Of a DNA stretch of 64,000 bases, positions 1 through 64,000 are shown one piece after another (position 1 is the stretch's first letter; every line of letters starts with the position of its first letter). The DNA is from Branchiostoma floridae (taxonomy: Eukaryota; Chordata; Leptocardii; Amphioxiformes; Branchiostomatidae), in contig NC_049990.1 of NCBI RefSeq assembly GCF_000003815.2, positions 22,480,623-22,544,622 of the forward strand. Reading direction: 5' to 3'. The notes under the pieces were generated by a model. It was not told the DNA's origin. It made no database searches and saw only the letters and a list, made by a program, of their open reading frames with translations. Position numbers and translations under genes: made by a program.

Positions 1-532
1 TGATGTCCTCTTTTCATATACTGAACTAGTCTGGTATCCAAACCTGTTAGAGCCGCCAAGTCTCTTTCATCCCATCCACAAAGGACAAAACTAAAGAGAC
101 TTGGCACCTATTATAATAAATGTTTTGGATACCTGACTAGGAAACTTTCTGGGACACATACTCTGTATGCCTGAGGAGGAACTTCATCCTTACTAATGGT
201 AGACATGGAAAAGGATTCCAGCCTACCACCTACAATGTACATTAAATATTTACATTACATGTACATTCAGTAGCCCCTGGGAGATTACAATGGCCAACCC
301 TCAACAAAACATATCTCTAGATTTGACTTTGCCATCAACAGGGGAAAATGGACCAGCTGACTGATCATGAGGATAATGATGATGGTGTTAGGATGAGCGG
401 ACATCCTGTGTAATTGCATGTGAGGCACCCCCACACCTGGGGATGGTTTATTCCATAATACCACGTGACTGGACGTGGTGCTTCCAGCTCTCAGTGTCAG
501 GAGTGATGCAGTGACTTTTAGTGACCAGGCTA

Positions 533-600
533 GTTCTGAAGTGGTCGAGGGGGTCTGACCAAAATGTTGACAGGACAATATTTTGGTTGTGTACAAAATT
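533..600 (-). pseudogene. possible degenerate copy of GPR180 exon 3 end
   Basis: Read on the minus strand, this stretch resembles the 3' end of GPR180 exon 3 (1658-1720): the bases around TGAAGTGGTC on the plus strand are shared, and the translation contains a DPLDHFRT-like string against NPFDHFST in the real exon. It lacks the downstream splice donor and the reading frame soon drifts. It is in the same orientation as the real exon, next to an inverted-repeat arm. It may be a decayed local duplication; chance similarity cannot be excluded. Confidence 0.3.
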
Positions 601-605
601 AAATG

Positions 606-1660
606 ATGTACTGAAGTACTAATCTCCAAGCAGATCTTGCTGTGGCAAATGGGAAGGAGTTTAGCCGGCAGAGGAGTTATTGGCCACAGCGAAGATCTGC
701 TGCAGAACGCACCGGTCAAAGGCTATTATCAGGCAATTAAACTGCGTTAGGAAGAAGGTGCGAATTGCCCCGGGCGTGCGCCGGGCCGGCCAGGGATCCC
801 GTCACGGGTCGGCTGTAAGAGTTCATTGTGTTTTCTGTGACATCTGGGGATTTCTTTGGTGTCAATAACGCGTCAATAACTTACTACGTACTGGAGGAAA
901 ACAACAGCAAAACGCGTCAGCACGATGCGACAGGACGCAAGTGCAGTGGGGAGGGGGGCGCTGACGTCGATTTCCCCCAACGTTTCATGAAGCCACGGCG
1001 CCCGTTTATTTGCCTGAGAATGCACCGGACGCCGTTAGAAATAATTCAAATCGGCTTTGCTGAAAATGCACGTGCTGATTATGTGGATACCTTTCCAAAA
1101 TTTCAAGTTCTGTCTACGTTTTTACACGCCGATGTCTGTCCGTCAAATGTGACGAGCGTGGGTCTTTGAACCGAATCCAAGCGTATATGATCGGTAAAGA
1201 TTTGAAGTTGCAGACATGAAAAAATGATACAGGAAGTGTTTAGCGCAGCTTTTATTGCAAAATATATACAAGTAACAACTAGATAATAACTTGTTATTTG
1301 TGTACAACTGATGATTTCATATGTCGATACGTTGTCTTGGTGCGCTGTGATGCAGTCTGCTCCAGCGGTTTCGGGGGGAAGCCCCCGCTGTGAACTGGCG
1401 CGGCTCGCCGCGTTTGTCCCAGATACTGGCTCGGAAGGGTTGTAAAACGATAATCCTGGCCAAATTTAGCCAATTTGCACGTTGGAGGTAAGTGGATACT
1501 AGGAGGAGCAGAAACACGTTTCTGAAAAGATCGCTCCTCCCGCTGCCTTTGACCGGTGCGTTCTGCAGCAGATCTTCGCTGTGGCCAATAACTCCTCTGC
1601 CGGCTAAACTCCTTCCCATTTGCCACAGCAAGATCTGCTTGGAGATTACTGAAGTACCTC
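606..1660. repeat. inverted repeat, two ~115-bp arms (606-722 and 1547-1660)
   Basis: Bases 606-722 are the reverse complement of 1547-1660 almost without mismatch; both contain the segment from CCACAGCAAGATCTGCTTGG through the site GACCGGTGCG. The right arm begins at the splice donor of GPR180 exon 3, so the repeat lies in the intron that follows it. The 825 bp between the arms holds nothing recognisable as coding. The arrangement looks like a local inverted duplication in the GPR180 locus. Confidence 0.85.
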
Positions 1661-4600
1661 TTTCCCCTGTACTGAAGTGGTCAAAGGGGTTCCCCTCCCT
1701 GTCTGGGTTGAACAGTCTCAGCTGGTACTGTATGGTGTTGGGTTGTCCCACAAATGACCCCATCTGACATGTGCTGAGCTCTGCGTACACAACGTGCCAC
1801 AGCTCAGCACTGCTGCTGGAAAAGGTGAAGTTGGACTCCGCTTGCACAAGATCAACTGGAAGAAAAAAAGATCTTCATGAATAAACCAAACTGTCTTCAA
1901 ACACAGGACCTCTCTTATGTCATCGAAGATTAGACATCCAGGTAATAAGATATGCCAAAAAGCAGTTACTCAAGTAACTGGATATGATTTTGGAAACAGT
2001 CCAACGTTTCAAACAACATCCGTTGTTTTTATCAGTGTCACTGGAGAAAACCCTTTCCAACAAGATCTCTCCAGTGTCACTGATGAAAAACAACAGATAT
2101 TGTTTGAAATGCAGCCATTGTGTTATTTCAATAACCATTCCTTAATTGGTTATGGCTAGGGCAGTATGAAGAAGGTTAAAAACATAGCGTACATGATAGC
2201 CTGGCAGCCGAGATCTTGTCGAAACAGGTGAGTTTCTCCATCGCGTCCCTCCAGTCATCATCACGGTACAGGTACAGTCTGCCGTCTGATGTTACTGTGG
2301 CATTGAACTTGTACTGGATGAGGGTTGGTTCTCCTACAGAAAAATACCACATCATTGAGGTTAATAGAAAGACTCTTCCTTAAATGTTAAGAAAATTCAT
2401 AAGTTAGATGATTTCACAATTGAGTGTACCCATTTATTTTTCCACATGTTACCAGTTGATAAGAAAGTCTACATAAGATATTACTGTTTTTCACTGGTAT
2501 TTTCCAAAAGCTGGTGCAATAAGGAACACAAAAAAAAAGAAATAGATAAATCCATCAATGTTTGGCGAAACTATCGTAAAAAAATGTTCCCTAAAAATGT
2601 CCCATTTTTAGTGTTACCAGGAGTCATTCAGTTTTTTCACATTCTGACCATTGCAGCTGGCATCACAAACATGGCTGCTGCCTTAAAATTCCTAATTTTG
2701 TACATGCAGTCATATGTTAACTTGAGATTTATTACAATTTTTTGAAGATATTCCAACTTTTTTTTGCCTGCAGGGTTATTTTGTATTTTCACCCACATGT
2801 TACCAATTTTAATGTAATATTTATACATAGAATACAAAGTATATAGCATTGTTTTAGTGTACTGTAATAAGTGTTAATTTGACATGTAAACTTTTGATAT
2901 GATGTATGTAACTGAACAAAAGTAGAATGAGATCATTCCTACTTTCATCCGACTCACAGCGAAGGATCAAAGTATCGGCTGTAATTTTCCGAAAAATTCT
3001 GTCCCGTCCGTACCCCCCCTCAATTTCTATACTAGACTAATATTACAAGCCTTTAATTGTGATGGTTTACAAGTCTCTTTGACTAGATACTAAACCACTA
3101 TATAAACCATATCTGTGATAAAGACCTTGGCTGATACAGCACCGTATAACTTCAAATGTCCCGTCCGTACCCCTGTCCCGTCCGTACCCCCCACCTGTCC
3201 CGTCCGTACCCCCACTTTTAGTTTTAAGCAAAATACTGTGGAAAATTACATCCCAATTGATAAAATAACACATGATAAATACCAAATAGATACAAACAAT
3301 TAATTTCCTCACTAAAAATACTAGTTTTTGATGAATTTGCCAGCATTTTCTTTGTCAGGTTTTTCATCAACGCCCATAAACTGCCTGGGATTGGTATGAG
3401 ATGAAATCTGAATATTCCCCTAAAGTTACCATCCCATTTTGCCCAGTTCATGTGCTCTCCTCTAGCCCAGCTCACTCTCCCAGATCATCATCATGATAGT
3501 GATGATCTATTCTCCCCACCTCCCAGTGCTGGTAGTGTACATGAAAAGGACAGAACAGGCACTACCTGAGACACGAAGGATAAAGGCAAAGGTTCTGGAG
3601 AGGCTCGTCAAATCTCTTACTCAAAATAAAATCCTTGAGAAGAAAGGGGTACTTGCTGTGACAAAAGAGAGCAGAAGAAATATGCAAATAGGTCAAGAAA
3701 TTGCAGATTCCCTGACAGAACAGATACATCCCATCAAGTTCACCGTTTGAGCATGGCCATCAACGAAAATATTGTATAATGGCATTCTCAGATCATTCTA
3801 GATCAGATCAGATCTAATAATAATGTCCATCTCCTTTTTTCTTAGTTTAGACAATATTGCAGTATTTGTAGATGCTTTATTTAACTTGTATTTAGAGAAC
3901 AAATGTGTTCCAAAAGGTTTGAACAAGTCCCTGCAGTATTAGTCTGTTGTCTGGTTGTGTCCCGTCCGTACCCCCACGTATTATCGTATTCATGAAATCA
4001 TCAAGTCTCTTGATTTGTTGCCCAAGTATGAATGCTAGAATCTTATGTAGGGGTATATAAAGGATGAAATTCTAACAAAGTTTAGCTATCAAAGTGCTTG
4101 AACTTAAAAATGTCGTATTTGACCTTTCCCTCCACATATAATGACAGCAAGGTGTTATCATCGCCTTACAATAAATGACCAGAAAATGACACAACAAGGT
4201 GCTACTGCAAGTAAAAGTTTGTTTTCTGGTCTTGTGGATACTAGTGATGGAAGATAACATGGAATAGTGTTTATCATAAGTTCTTCATGTGGGTATACTG
4301 TTACTGTATGTACCTTTACATACAGTCTTACAGTTGTCCCGTCCGTACCCCCATAGTGAGCCATTAAAGAAAGACCTGTATTATAGTCACAGAGAGGTGT
4401 TGTGCAGAGATCTTTTAGAATATTAAGCCACAAGTATGTACCTTTGAACTGCCAATATCGATTTTGATATATATTAAAGTTGATTTTTCAACCTCAGTGA
4501 CACCTGTTTGGTACACTCAATTGTGAAATTTTGATGAATGAAACTATGAAGATGCATATACATATCAATGCATTATATTAGTGTCTTACTAGTATGTAGT

Positions 4601-5240
4601 CATTTATCAACTTAATCACTTTTAATGGCTTCGTTCCCTTTGTAAATGGGTCTACCCTATGCCATTTTTGACTACGGCCGCGTGGCGCGTTGGTACACCC
4701 GATCCCTCGATATCGGAATTCGAAGTTAAGCAACGCGACGGTCCGGACAGTGCTTGGATGGGGAACCAACCAAGGACGTCCGGATTGCTGTAGCCTCACG
4801 AAGTTTCCACGAAATCGTCTTCCGGGAGGGACGTAAAACGGGGGTCCCGTGCTCGAGGAGGTGCCTCGACCACGTTAAACAGCCTCATTACTCATACTGG
4901 GTACCTACTGGCTGGCAAAATACACCAGATGATTATTTAAAAGGCTAAATGATACGTTAAGAATTTAGAAATTGTACTTGTGCTGCTATTTTCCAGTCTA
5001 TTTGGTAACCTCTTTTCAATGAAAACATTTTTTTTTACAAAACAATCCGAGTATGTCTTAGATACATAACAGACAACATAACGAGATATACATATCACAC
5101 TTACCATAGAACCAAAAGCTTGTAAGATGTTGTCCCTTCTCTTCCTTAGCTCTTTCAGAACTCAAGACTCCTCTCACCGTCTTGCCATGGCCTTCTGAGA
5201 CGCCAGCTAGAACTCTTAAGACAAGAAGCAGCCACAACAT
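1658..5240 (-). CDS. GPR180: GPR180-like (intimal thickness receptor family) membrane protein, 5' part
   Basis: Three coding exons are visible: 5240-5105 (start codon, signal peptide MLWLLLVLRVLAGVSEG, then GKTVRGVLSSERA), 2333-2193 and 1855-1658. Splice phases agree: phase 1 after exon 1 (donor GTAAGT), phase 1 after exon 2 (donor GTACGC), phase 1 after exon 3 (donor GTACTT). The strongest family match is LFNPDREGNPFDHFSTGE in exon 3, which corresponds to the segment just before the seven-transmembrane region in vertebrate GPR180; exon 1 also matches the GKTLRGSFSS region. GPR180 is a GOST-type seven-pass protein with an N-terminal luminal or extracellular domain. The transmembrane exons are not found and probably lie left of position 1. 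Exon 1 is divergent from TGDS. The exon-2 donor is GTACGC rather than GTAAGT, so that junction is less certain. Confidence 0.85.
2411..4535. mobile_element. ~2.1-kb inverted-repeat DNA element in GPR180 intron 1
   Basis: The left end carries ATTTCACAATTGAGTGTACC (near 2411) and the right end carries its exact reverse complement (near 4535), giving 20-bp terminal inverted repeats about 2.1 kb apart. Inside, the motif GTCCCGTCCGTACCCC occurs six times: near 3000, three times at 3160-3213, near 3959 and near 4336. No transposase reading frame is visible, so this would be a non-autonomous element. A clear target-site duplication was not found, which limits confidence. Confidence 0.55.
4672..4945 (+). 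mobile_element. 5S-rRNA-derived SINE
   Basis: Bases 4672-4797 follow the layout of 5S rRNA: a TACGGCC start, CCCGATC, ATCGGAA, the box A-like AAGTTAAGCAACG, the box C-like TGCTTGGATGGG and the terminal GCTGTAGCC. The match is imperfect, with changes and a shortened stretch after box C, and it continues into about 150 bp unrelated to 5S. A 5S head joined to a different body is the structure of SINE3-type retroposons. It lies in GPR180 intron 1 on the opposite strand. The 3' boundary is approximate. Confidence 0.75.
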
Positions 5241-5590
5241 CTTCAGACAGACCTGATCTCCAAATCCTGACTTTATTCGTCACATGTAGCCGGATGTAAC
5301 AAAGATATTGCGGTGAAGAAACTTTCACAGTTTTACCGGTGTGTTGCAGACGCCATTTTGCTGGTACGTGTCACTCCTCACTTCCGGGGTACATTTTGCG
5401 GTACTATCGTAAAGTCGAATTTTTAGCAATAAGAACACACTCAAAAACGTATCATATTCTTTTTAAGACGTTCAAAAGTACGCATAAATGTAATTTCTGA
5501 TGTATATAGTCAGGGATGTTTCACTTGATACGTATTGATGGTTATTTATTTATGTTTACGACATATCGTAAAGTGTATCGGTGATACAAG
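5241..5590. promoter_or_regulatory. shared divergent promoter region of GPR180 and TGDS
   Basis: Only 350 bp separate the start codons of the leftward GPR180 gene (5240) and the rightward TGDS gene (5591), so both transcription starts and 5' UTRs should lie here. No convincing TATA box is apparent. The interval includes CG-containing blocks around 5330-5400. The bidirectional role is inferred from geometry; no transcription start can be seen. Confidence 0.6.
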
Positions 5591-8500
5591 ATGGCAGCGC
5601 CCGTGGAGAAAACGCCGGCGGCTGTTCACCAAGAATGTTGTTCCTGTTCGGAAGCGAAGTTCCGACGGAGGATCCTGGTTACAGGTGGTGCTGGCTTCAT
5701 GTGAGGAAGTTGAATTTATTTTCTGTGTACATCAATTATGATATTATAGTTACTTTTCCCTGCCATGCGCTCCAATTGTGGGAGGGGGGCAAATAATTTG
5801 TTGAGGTCTCAGAACACAGTTTTTCGGGTATGGGGATTTACATGGTTAAGGACCCCAAAGTGAGGTGGTTCGACGACTCAAAACCTATAGTAGGGTGCAG
5901 ATACAATTCACAAGAATTTAGTATGTTGAAGTTGAGGGTACAAGCTACAAAATATCTGAAGATGAGCATAGATTTGCCGGCTCGTTTTTCTATAACAGAC
6001 ACTTTGATTTGACCCCCAGCGGAGGTCATGGAACTGCAGGCGGCGAACAGGAAGTGCCGGTAACATATCAAGGCGCAAATTCCCGCCGGCCGAAAAAGCG
6101 ACGTAATCCAACTTATACAGTATGAACACCGATGTATTCCTCTTCTATTCACCATAGATTCCACCTCGCTGTCGTGCACGGAAGAATGAATACGGCCTTT
6201 GCAAGTACCGCGATGCACTATTTTAACCCGAACTACTTTTGGGGACGGGGGTCGCGGATAATTACTGTGTTATGAGACCTTAAGCCAACTTGACCTTGGA
6301 TTTCTTTACGTTCATACAATAAAACTAGTCAAGATACAAAACCGTACCAAATTTTAGAGCAGAAATCCAAATGGTTCCTGAGATATGGCCAACTTTGCAC
6401 TTTGGCGCCTAGCACAGGTGTCGGCACTGTACAAGGACTATCTGAGGGGCCGCTAATTGGTCTCATTATCTCAACAAATTTAATATTCTGGTTGACTTTT
6501 TCTGTTATAAGGAGCTTGCCAGACCACATTCTACCGTTCTGAGTGGTTGGGGTTGGGGGTTTGTCTTTTTTAGGGCGGAAAAGGGGGGGGGGGAGTCGAG
6601 CGGGCTTTACACCGCACTAAGTCCTATACTTAAGCATAGGGAACGGTCTAGGCGGCCGTTGCCATGGTAACGGCGGGTCAGACGGTAACGAAAATGTTAC
6701 AGTTCAAGTCAGCCAAGGTCAATTACTAATATATCGGTCAAATTTAATGTGCTTGTCCGTCCCTGGGGAATTCGCGCTGTGGATGAAGGTCTCAGAACAC
6801 AGTTTTGCGGGTATGGGGATTTACATGGTTAAGGACCCCAAAGTGAGGTGGTTCGACGACTCAAAACCTATAGTAGGGTGCAGATACAATTCACAAGAAT
6901 TTAGTATGTTGAAGTTGAGGGTACAAGCTACAAAATATCTGAAGATGAGCATAGATTTGCCGGCTCGTTTTTCTATAACAGACACTTTGATTTGACCCCC
7001 AGCGGAGGTCATGGAACTGCAGGCGGCGAACAGGAAGTGCCGGTAACATATCAAGGCGCAAATTCCCGCCGGCCGAAAAAGCGACGTAATCCAACTTATA
7101 CAGTATGAACACCGATGTATTCCTCTACTATTCACCATAGATTCCACCTCGCTGTCGTGCACGGAAGAATGAATACGGCCTTTGCAAGTACCGCGATGCA
7201 CTATTTTAACCCGAACTACTTTTGGGGACGGGGGTCGCGGATAATTACTGTGTTATGAGACCTTGATACTTTTGAAAACAACCGGAAGTGAAGGCGAGAA
7301 AATTTGTTTCAATGGGCTGTTCCAAAAAATATTTGAGAAGGGGGGGTGGAAGAGGTCTCAATCCAGCTTCTAACCCAACCCCCCCATCCGATCCAGATTT
7401 TTTTTACCCAACCCCCCTGTCCAATCCAATTTCATCATTTTCAACCAACCCCCCAATCCAATCCAGATTTTCCTGACCCAACCCCCCTATCCAATCCAGA
7501 TTTCCCTGACCCAACCCCCCTATCCAATCCAAATTTCCCTGACCCAACCCCCCTATCCAATCCAGATTTCCCTGACCCAACCCCCCCCTATCCAATCCAG
7601 ATTTCCCTGACCCAACCCCCCTATCCAATCCAGATTTCACTGACCCAACCCCCCTATCCAATCCAGATTTCCCTGACCCAACCCCCCCTATCCAATCCAG
7701 ATTTCCCTGACCCAACCCCCCTATCCAATCCAAATTTCACTGACCCAACCCCCCTATCCGAGAATTATTCCTCTCTCGCCTAAAAGGAATAGCATAATAT
7801 TTATGCATCAAACCTTGACAAACGTCTTGACGTGTAAGGATGTATCCAACTTGGCTTTTACTCTGTTTTATGCTGCAATATCATGTAGCAAAAAGTTATA
7901 CAACTTAACAAGATAAAAACAACATAAGTTTACTTTTTATTACTCCAAGGAAGCTCATTGTTTACTCGTTCATCACTTTAATCTTCTTTTCAGAGCATCT
8001 CATGTTGTTGCAATTTTGGTGGAAAGACATCAAGACTACTTTGTAGTCAATCTTGATAAGGTATGTGACTACTATCTCATTCAGAGATGTGCATCAGTTT
8101 GGTCAAGGAGGTTAAAAACACACCTCCTTGGTTTGGTATGGATCACACTGCATGTAATGTAATGCCTATGCCATTTTACCATTGTGCTAACAATTAGTAA
8201 TTTGCCAATGATACTTTTAAATTTGTATATCCTACATACATGTAAGTACAGTATCTTATAAGAGTGTAAATTTAAAATGTTTAACCATAAACATGTCTCA
8301 TAAAACCTTTAACTAGTTTAAGTCTCCTTCTTTCTTTTGACAGTTGGATTATTGTGCCAGTCTCAAGAACCTGGAGACTGTGGAAAACAGACCCAACTAC
8401 AAGTTCATTCAGGTTACAAGTTGTTTCATGCAATGCCTATAGCTTTTGTTTCTAACGGAAACTCACGCAGTAGAAAGCTATTATATTCATCCCATTTCTT

Positions 8501-11500
8501 TTTCCATCTGTATACATTTCACACATTCCTGTAAGCTATGGTGTACATGCTTTTGTTCCATATACCTATCCTACAGGGTGACATTTGTGACCAAGACTTC
8601 ATGCGGTATATCTTCCAGAATGAGAGAATTGACACAGTGTTGCATTTTGCTGCTCAGTCTCATGTTGGTAAGTATGAGAAACATAGATGAACCATAGTAG
8701 AACTATAAATACTAACACCAATGTTTTTAAGTGCATGAAATCTTATGACAATACAAACATAAAATCAGTAAGACACATACCCAAGCAAACATCAGTGTTA
8801 TCAGAAACTGAAAGCTTAACTTAAGACATCATAAGGAAATATGACATATATATTCTTTTTTATGCAAGATACAATTCAAAATACCCATGGAGAAGTATAG
8901 CAAGGGTGTACTGTCACTTGTATGTACATTGTAAATGCATTATTTAGGTATTTTGACATGTTTTTGCTGTAAAAAGACTATCCTAAAATCATGGATACTG
9001 TTTCTTTTATCACCCTATTGGCTATGTTCTAACTTTTAGTGCAGCAACCAATATATGTATCTAACAGAATCTATGCCTTACGTTGCTCCAGATACGTCAT
9101 TCACAAGTTCTTTAGAGTTCACGCGTGTGAATGTGTACGGGACCCACGTACTTGTCAACACCGCGTACGAGAATGGCGTGAAGAGGTTCGTGCACGTCAG
9201 CACAGACGAGGTCTACGGAGGAAAAAGCACCAGTGTAAGCTTTACAGTTATCTGTTTGATGTCATACCTGTGATGCGAAAACGTTCAATACAGGTGTTCC
9301 GGACCGGGCCATAACTTCCGTATCGCACAGGTTCAAAAGGCGTATCACACAGGCTTTCTTCGAGTAAATCGAACCATTTTGAGCGGGCCGAGTGTGGCAC
9401 GGTTGGCAATTCAAATACCTGATTCGGACATTGGAACATTGCTGTTGCAACACTTTTTGTTCGAGGGCACCTAATTTGTTCAACTTCTGGCGCATTTCGC
9501 ATCAAAACATGGGTTTTCTCAGGTGGGTATGACATAAATGAAATACAACACGGCGTATTCCGCATCACCCTCGGTCCCAGCCCTCCCACAGGTCGGGCTG
9601 GTGATACGGAATACATCGTGTTGTATTCTATATTTACATAGAGTGCAGTCATGGGATTGCATTTATCTTAGGACAATAACACATCTCAGAGTTTATACAT
9701 GCCTTCATGAATTCAATGACATGTATGAGACTGCTTTGTGCAGTATTATGAGACTTAATACATAGTCCCTTTTTTGCAAGAGTTTAAACAAAATATACAC
9801 ACAAGTACAGTTCATAACTTGAGAAGCTTTCGAGACACACCTTGTCCCTTTATTTATCAACCAGGTAGATCTCATTTTGGAGTTTGTTTGTCACATGACG
9901 ACTGATAGTGATAGACATTATCACATAACAAGTCGTAGTCATAAAAAGGCCTGAGAAAGTGAGATAGTGACGCATAGAGTATAATAATAACTTGGTTTAT
10001 TTCCATCGCACCAACATTACAATACAATTACAATCTAAGATATGAGTGGACATCTCGCAGCCGTAGGCTGAATTGCATGTAAGCCACTATGTTAAAACAA
10101 TTTGCTCCATCAATGAATACATTAAAAAGGTTAAGACAATAGATTCTAATATAAATATACATGTAATACAATATGTACAAAGACCGGCTATTTGAGCACA
10201 TGTTCGTTCAAGAGATTGGTTAGGTATGGTATTGGGCTTGTTTTGAAGCGCTTGGTGCGCACTGGCATGTAGTCGAGCTTATTTCCATTTCTTGTCTCCC
10301 TACCACTAACATCACCTCTTGACTGTGGTAGCCAGTCCCTGTAGAGGTCCCGAGTGAGGACATTCCTGGCGAATTTTACACAAAGCTCGANNNNNNNNNN
10401 NNNNNNNNNNNNNNNNNNNNNNNNNNNNNNNNNNNNNNNNNNNNNNNNNNNNNNNNNNNNNNNNNNNNNNNNNNNNNNNNNNNNNNNNNNNNNNNNNNNN
10501 NNNNNNNNNNNNNNNNNNNNNNNNNNNNNNNNNNNNNNNNNNNNNNNNNNNNNNNNNNNNNNNNNNNNNNNNNNNNNNNNNNNNNNNNNNNNNNNNNNNN
10601 NNNNNNNNNNNNNNNNNNNNNNNNNNNNNNNNNNNNNNNNNNNNNNNNNNNNNNNNNNNNNNNNNNNNGTGACGTGAGTGTCCCACCTCAAGTCGTCTTG
10701 AAATGTAACTCCAAGACACTTGGCTACCTTGACAACTGTTAACTGGTGGCCGTTGATGTTGAGAACTGGAGGTGGTGGTGGGATGCGGGAAAAACAGATT
10801 ACCATGGCTTTGCATTTGCCCGGATTGAGCTTCATGCTGTTGTCCTCAGTCCAACCTGAAAGATGGTCCAGATCGTCCTGTATGTTGGGTGGTTGGGACA
10901 GCAGTCGGGACTCAACAAGGTTGAGATCATCTACAAATGCCCAAGACGGAGAAGCTACAATGCTGGGTAGTTCGTTAACATGGGCTATGAAGACAATTGG
11001 TCCGAGCTTTGTGCCTTGAGCCAAGCCACACGTAAGACGCTTTGTGTGGGACAACGCCCCCCGGTATCTCGTTCTCTGAGTCCGTCCTTCATGGAAGCTG
11101 GCGATCCACGGAATTACTTCCGGCCGAACACCGATCTCAAGTAGATGCCTCATTGCCACTGTGTGGTCAACAAGGTCAAACGCCTTGCTGAAGTCAGTTA
11201 AAACCCATGTGCTGCAGGTCCCCTGCTTATCCGCAGTTCTGTACAGTTGATTTGCCAGATTAACTAAGCAATGAGTGGTTGAACGTCCCTTCAAACATCC
11301 AAACTGGCTAGTTGATATAGACCTGTTTATGTCCTGTAGAACCCAGGAAACGATGAAGTCCTCACAAACCTTCGCGAGGAGTGAGGTCAGGGAAACGGGT
11401 CGGAGTTGATCTATACTGGGTGGGCGGGTCTTGGGTAGAGGTACTACGACCGCTTCTTTCCACTGTTGTGGTACTACTCCCTCACGCAGCGAAGTGTTGA

Positions 11501-14500
11501 ATATGTCAGTAAGGGGTGTAGATATTTCGTAGGCAAACTCTCGTATCAACTTGCCCGTTATTCCATCTGGGCCCGGCGATTTTGTCGTCTTAACTCTCAG
11601 CAGTTTGTGGTACACCTCCCACGGTTGTACGGTGGGGGGAGGGCAGGAAGGGAGGAATGCCGGGAGTTTGGACAGGTCCAGAGGGGGGAGCGACGTTGGG
11701 ATGTCTGAAAACCTCGTGTTGATGATGTTTGCGATGTCGACGTTGTTTTCTGGGTCAACACCATCGACTGGTACCATCATGTCCTTTCTTTGAGTGCCTG
11801 TCAGAACTTTCAGTTCTTTGAACCAAGCGCGTGGGTTTTCTCTTTTCAACTTCTGAATTCTAGTACTGTAGAACAGTTTTCTTGCTCTCTTAATCGCTGT
11901 CTGGATCTTGTTACGGAGTGTTCGCCATACCACCCAGTTCTGTGCCTGAAACGCACGCTGTCGGGACTTGATCGCAGACTTGATCTTCGGGGACATCCAC
12001 GGCTTGTCTTGTACGTGGGTTCTGATGGTCTTGTACGGAAAGTAGGTTTCTATTGCCTGATTTAAAGCTACATAGAGAGCGGAGGTTTTGCTTTGTGTTC
12101 CCTGTGCGCTCAACACCTCTTCCCAATGGTGTGTCGTAATCCACTGGCCGAAGGATCGGATGTTAGAGTCCTTCATTGGTCGTATCCTTCTCTTTGTGGT
12201 CTTGTTCACGACAGCCTGGTGTTTGGGATGGAGTAAAACAATGCTGTGATCGCTGCGCCCCAAGGGCGAGGTTACAGTGGGCGGGTGATAGAAAACATTC
12301 AAGTTGGTGATAATGAGGTCAAGAATAGCCTCGGATCGGGTTGGAACATTAACAATCTGTTGTAGACCATTGCCAGAGCACACCCCTCTCACATCAACAT
12401 GGTTAAAATCACCCATTATCAAATAACCTGCATTATCATATCTGGTTCTTAGATCATCTACCGTATCTAACAGGTGTTGCCTTAAAGCGTCTTCACAAGA
12501 AGATTGTGGCGGTGAATATACAACACACACGATGATAGAGGAAATCTTTCTAGGTAAACGTTTTGGTCGTAACATCAGCCACATACATTCCAGTTCGTCT
12601 GGGACAATGATTGTTGTGATTTGTTGTGCAGCTATATCATCACTTACATACAGAGCGATACCACCACCACGTCTGTTTTCTCTAGATTTCACAAATACAT
12701 TGTACCCATCTACCGCCCAATAGTCTGGGGGAGAGTCACTACTAAACCAGGTTTCAGACACTGCAGCTACCTGGACATTTTCACTTAACAACACAGAATG
12801 AAACTCATCCAACTTGTTTGCCAAAGAACGAGCGTTACATAACATTACAGATGGTACACCGATTTGGCGTGGACTACCTGATTTAGTTTTAGAGTTCTGA
12901 ATGTTCGCAGATGGTTGAAGCGGTACTACCTGTCTTGGTCTGTTCATGACGCTCGCCGCTGTAGCTGTACAAGAAAGTCTATTGTCGATGGGCAGAGCAA
13001 CGGGACAGTTTGTCGATCGGAATGCGCTTTGGTATGCTCTAGGTATGTGCGTAGGGGCGTGGTCAGCAGGTAGTCTTCTTGATGTCGCTGGGTTCGTTTC
13101 ATCCAGTACAGGTTGAAATTCTCCGGCTGTTTTACATATGTGTGGGTGGAGCGGGTTTAAGCCGGGACTGAATGATCCATATTTGCATCTCAATGGTCTA
13201 TTCCCAGTTACTGTAGGGATCCTTCTTATAAAATGCTTACCAGCTTTCGTCCCTCTTGGTCTGTTTCCTTGTTTCCAGAGTCCGAGGTTGAGAAGTTGGT
13301 TCTTGATTTCAGGACTGATCGGGGCAGATGTCTTCTTCAAACGCCACAAGTAATCCAAGGAGTACTGGAAAACAGCTCGTGACCGGGAAGCCATTGTGTT
13401 TGCCGGGATGGTGTCCAAGTGTTATATAAAAACGGTCCAAACTTAAAGAAATCGGGTCCAAACTTGCTCGGAAAGGTTCTGCACGGTCGCCGGAAACATT
13501 CATACATACAAGTTCCCACATACATAGACTAAAATCATAAAAACTTTGAGTATTGCACACATAGTTAAAGGAGCGGGTTTCGTGTGTGGCAGCCCCTATA
13601 AGCGCCACCTAGCTTTATGATTTTCCTTTTCTCATTTCTGTGATCAGTCAACTCAGTCACTTTTCACCTTTTTAATAGAATAAGTTGAAGATGTCTTTAA
13701 CAAACCTCCCTTTCATTTTTCAGGTGCTCCTGGAGTCTGCACCTAAAAACCCCACAAACCCCTATGCAGCCTCCAAGGCAGCTGCGGAGTGTATTGTCAT
13801 GTCCTACTGGGAAGGGTTCAAGGTCAGAGGGCATTGATTATGTAGTAGCTTTAGATAAGAGCTTTTCTATAACGATTGGAGAGGGGGAGTGTAGAACAAA
13901 GTTTGAAAAAAGGGTTTCATAAAGGGTCTATCAGATAGAGACTATTGACCCTTTTATTTGCAATATCAGAAAAGCTATACAGTTGTAGCTTATAATTTTG
14001 CTTCTTTTTCCACCAGGAAGTGCATGTATTTTATTCTCATTTGTCTACTTTGCTTGAGGTAATTTGGATTGATGAACATTATCTTAATATCACAAGAGAT
14101 CAAAATTACCTGTTTTTTTCTTTTATCTTTTTTTTCAGTTCCCTGTGATCATAACAAGAGGTAATAATTCATACGGGCCTCATCAATTTCCAGAAAAGGT
14201 AAAGAAAAAGTTCTCTTCCAAAATCTTCAGTGTGACATTTTTGACTAGCATTTCAGACAAATGCACTTGACACTAATACTAATTTTGTCAGAAAAAAAAT
14301 AAAAAGACTACGTAAGCTGAACTCACAGATTTAGAAAGTTTAAGTGTATTTACTTTAAGTTTCCTACCGGCTACATTCACTTAAAATGATTAAGCTGTTA
14401 TTACTTGTAAAATATATATATATAACATTTAGGCAATAGAATAAAGTGTTATGTCTTATTAATAGCATATAGTAATGTTGTGTCTTACATTCAAGAATGA

Positions 14501-16701
14501 AACCTTTGGTGATTACAACTATGATATTTCAGGTCATTCCAAAGTTTGTGTCTTTGCTGCAAAGGGACAGAAAATGGTAAGAAATGATTTCTAAGTCATG
14601 ATTCCTTTTTGAATCTCATATACTTATACAGAATGTAAAATGAATGCTATCTGAAATTAAACTAAATATTGCACAGAAAACTAAATGACTAGATCAGAAC
14701 AAGAAAACCAATGATATGATCATATGACATAGAGTATACAAGCCAACATTGAGTCAGTGAAATTTGTTACTGTGTTCTGTTGAACTGTTAAACTGTAATT
14801 TCCAACACCTTACCCAAATTTTCACCCATCTAAACTCCAGTCTTTGTCAAGGAATGAGAAATCCACTGCTTCTGTTTCATCGTGGTATACAAATAGATCA
14901 CATGACTTAGTGAACAGTGGATCATAAGTTGCAGAAAGTTGCTGTGTTGTTTCCTTAAGGATTTTATACATCGTTACTAATGATGGTCATTTCTTCAGCT
15001 GTGTCTATGGCAACAGCCAGCCGTTACGGAACTACCTTTACGTGACGGACGCGGCGGAAGCGTTCCTCACGATCCTGGAGAAAGGGCAGGATGGTGAAAT
15101 CTACAACATCGGCACGGACTTCGCAATCTCCAATCTGGAGTTGGCCAAGCTCCTCATCAGAAAGGTTGTGCTAAATAAAAACTAGCCATGTTGTATTGTA
15201 GCCAGTAAGGCCAGGTTGACTTGATTAAATAGATGACATCTTCTTGGAACCCTAAAACTGATGTATGTATAAATATAGAATTGATGCTAACAGGCAAATG
15301 AAAAAAAAACAAAGTTTTGGCAAAAAAAAAATATTTTCATGTTTATACCCTAGCTTTATCTGTAATATTATGACTGTCATGCATGTTAAATGTTTCTTTT
15401 AATAAACTATGTTACATCAAGGATCATGCTTTCAAGAGGTAACATGCATCCAGGCATCCTTTGGATGCACTGTTGTAAAAATGATTAGAAATTGGACCCC
15501 CTACTTTTAGGCAAAAAAATCCTAGCTAAAAGCCTAGTATTCATACCAAAGATATCTGAAGTTGGTATAAATTTTCCATAAGATACAGAATAATATCAAT
15601 GGATGTACTTCATTCCCACCACAGTTAAGACATGTGACTACAGAAGAAGAGGTGCAGAGGTGGATAGAGCACACACCAGATAGGTAAGCATATGTACATT
15701 TTTGTATATTGTATGTGGAGCAAATTTGAAGAGCTTAGCTCAAGAATTTTGAGTCTTACTGATAGGAAAAGAAATATTCTGTGATACTGCTATTTCCTTG
15801 ATGCTGATTGGATGTCATCTGCAAGGTTTCCTGAATGTGTCTTATTCCATAATCTGATTGGATATCAACTCAGCAAAACAGCCTTGTCCTCAATGCTGAT
15901 TGGTGGACTACTGCCGTGGCTTACACCAATTTTCCCTTGTCCTTGGTGCTGAATTGTTGGTTCTGCACACAGCTCTCCAAGACTTTATTGTCCTTGGTTC
16001 TGATTGGCTATCGTGAAAATTAACTTGGGAGTCTCAAACTCTTTTACTGGCTTAAATTGTTGTATAATGTTGTTTTGACGTAGTCCTGAAGATATCATTT
16101 CAGTCTGTATAAGCAAAACTGTTGTAGTAAGGTGTTAATTTTAGTCATAGTACAGTAAACGAAGGCACAGGAAGTCATACGGGAGCTATATTTTCCAGAC
16201 CGTTCCATGACCAACAGTACCGCATTGACAGCACGAAACTCAAGCAGCTGGGCTGGGAGCCCAAGGTATCATGGGAAGAGGGGCTAGAAAGGACAAGTAA
16301 GTAGCAAATCTAAATTAATAGGTCTGTGTGGGATTTCAGAGATGTTTGTAAAATTGATGAGATGTTTTTTGTAATCATCCATTGTATCAATAAGGACATC
16401 ACTCAATTTGAAAAACTAAGTATGAGCATTTTGTGCATGCGATTAAGATAAATGCTGAATGGATGGTGAAAAGAAAATCTGAGGGAGGAAAATGTTGAAA
16501 ACATAAGGTTAGAAATTAACTGTGAACATGGCTGGAACTTTGTTGAATGTGTTATAATATAAAGAAAAAAATATATCTGCTTGACTTCCAGTTGCCTGGT
16601 ATTCCAAGCACTTCCATAACTGGACAACAGCTGAACAGGCGCTACAACCCTTCAGCAATGGAACGTCCAAATATCAGAACTCTGCAAGTGCTGGACAATA
16701 A
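5591..16701 (+). CDS. TGDS: dTDP-D-glucose 4,6-dehydratase family protein (TGDS), complete, 12 exons, 371 aa
   Basis: Exons: 5591-5700, 7994-8060, 8344-8412, 8577-8667, 9092-9234, 13724-13822, 14139-14198, 14533-14576, 14999-15164, 15625-15683, 16199-16296, 16592-16701. All use GT/AG sites with consistent phases and total 1116 nt. The protein is an extended short-chain dehydrogenase/reductase: the NAD-binding glycine motif GGAGFIAS spans exons 1-2, FAAQSHVD is in exon 4, VSTDEVYGG (the Thr-Asp-Glu active-site motif of nucleotide-sugar 4,6-dehydratases) is in exon 5, and the catalytic YxxxK is YAASK in exon 6. The C-terminal part holds [11 protein letters not shown] and the substrate-side segment. 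Human TGDS is 350 aa; this one is slightly longer at both ends. The family removes water from a nucleotide-activated hexose; the physiological substrate in animals is not settled. Intron 5 (about 4.5 kb) is swollen by a non-LTR retrotransposon and intron 1 by MITEs and a minisatellite. Confidence 0.95.
5804..6280. mobile_element. 477-bp TIR element, copy 1
   Basis: The element starts with AGGTCTCAGAACACAGT and ends with the inverted form of AGGTCTCATAACACAGT, giving 17-bp terminal inverted repeats. It lies in TGDS intron 1. It contains a 60-codon open stretch, identical in copy 2, that resembles nothing I recognise. No clear target-site duplication is visible. Confidence 0.75.
6787..7263. mobile_element. 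477-bp TIR element, copy 2
   Basis: This is a direct repeat of 5804-6280 with the same length and the same termini. The only differences I see are a few substitutions (for example near 6806 and 7126). The near identity implies recent insertion, tandem duplication or gene conversion. The 506 bp between the copies is unique apart from a short G run near 6580. Confidence 0.8.
7366..7765 (+). repeat. 33-bp minisatellite in TGDS intron 1
   Basis: About eleven tandem copies of a 33-bp unit built around CCAATCCAGATTTCCCTGAC followed by a C run (six or seven C). Length variants come from the C run. Both strands are open over most of the array, which produces spurious repetitive ORFs; it lies inside an intron and is not coding. 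Confidence 0.9.
9538..9632. repeat. long hairpin in TGDS intron 5
   Basis: The left arm GAAATACAACACGGCGTATT is followed, about 25 bp after the arm ends, by a reverse-complement arm ending TCGTGTTGTATTC; the arms are about 33 bp with a few mismatches. It could be the core of a foldback element or of a larger decayed MITE spanning roughly 9270-9640. Confidence 0.5.
10188..13418 (-). CDS. endonuclease-reverse transcriptase of non-LTR retrotransposon
   Basis: The ORF is 1076 codons, about 93 of them masked by the gap. Residues 190-420 form an endonuclease domain: the start [11 protein letters not shown], then [24 protein letters not shown] and the terminal SDHSIV. Residues 630-920 form the reverse transcriptase, with [39 protein letters not shown] and the catalytic box as FVDDLN rather than the commoner YADD or FADD. 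This combination fits the CR1 superfamily, possibly a Crack/Daphne-like lineage. An upstream N-terminal region of about 190 residues, rich in basic residues, may represent the tail of ORF1 or a leader. The C-terminus past the gap is in frame. Unlike TGDS, this ORF has no introns, and it is on the opposite strand. Confidence 0.9.
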   Translation of the reverse strand: MDTIPANTMASRSRAVFQYSLDYLWRLKKTSAPISPEIKNQLLNLGLWKQGNRPRGTKAGKHFIRRIPTVTGNRPLRCKYGSFSPGLNPLHPHICKTAGEFQPVLDETNPATSRRLPADHAPTHIPRAYQSAFRSTNCPVALPIDNRLSCTATAASVMNRPRQVVPLQPSANIQNSKTKSGSPRQIGVPSVMLCNARSLANKLDEFHSVLLSENVQVAAVSETWFSSDSPPDYWAVDGYNVFVKSRENRRGGGIALYVSDDIAAQQITTIIVPDELECMWLMLRPKRLPRKISSIIVCVVYSPPQSSCEDALRQHLLDTVDDLRTRYDNAGYLIMGDFNHVDVRGVCSGNGLQQIVNVPTRSEAILDLIITNLNVFYHPPTVTSPLGRSDHSIVLLHPKHQAVVNKTTKRRIRPMKDSNIRSFGQWITTHHWEEVLSAQGTQSKTSALYVALNQAIETYFPYKTIRTHVQDKPWMSPKIKSAIKSRQRAFQAQNWVVWRTLRNKIQTAIKRARKLFYSTRIQKLKRENPRAWFKELKVLTGTQRKDMMVPVDGVDPENNVDIANIINTRFSDIPTSLPPLDLSKLPAFLPSCPPPTVQPWEVYHKLLRVKTTKSPGPDGITGKLIREFAYEISTPLTDIFNTSLREGVVPQQWKEAVVVPLPKTRPPSIDQLRPVSLTSLLAKVCEDFIVSWVLQDINRSISTSQFGCLKGRSTTHCLVNLANQLYRTADKQGTCSTWVLTDFSKAFDLVDHTVAMRHLLEIGVRPEVIPWIASFHEGRTQRTRYRGALSHTKRLTCGLAQGTKLGPIVFIAHVNELPSIVASPSWAFVDDLNLVESRLLSQPPNIQDDLDHLSGWTEDNSMKLNPGKCKAMVICFSRIPPPPPVLNINGHQLTVVKVAKCLGVTFQDDLRWDTHVXXXXXXXXXXXXXXXXXXXXXXXXXXXXXXXXXXXXXXXXXXXXXXXXXXXXXXXXXXXXXXXXXXXXXXXXXXXXXXXXXXXXXXXXXXXXXXELCVKFARNVLTRDLYRDWLPQSRGDVSGRETRNGNKLDYMPVRTKRFKTSPIPYLTNLLNEHVLK
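10391..10668. other. assembly gap (278 N)
   Basis: A run of N inside the retrotransposon ORF. The size keeps the flanking frames joined as one ORF, but the true length is unknown. Confidence 1.
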
Positions 16702-18688
16702 CACAGAAATGTACTATTCTTATAGCTGTGTTTGTAACTATGAAGCTTTTGTAACTGAGAAAGATTTTATTCAGCACTAAGATACTTCTTACTTGCAGTG
16801 ATTTTTATTTTTTGTCAAAGCTGCGGTGTTTACAACAATGATAAGATTTTTAAACCAAAGTGAAAGTACGTAAAAGTTTTAATAAGAAGCATCTAATTTA
16901 TTCACCTAAAAACATGGTCAGAGTAACTGCTCATTTGAAGTCTATGTTCTAATTGATCAGTTGTTTTGTACCTAATTAAGTTAGGGTGTTGAGTAAAACA
17001 AAAACTGTGACTTATTTTTGGTGCCTTCATAACAAGAAAAAGCAGTGGCCTTGAACTGAGCTTGGTAAATTGCATTGTTAAGGTAAAGAAAGAATGTATG
17101 CTTCTAATTGAACTGAATATTATAGATAGATGTATGCATGTCATATTTCTAAGGGCTATAACATGTACATATATTTTTACTAAGCACAAACTTTATTATA
17201 TGCTGCATTCCATTGAATAGTAACAAACATAGCACTAACATGTACATGTAAATGTGATGAATCACTGATGATGCATGTTTTTCAATATATTTTTATAAGG
17301 CTACACAATCACTACTTCTCAAATATTTTTGAGTATTGTTTTAGCAAGAAGATAACAAAAATTGAGGGTTGGGAGAAATACTTTCCCTAGTGTTGAGATT
17401 TTAGTTGTTTTTTTTTCTTTTCAAAATGTCGATTAGATTGCTGTGACCAAAGTCCTAGACTTGTACAGTTGCCTTTTTGCCTATCTTACATGTACTTTGT
17501 ATTTCATTCTGTGTGTAACGTTACAGTGTCATAGAGTTTGTATCAGTGTTGGAGGTATGAATTGAGGTATTGTAAATCATCAAATGTTTGCGTTGGTTTT
17601 TCGATGGTCTTTCAGGTGACACTTTTGTAAGGTCACATGCTCTGAGCATTCTGATGAAAATCAGAGGAGTCTCCTTTTTTGGTGGAAAATGGATCATTTT
17701 TCCTAAGGTATAAATCGGCATATGTTGGACTATATTTGTACGATAATTAAACGTTTTTCGACTATTTATATTTCTATATCATATAGAGGCATATATATGT
17801 GTCTCTGTCTTTAGCTGAACAATACTGATCAAACATGGCAGTCAGTGATGGCAGACTTCACCCCTTCTTGCATGCAATGAATATGTCCATGACGTAATCT
17901 ACCATAGACAGACATTAACAGGTACACGTGCTATTATATATAGCTAGCCAGGAATGTAAAGTGAATATCTATAAAAGACTTTTAAGAGATGCCGCTCTCT
18001 CGTTGAAGATAGATAACTACGTACATTGTGTCCACCCTGCTGCACTTAGACTCTATTCCGCTAAGGGCGTGATTTGACGATTCAATTATCGGCGCGAATA
18101 CGGTGTGGCGTGATAGTTGCACCGGTAACGTCATGGTCACGTGTTCAGCCGTTGTCTTGTGCATTACCATGATGGCGGTTATGGAGCTGTCTGTGTAGCT
18201 CACCTGGTAACATTTCCGTGTTAACAACGAGGGCACCACGATCGTCCGACCAAAAATATCGGTGAGTAGGATTATTCTAACACCAATCGCTTCTCGTATT
18301 GACTTATACAGTGAACACTGCATGAATTACACATAGAAGCGTTGAGTCTTTCATTCTTTTAAAGGTAAGGCATTTTTCACTTGCACCCTGCACGTGCCGT
18401 GAATGTACAAAGCAAAAGGTTGATCCTTTCCAGCCCAAGACGTATTGTAGATCTGAGAAATTGCACGCGCCGACTGTTGATTTGGCTACTGTCTGGATAT
18501 CTCGAGACAAAGGGTTTTGAAACAATGCGTGGGCCGGCGTGCCCGTGGATTGCATTATTAATGCACGTACGCTTGATTGATTTAGGCACAAAAAAGAAAA
18601 TCGGAACGCGCCACGCCTACCGAAAAGAATAGTAAATTGTATATTGACATTGATCGTTGTGATAGACGTGATGCAAGTTTATTTTTAA
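16702..18688. other. TGDS 3' flank, no gene seen
   Basis: AT-rich sequence after the TGDS stop codon, probably including its 3' UTR. Short ORFs here have no recognisable features. From about 18000 to 18250 the composition becomes more CG-containing, but I could not connect it to an exon. Confidence 0.5.
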
Positions 18689-18900
18689 CGTTAGTTCACC
18701 TTTTTACGCGGGGTAACTTATATCCGTAGTATCTAAAAGAGGGGTATCTAGGGATATCAATTCGACGGACGGTGGTTCTAAACTGCAACATTTTTTAGAA
18801 ATGCATTTTGAGACCGCCGTCCGTCGACATGATATGCCTGAATACCTTATTTTTAGATACAATATTATATAGGTCACCCCGATTTAGTTCAGCTAGCGTT
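18689..18900. mobile_element. palindromic MITE family F1, copy A
   Basis: This ~210-bp element is nearly a full palindrome. The left end AACGTTAGTTCACC mirrors the right end GTTCAGCTAGCGTT, and inside, GACGGACGGTGGTT mirrors ACCGCCGTCCGTC. The same sequence recurs at 26286, 26607, 44356 and 55126. Confidence 0.85.
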
Positions 18901-19713
18901 AGGGCTGTTGAATAATGGAGTGTGCGACTTTAAACAATTCTGATCAGTTAAAATTAACGTGGGAAACTAAGGCCGGGTTTGCAAACGCGTTTGAGAGTCG
19001 ACTCGCCTTCTTAACTTCTAAAATGACTTGTCTTGCGTCACCCTTCGAGGTGGCTAAAGTCACGACCAGTCCCTGGAAATGGGTATGGAGTACCCTAAAG
19101 GTATATTTACACAGTTGCGTGTCGACGACTCAAACACGCGTATAAAATCCATCCTAAGTGACCAAAAACTTTCAAGTATTTGTTTATCAGTCAACGATCA
19201 AATAGAAGTACAGAAACGCGACTCTAGTAATGTGCAAAGGTAGAGACATGACTCCAGTAATGTACAAAGGTTAATAGTTTGACGTAGAAAATTGCATCAT
19301 CCTAATGTGTGAACGTGTTAAAGTTGTAATGGGTTGCTATGTTTGAATTTACAACACGTGATTCTTTCATACCTTGCTAAGCCCGGCCCGTATTAGCATG
19401 CATGACACGTCAACGTATACATTGGGTCAGTCTTTTACAGAATGTTACAAAATGTTAAATGTATGAGACATTTAATACAGGAAAATTGTTCTGAAACACT
19501 CCTTACTGCAAACACCACACATTGTCGCCTCATATGCAAAATTAAAGTTTAAAATCCTACATAAACCACACGCCATTGGCATGTTCATATTAATGAAGGA
19601 AGACCTTTACTGCACATTTTTGCCCCACTGGGCTAAGTACAGGTCACACGGTAACAATCAAATATACTACGGTAACAATGGGAACAATCCTACACATCTA
19701 TATATGCAGATGT
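18901..19713. other. no gene seen
   Basis: A 76-codon open frame at 18915-19145 has no recognisable motif and no clear splice context. Nothing else is supported here. Confidence 0.4.
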
Positions 19714-19895
19714 GCTAGTCTCCAAGAAGACCCAACGGTGCCTTAGAGATATTATCGAAGCTGGTAAAGGAGTATAGCCGGCCAAAGGGAGATATCCGGC
19801 TAAGGGAGTCAAACGGGCACCTGGTGCCGTTATACATGTCCCTTGCCAACTTTGATACTATTTCTAAGGCACCGTAGGGTCTGCTTGGAGACTAG
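19714..19895. mobile_element. MITE with ~38-bp terminal inverted repeats
   Basis: The left end CTAGTCTCCAAGAAGACCC and the right end mirror each other over about 38 bp (GGGTCTGCTTGGAGACTAG). The flanks are ATGTG on both sides, a plausible 5-bp target-site duplication. The 105-bp interior contains no ORF. Confidence 0.8.
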
Positions 19896-20276
19896 ATGTG
19901 CGTCTAATCTAATCTATTGTAAGGCATTCGACTTCCTCTCGCTTCTTGGTAATTGCATAAATGTAGCTAGCTGTATGGTTGGTTCGAGTTGGTTTATCAA
20001 AAGCTGATCAGGAATATAAATTTCTATTTCAGGTATCTGAAGTGGGGATATTTACTTAACACATGGTCAAATATGCTCCTATCGCTATACAGTCAAAGAC
20101 GTGTACGACTGATCTTTCAACCGTTCGAGTGGGGTACCCGTTACGTAAGTCATGTGGCTGACAAAACAAGAAAGCTTTTAAAAAAAGCTGGCCGGGGCGC
20201 ATTTGGAAGGACTACCTCAAAATTTCATGTTGTGTTCCAGTAAAATGTGCATCATTATTAAACTAGAAGTTTATAT

Positions 20277-21125
20277 CTAAAATCTATGGGAAGTTGGCTG
20301 GAAACCTTTGTTCACTGGTATAATTGGATTTTCCGGCGTACTTTTGTGGGCGGAATTGTATCCCTTGTGTGCGCTGTGTGCCGGATATAAAAATCGTAAA
20401 AGAAACTCCGGTGCGAGACCACAGCCAAAGGCGGGAAGAGGTCCCGGATGTGCATTGTCGTTCATAATGTGTATACCAGTAGGTTCAACTGATAAGAAAA
20501 CATTTTCTGCTTGTACTGGGACAACCTCAAAATTGCATGTTGTGTTCCAGTTAAGTTGTTGCAAGAATGAAACTAGATTGCTGTTTGAACTGTGCATGCT
20601 TAAAGTAGAAGTGCCATGGCTATCTGGCAATGCTGTTATGGGACTTCTGGCATGTGAGTCATAAACAAAATACTTGTTATCAGCGTGCAACAATGCTACT
20701 GTTGAACCAGTTATTCCATGTGCTGTTATGAAAAGACAAGTGTTGGATTCAGCAAATGCTGCTTCTAGGGCTTTCTTTAAGGTGTAATAAGGATAGACTG
20801 CTTCTGTGGCAAATATGTCTCCAGTGTAAGACTCTTTTATTGATACACGTACAGTATTGTTGTAAAGTTGCAAATAGTCTGGAATATCATCAACGGAGAG
20901 GAACTCCACACCAGATCTTAGTGATGGTTTTATGTAGGTGTATAGTGCATCTCCTTGAAAAAGTACACCATCAAGGTCTGTACTTGTCCAGGTAATTGCT
21001 TGTCTGCAAGTACTGTGGTTAACAACTGCCATTAAAGCATTTGCAGTGCATTGTTTGCCTCTATTATCTCCACTGAAAATGATGTCACCTTGGTGGTATT
21101 TTCCCGATAAAATAGATTCACACAT
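20277..21125 (-). CDS. C76-like / OTU-like cysteine protease ORF, probably from a mobile element
   Basis: An uninterrupted 282-codon ORF. It begins with GDNRGKQCTANALMAVV, with the likely catalytic Cys at residue 26, and has FVYDSHARS with Asp156 and His158, which gives the Cys / Asp-x-His layout of the peptidase C76 (tegument-type deubiquitinase/deneddylase) fold. Between these are LDGVLFQGDALY, SVDDIPDYL and LFITAHG, in the spacing typical of such domains found in animal genomes beside helicase-bearing mobile elements. No helicase or Rep domain is visible nearby, so this may be a fragment of a larger element or a captured domain. The last 70 residues are low in recognisable features. A 42-bp minisatellite lies just upstream of the start codon. 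No introns and no signal peptide are apparent. Activity is inferred only from the retained residues. Confidence 0.6.
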   Translation of the reverse strand: MCESILSGKYHQGDIIFSGDNRGKQCTANALMAVVNHSTCRQAITWTSTDLDGVLFQGDALYTYIKPSLRSGVEFLSVDDIPDYLQLYNNTVRVSIKESYTGDIFATEAVYPYYTLKKALEAAFAESNTCLFITAHGITGSTVALLHADNKYFVYDSHARSPITALPDSHGTSTLSMHSSNSNLVSFLQQLNWNTTCNFEVVPVQAENVFLSVEPTGIHIMNDNAHPGPLPAFGCGLAPEFLLRFLYPAHSAHKGYNSAHKSTPENPIIPVNKGFQPTSHRF

Positions 21126-21171
21126 TGTTCACAATATATGTGTTCTTTGCTTGACTTTATTTGCACAATGC

Positions 21172-21430
21172 ACAGTGCTCAGTGGCACGATTGAGTCTGG
21201 TGTGTGCAAAATGCACAGTGCTCAATGGCACGATTGGTCTGGTGTGTGCAAAATGCACAGTGCTCAATGGCACGATAGGTCTGGTGTGTGCAAAATGCAC
21301 AGTGCTCAATGGCACGATAGGTCTGGTGTGTGCAAAATGCACAGTGCTCAGTGGCACAATTGGTCTGGTGTGTGCAAAATGCAGTGCTCAGTGGCACGAT
21401 TGAGTCTGGTATGTGCAAAATGCACAGTGA
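21172..21430. repeat. 42-bp minisatellite
   Basis: Six full and one partial tandem copies of a 42-bp unit containing AAAATGCACAGTGCTCAATG and GCACGATAGGTCTGGTGTG. The array is open in several frames because 42 is divisible by three, so the ORFs across it are artefacts of the repeat. It lies immediately upstream of the protease-like ORF. Confidence 0.92.
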
Positions 21431-22335
21431 TCAATGATCTGTTAATAGGTCTCAAGGTCTAATTTGGTTGGATCAAGGACTCTCTTTCAAACCTCTTTGG
21501 TTGGATGCAAAATGTAATGCGTAGATTTCAGCAGAAGAAGTATAAATGTGTACTGTGTAAAATCTTATTGAGTACAGACTTTTGCTAGCTGTAAGTTTCT
21601 GTATATTACTGTGTCACTTGTATATATAGCAGAGAACAGTCTAAGGCGTCACTGAAACAGAAAGAAAATATTGTCTTGATCACATAACATCTTACTAGTA
21701 CCAACAAAAAGCAAAAATCTACAAAAGTTCAGGTGTGACATCTTGCCAACTGCTTTGCTGATTGTTTAACAGTTAGCTACAATCCGTTGTTTTCTACTAT
21801 TCTTTGGAAATGTATGTTTTAATGTATTAGAATCCGATCCATCTTTTCAACTTGTACGATATTTTTACAATCAAAAATGCCCTGCATAATGCCTCGCATC
21901 GGCTCAAGCACAGTGCACCATTAAACTATCTAAATTCTCGTCAATCCCCACACACTGGTTTTACTAAAAAAACTATATACCGTTCCTTGGAAATATGTTT
22001 CAATGTGTCCGAATTCATGATCACTATCTTTTCAAATTGTACGTTACTCTTACGATCGAAAATGTCCTGCAGGACCTCCTGCAGCTGCATATATAGACGC
22101 ACGCCCCCCTCCCACCCGCACGTAAACTGTTCCAATCGTTGCACAATAAACTTGACTGTATACCCTCCACAAAATCTTTCGTCAAATGTCGTGCTCATTT
22201 TACTCACATGACACTACGCCTTAGAATGTAATGTTATATTTTAATACATCCGAATTCCAGAAAGATAACTTTACAAACTGTACCAATTTCTGTACGATAA
22301 AAATCTCACCTCCTCCGCACCGTCAACGCCCGTGA
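21431..22335. other. no gene seen
   Basis: AT-rich sequence. A weak near-repeat is seen between about 21780-21960 and 21980-22210 (ACTATTCTTTGGAAATGTATG against ACCGTTCCTTGGAAATATGTT-like blocks), which suggests an old duplication. No coding feature is supported. Confidence 0.4.
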
Positions 22336-22550
22336 GGGTATTTACCGGAATAACCCGAAATGACCCGGAATAACCCGGAATAACCGTAATATTTCTTGTT
22401 CCCATGGCCATATATACATTATTTTATGCCAAAATATTGCATTCTGCGATCTTAACTTATCAAAGCACACTGTATTTCGGTAGCTTTCATCCTTTATTAA
22501 GGTTATTCCGGGTTATTCCGGGTTATTCCGGGTTATTCCGCTAAATACCC
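22336..22550. mobile_element. foldback element with GGAATAACCC-repeat arms
   Basis: The left arm (22336-22387) reads GGGTATTTACCGGAATAACC and continues with more AATAACCCGG units; the right arm (22500-22550) is the reverse complement, with four GGTTATTCCG units before CTAAATACCC. The arms are about 50 bp and enclose about 110 bp. The tandem units inside the arms are typical of foldback-type elements. Confidence 0.8.
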
Positions 22551-22726
22551 GGACCCGTCAACGCTATCGCAAAATGAACCGTGCGATTTAACGACAACTC
22601 CTCAAATGTTACATGACCAGTGTTTTACTGCAAATCAAGAAACATTTTCCTTTCCTAGACTTTGCTAATGAGCGCTGCAATGTTTTCTGTACGAGTAGAG
22701 GTCATGGATAAACAGTATTCTTACAA

Positions 22727-22843
22727 CGTTTATTTGAAGGGCTAAGAAGGGCTGAGAATTGTCGTAAAAACGCACGGTACATTGCGTTTATTTGAAGGGC
22801 TGAGAAGGGCTGAGAATTGTCGTAAAAACGCACGGTACATTTT
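22727..22843. repeat. 58-bp tandem duplication
   Basis: Two adjacent copies of a 58-bp unit beginning CGTTTATTTGAAGGGCT and ending GCACGGTACATT, differing by about two bases. Each unit contains a smaller internal repeat GAAGGGCT. Confidence 0.9.
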
Positions 22844-23705
22844 GCGACCATAGCAGACCCATCCAAGGACGAACCATTAAACCGGGGACAAAGCCGGGCG
22901 CCTGCGGCGCCCCGGCAAAAATCGATATTGTACGGAGTGATGGAAAAGTACGCCTTTCTCCAAAGTGTAGTAATCAGTCTTATAATGTTCCTTCGGCTTT
23001 TTGCTTTATGATGTAGTAACGAATGTTGAAATCTTATAGATTTTTGAGCATTTGAGCCGTTTTGATGACCTCAGTGCATATAATGGAACATTATAATTTT
23101 TTGTAAAGGGCGCACGTAGAACCGGTCATTTACACTTTATCTGACATGAGGTCAACGTTCGCGCGGATGTACGACCATTGACCGCTCCATTTGGCATTCG
23201 GTTTAACGGCAGCAAACGTGACAGGGCATTAAATATTCGTGGGGCACTCGCGGACGTATCGTGCAACATTCTGTAGTCCAATGACAGAGAAGTCCTACCA
23301 AAGCTTCAGTGAAAACAGGGTGACCAAAGAAAATCGTATTCAAAAGTAGTATGCGCCTCAAGTAGTATGCGCCTCGGATCTGAGCAACGAATTGTCCGGG
23401 CGTCACGGAAATATATTTATACTTTATAGGAGTACATTATATATCTTTGTTATCACTGTAGTCGGGCACTTATATTGGTAACGTATTAATATGTACGTAA
23501 TCTGACGTCACCTAGGTTTTAAATCTTTAAAATCCGTGAACGCGATAAAGTCACTACTCACAATAGCAGGCGATTTACAGTCAAAATGCCGTCATCTCTA
23601 TTGTTATAAAAGAGTGATTCATTCCATTCTTTTCATTTCAAATTAGCTTCAATGTTTCAGGAGACAGTGTTCCCTCGGATTTAAATGGTATCCATGAAGT
23701 CCTTG
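22844..23705. other. no gene seen
   Basis: Non-coding. A short direct repeat, AAGTAGTATGCGCCTC, is present twice near 23344-23375. Nothing else is supported. Confidence 0.4.
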
Positions 23706-23707
23706 GG

Positions 23708-23790
23708 TTTTGTTTGGTATGATTCGGTCCAGGGATCTAACTCTCGATCTACTGCATGCAAAGTGCGCCCTCTACCAGCCATTGGGCCAC
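23708..23790 (-). repeat. tRNA-like sequence (tRNA-derived SINE head or pseudogene)
   Basis: On the minus strand the sequence has TGGCCCAATGG, a good RNA polymerase III A box, and about 40 bases later GAGTTAGATCCC, a weak B box. The cloverleaf is not convincing, so this is more likely a decayed tRNA-derived repeat than a gene. It abuts the terminal repeat of the F2 element that follows. Confidence 0.4.
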
Positions 23791-24684
23791 GTTGATTTGA
23801 TTATATGGATGACATCCGCGCTCGCACGATTTTTCGGCCATTTCAACAACAACAAAAAGTTTTCGACCACACAATAAATTGTGCAAAGCAGCTGTAAAAT
23901 GAGCACAAATGTTCCGTAGATTGAAATCAAAAGTATCAGAAAACAGATAACTAATGCCATAGAATGCCAAAATGAATCTAAAGTCAAAGAATAAGTCTTT
24001 TTTATAAGATGTGAAAGGACAGAAAGAAGAAAAAAAATCTATTGTTGCAATTGGTTGGGGGAGGTACCAGTACAGAAAATTCAGGTCCAAAGGATCATTT
24101 CCAGGTCCAGACATGAACCTGGACCTGATTGTCTGTGGAAACTTGAGAACTGGCAATACTCAAAACAATGGCAATTGGTCAATTTTGCTACAAAGGAATC
24201 TGTTTGGTGGATTATTGGACTCCCACTGCATTTTAAAATCCCATCTCCATGTAATAAACTTAATTAAGGCTAACTGTCTCTGTACCTTTGACTGTAGAAA
24301 CTTGGTGCAATTGACTATAAACTCTACTTGACTTCGCTCTTGTTGTCTTCTTGGTCCCCCGGTTAGACCCGAAATGGCTGCCGACATTGTGTGTCCATTT
24401 TGTAATTGGCGAAACCTGTTCCTCTGATTTTTTTTTCAGGTCTGTTTTTTTTCGGATTGGTCCAAGAAGAAAAAAATGTTTTGCACCCGTATGATGTACT
24501 GGTCCCTACACCTAACTGTCGGTATACCATACTATGTATGTTTAGTCCTATGTTCAACCTTCCTGGCCACTTTGATTTCATACTGAAGGCAACTTTTTTG
24601 GGGGGGCCAAACTTTTTTTTTATTCGCTCGCTCGCATCAGTTTTGGAGTTCCCGGAGGATGTCATCCATATAATCAAATCAACA
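23789..24684. mobile_element. MITE-like family F2, copy a (~0.9 kb)
   Basis: The left end TTGATTTGATTATATGGATG and its exact reverse complement at the right end (near 24658-24682) define terminal inverted repeats of about 27 bp. The same ends occur at 52385-52412, 62734 and 63058. Interior ORFs show no transposase motif. Confidence 0.75.
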
Positions 24685-24874
24685 TGGCATTGCTGTTACT
24701 GAATCACAACAATTAATTTTCAGTACAAACTGCTAGTTATCCAACTGATTTGGCTCTGAGTTTCTGATAAGCTAATAATGCAGAATTTATAGCACCCAAA
24801 CCCTTTAAAAGTTTCATTTCTTTAGAATTAAAAGTTGATTCCTGTTTGTTTCAGAAATAAAAGCCTTCATAAAA

Positions 24875-27800
24875 ATGCCACCGCAAGAGGAAGAGAAGAT
24901 AACAGCTAGCAACGGAGTGCCCCCACGTGACCGACTGGTGACGTGGGCCGAGGTCCGTTCCCATGACAACAAGCACGACCTGTGGTTCGTCATTGATGGC
25001 ATGGTCTATGACGTCACTAACTGGTCCAAACGTCACCCGGGAGGAGCCAAGATCCTGAGTCACTACGCTGGACAGGATGCCTCCGTAAGTTGTGAAACCA
25101 ACTACGTATTCGCTTCACGTGATTTTAATCCAGTTCAGCGTCCGCCATGTTGGATGATTAAAGATATGTGAGGTCATGTTGTAAAGAATGTTCGAAAACA
25201 ACCGACTGTTCTCGGACCTACTAACATGTTCTTTTTTATGCCATTGCTTCTTCCATGAACACCACGCTATAACATAGTATAAGTGATTCATGTGTCAGCT
25301 GAGAACAACAAGGGTTTATCCCTACGTCACATTTTCAAACCGGAGCTTTCGAGAACGAAAAGTATGCTATAAAGACACCAAACTACACAGAACGTAAATA
25401 GAATAGTCGTGGGCATTATTTGCGTATATTTCTACGTCTGCATTTCGATTTTTCATGTCCCGGTCTGGAAATGAAAATGTGACATTTGCCCTAAAGAGCG
25501 ATACATCTGAATTTCATGTTCACGTGCTGTTTGATTCTTGTTTCGCTAGGAGGCGTGGCTTTCCTTCCACAACGACAAGGCAACGGTGAGGAAGTACATG
25601 AAGCCGTTATGTATCGGGAGGTTGGAAGACGGGGGTCCGAAGGAAGCGGAACAGATCAAAAAGGACTTCCGTGAGCTGAGAGAGACAGTGGACAAAATGG
25701 TGAGATATAGTCATGTGAATATGGCCTTCGACACAAGTTTGTGTTTTAGGGTCCATGTGTACGTCTCCCGGATTGTTTGTTTGTTTGTTTGTTTGTTTGC
25801 ATGCATATGCACAGTATAACTCGAGAAGTTTGTGGGTCTTGATGATATTTGGTATGCTGTTGGGTGTAAGTGAGATGGAGAAAGAATCAGATTTTGGGCC
25901 CTCCAGTGGCTTTCATTGGTACTGTAGTAGAGCTTCCGTTCTTTCTACCTCTTGTGTCGTGCAGACATATTACATGTATGGTAATGATTTTAGTGCGAGA
26001 GATAGCTCTTGTGCTTGTTTAAAAGACATTTCTGTGAGAACGCCAGTGGGTTTCATGATGGTTGTTTGTTTTTGTACTTTTCAGGGGTTGTTCAAGCCCA
26101 GCTACACCTTCTTTGGCGTGCACCTAGCCCACATCGTCCTCCTTGACGTGCTGGCGTACCTCATCATCGCTCACTACGGGGCAGGGTGGGTGCCGGTCGT
26201 CTTAGCCAGTATTGCCCTCGCAATATCCCAGGTAAAAGATTCGTAAGAAACTTGATACGGTTTTTATAGTGGACAGACTTGCGCTGTCACCTTTATCCCC
26301 GGGGTAACCTATGTCTGTTGTTTCTAAAAACATTTTTTTAGTATTTAGGGATATCAAGTCAACGGACAGTGGTTTAAAAAATTAAATATTGTCAAAATAT
26401 TGCACTTCAAAACCACCGTACTTGATATACCTAAATACCTTTTTTTTCCAAATAATGGATATAGGTCACCCCGCGGATAAAGGTGAACTAGTACTATCAA
26501 CACGTTTTACGTACGGAATTTTACTGTCGTTTGTATCTATATCGATAGGTTTTTCTTCATACTTATGTGCTGCAGTTATTTCTAAAATGTTCATTAATTT
26601 CTAATCTGTCACCTTAATATCCATAGATACCATGTTTTTAAAACAGAGGATATAGGTTACCACGTGAATGAAGGTAAACCAGCTGTATTTACCGTATATC
26701 ATTGTCGTAAGTCACACGTTTCTGTTACCGCTACTGAAACATCGACGTTATTATTTTTTTGTAGAATAATCGACTTTCTTTGTCTCCAGACCCAGGCAGG
26801 CTGGCTACAGCATGACTTCGGCCACTTGTCTGTCTTCAAGACGAAGTGGATGGACAACTTAGCCCATCAAGTGGTCATCGGGCTCTTAAAGGTGCGATGG
26901 AACTGTGTCCTCCCCCAAAATCCTAAATTATATCATCTTTGCTGTGTATGATCGGTAGCTGCCAAATGCATTTGCGTTGCAAGTTTTGAATATATTGTCC
27001 AAAATGTGCACAAAACTCTACACATTTGGGACCGCATTCTAAAATTCATATATAAAGTATACCCCTGTACGTTCAGGACCGCATTGGAAACGCCACATAA
27101 AATACTTCAAGCTTGGGAACGCATCTGTGAGCAGCGACACCTATAGCTGCAGTACAATGTGAGCCAGTCAGAATTGCCCCAAGGAAGGTGACAGGCGGTC
27201 ACCGAATCGTCGTTGTGAATAAAGCAAGGGGTTGTGAAAAAAGAGTCTCTTTACCCAGTGAATTACCAAGCTGATTAAACTATTCACGGATCAAAAATGT
27301 ACAATGATGTGCAACGCACAATGTACAATGATGTCTGTTCTAACTGTTGTTTTATATCGTTGGTCACACAGGGGGCGTCATCCGCTTGGTGGAAGAATCA
27401 ACACTACCAACATCACGCCAAGCCTAACGTGGTGAGTTGGACCTACAATTATATCCTGTATATCATAGATAGAAAATTCATATGTATACGTACTGATTCA
27501 TGTGCAGGTAAAAATTGGAAACTGTATATTACGCTTTATCGTCGCGATCAACAAAAAATGATCAACTGGTCAACTAAACACACGCGCGTGTTCTACCGAA
27601 AACGCAACGTTCTAGCGAAGGTTACTTGATAACATTGAATCTTGTTCATAGTACGAGTAACGTTTGATGATTACAGATCCATAAGGACCCGGATATTCGC
27701 GTGGAGCGTGTTTTCGTTGTTGGTGACGTCATGCCCGTGGAGGTGGCGATGAAGAACAAGAAGAGCGCCCCGTACAACTGGCAACATCTCTACTACATGG

Positions 27801-30800
27801 GTAAGTCACAGTCTGCTACACAACTGGCAACATCTCTACTACATGGGTAAGTCACGGTCTGCCGTACAACTGGCAACATCTCTACTACATGGGTAAGTCA
27901 CAGTCTGCTGCACAACTGGCAACATCTCTACTACATGGGTAAGTCACGGTCTGCCGTACAACTGGCAACATCTCTACTACATGGGAAAGTCACAGTCCGC
28001 CGTACAACTGGCAACATCTCTACTACATGGGTAAGTCACAGTCTGCCGTACAACTGGCAACATCGATCTCTACTACCGATGGGTAAGACACAGACTGCCG
28101 TACAACTGGCAACATCAGATCTACTACATGGGTAAGTCACAGACTGTCGTAAAACTGGCAACATCTCTACTACATGGGTAAGTCACAGTCTGCCGTACAA
28201 CTGGCAACATCTCTACTACATGGGTAAGTCACGGTCTGCCATGCAACTGGTAACATCTCTACTACATGGGTAAGTCAAAGTCTGCCGTACAACTGGTAAC
28301 ATCTCTACTACATGGGTAAGTCACAGTCTGCCGTACAACTGGCAACATCTCTACTAGAGATGTACAAGTAACTACTATCGCTAGGTGGCGTCGCGACAGG
28401 AATGTCGTACCAAGTGTGACTGACGTGTGTGTTTGTCTCTCACAGTCCTGACGGTGGCGCTGGTGCCCGTCTACTACCATATCATGGTGTACCGCTTCAT
28501 CTTCACACGGCAGAAGTGGCATGTACGTAAATTTACTATCTTCCACATTCATAAAATAAACCACTCGTATAAGATGAATTTCGTGTCTTAAAATTGTGTA
28601 CCGATACCACACAATTCGTAAGTGTTACGCTCGCTCTTTAATGTATCATGTCGATATTTAATACATATAGAAAGCTACAGTGACTATGATTTATAGACAT
28701 ATAATGGGTCTGAAAAATGTAAAACATACACACATATGCGTATAGATCGATACAACACAAACATCAGTTAAAATGGGTTTCTTATAGTGCTTAATTTGAT
28801 ACCCATCTCATGTACAAGTCCTAGTGATATTCCCATTTTACCACAGGAGCTCGTGTTGGCGGTTTTGTTTCCCGTCATCTTCGTCACATCTTTCTACCCG
28901 CACGTGGGACTGACGAAAACCATCGCGATGTATGTATTGATGAGGTACGTTACATCCCTATTAGAATGAGGAAATTTTGGTACGCCCTTCTAGCATCGTC
29001 AGCTATAAAAACGAATCATGAAACTACTTTACGTTCGTACAACTAGAAATCAGTCATTCATTACTTATCAATCAATTTTTTGCTTGCATCATTACTTAGG
29101 CGAATGGGAAAAGCGAAAACGTTTTCTCTTGTTTGTTTGCCTACACGTAATGCTACGTTGCAAAATCACACTCTTGCAGGGCTATAGAGAGCCAGTGGTT
29201 CACCTGGGCTACACAGATGAGCCACATCCCCATGGACATAGACAAGGACAAGGACAAAGCCTGGGTTACCATGCAGGTATGTACGCGCATCTGGCGTCCT
29301 TTTGCATACTTTTTCACCAATGTTTCATATGTACAGCACAAGGTTCAGCAAAGGTACTTCAGCACTAAGGACAGGGAAGGTCCTTCAGCACTATGGACAG
29401 GGAAGGTCCTTCAGCACTAAGGACAGGGAAGGTCCTTCAGCACTATGGACAGGGAAGGTTCTTCAGCACTAAGGACAGGGAAGGTCCTTCAGCACTAAGG
29501 ACAGGGAAGGTCCTTCAGCACTAAGGACAGGGAGGTCCTTCAGTACTAAGGACAGGGAAGGTCCTTTAGCACCAAGGACAGGGAAGGTTCTTCAGCACTA
29601 AGGACAGGGAGGTCCTTCAGTACTAAGGACAGGGAAGGTTCTTCAGCCCTAAGGACAGGGAAGGTCCTTCAGCATTAAGGACAGGGGTGGTCCTTCAGCA
29701 CTTATCATAGATGCTACACTCTGCACTCATTTTTACTGAAATCATGTTCTCGACCGTAGTTGTCGTATCCTAAAGTCAATGAATAGTATCGAAATACACA
29801 ATATAATCTATATCATCTTGACGGAAGCTCTATCATATAACTGTCTTTGCACGTCCTTACGTACACGTTGATAGGTTGAACTTTACTCTTTGCTTATATT
29901 CATAACCGTTAGACTTATAAATTGTAATCATAAGTATAGGATACGATTCCATAAAAAATGGAATGATAGTTCATGTTATAAGTTAATTATGAGATAGTAT
30001 ACATATCAAGTCTCTGTTGTCTCCTATTGTAGATGCATGCTACCTGCAACGTTGAGAAGAGTCACTTCAACGACTGGTTCACCGGACATCTCAACTTCCA
30101 AATCGAGCATCAGTAAGTACAACATTTATTTCTCTTACCGTTAAATTTTCACTGTCAGTCTCTGTATATTTTGGAATCACCACAGGTATGACACGAAAAT
30201 GTTGTCTTTTGATATTAGCATATCTCGAACAGAAATATGATTATGAACCTTTTTGTTATAATGGTTTTATATAATTCTACCTATATTTCAGCCTGTTTCC
30301 GACCATGCCACGTCACAACCTGTACAAGGCGACCCCTCTGGTGCAGTCCCTCTGCAAGAAGCACGGGCTGGAGTACACAATCAAGCCGCTAGGGGAGGCA
30401 CTCATCGATATCCTGAGGTAAGAGAAGCTTTCAAGTCAAGTAAAACCAAAGGCAAAAACGCTAAATATTTTTTCTTCAAAAATCTGGAGCTATCATGGCA
30501 TTTGTTATTCTCTTTGCAGCAAGACGTCTTTCATTGGTCATCTTGAAACGTCTTTCTTGGTCGAATTGTGAAGAAGAATATTTAACTGCACAAAGAATTG
30601 GACTTCCTCATGATCTATAGCTATTGTATTTGTAATTCTCTTGGCAGCAAAATATTTGTATTGGTCATCTTGAAAGTTCTTCTGTGTCGGTAGAATACAT
30701 TATGCAGAAGTATCTTCAAATGCAATTTTTAACTGAGTTTATTTCCCGACAAAGACGGGTTGAAAACGTCAATTTTTGTAATCGAAAATGCTGCTTAAAA

Positions 30801-30926
30801 TCCGTCTCTATAAACCTCGTGATGCTGCCTACATTCATGGCATATCTTATCTTTATTTTCAGGAGCCTGAAGAAATCCGGACAACTCTGGCAAGAGACCC
30901 ATTCCCACACCTGGCTCCATGGTTAA
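24875..30926 (+). CDS. front-end (delta-5/delta-6-type) fatty acid desaturase, complete, 12 exons, 444 aa
   Basis: Exons: 24875-25084, 25550-25699, 26085-26231, 26790-26891, 27372-27431, 27677-27800, 28446-28522, 28847-28944, 29180-29276, 30033-30112, 30292-30417, 30863-30926. Every junction is GT/AG with matching phase, and they sum to 445 codons including stop, the usual size of animal FADS1/FADS2. The N-terminal cytochrome b5 domain (residues ~20-100) has the haem ligand motif HPGG. Histidine box 1 is HDFGH (exon 4), box 2 HYQHH (exon 5) and box 3 QIEHH (exons 10-11); the Gln replacing the first His of box 3 is the hallmark of front-end desaturases. Four hydrophobic segments are present. 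The enzyme acts in the endoplasmic reticulum on polyunsaturated acyl-CoA, taking electrons through its fused b5 domain. Regioselectivity cannot be read from sequence, so no FADS1 or FADS2 symbol is given. A splice acceptor just before the ATG (TTTCAG at ~24850) suggests an upstream non-coding exon. Exon 6 ends inside a minisatellite. Confidence 0.95.
25321..25483. mobile_element. MITE family F3, copy a
   Basis: Ends TACGTCACATTTTCAAACCGG-like at the left and CCGGTCTGGAAATG with AAAATGTGAC at the right, giving imperfect terminal inverted repeats. It shares the interior string AGAATAGTCGTGGGCATTAT with copies at 40387 and 59308. It lies in intron 1 of the desaturase. Confidence 0.7.
26286..26492. 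mobile_element. palindromic MITE family F1, copy B
   Basis: Bounded by GTCACCTTTATCC and GGATAAAGGTGAAC, with the central palindrome ATATTGTCAAAATATTG. It lies in desaturase intron 3. Confidence 0.85.
26607..26680. mobile_element. palindromic MITE family F1, deleted copy B'
   Basis: A 74-bp remnant with both family ends (GTCACCTTAATATCC and GATATAGGTTACC then GGTAAACC), but the middle is missing. It lies 115 bp after copy B in the same intron. Confidence 0.6.
27771..28357 (+). repeat. 46-bp minisatellite that duplicates the exon 6 end and splice donor
   Basis: About thirteen tandem copies of a 46-bp unit. The first copy is the last 30 bases of desaturase exon 6 (encoding YNWQHLYYM) plus its donor; each later copy repeats CAACTGGCAACATCTCTACT then ACATGGGTAAGTCAC. 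About ten downstream copies keep an intact GGGTAAG donor; one has GGGAAAG. A 46-bp step shifts the frame, so use of a later donor would usually disrupt the protein. Confidence 0.95.
29340..29702 (+). repeat. 26-bp minisatellite in desaturase intron 9
   Basis: About thirteen tandem copies of a 26-bp unit, AAGGTCCTTCAGCACTAAGG then ACAGGG, with small variants (CACTATGG, CACCAAGG, one-base deletions). The array begins 64 bp after exon 9 ends. Confidence 0.93.
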
Positions 30927-32695
30927 CAACTTTAACAAACATCTGTTTGTGACTCTTACGCAGCCGTTTGAGTTTACAAACAGAAACGTACTGATGATGA
31001 ATATAATACATTTGGTATGTTTGAAAACGTTCATAGTTCCAACAAGCATCTTTAAACATAGATGAAAATTACTTGGAAACAACGAACTAAGAGAATAGCT
31101 ACAGACACCAATGATGAATGGATTGAATAATTGCTCCATTTCAATGGTCGCATCTATCTTTTTCTCTACACCAAAAAGTGTGTGTGTTAGTAGAACGGTC
31201 CCACAGTCATGGACTATAAATGAGTATGCCAATTTGCTGAAATGCATTAGATTAGATTAGATTATTTCTTTTTTCTTGCGTACCCCCATATAGCCCCTTC
31301 AGGGGCAAAGTTGCTGTGGGTGAGGAATTTGGGCGACAGGCCTCCAGTCTAGCTCGGAATGACACAAATGTTGGGGGTGTTACAAAATTAACTACTACAT
31401 TTACCAACAGATGATTCCCAGTTTAATTTAAGTGAGATACGTTATAGTACAAAATACCCTGGTGCTTACAAAGGACTTCGTAATCTCTACACTTAAAAAT
31501 GGCTTCAGTAAAAAGTGGCACACAATCAATTATAGCAAAATTTAAAGAGTGAGAGGGAGAGAAAGACCGTTACTGAAATTTTGAATAGTGAGAGGGAGAG
31601 AATAAAGACCGTTACTGAAAATCTAAATACAATAGTACACATAATACGTTGTATTAACAATCCTATTTCATTCTCTCATGACAAGACATTGTATAAAAAC
31701 ATAAAATGACTTAGATAAGATGGGTAAGAAAAGTAATAATAGTTACACTGGACATATGCATTTGTCGTCATTGCACACACAAAAATTGATGAAATATACA
31801 GCATTATGTATTAGTGGTGTACTTAATCAACACTTGACGGAGATAAAACAAGAAAATATATCTTCACAGATGATAGCCACTTTTCGAGGTTAACAATTTT
31901 GTGGATGTTGAACCATGTTAAAGCAATCATATGAAAGAAAAAAACTCTAAAACAATAAGTTTATAAATCGATTATTTATTCATTCTGTACATACAGTCTA
32001 GTGCGAATTACACAAATGGTCTATTTCAGAGCAAATTATTGTAACTATCATCCATGGGTTGCTACAAAATATGGGCAAAAATAGTACATGTATTTGACAA
32101 ATCCCTCACATTAGTGCATTGTTTACTTGTCATTTTCATTGAACAAACAGCAGTAAGATATCTTGGGCGTTACGAACGATTGTCATTTATTGATAATCCA
32201 AATCCCACAATTTCCTATGTACGCAGGAGTAAGGACATTACATTGTGTCCTCGGTAAGAGTGGTCGGCAACTGGTTCATGGAAATTAGTCGGAATATCAG
32301 GAAGCCCTCAGGCTCTTCCCAGCCTAGGGCCCGGACATCTCCCCATCTGCAGCATAAATCATCACGTTTGTGACGTAACAGTAAGGTATATAGAGAACCA
32401 ACATTTGTAGATGAGTGCAGAGAGGGACACTTTCTTCCCACAGACAACTGCTAAATCTTTGCCTCCCCGAAGACCCGTGTGAACAGGTTAGTGTCAAGCC
32501 CTGCAAAAAGTTACAAACCTGCATATGGATTGAGTCAGTAATGATTCGTTGTACCTGGGAATAGGTCGTGGTAGAGAATCCGAACCGAGAGCGCTGGGTG
32601 ATCAAGCTATGTCGTCCACTCCATATGATCATATTACCTGTATGTAGAACCTTCTCATTGACGAACTTGGACAAGAGGTGGGTGTAGTTGTAGTG
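30927..32695. other. intergenic between desaturase and LRR gene
   Basis: Besides the retroposon tail there is a short tandem duplication at 31548-31625 (GTGAGAGGGAGAG and GACCGTTACTGAAA repeated). The rest is AT-rich with no supported gene. Confidence 0.5.
31246..31400 (-). mobile_element. truncated retroposon 3' tail
   Basis: On the minus strand, a conserved-looking segment with CCTGAAGGGGCTATATGGGG ends in a short (TCTAA)n tail at 31246-31266. A unique body ending in a short pentamer repeat is typical of the 3' end of CR1/L2-like elements or SINEs. No coding sequence remains. Confidence 0.45.
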
Positions 32696-34530
32696 ATGGC
32701 TCTCAGGAAAGAACTTGTCGTAGCCACGTTTCCTTGGCTGATGCTGGTGATTGCTTGCACAGCTGACCCCTGCCTTCCTCCCTCGTGTCACAGAGGTGAC
32801 TGGTTGGCATGTTTGCATCACGGTATGGGAATGCACTACCGGTCTTCAGAAGGCACATGTATCTTGTGTAATTACGTCCAGGGAAACAGCGTGGTCCCTA
32901 GTCGTGATGGTGCAGCATTCTGCCAGATTGACACAGCTCTCGCAATAAGACGCCATCCATTCGGCGTTCTATTAGCAGAGAAAGTAAAGTCATTCGCCCT
33001 CCCTTTAGTAGAGACTTTGGTTCTGATAGAGGATGAAATCACAGACGTGGAGAAAGGCTCTCTGAGTGGGTTTTCTCGTCTGAAGAAGTTGGAGCTGGGC
33101 TACAATAGGTTGACTCATGTCAAACAGCATTGGTTCACTGGCATGGAGAAGATCAGCTTTCTAGGCTTATCGAATAACAAAATAGCAAAGATTGACCCAG
33201 GGTGCTTCAGAAACATACGTTTGCTTATAGAGCTGAACCTAGAGAACAACTCGTTACATGTTGTAGACCATGACTGGTTCCTCGGATTTGCCAAGATGGC
33301 GTACCGGCTGTACTTGGGGGGAAATGACATTGCAAGTCTTCCTAGAAGCGCATTCAAAGATATGTTTCTGGATCAATTGTACCTGCAGAGAAATGCACTG
33401 TCTTGTCTAGATTGGGGGCTATGGTTGGATCCGAAGTTTGAAGTTTTCTATGTCAGCGGTGACAGGTTGATGACAGTCTTTGATGAAACGCCATATAGAA
33501 TGGTATGGAGCCTTGCCATACATAAAACAGGCATTACAGACAAGATCATCATCACTATGGAAGTGACAGACTTCTATCTCTGTGTCATAAGTAATACACA
33601 GAATGAGAAGTCCCTTGTGTGGAAGTTTGATTCAGTAAAGAGCGTACCACGCTACAGATCAATGGAGTTTGCTGATCTCTGCGCTGGGTCCGACAGAGAT
33701 CCGCAAAAGATCATCAGTTTTCCCCGGTTTGTTGTCATCGCTACCGATGCTCCCCCCGACGAGCTTGCCCTACACTATCCCGATAAGTGCAGACAAGCGT
33801 GGAAACACAATGCCGGTATTACGGTGGCCTTCAAGGATAACTCAGCCGTACAACTGGTTTCTATGGGTGTAAGAAACACAAGCATTACAGATATTGCCAT
33901 AATTTTTGACAACACAAAGGACACAAAGACAGCCGGCACCCATGCAAGCACCGACTACACTAAGAACATATCCTGCATGGTGCTCTCCAAACGTAGCCCA
34001 TTTCCCGTGTCCTTCAAAATTTTTCCAGTCCAAAGAAAGCTCCAGCAGGCATGTCCAGGGCACAGAAATGACACAGAACAAGTTAGCTCTCTGACAGAAG
34101 TTCCGGATGAAGTATCTCAAAGTTTTGAAGACCACAAACCTTCGACACCGGTAGTCCAAACCACACTAATGTCATTGGTAACTACGTCTACATTGCAGGT
34201 CACTACATTCGACCAAAACAGATCAACACCAAAGCCTAATATTATCCCAGTTGTTGTCTCAATAGTGGGGATTCTATCCCTGATACTCTTGGTAGCCTTT
34301 TTGCTGAAGATATGCCTACCACATGTACGAAACGACGCCTTACAGAACAACATTGCTACCGGTGATATACAAGGACGGAGTCAACCAGGTCTTGTTTCGT
34401 GCACGGCAATGTCTTCAGGTCTATGTGCGATTACATTCATTGACGATGATCTCCCACACACATACTGCGAGATCCCAGATCATCTTGCCGCTGCCCAGCG
34501 ATCCCTACCTGCCTTCCCGCATACGTGTAG
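32696..34530 (+). CDS. leucine-rich-repeat single-pass membrane protein, cut by gap
   Basis: A single open exon. I choose the ATG at 32696 (MALRKELVVATFPWLMLVIA) because it gives a clean signal peptide; an in-frame ATG lies six codons upstream. After a Cys-rich N-cap (CLPPSCHRGDWLAC) come five to six leucine-rich repeats, for example LKKLELGYNRLTHV, ISFLGLSNNKIAKI, LIELNLENNSLHVV and LDQLYLQRNALSCL. A ~250-residue region without repeats and a Ser/Thr-rich stalk follow. The transmembrane helix is VVVSIVGILSLILLVAFLL (bases ~34250-34306), then a Cys/Lys stop-transfer. The cytoplasmic part includes HTYCEIPDHL, a possible Tyr motif, and enters the 999-N gap. Such LRR surface proteins are numerous in lancelets and often act in recognition; a specific role cannot be assigned. 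The tail and stop codon are not visible. Confidence 0.85.
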
Positions 34531-35529
34531 NNNNNNNNNNNNNNNNNNNNNNNNNNNNNNNNNNNNNNNNNNNNNNNNNNNNNNNNNNNNNNNNNNNNNN
34601 NNNNNNNNNNNNNNNNNNNNNNNNNNNNNNNNNNNNNNNNNNNNNNNNNNNNNNNNNNNNNNNNNNNNNNNNNNNNNNNNNNNNNNNNNNNNNNNNNNNN
34701 NNNNNNNNNNNNNNNNNNNNNNNNNNNNNNNNNNNNNNNNNNNNNNNNNNNNNNNNNNNNNNNNNNNNNNNNNNNNNNNNNNNNNNNNNNNNNNNNNNNN
34801 NNNNNNNNNNNNNNNNNNNNNNNNNNNNNNNNNNNNNNNNNNNNNNNNNNNNNNNNNNNNNNNNNNNNNNNNNNNNNNNNNNNNNNNNNNNNNNNNNNNN
34901 NNNNNNNNNNNNNNNNNNNNNNNNNNNNNNNNNNNNNNNNNNNNNNNNNNNNNNNNNNNNNNNNNNNNNNNNNNNNNNNNNNNNNNNNNNNNNNNNNNNN
35001 NNNNNNNNNNNNNNNNNNNNNNNNNNNNNNNNNNNNNNNNNNNNNNNNNNNNNNNNNNNNNNNNNNNNNNNNNNNNNNNNNNNNNNNNNNNNNNNNNNNN
35101 NNNNNNNNNNNNNNNNNNNNNNNNNNNNNNNNNNNNNNNNNNNNNNNNNNNNNNNNNNNNNNNNNNNNNNNNNNNNNNNNNNNNNNNNNNNNNNNNNNNN
35201 NNNNNNNNNNNNNNNNNNNNNNNNNNNNNNNNNNNNNNNNNNNNNNNNNNNNNNNNNNNNNNNNNNNNNNNNNNNNNNNNNNNNNNNNNNNNNNNNNNNN
35301 NNNNNNNNNNNNNNNNNNNNNNNNNNNNNNNNNNNNNNNNNNNNNNNNNNNNNNNNNNNNNNNNNNNNNNNNNNNNNNNNNNNNNNNNNNNNNNNNNNNN
35401 NNNNNNNNNNNNNNNNNNNNNNNNNNNNNNNNNNNNNNNNNNNNNNNNNNNNNNNNNNNNNNNNNNNNNNNNNNNNNNNNNNNNNNNNNNNNNNNNNNNN
35501 NNNNNNNNNNNNNNNNNNNNNNNNNNNNN
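34531..35529. other. assembly gap (999 N)
   Basis: Interrupts the cytoplasmic tail of the LRR gene. The frame after the gap reaches a stop within a few codons, but that is uninformative because the gap length is not reliable. Confidence 1.
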
Positions 35530-35951
35530 TATCATCATTGCCTACCCACTTACCAAGTATTAAGGCATCCCTTTCAGGCTTTTTTTAGTCATCGTGTTCA
35601 CATACATACACACAGACAGACAGACGCACCCCGCAAAACATAACGGTTACCTTCTTGGCGAAGGCACAGGAAGAGACGACTCGTATAAATCTAGAACATT
35701 GGCAAAAATTGCCCTGATTTCACACTGTCAAAAATTATACTTGCTTGAGCTTTTAATTGCTGAATGATACATGTGTAGTTCCTGTTCTCAAAACAGTGAT
35801 TTATATTTAACCTCCTTGTTTATAGCATACAAAAACATCTATCAACTAACACAGAATCTAGGTCCCTCGAGGGAATTCTAAAACTCTATCCCTGCATTTC
35901 TTCCATTTTCAATCACCAGTGAGAAATATCAAGCCATATCAAGCGGTAGAG

Positions 35952-36144
35952 CGCGGTCTCATAGGTCGTGCGATCGTCGTACAATCTTTAACTTCGGGCA
36001 TTTCAGAGGATAGAAATGTACGTCTCCTGCAAAAGTTCAACTGTCTCGGTACACAAAATGCTGTTTTGGATACATGTTGGTGGTTGGTTCTGTCACGGCC
36101 TGCTTGAAAATCGTACGACTATCGCACGACCTATGTGACAGCGC
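35952..36144. mobile_element. MITE family F6, copy a
   Basis: The left end GCGCGGTCTCATAGGTCGTG mirrors the right end CACGACCTATGTGACAGCGC over about 30 bp, with CGATCGTCGTAC against GTACGACTATCG further in. The interior is about 125 bp. Confidence 0.75.
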
Positions 36145-36450
36145 CTGTAAGAGACGCCGCTTCGCTCCGAGTCCAAACTTTTTTTTTTACATTTTTATAT
36201 TTAAAAGGGAAGTAAGGGTGTATTCAATGTTCTATTTATCTTCACCACAGTTCTATGTTTTACCTTTTCTATGTATAAAACATGGGGGGTAAAGGTAGTC
36301 AATTTCCTGCTGTTACTTCATCACAGCTCGCCATTCATTATTAGTAAACACAATGTTTCATCTCCCCTTCCCTTGCGGGCTGTCCGGTGCTTTGTGGAAA
36401 TTGGTCTCAGTGACAGGAAAAAAAACTCGTCACACCCCGGGCACTTCCAG

Positions 36451-36617
36451 CAAGAACATCCTGTAGTCCATATCCTCACCTATCATTCTTTCAGCACAAA
36501 TTAAACCTTTCACGTCCCACACCAGGGCGCTGTGCGGTTGGTATGTTTCATCAAGAACATGCTGTAGTCCATATCCTATCACTAGTTCAACACATGTACA
36601 AATCAAACTTTCACGTG
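36451..36617. repeat. imperfect ~95-bp tandem duplication
   Basis: CAAGAACATCCTGTAGTCCA at 36451 and CAAGAACATGCTGTAGTCCA at 36549 begin two related blocks that continue with TATCCT, CA-rich and TTTCACGT segments. Confidence 0.65.
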
Positions 36618-37262
36618 TCTTGGAAACTTCATTTTTTATCAGGGTTATCACAAAGGTATACCCCTGGTGACGTCATGGCGATCTACAAGTAACCATTTCA
36701 TCTGACAAAATTTAAAAGCAGATATTTAAGCAACTGGATATACAATTTCCAAAATCATATCCGGTCACGTTTGTGTAGTAAAACTCATAGGATGTACTGT
36801 ATATTCATATTATTATCTGGATGCCCAGGCTTCAAAACGCTACCATTGAAGACAGAATAGATTGCCGAGTTCCCTCAAAACCAGATTTGATTATATTCAC
36901 CAAGAAGGTTATGTTTTCAGTTGCGCCATAGCAGTGTGAGTTTGTATGTAAGTCAACAGAATATAAATCAATAAGCTATTAATGGATCATCATGACATCT
37001 GGTATGTAGTAGTTGTTAAAAGGAAGGTGAACTTAGAAAATGGTTTACTTGGCGTTTTCCTACGGTACTGCAGCGGTCCGTACATCTTCTGTAAGTTTGT
37101 TTGTGTAGAACTTGATTCGAGAAGCTGTGCATGGATTTTCATGATTTTGGTAGGTGAGTGGCGGTAGTGAAAAGGAAGGTCACGTTCCACTCATTACATC
37201 TTCTTGTCACAATTGTTGTCACCGCTGTATGTAAGATGTTTCAGATGAAATATGGACAGACT

Positions 37263-37362
37263 NNNNNNNNNNNNNNNNNNNNNNNNNNNNNNNNNNNNNN
37301 NNNNNNNNNNNNNNNNNNNNNNNNNNNNNNNNNNNNNNNNNNNNNNNNNNNNNNNNNNNNNN
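37263..37362. other. assembly gap (100 N)
   Basis: A run of exactly 100 N, conventionally a gap of unknown size. Confidence 1.
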
Positions 37363-38115
37363 TTGATTCAGCGTTTTGACTTTATAGTTCACTGGAGACC
37401 ATCGTCAGTTGATGTTTGATGTTTATGAACCACTTATTTCATAACTGTCTATCTACTTATTTTTAATTGGTTGAGTGATTGCTTGATTGAGAAAAAATAT
37501 ATTTAATTAGTTTTTATCTTACTCGGTGCCTGTCTATAGAAGTGTATAATGTCTGTAACGGACATAACAGAATACAGAAAGTGTCCTGATTTTAAGTCTG
37601 TGTATTGTAACTGAAGTTTATATTTCGATGTTGACTGGCTAGATTGGTAAGGTTGTCATTGTCTCTCCGATCCGCTAGGTGGAAATCGAAGTGCTGATCT
37701 TCTTTCATATGCACAATCTACTGTATTGTTATTATTCAAGGTTGAACATAAAATAAACGTGTTGTGATAGTACAAAATGTAACACTGGTGTTCTAATGAT
37801 GCTATATGTAGTAAAGGTTTTGTAATGATGAGAAATGTAGCAACATCAAGAATGTGTTATGACTTGTGATGACCGTGATTTGTGATGTACTATGAAACTG
37901 TTATTTCTCGTCTTATAAATCCGAAATTTGTTACGACAATGAAGTTTTGCATTTTATCCACAACGAAGTAGGTTGTTGTTGATCTTAATTTGAATAATTA
38001 TATTCATATTTCAGAGACACTTGATCTTGCAATCTATTTGGTGTTCGAATCTTGTCTTACACTTATTTATATTGATATGGCCAAGGTCAAAGTATAGCTG
38101 TCAGTCATGTTGTGA
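37363..38115. other. no gene seen
   Basis: AT-rich sequence with an AATAAA near 37750 that could be a polyadenylation signal of the LRR gene, but nothing links the two across the gaps. Confidence 0.35.
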
Positions 38116-38301
38116 TAGAGAGAGAGAGAGAGTGTGTGTGTGTGTGTATGTGTGTGTGTTTGTGTGTGTGTGGGGGGGGGGGTGGGGGTGAAAGAGAGAG
38201 AGAGAGAAAATGTGTGTGTGTGGGGGGGGGGGGTGAGTGTGTGTGTGTGTGTATGTGTATGTGTAATTTTTTTTAAATGTGTGTGTGAGAGAGAGAGAGA
38301 A

Positions 38302-38351
<50 letters not shown>

Positions 38352-38405
38352 TGAGTGTGGGTGTGTGTATGTGTAATTTTTTTAAAAATGTGTGTGTGAG
38401 AGTGT
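38116..38405. repeat. compound (GT)n/(GA)n/(G)n microsatellite
   Basis: Alternating GT, GA and G runs from 38116 to about 38405, with two AATTTTTTT interruptions. ORFs across it are meaningless. Confidence 0.95.
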
Positions 38406-39064
38406 GCTGGCGTGCTTTTGTATGGGAATCATAACTAAAAAATTATGGATGGATCTTAATGATCTTCAGTATAAATACGTAGGGGTGGGGTCAATGGGCG
38501 TCCTAGTGGCATCGGAAATTTTTTATGTTCATCTCGTATTGAAGTAAATCTACAATGATACTAAAGTGCTCATCTTTGGACAGTATTTTTTTCGATATCA
38601 ATTATGTAAATTTGTACGGTAACCGTATTCAATGCACGTTTCAGAAGTCTTTGAAAACGTAGTATAGGTTCATTCATAACAATTTTGTAATAGCACCTTG
38701 TAGTAGTACCCATTGCATGGCAGTCTTTGTAGGTGACCAAAATGTTTTAACAAATGAATTGATAAAAAGGCATACATTCAGTTTTATCGCTGTCTCCTCC
38801 CAATGTCCACCCTCCCAATTGGACTAAAGAAAATGCCTCCCTATGTGCTTAAAAGAGGAAGATATATAGAAAGAAGAAATTAAAGCGGAAGCGCGACTAC
38901 GTTGCAAAAAACGGTGCCGTTTGGTTCATTGTTCACCCCTCCCCCTCGTGTGATCTTCAAGTATGGTTCAAGGTCAAACCGAAGGTCAAAGGTCACCCCG
39001 AAACAGGAAGTAGTCTCCATATGTATGACGTTGGCGACGAATTGGGAAAGCGCCTTAGGTCAAC

Positions 39065-39558
39065 AAGTAAATTCTATGGATGACATCCTCTGCAGACTGC
39101 AAAAATAATGAGATAGGGCGAAATAAAAACAAGATGGGTAAAAAAAAAAGATGACAAAATTTCAAAATAGACACCATAAATGTCGCAACAAGATGAAGTG
39201 ACAAAAAATGACATCACAACCAACAGGGCATTGTTCCTGTATTCAAGAAGTACATTACTGTAGTAAAAGTGACCCTAGTGTGGTAGACTGGTTTCACTAA
39301 CCATGTTGGCAACTACACTCATGACTTCCATATTGGTGCCACTCTTGCAACTATCCAGTAAGTTTCACTTCTGCAACTACAGTCAACCTCAAGGCTACCT
39401 CCCTAGTGTCGATGCTACATACAATCATTAGGATAGAACGCAACCTATTTTCCCATTTTGGTCTATCTGAACATCCCTGAAGAAGAAGAAAATGTTGTTT
39501 TTTTCTGAAATCAGGCGAAAATTAATGAGCGTGCGGATAGCATCCATTAAATTTACTT
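39065..39558. mobile_element. MITE-like family F4, copy a (~0.5 kb)
   Basis: The left end AAGTAAATTCTATGGATGAC and the right end CATCCATTAAATTTACTT form inverted repeats. The interior aligns with the copy at 44754-45227, sharing GACACCATAAATG, GGTAGACT and TTGGTGCCA. The assembly gap begins 30 bp after it. Confidence 0.75.
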
Positions 39559-39588
39559 GCTGTGGCCTTATGTATTCTAACTCAACCT

Positions 39589-39971
39589 NNNNNNNNNNNN
39601 NNNNNNNNNNNNNNNNNNNNNNNNNNNNNNNNNNNNNNNNNNNNNNNNNNNNNNNNNNNNNNNNNNNNNNNNNNNNNNNNNNNNNNNNNNNNNNNNNNNN
39701 NNNNNNNNNNNNNNNNNNNNNNNNNNNNNNNNNNNNNNNNNNNNNNNNNNNNNNNNNNNNNNNNNNNNNNNNNNNNNNNNNNNNNNNNNNNNNNNNNNNN
39801 NNNNNNNNNNNNNNNNNNNNNNNNNNNNNNNNNNNNNNNNNNNNNNNNNNNNNNNNNNNNNNNNNNNNNNNNNNNNNNNNNNNNNNNNNNNNNNNNNNNN
39901 NNNNNNNNNNNNNNNNNNNNNNNNNNNNNNNNNNNNNNNNNNNNNNNNNNNNNNNNNNNNNNNNNNNNNNN
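39589..39971. other. assembly gap (383 N)
   Basis: A run of N. The missing 5' exon of the TMEM272-like gene could lie here or nearby. Confidence 1.
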
Positions 39972-40386
39972 GTACTGTTGGATCAATTAATCAATAAAAA
40001 ATGAAGTGATAGGGCAGGTAGGTGATGTTCTTTAATGGACTTGTAGCACTCAATCAATACTCAAAAATGTAAATTGCTGTGAGCATTCCGATATATTGAC
40101 AATAGTATCATACACACTTGCTGATGTAATTGTGTATTCTCAGGAAATCTTGCAATTGCTCTGTAGTATTAATATCAATTTATAAGTCAATGAATGTAAG
40201 CTTAAGGTATGACTAAAGTTCTACTAGAAACATGTTTATACTATGAACATGTCACAGACATACAAGTACGACTTAAAAATAAAGTTACCATCAATACAAC
40301 AATGTGTGTTTCACTGGATGTAGCACTAGGTTATAAGAACAGAAACCATTTGATGGGTATATGGAGAAGTGAAAGCTCCTGTTAAG

Positions 40387-40522
40387 CCTACGTCACATTT
40401 CAAAACCGACACACAAATACACATGATGTAAAGAGAATAGTCTTCGGCATTATTTGTGTATATCTTTACGTATTTTTACTGTCCACAAACAGCCCGGCCG
40501 GGCTCCGGTTTGGAAATGTGAT
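40387..40522. mobile_element. MITE family F3, copy b
   Basis: Left end CTACGTCACATTTCAAAACCG and right end CCGGTTTGGAAATGTGA, with interior AGAATAGTCTTCGGCATTAT shared with copies a and c. Confidence 0.75.
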
Positions 40523-40554
40523 CATAGCCCAGCACAACATCTCACTGTCAGGGC

Positions 40555-40765
40555 CCGATTATTGCGCGACCACATTTGTCGTAATCGTCGTCAGACGTCA
40601 AGTAGGCTCTGACGGAACCAAACACCGACAAGGTTCTAAGACTGCCCCTTCGGCAACAAGACAGCTGACATTTGTACGTACCCATGCATGACAATCCCTA
40701 GAATGCCCTCCGTTTGTAATCGTACGATTATCGTACAACAATCGTACGATGACAGCGCCCCTTGT
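40555..40765. mobile_element. possible MITE family F6, diverged copy b
   Basis: The right end ATCGTACGATGACAGCGCCC resembles the F6 terminus at 36111-36144, and the left end (ATTGCGCGACCACATTTGTC) is a weaker mirror. The internal ATCGTACGAT repeats are self-complementary. Boundaries are uncertain. Confidence 0.4.
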
Positions 40766-40904
40766 CAGGGGCCGCAAAGAGTGTAATTCTTGTAAGGTTA
40801 GAGAAGTAAAACTTAAATCGCGAGAAGTCAGCTTCATTGCAAGTTAGATAGAATTGTATCCTATCTACTATATGGGATAATCATAGCTTATGCATCATTT
40901 CCAG

Positions 40905-42298
40905 TTGGGTGCGGTGGGCCACAGTGGAAGCTATTTGGAATCATCCTTCTGGTGTTAACGTTCGTCTGTGTGGAACTCGCAGCAATTGGAGTCGGTATGA
41001 ACACACAAACACAGCCACAAGACACATACAAGTTTTTTTAGCATGTAGAGTAGATCAGTATTCTTGATTTGGCGCTAGTTGTCTGGCAGTAAAGCGACTA
41101 TCATTATAGATACAATACGACACAATGCAATATGTGTATATCTACGGGTTTACGGGAATACTGGCGTTTCTGACATTAGAATCGTCATCAGTCAACTTAA
41201 TTAAGAACAGAGACTAGAGAATATTATTTTAGTTTACCAAACTTCTTCTTTCGACATTACAGTAGACCAAATGGAATGCAAAATGGCGCATGGATAAATT
41301 ATTCACTTGAATATGCAGAAGCTTGAAGCTGACACGGTTTCATAGACAGTTCTGCTAACCCGTATGTTTCGTTTCCTCATTTTCGAAATCCTTTTTTCTA
41401 TAAATACACAAAGCAATCTTGTTAAATCCTCAATCTTCGCACTAGTTTTTTTAATAATAAAACGAGGGCAACCAAGAAACCATTATTTATGTAATCTGAA
41501 CCGGAATTGGACCTTGATGACGTCACATGTTTTACAGGAGCTGCGCATGTGCACCAGTGCAAAGTGGAGGAGAAGATCCCAGTGTTCCTTGTGGTTTCCG
41601 GCGCGCTATGCCTGCTGGGAGGTGTGACAAGTGTGAGGCGATCACGTGGGGAACGGATCGACACCTGCTGTTGCAGCTACACCTGTGACAGGTACAACAT
41701 ACCTGTGGTGCTGCTGATAGTGGGATGGTTCATTACAGGTGCCCATCATTACTATCTCTAGATCTATTTTAGCATTTTTTTGTTTGCATGTTTATAAGGA
41801 ATTTTTTAAATCCACTGCATTCAATGATAGGGCTTTCAAACATGTCACGTATGTAACTGGCATGGGGGACAGAGGTATATCAATTATGCAGATGAATTTG
41901 CATCATTAATGGCAAAATACTATAGTAATACTAGTACGTCACTCAAGAAGGTAAATGTCATTCGGCGAAGGCATGGTGTCGTTTTATATATGATTGTATA
42001 CATGGTATTTCTAGCTCTAACCTCAACCATTTTTCTTCTAGTTCATTTATATATCTATTTCTTTTTCTTCCAAGGCAATGTTTGGGTGTACTCCGTATAC
42101 CCTAGCGTAAACACGGTGGACACCGGAAATCTATCGTATTGCCAGCCCACACTCTACTTCTTCGCCTTTTGTTACGTCACCATCAAGTGGATCATGGCTG
42201 TCCTGGCTGCCATGGCATTGCCGTTCGTCATGACGTCATTCTCCCTGCCGTTCACGGTACAGTCGCCAGGTGGCAGGCACGGTTATTCCCCCTTCTAG
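40905..42298 (+). CDS. TMEM272-like four-pass membrane protein, first exon missing
   Basis: Three exons with agreeing phases: 40905-40994, 41538-41738 and 42075-42298 (stop TAG). The protein has four hydrophobic segments: LFGIILLVLTFVCVELAAIG, IPVFLVVSGALCLLGGV, IPVVLLIVGWFITG and IKWIMAVLAAMALPFVMTSF. Family features are the short CKVEEKIPVFL entry to the second helix, WFITGNVWVYSVY across the exon 2/3 junction, and YCQPTLYFFAFCYVT before the last helix, as in the TMEM272 family widespread in lancelets and fish. The initiator exon was not found; upstream is a MITE and a gap at 39589. No function is established for this family. The short third exon ends with SPGGRHGYSPF. Confidence 0.85.
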
Positions 42299-42988
42299 AC
42301 TATCAAGCTCTAGAAGAAGTAAAAGATGACACTGCGTTTTGTGACAGCAATGGCATGCTAGTTGTTATGCAGTTTACGAATTATGTACGATAAGAGAATG
42401 AGTTTTTCAGTGTAACATCTGCATAAAGTAACATTATATTGTATTGATATGTGGACTTCTGTCCATGCAACCGCAATGCCGTAACTGTTTGGAAAATAAC
42501 AAAACGATTTTCATTCATAGGTATATTAGATAATGCAGTTGTAACATCGACGACTTACCTGTAATTTTACTTTTGACTTCTTGTATGTGAGAAAGAGATA
42601 TACTGAATTTTCCGACACTGTTGACGTACACTGCTCCTATATCTTCTATTACTGTATATAACGTTACATGTACATGTAGATCGATCCATCATGATTAATC
42701 CCTATACAATATAGATACTAAATTACTTTCGTCTCAATGTTGGGTGTGGAGCACAGGTGTGTAGGTGTGTAGAGAGACTGTGCTGTGGGAAGCATAGATG
42801 GTTTCCAAATGTATTACGTCACAAAAATGAAAACGAAAGTTCCGCTGTAGTAAGGTAACAAGACATTAGGGATCCCCAAATCTAATTGTTTTAAGCTGTC
42901 ATCGTGTTGTACATTCAGATCAAATGTCAAAACAATTCATCAAGGATTTCTCGAGTTATGGTGCACATGATGACGTACAGGCGCTAGC

Positions 42989-43005
42989 ACACACACACAC
43001 ACACA

Positions 43006-43038
<33 letters not shown>

Positions 43039-43146
43039 TGACACACACAAACACACACACACAAACGCACACTCACACACACATAAACACACACACACAA
43101 ACACGCACACACACACACACACACAAACACAAACACACACACACAA

Positions 43147-43192
<46 letters not shown>
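42989..43192. repeat. (CA)n microsatellite
   Basis: About 200 bp of nearly pure CA dinucleotide with scattered AA and CT interruptions, located about 690 bp after the TMEM272-like stop codon. Confidence 0.97.
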
Positions 43193-43195
<3 letters not shown>

Positions 43196-44355
43196 TGAAA
43201 TAACGTATCAGCATGTGTAGTTTTGTAGTCAGTATTTTATTAACATTATTATATAACGAAGAATCTACATGTGGATCGTGCTAGATTTAGTAACTAGCCA
43301 GTAGTCATATATAACGCTTTATCTTACATTGTATCTGTTACAATTGGTGTGCAATAAACTTTGACTGGACTTGATGCTATGATGTGTTTGATGTGTTTGT
43401 ACATAAGGTATGGCTGTAAAACCTTTGTAGTACATTGATAGAGTAGATGAAGACTGAAATAGTCATAATGAATATATTTCTACATCTTTCATTGTTCCAA
43501 TATATTTTGTGTTGTCTAAATAACCGTTACAAAACGTACAAGCCACTGCCTCTTCTGATTCGCAGGTGCCAAATATAAACCACCAAACGAACTACTAAAA
43601 TTTGATACTCTCAGATGAATGCCTATGAAACACCACGTAACAAAGGATGAAGAATCATTGACCTATATATAGGTTAGAATACATGAATGATGAGGGCAAA
43701 CAGGATGTGAAGGTACGCGTTGACAGTTACGTTTAAGACAGTTTACATAAAGTTTGAAAATTTCTTAGCCGCAACATATCTTTTCCATGACGAAAATCCG
43801 ATTAATTTTTCTTTCAATGCGACAGCGGCATAGCATTTTCTAGTGAGTACGTCCATTTTCTAAGGATATGAACATTTGGTCCGGAGAATTGGTGATGTTT
43901 TAGTCGCGTGATATAACACAAGGTCTCAAATAACAGTATAAATCAAATATTAGTAGAGTTGCATCAAGAGGAATGTCGTATTTCTACATATAACCTATTT
44001 CAGTTATTCGTAAACGTAAAAAAAGTTACTATAGGTCTGGACTATGATGTTAACTATGTAGGATAGACACAACGCAGCTAGCTATTAATCTAAGTTAAAG
44101 TAACATATTGCTAAAATATGAAATTACAAGTTAACAGTTCGTATATCTTACCCCCACTACTAAGATTAGCATATTTAAATCTAAGTCCAGAGCTCTTACA
44201 AATCTTCCTACCGTACTTTCAACATGCTAATAGCTGTGGTACTACCTTTTAAATATAGTAATTCGAATTACATCGAACTTCAACTGAACTGATACAACGA
44301 AATATCCTTGTTTTTGCTACCTAATTATATTTGAAATTTGCCGGCACTGTAACTG
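43193..44355. other. no gene seen
   Basis: AT-rich spacer between the rightward TMEM272-like gene and the leftward LTD gene 1. The only landmark is a possible polyadenylation signal AATAAA near 43352. Confidence 0.4.
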
Positions 44356-44575
44356 TAGTTCACCTTTATCCGCGAGGTAACCTATATCCGTTAAATTTAA
44401 AAACAGGGTATTTAAGGACATCAAGTCGACGAACGGTGGTTTCAACTTGCAATATTTTCAAAATATTGCTGTTTGAAACCACCTTCCGTCGACTAGATAT
44501 CCCTAAGTACCATATCTTAAGATATAACAGATATAGGTCACCCCTCGGATAAAGGTGAACTAGCGTTAGTTCTAG
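44356..44575. mobile_element. palindromic MITE family F1, copy C, touching the LTD gene 1 stop
   Basis: Bounded by TAGTTCACCTTTATCC and GGATAAAGGTGAACTAGCG, with the central perfect palindrome CAATATTTTCAAAATATTG. Its right terminus continues as tandem CGTTAGTTCTAG units up to about 44600, overlapping the last codons of LTD gene 1. Confidence 0.85.
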
Positions 44576-44596
44576 GCGTTAGTTCTAGCGTTAGTT

Positions 44597-47500
44597 CTAG
44601 GCGTCTGTACCGTCGTCGTAGCCGAGGTCGCGATAAGCAACCTTTATGTCGTCCTTCACTGGTTTCGGAAATGCCAAGCTGCCATACAAAATAAGAAACA
44701 ATTATAGTTATCAGAAGGTAAAGGTTTTGGGAGCTTTTCACTAAGGCCCCGGCAAGTAAATTTTATGGACGGCATCCTCTGCAGACTCTAAATTTAATGC
44801 GAGATGGCGAAAAACAAGGTGGCTAGAGTTTCAAATCAGACACCATAAATGCTGTAACAGGAATTGATGCGTCCAAGCATGGCTTCAATGTAAAGTCTTG
44901 TACTTCTGTATTTAAGAAATCCACAAAAGGATACTAATTATGGTAGACTAGTATCACTTACCAAGTTGACAACTAGACTATAGTCATGGCTACCACATGT
45001 CATTGGTGCCATTTTTGCTATCGAACTAGTTTCACTTCAACAATTCTGTACATGTACTTCACTAGTGACAATTCTACAAGCACAATCAATGCTACCACAC
45101 GATATATTTCCCTCTTTTTTTTACTTTTTCGTAATGTTTATCATCTCCGGAGCGGGTATTCTTGTGTTTTTTTTTTTAATTCAGGAAAAAAATATGAGAG
45201 CACTGGTACCATCCATAAAATTTACTTTCTATGCCCTAATGATGAGTAAAGCAATAGTCCACTTTGCCATGACACGAGCAAGATTAGGAACTCACCGTCT
45301 GCGGTAGACGTAAAACCCTACGAGAGCCGCGATGACTACAGCCAGGAGGAACCCAATCACGGCGCCGGCGATCGTACCTCCGGATGTAACAGGTGCTGTG
45401 TAGGAAAAGCATTCAGAAGGATGATGAGATTTCTGGCACTTATTGCAATGAATCGAATATATAGATAAAACAGGGGCGACCTAACACTCTATCTCAGGGT
45501 TACTTCTAACAAGAAACAGATTATATATAAAGTTACATCTAAAGATGATATAATATTGTTTCAATCAATCTAGAGATTGTTTTCGAAAATCTGGAGATTG
45601 TATGAAACGTGTCTGGAAATTGTTTGAAAACTATCTGGAGATTTAAAAATCCGATTGTTTAAAAAAACTCGAGATTGTATCTGGAGATCATTTGAAAGCA
45701 GGAGATTGTCTGAAAAAATCTGGAGATTGTTGAAAGAAGTCCACAGATTTTCCTGTGGAAAATGGCATAATTTTTTTTTTCAATTTTCAATGACACATGA
45801 TGATCCCCTCTGATACGTACAATGTCATCAAAGTTTTGTTTACAAAATATCAACTTGATAATAACCTGTAAAAGTTAGAAGCTTTTGTCCAAAGTGCATC
45901 ATTTAGTCTATACTATAGAGGATGTTACATATTGTCCGAAAATAAATAAAATCCTAGTTTGGCCGATATTGATCATAAACTCGTCTTATATATTGAGGAA
46001 TAAATCGCTTTTTAAATCTTTGGAAGTTACATTTTTCAGTCTAAATGTTTCAAGAAAACGGGAGATGACGAAAACCTTACCTGCGGTTGCTTTTTCCCCC
46101 GTCTGTCCTTCCTCCGTATCCGGTATGTCGTCACAGTTGTTCTGTTTGCCGGGTGTTGGGGCGGACAGGGCGAACTGTGACAGGGTGACGGGATCAGTGC
46201 CTCTGCACCTGCTGAGCGACTCGTCTATGTCTCCCGGGTAGTGCACCTGCGACTCGTGTAACGGCTTCTGTCCAGGTGTGAGAGTCTTCAGGATCAGGTT
46301 ACTGCCTGTCCACTCACGTGTAGAGTACACCACGGCGTCTATGAGGTTGTCCAACGTCACAGGCATCCCCTTCTTGTACCGTCCGCCCGGATCGTAGTAC
46401 AGAGCCACGGCGTCTTCTCCGTTTTGTATGACGTTTTGGAACCTGTCTAGTTGATAGTCCGGAGTTTGACGCAAACCTTCCGTTCCTATAACAAAATACC
46501 CTTTCGGTGGAATTGAGTAGCCTTCTAAACCAATAGCTAGGTACACTTTATCCCTGTTACCGTCGTATAACACTACGGAGACGGAGTCTAGTGATACAGT
46601 CTTCGACTCTTTGTTGTAGAGCTCTATGAATTCTCTCCGGTCATACGAGGGGTTGCCTACGTTTATTTCGTTGATGATGATTTTGGGCGCTTTGGACGAA
46701 CAGTTGTTCCTAGCGCCGGGTGTTGGGTATGTTAGGGCGAAGTTTGATAGCTCGCGGGGGGTTACACCGCCACATCTACCGAGAGATTCATCCACGTCGT
46801 CGGCATTGAAACTGGAGTCTTCATGGAGGGCCTTCTGTCCAGGTGTCAGGGTGTTCAAAAGGACGTTAGTTCCTTCAAAGACTTTCTTTGAGTAGACTAC
46901 TGCGTCTATCAATCCCTCAGTTGTAACAGGCATCAGTTTGTAATACCGTGCACTCGGGTTGTAATACAGACCAATTCCGTCTTCCCTGTTTTTCAACAAT
47001 CTTTCGCTTTTGTCAATGACGTAGTCCGGGCGAGGGACGACCCTTTTTGATCCAACCACGAAGTAACCCTTTGCCGTGATTTCTCTCCCAGTGAGGTCAA
47101 TTATTTCGTACGCCCAGTTATGATCATCGTCGTAGAAGATCAGGTAAACAGAATCGAGTGGTATCCTGAAGTCGTTTGGGTTGTACAACTCGACGAACTC
47201 ATGCTTATCCTGTTTCGGGTTGTCTGCGTTGAACTCATTGATGACAAGATTGGGTGTTGGAAGAGGGCGACAGTCGTTTGGGCGTGATGGCGAAGGAAGA
47301 GTCGCCTGGAACTGGGAGATGGCCCGGGGAACGAACCCGCCACACCTGCTGACAGACACGTCAATGATGCCGCTCTCCACGACAGCGCTGGAGCCAGGGG
47401 CCAAGACATCTATGAGCGGTGTGTGGGTAACGTTGGGGTGCTTGGTGTAAACTACCACGTCGACGAGGTCTCTAGCGATGGGGTTCATGCCGAGTTTGTA

Positions 47501-50500
47501 AAGATCTGGGGTGAGAGGATCGCTGTAATACAGCGCCACGGCGTCAGGTCCGTTCTGGAGGATCCTCGTCCCCGCTTGCAGCACCATGTTCGGCTTCGGT
47601 ACAACGTTCTTTGTGCCGATGACGAAATACCCGTGTGGCTCAACTGCCTGTCCGGCTAGGGACATGATTCCATAGGCCTTACGTAAAACGTTCCCCTCGA
47701 ACAGTACAATAACGAAGTTGTCAAGCAGTACAGCTCGGTTCTCCGTGTTGTAAAGTTCAATGAACTCTTGCTTGTCTATGGAAGGATTGTCGGCATTGAC
47801 TTCGTTAATGATGATGATTGGTGTTGTTGTAGGGATTGTTGCTGCTGTTTGGTCAGGTGTTGTTGTTGTAGTTGTTGGTACATCTGTTGTCTGTGAGACA
47901 CTACAGGCGTTGGGTGCACGTGGAGTTGGAGCACTTGACTGAAAAGTGGACAAATCTTTTGCATTGAGTCCTGAACATCTGCTTATTGATTTGTCAGTCG
48001 TTTGAGCCTCTTTGCTTTCTATGATCGTGTTCTGTCCAGGAGCTAGTACCGTCGTCAGGGGGGTGTTCACTAACTGTTGGTACACGGTGTATATGACGAC
48101 ATCTACAAGATTGAGACTCGTCGGATCCATGCCTATGGTGAAGTCACCTGGTGAGCCGTAATACAGAGCCACGGCGTCGGGACCGTTCTGTAAGATGTTC
48201 TGTCCCTCGCCAAGAATCACGTCCGGAACAGGCTGGACGTTAGCCGTTCCTATGACAAAGTAACCTTTCTTTGGGATTCTCTGTCCTGTGAGGGGGATAA
48301 CATCGTACGCTTTGGGCGAAGAAGCGCCGTCGTATAACACAAGCACGAAGTAGTTCAGTATCACGTCATAGTCCTCTGTGTTGTACAGTTCGATGAACTC
48401 CTGGTCGTCTACTGAAGGCATGTCAACATTGATCTCACTGAGTATTACTCCTGGATAGTTACTCACGGGAACCACCGTGCAGTTGTTCCTCCTACCAGGA
48501 GTGACAAATCCGAGTTTGAACTGGTCTAACCGCAGTGGGTCGTTCCCCGTACATCTACTGATGGATTCGTCCACGTCCCCGGCGTTATGTTGGGAGTACT
48601 CGATCAGAGCTTGCTGTCCAGGTGTAAGCGTGTTCAAGATGGCGTTACTTCCGTCCCAGAACCTTACAGAATACACCACTGCATCTATCAGGTTGTTAGC
48701 CGTTACAGGTATCTGGTAATAGTTGTCACCGCCGCTTGGGTTGAAGTAAAGTGCGACTCCGTCCTCTCCGTTCTGAAGGATGTTTTTGCCCCTTTCCAAT
48801 GCAAAATCAGGACGAGGGACAACAAGGGAAGACCCCACGACAAAGTAACCGTCTGGTTCTATTTCATACCCGCTCAAGTTGATGGCACTATACGCGCGGT
48901 CATTGTTACCATTGTACAAGACGAGGAAGACAGAATCCAGAGAAACCTTCTCCATCCCTGGATTGTAGATTTCTACAAATTCCATCGTGTCGAACCTTGG
49001 ATTGTCGGCGTTCACTTCGTTTATTACGAGCCTCGGCGGTGCTCGTGCGGGTGTCGGCGGGGCAGTCGGCAAAACTCGGCAGTCGTTTATCTCCGATGGG
49101 GAGGGGTAGGTGGTCTGAAACATCGCCTGGACGCGTGGGATGGTCCCTCCACACCGGCTAATGGACGCGTCAGGAATATCCGCTCTTTCCAGGATAGCTC
49201 TCTGACCAGTTGTTAAGATGCTGGCTAGCGGCGTGTCCAGTTTATTACGATATTTGCTGTAGACGACGGCATCGGCCAAATTTACCGCCGTCGGTGCCAT
49301 ACCCGTTTGATATGCTGACCTATCATAGTAAAGCGCAACCGCGTCTGGGCCATTCTGTAATATATGCTCTTCCCTGGGTAGAACTATATCCGGTAGGGGT
49401 TGGACTTTACCGGAACCAACGGTGAAGAATCCGTTTGCTTGCACAGTTTGTCCCCGCAAAGGAATAACTTCGTAAGCCTTCATCGAGTTGCCGTCAAAGA
49501 GGACAATGACGAACCCGTCTAACGCTACTGCGCGGTTCTCCTGGTTATATAGTTCTATGAACTCCTGATCGTCAGCAAAAGGGTTGTCGGCGTTTATTTC
49601 ACTTATGATGACGTTAGGTCGCAGGGTAGGAAGTGGTTGGATCGGTGTTGGGGTAGAGGTGGGCAGGGCCGCTGTTGTTGAGATTATGACCTCTCGACAA
49701 TCGTTTACGCGAGCTGGAGAGGTGTATGTTGCTTTGAACATGGATAGATCTCTTAGAGCGAGGCCACCACATCTACTAATGGAAGAGTCTACGGCATCGC
49801 TTTTTGTGATGAAGTTTTGCCCAGGAGCTAACACATTCACCATCGTTGCCAGTGTTGGGTTGGACATCTCGCTAGCTTTGGCAAAGATGACAACATCTAT
49901 GAGATTTCTGGAGGTGGGTGCCATTCCTACCGTGTAGTCAGTCGCTTGTCCGTAGTACAAGGCAATCGCCTCGGGTCCGCCTTGATGAATATGTACGCCA
50001 TAGTCAAGCGCTTTGTCAGGTACCGGCTGTACGTTTCTACTACCGATAACGAAGTATCCGTTCGGTTGGATAAAGTATCCTATCAGGGGGATCACGGCGC
50101 ATGATTGGGTAGGAGAACTGCCTTCGTAGAGGACGAGAACGAAATAGTCCAATGAAATGGCGCGACTCTCCGGGTTGTAAAGTTCGATGAATTCCTGCCC
50201 ATTGGTTGGAGGATCTTCTGGGTTGGCTTCACTGATGACTAGCGCTGGTGGAGGGAACGGGACTGGTAATTCCGTCTGTTGAGGAGCTGGTGTTGCCGGC
50301 GGGGTAGGACAGCTATTGGCGCTGGCTGGTGTGGGTGTTGTAGCACGAAATTGCGACAAGACTTTGGGCGTGAATCCTCCACACCTGCTTATAGACGGAT
50401 CAATCTCAGAACCTTCCAACACTATGTTCTGTGAAGGAGCGAGTATGTTCAGTAGCGGGGTGGATGTCATGGAGGAGTACTTAGTGTATATCACAACGTC

Positions 50501-51514
50501 TACTAACTTATCAGCCGTCGGTGCCATCCCTACGGAATAGTCGGTGAGATAACCGTAATAGAGAGCCACTGCGTCGGGCCCATTTTCTAAGATGTTCACT
50601 CCCTTTGGTAGAATGTAGTCCGGTACAGGTCGGACGTTTCTTGACCCGACAACGAAGTAGCCACCTGGCTTGACGACATATCCGGTGAGACTGATTACGT
50701 CATAAGCGTTCGCGGTCGTACTTCCGTCGTAGAGCACGAGGACGAAGTTATCCAGCACGACATCGCGACTTTCGAGGTTGAAGAGTTCGATGAATTCCTG
50801 GTCGTCGACCATGACATTGTCGGCGTTCACTTCGGAGATGATCACAGCTGGAGTTGGGGGGAGGACGGGGCGAGGTTCCGGGAGGGTTGGGGGTCCGGCG
50901 GTGGGGGGAGGTGGGTCACAGTCGTTTACTCGCCCGGGGGTAGGGTTCCCTGATTTAAACCTGGACAGGTCTATAGGAACAATGCCATTGCAACTACTGA
51001 TGGAAACATCTGTACCGGAAATTTCCGTGACAATGCTTTGTCCCGGTGCTAGAGCTTCCAGTAGAGATGTTGGTCTTGGATATTTGGTGTAGATGACTAC
51101 ATCGACCAAGCTGCTTGTTGTAGGAGCCATGCCCACCGCAAAGTCCGCCGGATTGCCATAGTAAAGCGCCACTGCATCCGGCCCGTTCTGTAAAATATTT
51201 TCTGCGGTAGAAAATATCTTGTTTGGAGTCGGCTGGACTTTAGCTGACCCGATGACGTAATATCCCTTTGGCTGGACTATGTCGTCATTTCCGAATGTGA
51301 TGACGTCATACGCACGTGATGGGTCGGTCTCTCCGTTGTACAGGACGAGGGTGAAGCTTTGCAGGGACACGGGCGTGCTGCCGGCGTTGTAGAGTTCAAT
51401 GAACTCTTGGTCGTCGATGGAAGGGTTGTCGGCGTTGATTTCGCTGATGATGACAGCGGAAGAGGCGGCTCGGAGGACGGACAGCAGGAGCAGAACTTTC
51501 CATTCCATCGTCAT
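44597..51514 (-). CDS. LTD gene 1: surface protein with nine lamin-tail-like domains, 1871 aa
   Basis: Exons: 51514-46081 (giant, 5434 coding nt), 45395-45296 (100 nt) and 44678-44597. Phases agree (1, then 2). Start: ATG at 51514 sits directly after an AG acceptor; an upstream in-frame ATG at 51523 is the alternative. Signal peptide MTMEWKVLLLLSVLRAASS. Nine modules of ~190 residues follow, each starting like VIISEINADNP then QEFIELYN, continuing with GYFVIG, NGPDAVALYYG and VDVVIYTKY, and closing with SRCGG and a second Cys (NDC/NNC). The first half matches the lamin tail domain fold (Pfam LTD). Module order is A-A-A-A-B-A-A-B-B; B modules read INEVNADNP, NGEDGVALYYNP and DVDESLSRC. Pro/Thr-rich linkers separate A modules. 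Transmembrane helix in exon 2: GGTIAGAVIGFLLAVVIAAL, then YVYRRR. The 27-residue tail ends VAYRDLGYDDGTDA. The paired Cys and signal peptide point to an extracellular chain. Function unknown. Confidence 0.9.
44754..45227. mobile_element. MITE-like family F4, copy b
   Basis: Left end AAGTAAATTTTATGGACGGC and right end CATCCATAAAATTTACTT. It aligns along its length with 39065-39558 and sits in the last intron of LTD gene 1. Confidence 0.75.
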
Positions 51515-51523
51515 CTGTTTCAT

Positions 51524-53490
51524 GATACAAATACAGGGCAGATAACACAGTCAGACCTCTCCATAGGAAAGCATGTTAAGATACACTGAAACAAGGCTTC
51601 AGAAAAGTACTAACCCAAATTTCAATCTTAAAAACTATTCTCTTCCTGAAAGTCACAAGGATCATCATAATAACCATTAAAAAACAGGCTCAAACTCCGA
51701 AAGCTCGCTCTATGAAAGAAACCTCACCTTTGACCCCAGTTTTCTCCTGATACCACCCGTATAACCAAAAAAACTAAAATCCTTCCGCGACAAACCCTAA
51801 CCCAAATAGTCTACAGATTAAGCCAAAATCTTCAAGGAAAAATAGGATTTTCAAGGATTTCACTTGCATGTCACTTGTTTAGTTACGTGTAAACCAGGGC
51901 AAACCAGGGCACCAGTATACTGGCTACAAAGTGACGTCACGTAAATTTTAATTTTCAGCATTCTATACATAACAACCTTTCTCAATGCGCGAGTTTACTC
52001 AACAGATACAGTACGACATGGTAGTGTCATCCAGATGTGCACAGTTTGCAATTGTTTGTTTGTTTGCTTGCTTGCTTGCTTGTAAAACAAATTTTGGCGC
52101 CTTCATTATGAAATCTAAGTGGCCAGGAAGGTTGAACAAATGACTGAACACACAGGGTAAGGTATACCGAACAATGGATTCTTCAGTTTTGTTCTTTCAC
52201 ACCTTCTTCTTTGACTTTGTGACTGACTTTGTCATTCTTCGACATAATAGTAGCCTTCTTCGATATTCAGTTTTTGCGGCATGAATAAACAAAGGTTCAA
52301 ACAGACAAATTTAGTCATATTGCAGCTGCTTTGTACGCTTGACAGTATGATCATTTTTAAACGGTCGAAAATTGATATGCACGTGGATGTGATCCATATA
52401 ATCAAATCAACATGGCCTTATGAAATAAAATCTTCCGTGATATACAAAATTCCAATTGGTTTATAGGAACATGTTGACCCAAGGTCCCACGGCTATATGA
52501 ACCTATTGGGTCCCTATCACAGCATACTTGGAAAGATCAAACAAAAGTCATGCCATATCAGTACTGTAATCGATCAGTAGCACCTGCCATGATAAAATAC
52601 CACGAGAAAACACACGTGGGAATGTTTCTCTAACAAGTTGTCAGGCTGTTTGTTCAGCAATGTCAGGTCATAGTTCACTTTTATTATGTGATTTATAATA
52701 AGGTTTTATTGCAAATTCATGCCCATGGAGCTAATTGCAAGTGAACAAAAATCAAATACATGAAGTAATTGAAAACAGCTAAATGATATAATCAAGCTCA
52801 GAAATCACTAAAGTTACGTAATTATTGAACTCTAATCCCCCTTGTGCATACCCCTTGCAGTTTGGATAACCCAATTTACCACAGAGACTATAACCTTTCA
52901 GACAGCTCGCTCATTATTCTGCACCTCAGTGTGTGTAATGACATAAACCCGTTAATTAGGGGGCACTATTTTTTTCAAATGTAGTTTTTGCTGAAATACA
53001 TCCCTAGAATTTACCACAATCCTCTGAGTTGTCATGGCAACAGTGAAATACGTTTTGCTGGCCATCTGTTTTTGTACTGGGCCGTACAAGCAACCTAGTG
53101 CAAAGGGAAATGGCCAGCAAAAGTGTATCATGAGCCAAAAGAGACGGAAAGGGACCCAGCGAGCCTGCTATGGAGGCTACTAATGTTGAGTATCTGACTT
53201 AAGTTAGATTGAAATAACCATTTCCATTTATTCTGACTTGTACAAGTACAATTCTTGTACAAGCGTCCCAGTCATAATTTTTACATTCCTTCATATGGCC
53301 ATTCACATTCACAATTCTATATTCTTCATGCAATGATTTTCTTAGTAGGGTGATGTAATCCTAAACTGCATATCAAATAATAAAGCAAATATGGGGAGGG
53401 GAGCAGTATAACGAGAAGAAAACACAACAACAGAAACATTTATAATCCCTGTAGAACTGAGAATACATCAACAATGTTCATGAAAGATTC
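51524..53490. other. LTD gene 1 upstream region / probable 5' UTR intron
   Basis: If the donor at 53497 is used, this is an intron of about 2 kb. It contains the F2 copy b and a repeated 11-mer (AAACCAGGGCA) at 51891-51910. No coding feature is seen. Confidence 0.4.
52085..52412. mobile_element. MITE-like family F2, copy b (one end clear)
   Basis: The right end ATCCATATAATCAAATCAAC is the F2 terminus. Interior blocks TCATTATGAAATCTAAGTGG and CCAGGAAGGTTGAACAAATG match copy c. The left terminus is replaced by a (TTTG/CTTG)n run. Confidence 0.65.
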
Positions 53491-53497
53491 TACTTAC

Positions 53498-53620
53498 CAC
53501 TTCTGTCGCTCTGGCGTGGTTCCTTGCCGATGAAACAATGTCTACGGTTTGAAACTTCTTCGGTAGTTGCGGGAAGGAACAATGACACTATTTGTTACAG
53601 AACAGGACAGGTAAGAAGCG
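53498..53620 (-). other. probable 5' UTR exon of LTD gene 1
   Basis: Reading leftward, CGACAGAAGTG is followed by GTAAGTAGAATC, a strong splice donor at 53497, which would join to the AG just before the ATG at 51514. Gene 2 shows the same plan at 59089. The 5' boundary is unknown. Confidence 0.45.
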
Positions 53621-53674
53621 TGGGTGATAGATAATATCGTGTGTCACAACTATCTAATCGTCAGAGAGGTATCG

Positions 53675-53774
53675 NNNNNNNNNNNNNNNNNNNNNNNNNN
53701 NNNNNNNNNNNNNNNNNNNNNNNNNNNNNNNNNNNNNNNNNNNNNNNNNNNNNNNNNNNNNNNNNNNNNNNNNN
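53675..53774. other. assembly gap (100 N)
   Basis: A run of exactly 100 N next to a long tetranucleotide microsatellite, which probably broke the assembly. Confidence 1.
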
Positions 53775-53805
53775 GTATGTATAAACCCAAAACCCATCTA
53801 TACTT

Positions 53806-54325
53806 GCAACTATCTGTCTGTCTGTCTGTCTGCCTGCCTGCCTGTCTGTCTGCCTGTCTGTCTGTCTGTCTGTCTGTCTGTCTGACTGTCTGTATGTATA
53901 GTGTCTGTCTGCCTGTCTGCCTGTCTGCCTGTCTGTCTATCTGTCTGTCTGTCTGTCTGACTGTCTGTATGTATAGTGTCTGTCTGTCTGTCTGCCTGTC
54001 TGTCTATCTGTCTATCTGTCTGTCTGTCTGACTGTCTGTATGTATAGTGTCTGTCTGTCTGTCTGCCTGTCTGTCTATCTGTATGCCTGTCTGTCTGTCT
54101 GTCTGTCCGTCTGTCTGCCTGTCTATCTGTCTTTCCGACTGCCTGCCTGTTTATCTGTCTGCATGAATGTCTTTCGGTCTGTCTGTATTCCTGTCTGTCT
54201 GTATGTCTGTCTGTATGTGTGCATGTCTGTGTGTGTGCATGTCAGTCTGTCTGTCTGTATGTATGTATGTCTGTATATATATATCTTTCTGTATGTCTGT
54301 CTGTCTGTATATATCTATATATCTT

Positions 54326-54395
<70 letters not shown>
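53806..54395. repeat. (CTGT)n / (CT)n / (AT)n microsatellite
   Basis: About 590 bp of CTGT tetranucleotides with a higher-order repeat (CTGACTGTCTGTATGTATAG recurs three times), passing into CTCT and then a pure AT run ending near 54395. ORFs across it are artefacts. Confidence 0.97.
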
Positions 54396-55125
54396 ATGAA
54401 TTTTCATTCATCCTTGCACACATCGTCATGAGACTACATCCATGCGAAATGAAACATCAAAGGAAAGACAATACACAAGAAATAGATACTTTGTAACGTT
54501 CAACGTTTGTTGATGTATGTTATGTTTTCTCATTGTAGCAAATTTAGTTTCCAGTCTACTTACAAGTATGTAATAATTTACTATGGTAGGTACATGAGAC
54601 ATCATACATGTATGTAGTATTTACTTGTACCTACCGGCTATATTTCTATTCTATCCATACTTGATTAGATCACAAAACAAATTGTTGTTTCTACTGAGCG
54701 CCTTGGGAAAACGCTCAGGCCAGAAATCATTCGTCGTAATTCACAAGCATGTCGAAATACAATCAAAGATCAAAATATTCTTAAAACAAATGACAATATC
54801 TATAGTCGGTGTTTTTTTATATCTGCTCGGATAATGGGCAATTGATAAAATGAAACTTAAAAAGGATTTATGGAAAAAGTCGAATATACAAGAAAAAGGG
54901 ACCTAATACGATATTTTCTTAATAACTAGAACTAACTTTTATATATAGAGAGAGGGTATCTAACATAACGTTTGTCACCATCAGTCTATGTGAGGAGGTT
55001 TGTGTCAAGAAAAGACTATTCTAAACCATTCACCATATTGATGACACTGAAAACATGACAAATAGATAAAATATGATATCGACTTAAGTCAGAACAGGCT
55101 AACGCTAAATAGGTCGATTTAAGAA
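54396..55125. other. no gene seen
   Basis: AT-rich spacer downstream of LTD gene 2 with no supported feature. Confidence 0.4.
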
Positions 55126-55327
55126 CTAACGCTAGGTCACCTTTATCCATAGGGTAACCTATATCCGTTCTTACAGAACAATGGGATATCAAGTCGACGG
55201 ATGGTGGTTTCAAATTGCAATATTTTGAAAATAGTACAATTTGAAACTATCGCCCATCGACTGGATATCCCTGTTTAGCAACACAACGGATATAGGTTAC
55301 CCTGCGGATAAAGGTGAACTATCGTTA
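55126..55327. mobile_element. palindromic MITE family F1, copy D, just after LTD gene 2
   Basis: Left end AACTAACGCTAGGTCACC then TTTATCC, right end GCGGATAAAGGTGAACTATC. It ends 58 bp beyond the stop codon of LTD gene 2, so it probably lies in the 3' UTR. An extra AACGCTAA unit lies just outside its left end. Confidence 0.85.
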
Positions 55328-55384
55328 CCTATCACTAACATTTCTTAGCAGTTTGTAAAATGATAGATGAGGATAATCGTTTCC

Positions 55385-58300
55385 CTATAACTCCAGGCCC
55401 TCCTGTTCCTGAGGTTTGGTGTTTTTGTTCGTCACGGCGCTGTAGGCCAGGGAGAAGACGTCATCACCTCTGGACGAGCCCATCCTCCTGATAGGGGTGA
55501 ATAGTTAAGTTCAGTACAGTTTTAATGAGATTTTTTTAAATAAACTGCAAGAGGTGCCATCTTGATTCTTATATAATCGCTGTATTAGTGTATTCCAATA
55601 GTATTGTAGCTCTTAATATTGACACAGCAGAGCACTGGGAGGACCTTGCAAATGACAGATCCAGCTGGAGATTCACACTGTTCAGACAGCTAAAATCAGG
55701 AGAAACCAGACTGATGCGCATGGCATAAAAAAAGGCAGATCCTGCTAAAAGAACTTTACAACAGACCTGAGTCAGCTTACACAAGTATGTGGCAGAGACT
55801 GTCATTCTCGTATCTATAGGACTGTTTAGCCAAAGCCGACACTGTATGGCTGATTTCAATTAGGATTTTACCATCATGGTAAATATTGACAGAAGGGGGC
55901 CAATATAGCGTATTCCTAGATCCTGGGAAGATGAAGGTGTTCTTACCACCGACGGTATAGGAAGAAGCCACCAATAGCCCCAACAGCCAGGACAACCCCC
56001 ACTACGATCACGATGGCCGCCACAGTACCGCCATTCGATTTACCTGTATGTAGGAGTGCAAATTTATACAAACAGACTTCGTTAGAACCAACATCATTTA
56101 GAACATCCATCACTTTATGTACAATGTTGATGCCATGTTGGAATGTGTGGGTGTCTTACGACAGTTGAAGGTCTTCATAGTATGCCTTAGACGGTTGACA
56201 ATGGCTAATAATGGCTAATGATATCACTAATGCTTTTGTTATGTGAGAAAAAATGCATGGCGGAACCAAGCTTGTAGTACGCAATGTAGAGTACACAATG
56301 TAGAGTAACTGCGCTGTAACAACCAAGCATGGGTATTTTCTTTGCATGGCAAAACAACACATCTAGGGTTCCGGCGTTATGTGCAAACAATAGCGGGTTC
56401 AAAGGTTAAAGAGTTTGTTTCATCATCGTCGTGTAAACAAAACATGTCTTAGTGAAATGATAGAAGGAATGCATCTTCAAGAACTTGATGTGTTTATAAA
56501 CGTAGATCGAAAATTGTTATTGCAAAGAAAACACTTATTGTGCAGAACGTGGGACAATGTCATCGCCTTCAAAGAAGAAGCTAAACTCTACAATAGTCAA
56601 CAAAGTTGACAAGACATTATGTACTATATCTACTTTACTCTTACCCTTACTTAAAGACTGTGCATGAAACCGGCCTTTGGAAATGATTTTGCAAGATAAG
56701 AAGGAGTTAGACTCTACGATGGTCAACATAGTACCTTCTAGTTGATTAGACATTAGTAATATTTACCGTATACACTTTTCTGTTACTCTTATTTTAGAAC
56801 TATACATGCATATGATTTTGTAAGATAAACATTAAATTTCCCACCTTGAGTGCTCATCTGTGGGCCCGGCACGTTTGGCTTATTTGGCGTGTAGTTGTCG
56901 CACATGTTTGGTTCGCCTGGGCTGGATTTTACCAGTTTACTGTTCCATTGGTCAAACTCTATCGGCCCGTTCCCGCCACACCGGCCCAGAGACAGGACAA
57001 TGTCCCGTTGAGCTGCGGTAGTGTCGTCATACAGGGGGTCAGTACCCGGCATCAGCGTTTTCAACACCTCGTCGCTGCCTTTCCAATTTTTCGGGGAATA
57101 CACTATTCCGTCTATCAGGTAGTTAAACGTTAGAGGCATTCCGACAAAGTACGAGCCGCCTGGATCGTAGTAAAGGCCAATGCCCCCCTCCCCACTCAAG
57201 ATAACGTCTTCATACTTGTCAAGTTTGTGGTCTGGGATAACGGTTGGGTTGTCAGGTGCAATGATGAAGTAACCGTTAGCACGGATGGTGTACCCGCTTA
57301 GATCAACTGCGATGTGCGCCATGTTGTTTTCACCGTTGTAGAAGACTATGAAGACGGAGTCTAGAGTAACCACCTTTTCTTCTGGGTTGTACAACTCGAC
57401 AAACTCCTTGGCAGAAGAAGGGTTGTTGGCGCCGAATTCGTTGATGACGACCTTAGGCGCGTTGACTGAGCAGTTGTTCCTACTGCCAGGTGTGGGGTAG
57501 GAGACGACGAACTGTGACGAGCTGCGGGTTCCAAGACCCTTACATCGGCTCAGAGACTCGTCTACGTCGCCTGGGTTTGCGTTAGCGTCCTCGTGTAAAG
57601 CTTGCTGCCCCGGAGTCAGGGTCTGCAGGACGGTGTTGGTGCCGTCCCACGAGCCTGTGGAGTACACCACCGCGTCCAGCAGGTTGTCAGCTGTGACCTC
57701 CATCAGTTCGTACAGCCGTGAGTCCGGGCTGTAGTACAGCGCGATGCCGTCCTCACGGTTGCCCACGATGTTCTGTCTCGGGAAGACGTAGTCAGGACGA
57801 GGGACGAGGTCACCGGAGCCTACGACAAAATAACCTTTAGCTGTGATCTGTCTACCGGTCAAGTCCACGACTTGCGAGGCCCAGTTTTTATCCCCATCGT
57901 AAAAGATCAGATAAACGGCGTCTAGGGGGATGTCTTCATCACCAGGGTTATACAGTTCAATAAATTCTTTCGTATCATATGAAGGATTATCGGCATTAAC
58001 TTCGTTAATGACGACGTTTGGTTTGGGTGGTGCGCGGCAATCGTTGGCAGTACCAGGAGAAGGATAGGTGGCCCTGAACAGGGACAGGGTGAGGGGGGTC
58101 ATCCCGCCACATCTGCTGACGGATACGTCCACGATACCGCTCTCCAGGACCTCTAACTGACCGGGTACCAGCGCGGTGATCAGCGGGCCGTTGTTTATGT
58201 TGGCGTGCTTGGTGTACACGACCACGTCCATGAGACTCTCTCTTGTTGGCGGCATTCGCTTCGTGTACGCGGAGGGTGTACCATAGTACAGGGCTACGGC

Positions 58301-58711
58301 GTCCGGGCCGTTCTGCAAGATGTCCCGCCCCTTCTCCAGAACAAGGTTCGGTCGTGGCGTAACGTTGGACGAGCCGATGACGAAGTACCCGTGCGGCTGG
58401 ATGGCGTGCTGGCTCAGGTCTATGACGTCATATGCCCGCTGGAGGACACTGCCGTCGTACAGGACGATGACGTAACCCTCCAACAAGATGGCGCGATTCT
58501 CGGTGTTGTAGAGCTCGATGAACTCTTGGTCGTTGTCAGATGAGGGGTTGGCGGCATTGACTTCGCTGATGATGATGAGTGGCGGGTCAACGTCACGAAC
58601 GTGTACGTCATGGTTCTTTACGTCACGGCCGTCTTCCGCATGTGGGTCGTTAGATTGACCACAGTGGGTGGAGCTCAGACACAGCAAGACGAGAAACAAA
58701 ATTCGCCCCAT
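55385..58711 (-). CDS. LTD gene 2: surface protein with three lamin-tail-like domains, 688 aa
   Basis: Exons: 58711-56845 (1867 nt), 56043-55947 (97 nt) and 55487-55385; phases 1 then 2, as in genes 1 and 3. The ATG at 58711 is chosen because an acceptor (TTCTACAG) lies two bases upstream and the resulting MGRILFLVLLCLSSTHC is a good signal peptide. A ~30-residue acidic/His linker precedes module 1 (type A: ISEVNAANP, QEFIELYN, NGPDAVALYYG, SVSRCGG, NDC). Module 2 is type B (INEVNADNP, NREDGIALYYSP, DVDESLSRC, NNC). Module 3 is a diverged B (INEFGANNP, GEGGIGLYYDPGG, SLGRCGG, NMC). The transmembrane exon reads GGTVAAIVIVVGVVLAVGAI with FFLYRR. The 35-residue tail is RMGSSRGDDVFSLAYSAVTN onward, ending GLEL. 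Type-I single-pass topology is inferred; no function is known. It is the shortest complete member of the array. Confidence 0.9.
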
Positions 58712-59088
58712 TTCTGTAGAATACAAAAACATAAAGAACACCTTGAGTTTGTGATTTATGCAGTAACAAACAAGCAACAAGCTACGACAAGTCTTTTAGT
58801 AAAGAACGTTCTGATTCTACTTTCATCCAATACACGCATGTAACTGTAAGGCGAAAGACAGAAAATAAACGAACAGAGGGCAGACAAGTGTCTATGGCTC
58901 AACACAGAAGAAAAGAGGAGGTTAGGGAGGTAATCATTACATGAACAACATTTTACGAAACGAACTTCAGGTAGTAGATTACAAGGACTGCCTAGCTTTA
59001 CTACCCAAACATTCTGACAGTGCTTTAAATGCCTAAAATTTACAGAGAAACGGAATAGTACAGAAGGCAAGAGCCGGAAGACACCTAC

Positions 59089-59200
59089 CTTATAGAACAG
59101 ATAGACTCCTAGATCCGAAATGGCCTAGTTTTGTAAGACAGGGAGTGTGTAGAAGAACCGTTTGTACCGGACACTGTGAGAACGAACCCGGCGTGGGCGA
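59089..59200 (-). other. probable 5' UTR exon of LTD gene 2
   Basis: Reading leftward, CTGTTCTATAAG is followed by GTAGGTGTC, a good donor at 59088, with the matching acceptor two bases before the ATG at 58711. The intron would be 375 bp. The 5' boundary is unknown. Confidence 0.5.
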
Positions 59201-59307
59201 CCTGTCCACCGCGCACCAATTGATGTTATAAGTGTAATCCCTTGGGAAAACATGCGCCGTTTTTCCAGTACGTTCTGGTTATGGTTTCGGCTTACATGTT
59301 AGGATAA

Positions 59308-59510
59308 CGGCACATTTCTAAACCGGTGCCCGATCGGGCTGCAGCTGTTTTGGGAAAAGAATAATAGAAATATATACGTAAAAATGTAGACAAATAATGC
59401 CAATGACTATTCTCTTTACGTTTTGTGTAGTTCGGTGCATTTTGTATCATACATTTCGTTCCAGAAATCTACCCGACCGGGCCCCGGTTAAAAAAAATGT
59501 ATCTTAGGCC
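59308..59510. mobile_element. MITE family F3, copy c
   Basis: Left end GGCACATTTCTAAACCGG and right end CCGGTTAAAAAAAATGTATC, with interior ATGACTATTCTCTTTACG shared in inverted form with copies a and b. It lies in the promoter-side flank of LTD gene 2. Confidence 0.65.
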
Positions 59511-61390
59511 TTACTGAAGGACTTTTCCGTTAGTTCATTGCAGGGTAAGGTTCAGAAAAAAAGGTGTGTCAAATCTAATACAGACTACAAGCACTAAATG
59601 ACCCCGTGTCGTCCCCACTATTAAAACAGCGCGCCGGCTATCCACTGGACGCAAAAACCTCAGGATCCCTAAATGGAAATTTCCACCTTTTTTTCTGAAA
59701 AGAACTTTATGTTGATTTCAAGTGATTTTCCATGTGTACAAAAACACCACCATTCAATATACAAACAGTATGGGAGGAGGGCGTAACAAGTACGGACTTT
59801 TGCAAGCTGTTTTATCCAAACTTCCCACGGCGTTTATCTCTGAAGGAGAACACGGACACATACACCTGGCACCGGTATCATATTTTCAGCGAATCATAAT
59901 TGCTTGCATCATAATTCTATAATATCTATACGTCGGGTTATCATTTCGTGCTGCTGTTTCGTATGTATGAAATTCAAGTAAATGAATAGTTGAGTAAAGA
60001 CCGAAGTTGCCGGTGGAAAGTGAGTGATGTCAACATATATCCTTTACCTCCTTATAACGTACCTGCAGTGATTATTACATGAAAATAGGTGGCGCTGTTA
60101 CGACAGGTTACAGGGACGCCTCGCCCGAGCCTAAGAACGATCCTTATGTTAACTCGTGTTTTAAAAAAAAGCGTTTATGCCAATACAATGTACATGAATA
60201 CACCAGATCTTGCTTGGGAAGGAAATCATCACAGGCGTAGATTCTAATCTCTTATAGTAGTATATTTGTTGAAATTTTTACCTGCCTGAACGACAAAAGC
60301 CTACCACAGCCTAATCTGCAGTACCGCTCCCGGCCGCCTTGAGACAATCAGCAAAAACAAGCGTCAAATCTTACAAATTTCAGTCTTTTCGAGAATGAGG
60401 AAATTGAGAAAGACTCGCAAAGGGGTTTGCCGTTTGTACACTTGTTTGACTTTGACTTCGAAGATACAACCAGTCGAAAATAGGAGTAAGAATCCTTAAC
60501 AAACAAGAATATTTCACAAATCGACAATATGAAAATAATATGTTGACTATGCGTTCGTACGAATAGAACTTGCCGGATATACATTTAATTGTTGTTATTG
60601 TCACGTTAGCAGATAGGTATGACAAACCTTCTTTACGGAAGGGCGCGTTGAAAAGGTGTCACGAAATCTCAACAACCCTCTTTCGACAACAATGGCAGTA
60701 CGAATGTCTTTCTCGATACATCATTTATTCATCATTGTCGTTTGACTATTACAAAAAATATCTTCAAAATAGTTGAGTCCAGTTAACGTGTACTATATGA
60801 TCTGTTACCGTACTGAGTTTCTATATATAGCTCTATTTCCACAAAAAATGGCGCCATGTTTTATGTAATCTAGAAGTACTCATACGATACAATACAACAG
60901 TGATACAAGGATTACAGTATGTGCGAAGACAGAAACATCGAGCAAAATACACATACTTATCAGATTATAGCTGCAAATGTTGTCAGAATGTCTATTATTT
61001 TGTTTGATGAAATTTTCTTTTGTTTGAGCGCATGATACTCACAGTGATACTCAATTCCACCAGAAATATACAACCTTAAAAAGTAAATGAATTTCACTTT
61101 GACGTAACGACCTAAAGTCATACTCTTGTGGTAACAGTACATAGATACTCGTTTATTGAGTCTGTAGACACATTGAATCATTATCTTCTCTGTGACTTGT
61201 TTAAACATAATGACTTAAAAGCGTGTATACTAGGCAGTGTAAAGCGCAATGTTGCACAGTGTATGGCTCATACTACTCAGACCTTCAAATCTTACAGGCA
61301 AAAGTTAGTAGCACTGACAATGTTCTGTAATTGTATATGGTGGAAATCTGCATTGTCTAACATTTTATTGGAAATCTCAGAAGCTCAGAA
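59511..61390. other. no gene seen (LTD gene 2 / gene 3 spacer)
   Basis: AT-rich sequence between the two genes. Short ORFs have no recognisable motifs. Promoter elements for LTD gene 2 may lie near 59200-59300, but none could be identified. Confidence 0.4.
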
Positions 61391-61394
61391 ACAC

Positions 61395-61450
61395 GCACAC
61401 ACTCACACTTTCACTCACACACACACACATACATACATACATACATACAC

Positions 61451-61483
<33 letters not shown>

Positions 61484-61535
61484 TACATACATACATACAT
61501 ACATACATACATACATACATACACACATACAAACT
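61395..61535. repeat. (CA)n / (CATA)n microsatellite
   Basis: About 140 bp of CA and CATA units, located about 170 bp after the LTD gene 3 stop codon. Confidence 0.95.
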
Positions 61536-61707
61536 TACATACATTAGAAGCAATACAAAACAGTACTAAAGTCCATCGGGTGAATGAAGTTAACTCTTCT
61601 AAAGTGACTAATAAAAAGGCCGTAGCTATATCTCATAATGCTTGACGATAAGAAAACAACACACCCCATAGCTAGCTACTTGTATTTATCAACCATGACC
61701 CTGCCCT

Positions 61708-64000
61708 CTACGTATCTGACTCGACGTTGTTGACTTTGTTGAGGTTGTCTCCGTGCTCGAAGTTGTAGAGAACGTTATCGAAGCCGTCGTACGCTACAGG
61801 CAGCCCGGTCACCTTGACTGCACTGTCCGGTCCCATGTTGTTGTACCCTATCCCCGACTCTGCCTTCGCTCCGAACTCCGAGGTCAATCTGTCAGAAAAT
61901 TAATGAAGGAAAATATTGACATGGGTGTAGAAAAGATAAGGTATAGGAAAAATGGTGTTCTGGTTCTTCGACCAGCCTAGCAAAAAAACTATGTATGTGT
62001 AAAATATCTGTATAGACTTATCAGGACTTTAAATGAATCAGGTTTAAACTGTACCTCTGTTATACAATTTGCGTGACCTCTTCCCTCATGACCTCAATGA
62101 AAAGCGGCTAACAGCCATGGCCAGATTTGAGATTTCATGAACAAACAAAGGTCCAAACAAACAAACAAAATCCTCCCGAGCCCTTGGCGACTGCCGGCAA
62201 GGGACATAAAATCTTTTATCTGAATGATGAAAAATTCACAACAAAATTCCAAGTAGACTTCCAAATTTTCTTACATTCTTCCTTCACTTAACGCACTGTT
62301 AACATATAAAAGTCGAATGCGAAGAATGCAAAGTACTTCTTTGCTCAGATTATTGATATAATTATGCTTGGATTAAATATTTATATAATTATATATATAT
62401 ATATATATGTACGTATATACTGTTTGCTAGTAGATATAGAAAACACGGTTTACTGCAACTATATACACAGATCTTTTTGAATAGGAGAATAACTCACGAT
62501 GTTTTTCTCCTGAAGAGTACGAAGCCTGCCACCGCTGCTACTCCCAGTACGATCAGTACAGCTATCACCACTCCGGCTACTCCGCCTGGGGACAATCCTG
62601 GACACAGGAAAAAATCTTGAATTAGGATATAACGTTATTCTGCTAATACAAACAAGACATATTAAAGATGAAGGAAAGTATATTACTTTCTTTTTTAACT
62701 TGATTCCAAACTTTGAAAGATTTTAAACTAGGTCATGTTGATTTGTTTATGTGGATGATTATATCCTAAATTGGTGTGAGAGAGCGAACAAAATAAAATG
62801 TTTGGTAAAAAAAGTTGACTTCATTATGAAATTTAAGTGGTCAGGAAGGTTGAACAATTGGTCATTATTTGTTCTTTCCCATCTTCTTCTTTCATTTCGG
62901 GACTGACTTAAGTACCCATTTTTCGATATTTTTTTGCAACTTGAGGCACGCATTTGCTCATTTACAGTTGATAAGAAGGTTTTACAGGATGGTCGAAACC
63001 TTTTTGGGTAACAGTCAAACGTTGACGCGCGGATGTCATCCATATATATCAAATCAACCTCAAAGATATATTAAAGCAAGTCATCTAGTTGGTACAAAAC
63101 ATGCCTCACTCATACATACATATTTACCCAGATACATATTTAACAAGATTAATCTATGGGCATGGAAAGATGAAACATAGATGACATAAAATCTCTTACC
63201 TGACGAGTATTTACCAGTGTTCGGTAGACCCTCACAGTTGTTCTTGTCGCCAGGTGTAGGATAGGCCAGGACAAATTGTGACAATGTGATGGGGTCCACA
63301 CCCTTACATCTGCTTAGAGATTCGTCCATGTCATCAGGGTTGTGCCTGCTGTACTCGTGTAGCGCTTGTTGTCCCGGAGTCAGGGTGTTTAAGATGAGAT
63401 TACTACCATTCCAATAATTTGTTGAGTACACCACCGCGTCTAGTAAGTTCTCAGCCGTGACAGTCATGCCGCCGTAGTACCTGCCTCCAGGGTTGTAGTA
63501 CAGCGCTATCCCATCCTCGCCGTTTTGAAGAATGTTCTCGTTTCTCTCCAGAACTAGATCGGGCTGAGGGTCGACCTTTGCACTTCCGATGACGAAGAAA
63601 CTCTCCGGTGAGACCTCGTTCCCTGACAACTCTACCACGTTGTAAGCGAGGTCGGTGGCGCCGTTGTACAGGACGAGAAAAACGCCATCTAGCGACATCC
63701 TGAGTTTTCCAGGGTTGTAGAGTTCGATGAACTCTGCCGTGTCGTAGGACGGGTTGTCGGCGTTGACTTCGTTGATGACGAGCCCGGTAGGGCTAACGTT
63801 TGCGGCGGTGGTGACGGAGCCGGTTGGAGGAGGGAAGGTGGGGAGGGGGGCGCAGTTGTTGGGTCTTCCAGGTGTGTGGTACGTCGACCGAAACTGTGAG
63901 AGCGTGATGCGATCGTTGCCGCCGCACCTGCTCACAGACACCTCCGAGACAGTAGAGCTTTCCAGCACTATCTCCTGTCCGGGAGCCAGACGGCTGATGA
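61708..64000 (-). CDS. LTD gene 3: lamin-tail-like surface protein, 3' part (gene continues past window)
   Basis: Exons: 63200 to at least 64000 (open to the window edge), 62597-62498 (100 nt) and 61888-61708; phases 1 then 2. Visible in the ectodomain are the end of one A-type module (LAPGQEIVLES, SVSRCGG, NNC), a Pro/Thr linker, and a complete B-type module (INEVNADNP, AEFIELYNPG, NGEDGIALYYNPGG, DMDESLSRC, NNC). The transmembrane exon reads GGVAGVVIAVLIVLGVAAVA then FVLFRRK. The cytoplasmic tail, about 60 residues, is the longest of the three and contains SGIGYNNMGPDS and LPVAYDGFDNVLYNF, so several Tyr-based motifs. The start and further modules lie right of the window. This third member shows that the array extends beyond the region. 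Confidence 0.88.
62734..63058. mobile_element. MITE-like family F2, copy c (~325 bp)
   Basis: Left end CATGTTGATTTGTTTATGTGG and right end GGATGTCATCCATATATATC then AAATCAAC form the F2 terminal repeats. It lies in the intron before the LTD gene 3 transmembrane exon. Confidence 0.75.

Follow-up and report, generated by a model that had tools for sequence, protein, structure and literature searches.

The window, a stretch of 64,000 nucleotides from Branchiostoma floridae, raises the question of what is encoded by three adjoining genes on its minus strand and what such proteins might do for the animal. The lamin-tail domain (LTD) is a module of the nuclear lamina, where it comes after the coiled-coil rod of lamins; in bacteria, it is an accessory of secreted hydrolases. 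In the present locus, the three genes were found to encode probable cell-surface proteins, the outer part of which is a chain of lamin-tail-type domains.

Gene structure of the LTD cluster

The features of gene 1 were assigned as follows.

44597..51514, minus strand: gene 1, 1871 aa, spliced translation without internal stop
51514-46081, minus strand: exon with the N-terminal hydrophobic segment and nine LTD modules
46133..51457, minus strand: span of the nine modules (Pfam LTD, 9 stretches, E 1.4e-103)
50918-51457, 50309-50848, 49697-50245 and 49079-49615, minus strand: modules 1-4
48479-49033, minus strand: module 5 (B type)
47903-48451 and 47270-47818, minus strand: modules 6 and 7
46700-47251 and 46133-46684, minus strand: modules 8 and 9 (both B type)
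45395-45296, minus strand: membrane-helix exon (acceptor ACAG/CACC, donor GACG/GTGAGT; phase 1 in, 2 out)
44678-44597, minus strand: cytoplasmic tail exon, ...KVAYRDLGYDDGTDA, stop (acceptor GGCAG/CTTG)

Genes 2 and 3 were laid out in the same way, and the latter runs past the end of the window.

55385..58711, minus strand: gene 2, 688 aa, spliced frame open
58711-56845, minus strand: exon with the N-terminal hydrophobic segment and three LTD modules
56900..58579, minus strand: span of the three modules (Pfam LTD, 3 stretches, E 1.4e-33)
58037-58579 (A), 57470-58018 (B) and 56900-57454 (B), minus strand: gene 2 modules
56043-55947, minus strand: gene 2 membrane-helix exon
55487-55385, minus strand: gene 2 tail exon, ...FSLAYSAVTNKNTKPQEQEGLEL
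61708..64000, minus strand: gene 3, part within the window; end of LTD module 7, then module 8 down to 63200
62597-62498, minus strand: gene 3 membrane-helix exon
61888-61708, minus strand: gene 3 tail exon, with motifs YNNM, YDGF and FDNVLY

The start of gene 3 lies at the window-equivalent of 68504, and its annotated protein, P0193, has 8 modules in 1693 aa; the junctions of this gene were taken from P0193, and phase was used to infer where its tail exon begins. The preliminary description was right in counting nine and three modules for the first two genes, while its "at least 2" for the third fell short of the actual eight. The hydrophobic N-terminus that it had read as a signal peptide, the single helix and the short tail are encoded as claimed. 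The splice sites are GT/AG and their phases match, the membrane exon being entered in phase 1 and left in phase 2 in all three genes. Nineteen of the cluster modules sit in three long exons, and an intron splits only module 1 of gene 3.

The LTD exons are joined to the N-terminal, helix and tail parts in the annotated proteins of gene 1 (P0189) and gene 3 (P0193), as well as in P0001 from B. lanceolatum, the gene 2 ortholog, which is 85% identical to gene 2, alike in architecture and matching in its tail. The spliced product of gene 1 ends like P0189 (1873 aa, 99% identity), whose helix shows a hydropathy of 2.75 over 19 residues. The N-terminal hydrophobic segments were read as putative signal peptides, and this segment occurs repeated ahead of gene 3.

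When the whole B. floridae genome was searched in six frames, 21 LTD places were detected, 20 of which fell in the cluster (9 + 3 + 8). Nineteen of these 20 exceeded the curated PF00932 cut-off of 34.3 bits, the twentieth scoring 32.6 bits (3.4e-5), and each of the three proteins, taken whole, exceeded it. When the three open frames were scanned against Pfam-A with hmmscan, PF00932 was detected at 1.4e-103 (9 stretches), 1.4e-33 (3) and 2.7e-10 (1); every other family stayed below its cut-off. Remains of a fourth LTD gene were observed on the plus strand approximately 10 kb beyond the cluster.

Fold and Cys pair of the modules

The PDB sequence search with gene 1 gave no match at E 5, and fucolectin, the lone match of the module profile in the PDB, was rejected as chance level (0.24). 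Accordingly, structure comparison was needed, and it placed the predicted fold of the modules with the Ig-like lamin-tail beta sandwich, in agreement with the PF00932 matches and with the earlier assignment of the modules to LTD. Compared with the nuclear lamin tails (1ifr, 3gef and 3umn), which are shorter, structural alignments gave 14-21% identity, and residues 159-183, where the Cys pair lies, were outside the aligned ranges. The extended module of approximately 180 residues is common to the cluster and bacterial LTD proteins, including 4q1z (BT_1938, DUF4876).

The fixed pair of Cys noted in the preliminary description was kept in all 19 complete aligned modules and in 8/8 modules of P0193, which is compatible with an extracellular disulfide. 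Of 32 modules of bacterial or presumed bacterial origin, 17 carried the same pair (P0062, P0130, P0163, P0188, P0210 and P0223 being counted as bacterial by our own label), and it is therefore not an animal addition.

In the module trees, B-type modules grouped together (SH-aLRT 100). Modules 1 and 2 of B. lanceolatum gene 2 each paired with a gene 1 module (modules 7 and 8; SH-aLRT 88 and 97, respectively), and its third module was placed inside the B group, unpaired. Animal and bacterial modules were split at SH-aLRT 99 in unrooted trees that covered five of nine bacterial loci (L016, L019, L020 and L021 being left out); modules of <150 residues or <30 bits were omitted from the first tree and two long P0211 rows from the later one.

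Relatives and tail motifs

Among the matches listed, multi-LTD membrane proteins were found in echinoderms, hemichordates, a brachiopod and vertebrates from fish to birds, with 3 to 12 modules per ectodomain. By their sequences, the cluster proteins belong to this predicted type I animal family, having a hydrophobic N-terminus, at least two LTDs carrying the Cys pair, a single helix and a short tail. The tandem animal cluster is real, and its description as unusual needs revision since several deuterostome groups and the brachiopod share the architecture. No mammal, tunicate or arthropod names were present among the matches listed (best 120 of 677, 120 of 225 and 120 of 489), each list being drawn from at most 8000 scored candidates and many rows bearing no name.

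Among the closest known systems are vertebrate proteins of the si:ch211-183d21.1 type (P0089, Morone; P0226, Alligator; P0260, Xenopus MGC145260.S), which share with the cluster the hydrophobic N-terminus, the LTDs with the Cys pair, the single helix and the short YxxPhi tail. However, complete vertebrate-type proteins have four modules, alternating two strong and two weak, rather than 9, 3 or 8, and carry one or two additional domains of approximately 105-135 residues that the cluster lacks. The chromosome-1 paralog (LOC118410187, P0204) and the echinoderm and hemichordate proteins P0194 and P0197 likewise combine an LTD chain, a helix and a short tail, but this group has a conserved juxtamembrane domain, weighed by sequence and fold as a possible SEA domain and absent from the cluster genes, and in most cases an NPxY tail; the paralog, unlike the cluster genes, is spread across many exons. 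In another lancelet relative, P0003, three LTDs give way to a long mucin-like region rich in Ser and Thr.

The bacterial proteins P0175 (Colwellia ExeM/NucH nuclease), P0136 (Caldilineaceae) and P0210 have tandem LTDs with the same Cys pair. In contrast to the LTD-only cluster, P0175 and P0210 have nuclease, Big_5 or PKD partners, and a C-terminal helix was not found in these three proteins. The domain list of P0210 nearly equals that of Promineofilum P0252.

Because the sequences are related, the following tail-motif counts are not independent events. YxxPhi was found in 115 of the 117 vertebrate-type tails (from 133 rows) that passed the filter for helix and tail length. Among 15 invertebrate-type tails, excluding the near-copies P0203 and P0224, [FILV]xNPxY was found in 10 and absent from 5, while YxxPhi was rarer than in shuffled tails (3 vs 7.0). 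All three cluster genes have YxxPhi, although the count of 6/6, against a shuffle mean of 3.0 and maximum of 6, is not above chance; in gene 1, the motif is YRDL, as in P0189 and P0190. No FxNPxY/NPxY was found in the three cluster genes, gene 3 having FDNVLY where the tail of the chromosome-1 paralog has FDNPLY.

Proposed function and alternatives

FxNPxY is an endocytic signal of the LDL-receptor class. Our working interpretation, which we put at somewhat below an even chance, is that the cluster arose by tandem expansion, in lancelets, of an old type I membrane family and encodes multivalent receptors of the scavenger or clearance type, internalised with their ligand. The ectodomain would consist of 3 to 9 successive beta sandwiches of the lamin-tail type, the C-terminal extension of each holding a single Cys pair. 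The single helix would serve as the membrane anchor, and the tyrosine sorting signal of the short tail would engage clathrin adaptors, so that receptor and ligand would be taken up together. Of this, the architecture, the domain family, its conservation and the tail motifs were observed, and the disulfide, surface location, endocytosis and ligand binding are proposals. As a first guess, the ligand could be nucleic acid or microbial surface material because several bacterial relatives carry a nuclease domain; however, the best-scoring bacterial proteins among the matches listed (P0129 and P0136) have no listed nuclease domain, which counts against the receptor interpretation. A more specific version is doubtful: a bilaterian-old scavenger class in which the bacterial-type LTD binds extracellular DNA or microbial glycans, with uptake through FxNPxY/YxxPhi tails, retention from fish to birds, loss in mammals and, in lancelets, re-expansion accompanied by loss of the juxtamembrane domain. 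Its mammalian loss is drawn only from the absence of mammal names among the matches listed.

Adhesion proteins too can bear tyrosine motifs, which is a point against the receptor interpretation, as are the chance-level YxxPhi count of the cluster, the rarity of YxxPhi in invertebrate-type tails and the lack of NPxY in the cluster genes and in 5 of the 15 relatives. A structural or adhesive surface protein, in which the LTD chain is a spacer or homophilic rod and the tail motif sets turnover only, is a less likely alternative. The variation in ectodomain length across the animal family and the mucin-like stretch of P0003 would fit such a protein, as would the ability of lamin tails to dimerise through an added edge strand, described in PMC12051499. 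In our judgement, however, an endocytic-type tail signal in most groups exceeds the needs of turnover. A diversifying immune-type receptor family is improbable. It would be consistent with the tandem cluster, modules compatible with a single lancelet clade, and the duplicated signal-peptide segment before gene 3, but the module numbers 9/3/8 recur in B. lanceolatum, and a B. floridae x B. belcheri hybrid carries a relative of gene 3 that again has 8. Moreover, lancelet orthologs are 83-86% identical, and the alignments for genes 1 and 3, 1690-1870 residues long, show 9-25 gap columns. The earlier view of a copy-variable family under diversification was not supported by the annotated orthologs.

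The shared domain family might also suggest a nuclear-lamina related protein or a relative of the ExeM-type secreted nucleases, some of whose bacterial relatives (P0175) have an Exo_endo_phos domain, and NCBIfam ExeM matches the LTD part at 1.2e-34. That score is 119.5 against a cut-off of 1300, and in Pfam, neither a filament rod nor an Exo_endo_phos domain was found in the three cluster frames. The C-termini (...DGTDA, ...EGLEL and ...VESDT) are not CaaX, and a hydrophobic N-terminus and membrane helix are present; this origin is therefore very improbable. Bacterial contamination or recent transfer from bacteria is least credible of all, even though the named non-animal relatives among the matches listed are bacterial, save one EukProt protein. 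It is refuted by the setting of the cluster in a 23 Mb contig, its spliced exons, the orthologs in other lancelets, with relatives in four further animal groups, and the separation of animal from bacterial modules. Because the trees are unrooted, an ancient transfer may still have occurred.

Searches of the open-licence PMC literature, some of them loose, yielded no paper describing a multi-LTD membrane protein from an animal, and no function of the family was described in the literature searched. In PMC6423051, si:ch211-183d21.1 is listed with -10.3 in a table of retinal genes from an mpeg1:GFP comparison; this was not taken as a function. MGC145260 appears in one genetic-map paper. The catshark "LTD" (PMC11083954) was rejected as the SMP-LTD domain, a different one; a flatworm LTD protein has an intermediate-filament domain as well (PMC9229212); and in octopus, LTD and IF-rod domains are reported without assignment to one protein (PMC11431876).

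The cluster belongs to a conserved animal membrane family made mostly of LTD, with members in Xenopus and in many fish under a zebrafish symbol. The family offers a testable receptor hypothesis, and one domain may be compared in two settings, within the nucleus and outside the cell.

Gene structure and annotation of the cluster

Gene 1 was found to consist of a single 5434-base exon encoding a hydrophobic N-terminus and nine lamin-tail-domain (LTD) modules, followed by separate exons for the membrane segment and the tail, and its spliced frame of 1871 aa was open throughout. Gene 2, with three modules and 688 aa, followed the same exon plan. Gene 3 extended past the window edge (C12:22480623-22544622, in a whole genome of 513,431,437 bases); in the flanking DNA, most of module 1 was encoded together with the N-terminus by the first exon, and the second carried the remainder in an open frame of 1520 codons. 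As read from the sequences, the membrane exon was entered in phase 1 and left in phase 2 in all three genes.

The database proteins were similar. P0189 (1873 aa), from a hybrid of B. floridae and B. japonicum, was 99% identical to gene 1 and had the same end as the spliced gene. P0001 (B. lanceolatum Hypp7365, 691 aa) was 85% identical to gene 2, with matching plan and tail, and P0193 (1693 aa, eight modules) shared the N-terminus of gene 3, its tail differing from the window by one residue. The predicted exon joining of genes 1-3 agrees with these proteins on the basis of annotation, not raw RNA. The array of transmembrane multi-LTD genes in the preliminary description was borne out by the open spliced frames of genes 1 and 2 and by matching annotated proteins. 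Upstream of gene 3, the signal-peptide segment was present in three tandem copies (MLPRLLSLFAVLHSV..., MLPTLLSLIAVLHSV..., MLPILLSVLAVLHSV...), of which the last alone ran into the LTD frame. The window also contained the following features.

Other features in the window
10188-13421, minus strand: frame like that of a non-LTR retrotransposon, with both an Exo_endo_phos and a reverse transcriptase domain; assembly gap inside
20277-21128, minus strand: frame matching Herpes_teg_N (Pfam, 1.6e-6)
24839-25171, plus strand: exon with a cytochrome b5 domain match, possibly, by resemblance, from a fatty-acid desaturase-type gene
32648-34528, plus strand: leucine-rich-repeat protein with a hydrophobic stretch like a membrane helix; adjoins an assembly gap

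Distribution and domains of the family

Three protein searches were conducted, and the following figures apply to the matches listed, many without species names. Multi-LTD proteins were detected in lancelets, hemichordates (Saccoglossus; Ptychodera, with 12 modules), echinoderms (nine proteins of one search had 9-11 modules and a further three had 7-8), a brachiopod, Lingula (four LTD matches, one partial), and vertebrates. Fish, amphibians, reptiles and birds contributed more than 100 proteins, most of them about 920-1100 residues long; complete ones had four modules alternating strong and weak, a helix and a conserved tail. No tunicate, mammal or arthropod name appeared among the named matches. 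The preliminary observation was correct and of wider scope than first apparent, concerning an unnamed family of animal membrane proteins. P0211, a EukProt protein of unnamed species, combined a frizzled-type domain (Pfam Fz, 2.4e-15) with six subsequent LTD matches and a membrane helix. A second B. floridae locus (C1:16036600-16049800) encoded the same protein type, its coding sequence broken into many exons, in contrast to the long ones of the C12 cluster.

All 6 vertebrate proteins examined and 11/16 of the non-vertebrate ones had a further conserved domain (about 105 residues) lying after the last module and before the helix; those encoded by genes 1-3 were among the five lacking it. CxC was constant in all 13 aligned copies, and a Xenopus copy outside this alignment had none. 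Profile searches detected no SEA in this domain. In the Alligator model (pLDDT 76, pTM 0.39), the domain resembles ferredoxin/SEA-type folds (thyroglobulin 6.8, protocadherin-15 6.2, TMPRSS6 6.0; unrelated enzymes at 5.7), a predicted likeness short of identification level. Of the 11 non-vertebrate copies, nine had a GSV motif similar to the SEA self-cleavage site.

In the tree set, both Cys were present in 77/79 non-bacterial modules, the two exceptions being from P0211. The pair is no animal invention: of the 32 modules from bacteria or presumed bacteria, 17 also have both Cys, including every sampled module of one Colwellia and one Caldilineaceae protein.

Evolution and copy number

In unrooted trees, bacterial and animal modules were split with an SH-aLRT of 99. 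The free tree did not quite unite the 23 modules of the cluster, with gene 4 orthologs counted in (3 changes), and a constrained tree grouping them fitted no worse (AU p 0.63); thus, a single lancelet expansion is compatible with the trees, though not proven. The B modules, one of two module types, formed one group (SH-aLRT 100). The first two modules of gene 2 paired with gene 1 modules 7 and 8 (SH-aLRT 88 and 97), and no third pair was recovered in the tree. The B. lanceolatum copies of genes 1, 2 and 4 apparently share a contig, as do genes 3 and 4 in another assembly, which suggests that the same cluster is present there. The arrangement had been described as copy-variable; since module numbers were constant between the species compared (identity 83-86%), such variation was not seen. 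About half a module, a remnant of a fourth LTD gene, lay at C12:22559431-22559700 on the plus strand (L010:8431-8700, L010 being DNA outside the window) in 28 kb scanned (22551001-22579000), and was 75-79% identical to the mucin-like P0002, P0003 and P0126.

Tail motifs and the proposed receptor

[FILV]xNPxY and YxxPhi are endocytic signals acting through adaptor binding, and the tail motifs of the LTD proteins are putative signals of this kind. The following counts come from related sequences and are not independent. Of 15 tails taken from echinoderms, hemichordates, Lingula and the chromosome-1 proteins of lancelets, 10 contained [FILV]xNPxY; 2000 shuffles gave a mean of 0.03 and a maximum of 1. 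YxxPhi was present in 115/117 vertebrate-type tails (shuffle mean 59, maximum 77) and in 6/6 cluster proteins (mean 3.0), the latter being no evidence alone because the shuffle maximum reaches 6. In invertebrate-type tails, it was below chance (3/15; shuffle mean 7.0). Gene 3 and its two orthologs carried FDNVLY at the site of FDNPLY in the chromosome-1 paralog.

Searches of the open-licence PMC literature listed no paper on an animal multi-LTD membrane family. The relevant passages of PMC5630835 describe non-lamin LTD-like proteins in several eukaryotes and name no receptor. Those of PMC6085458 cite bacterial secreted proteins with tandem LTDs, and report that the ExeM nuclease without its LTD was slower in vitro, with hardly any such effect on plates. 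In the part of PMC4486849 on the LTD, it is described as associated with DNA binding.

For the two uptake-receptor readings below, the odds are lowered slightly because the best-scoring bacterial relatives had no nuclease domain listed and because of the deficit of YxxPhi in invertebrate-type tails. An endocytic multivalent binding receptor, proposed from the motifs, falls slightly short of an even chance. The fuller reading is unlikely: the proteins would form a bilaterian-old scavenger-receptor class with a bacterial-type ligand-binding LTD, taking up DNA or microbial glycans via FxNPxY/YxxPhi, which would have been kept from fish to birds, lost in mammals and re-expanded in lancelets without the juxtamembrane domain.
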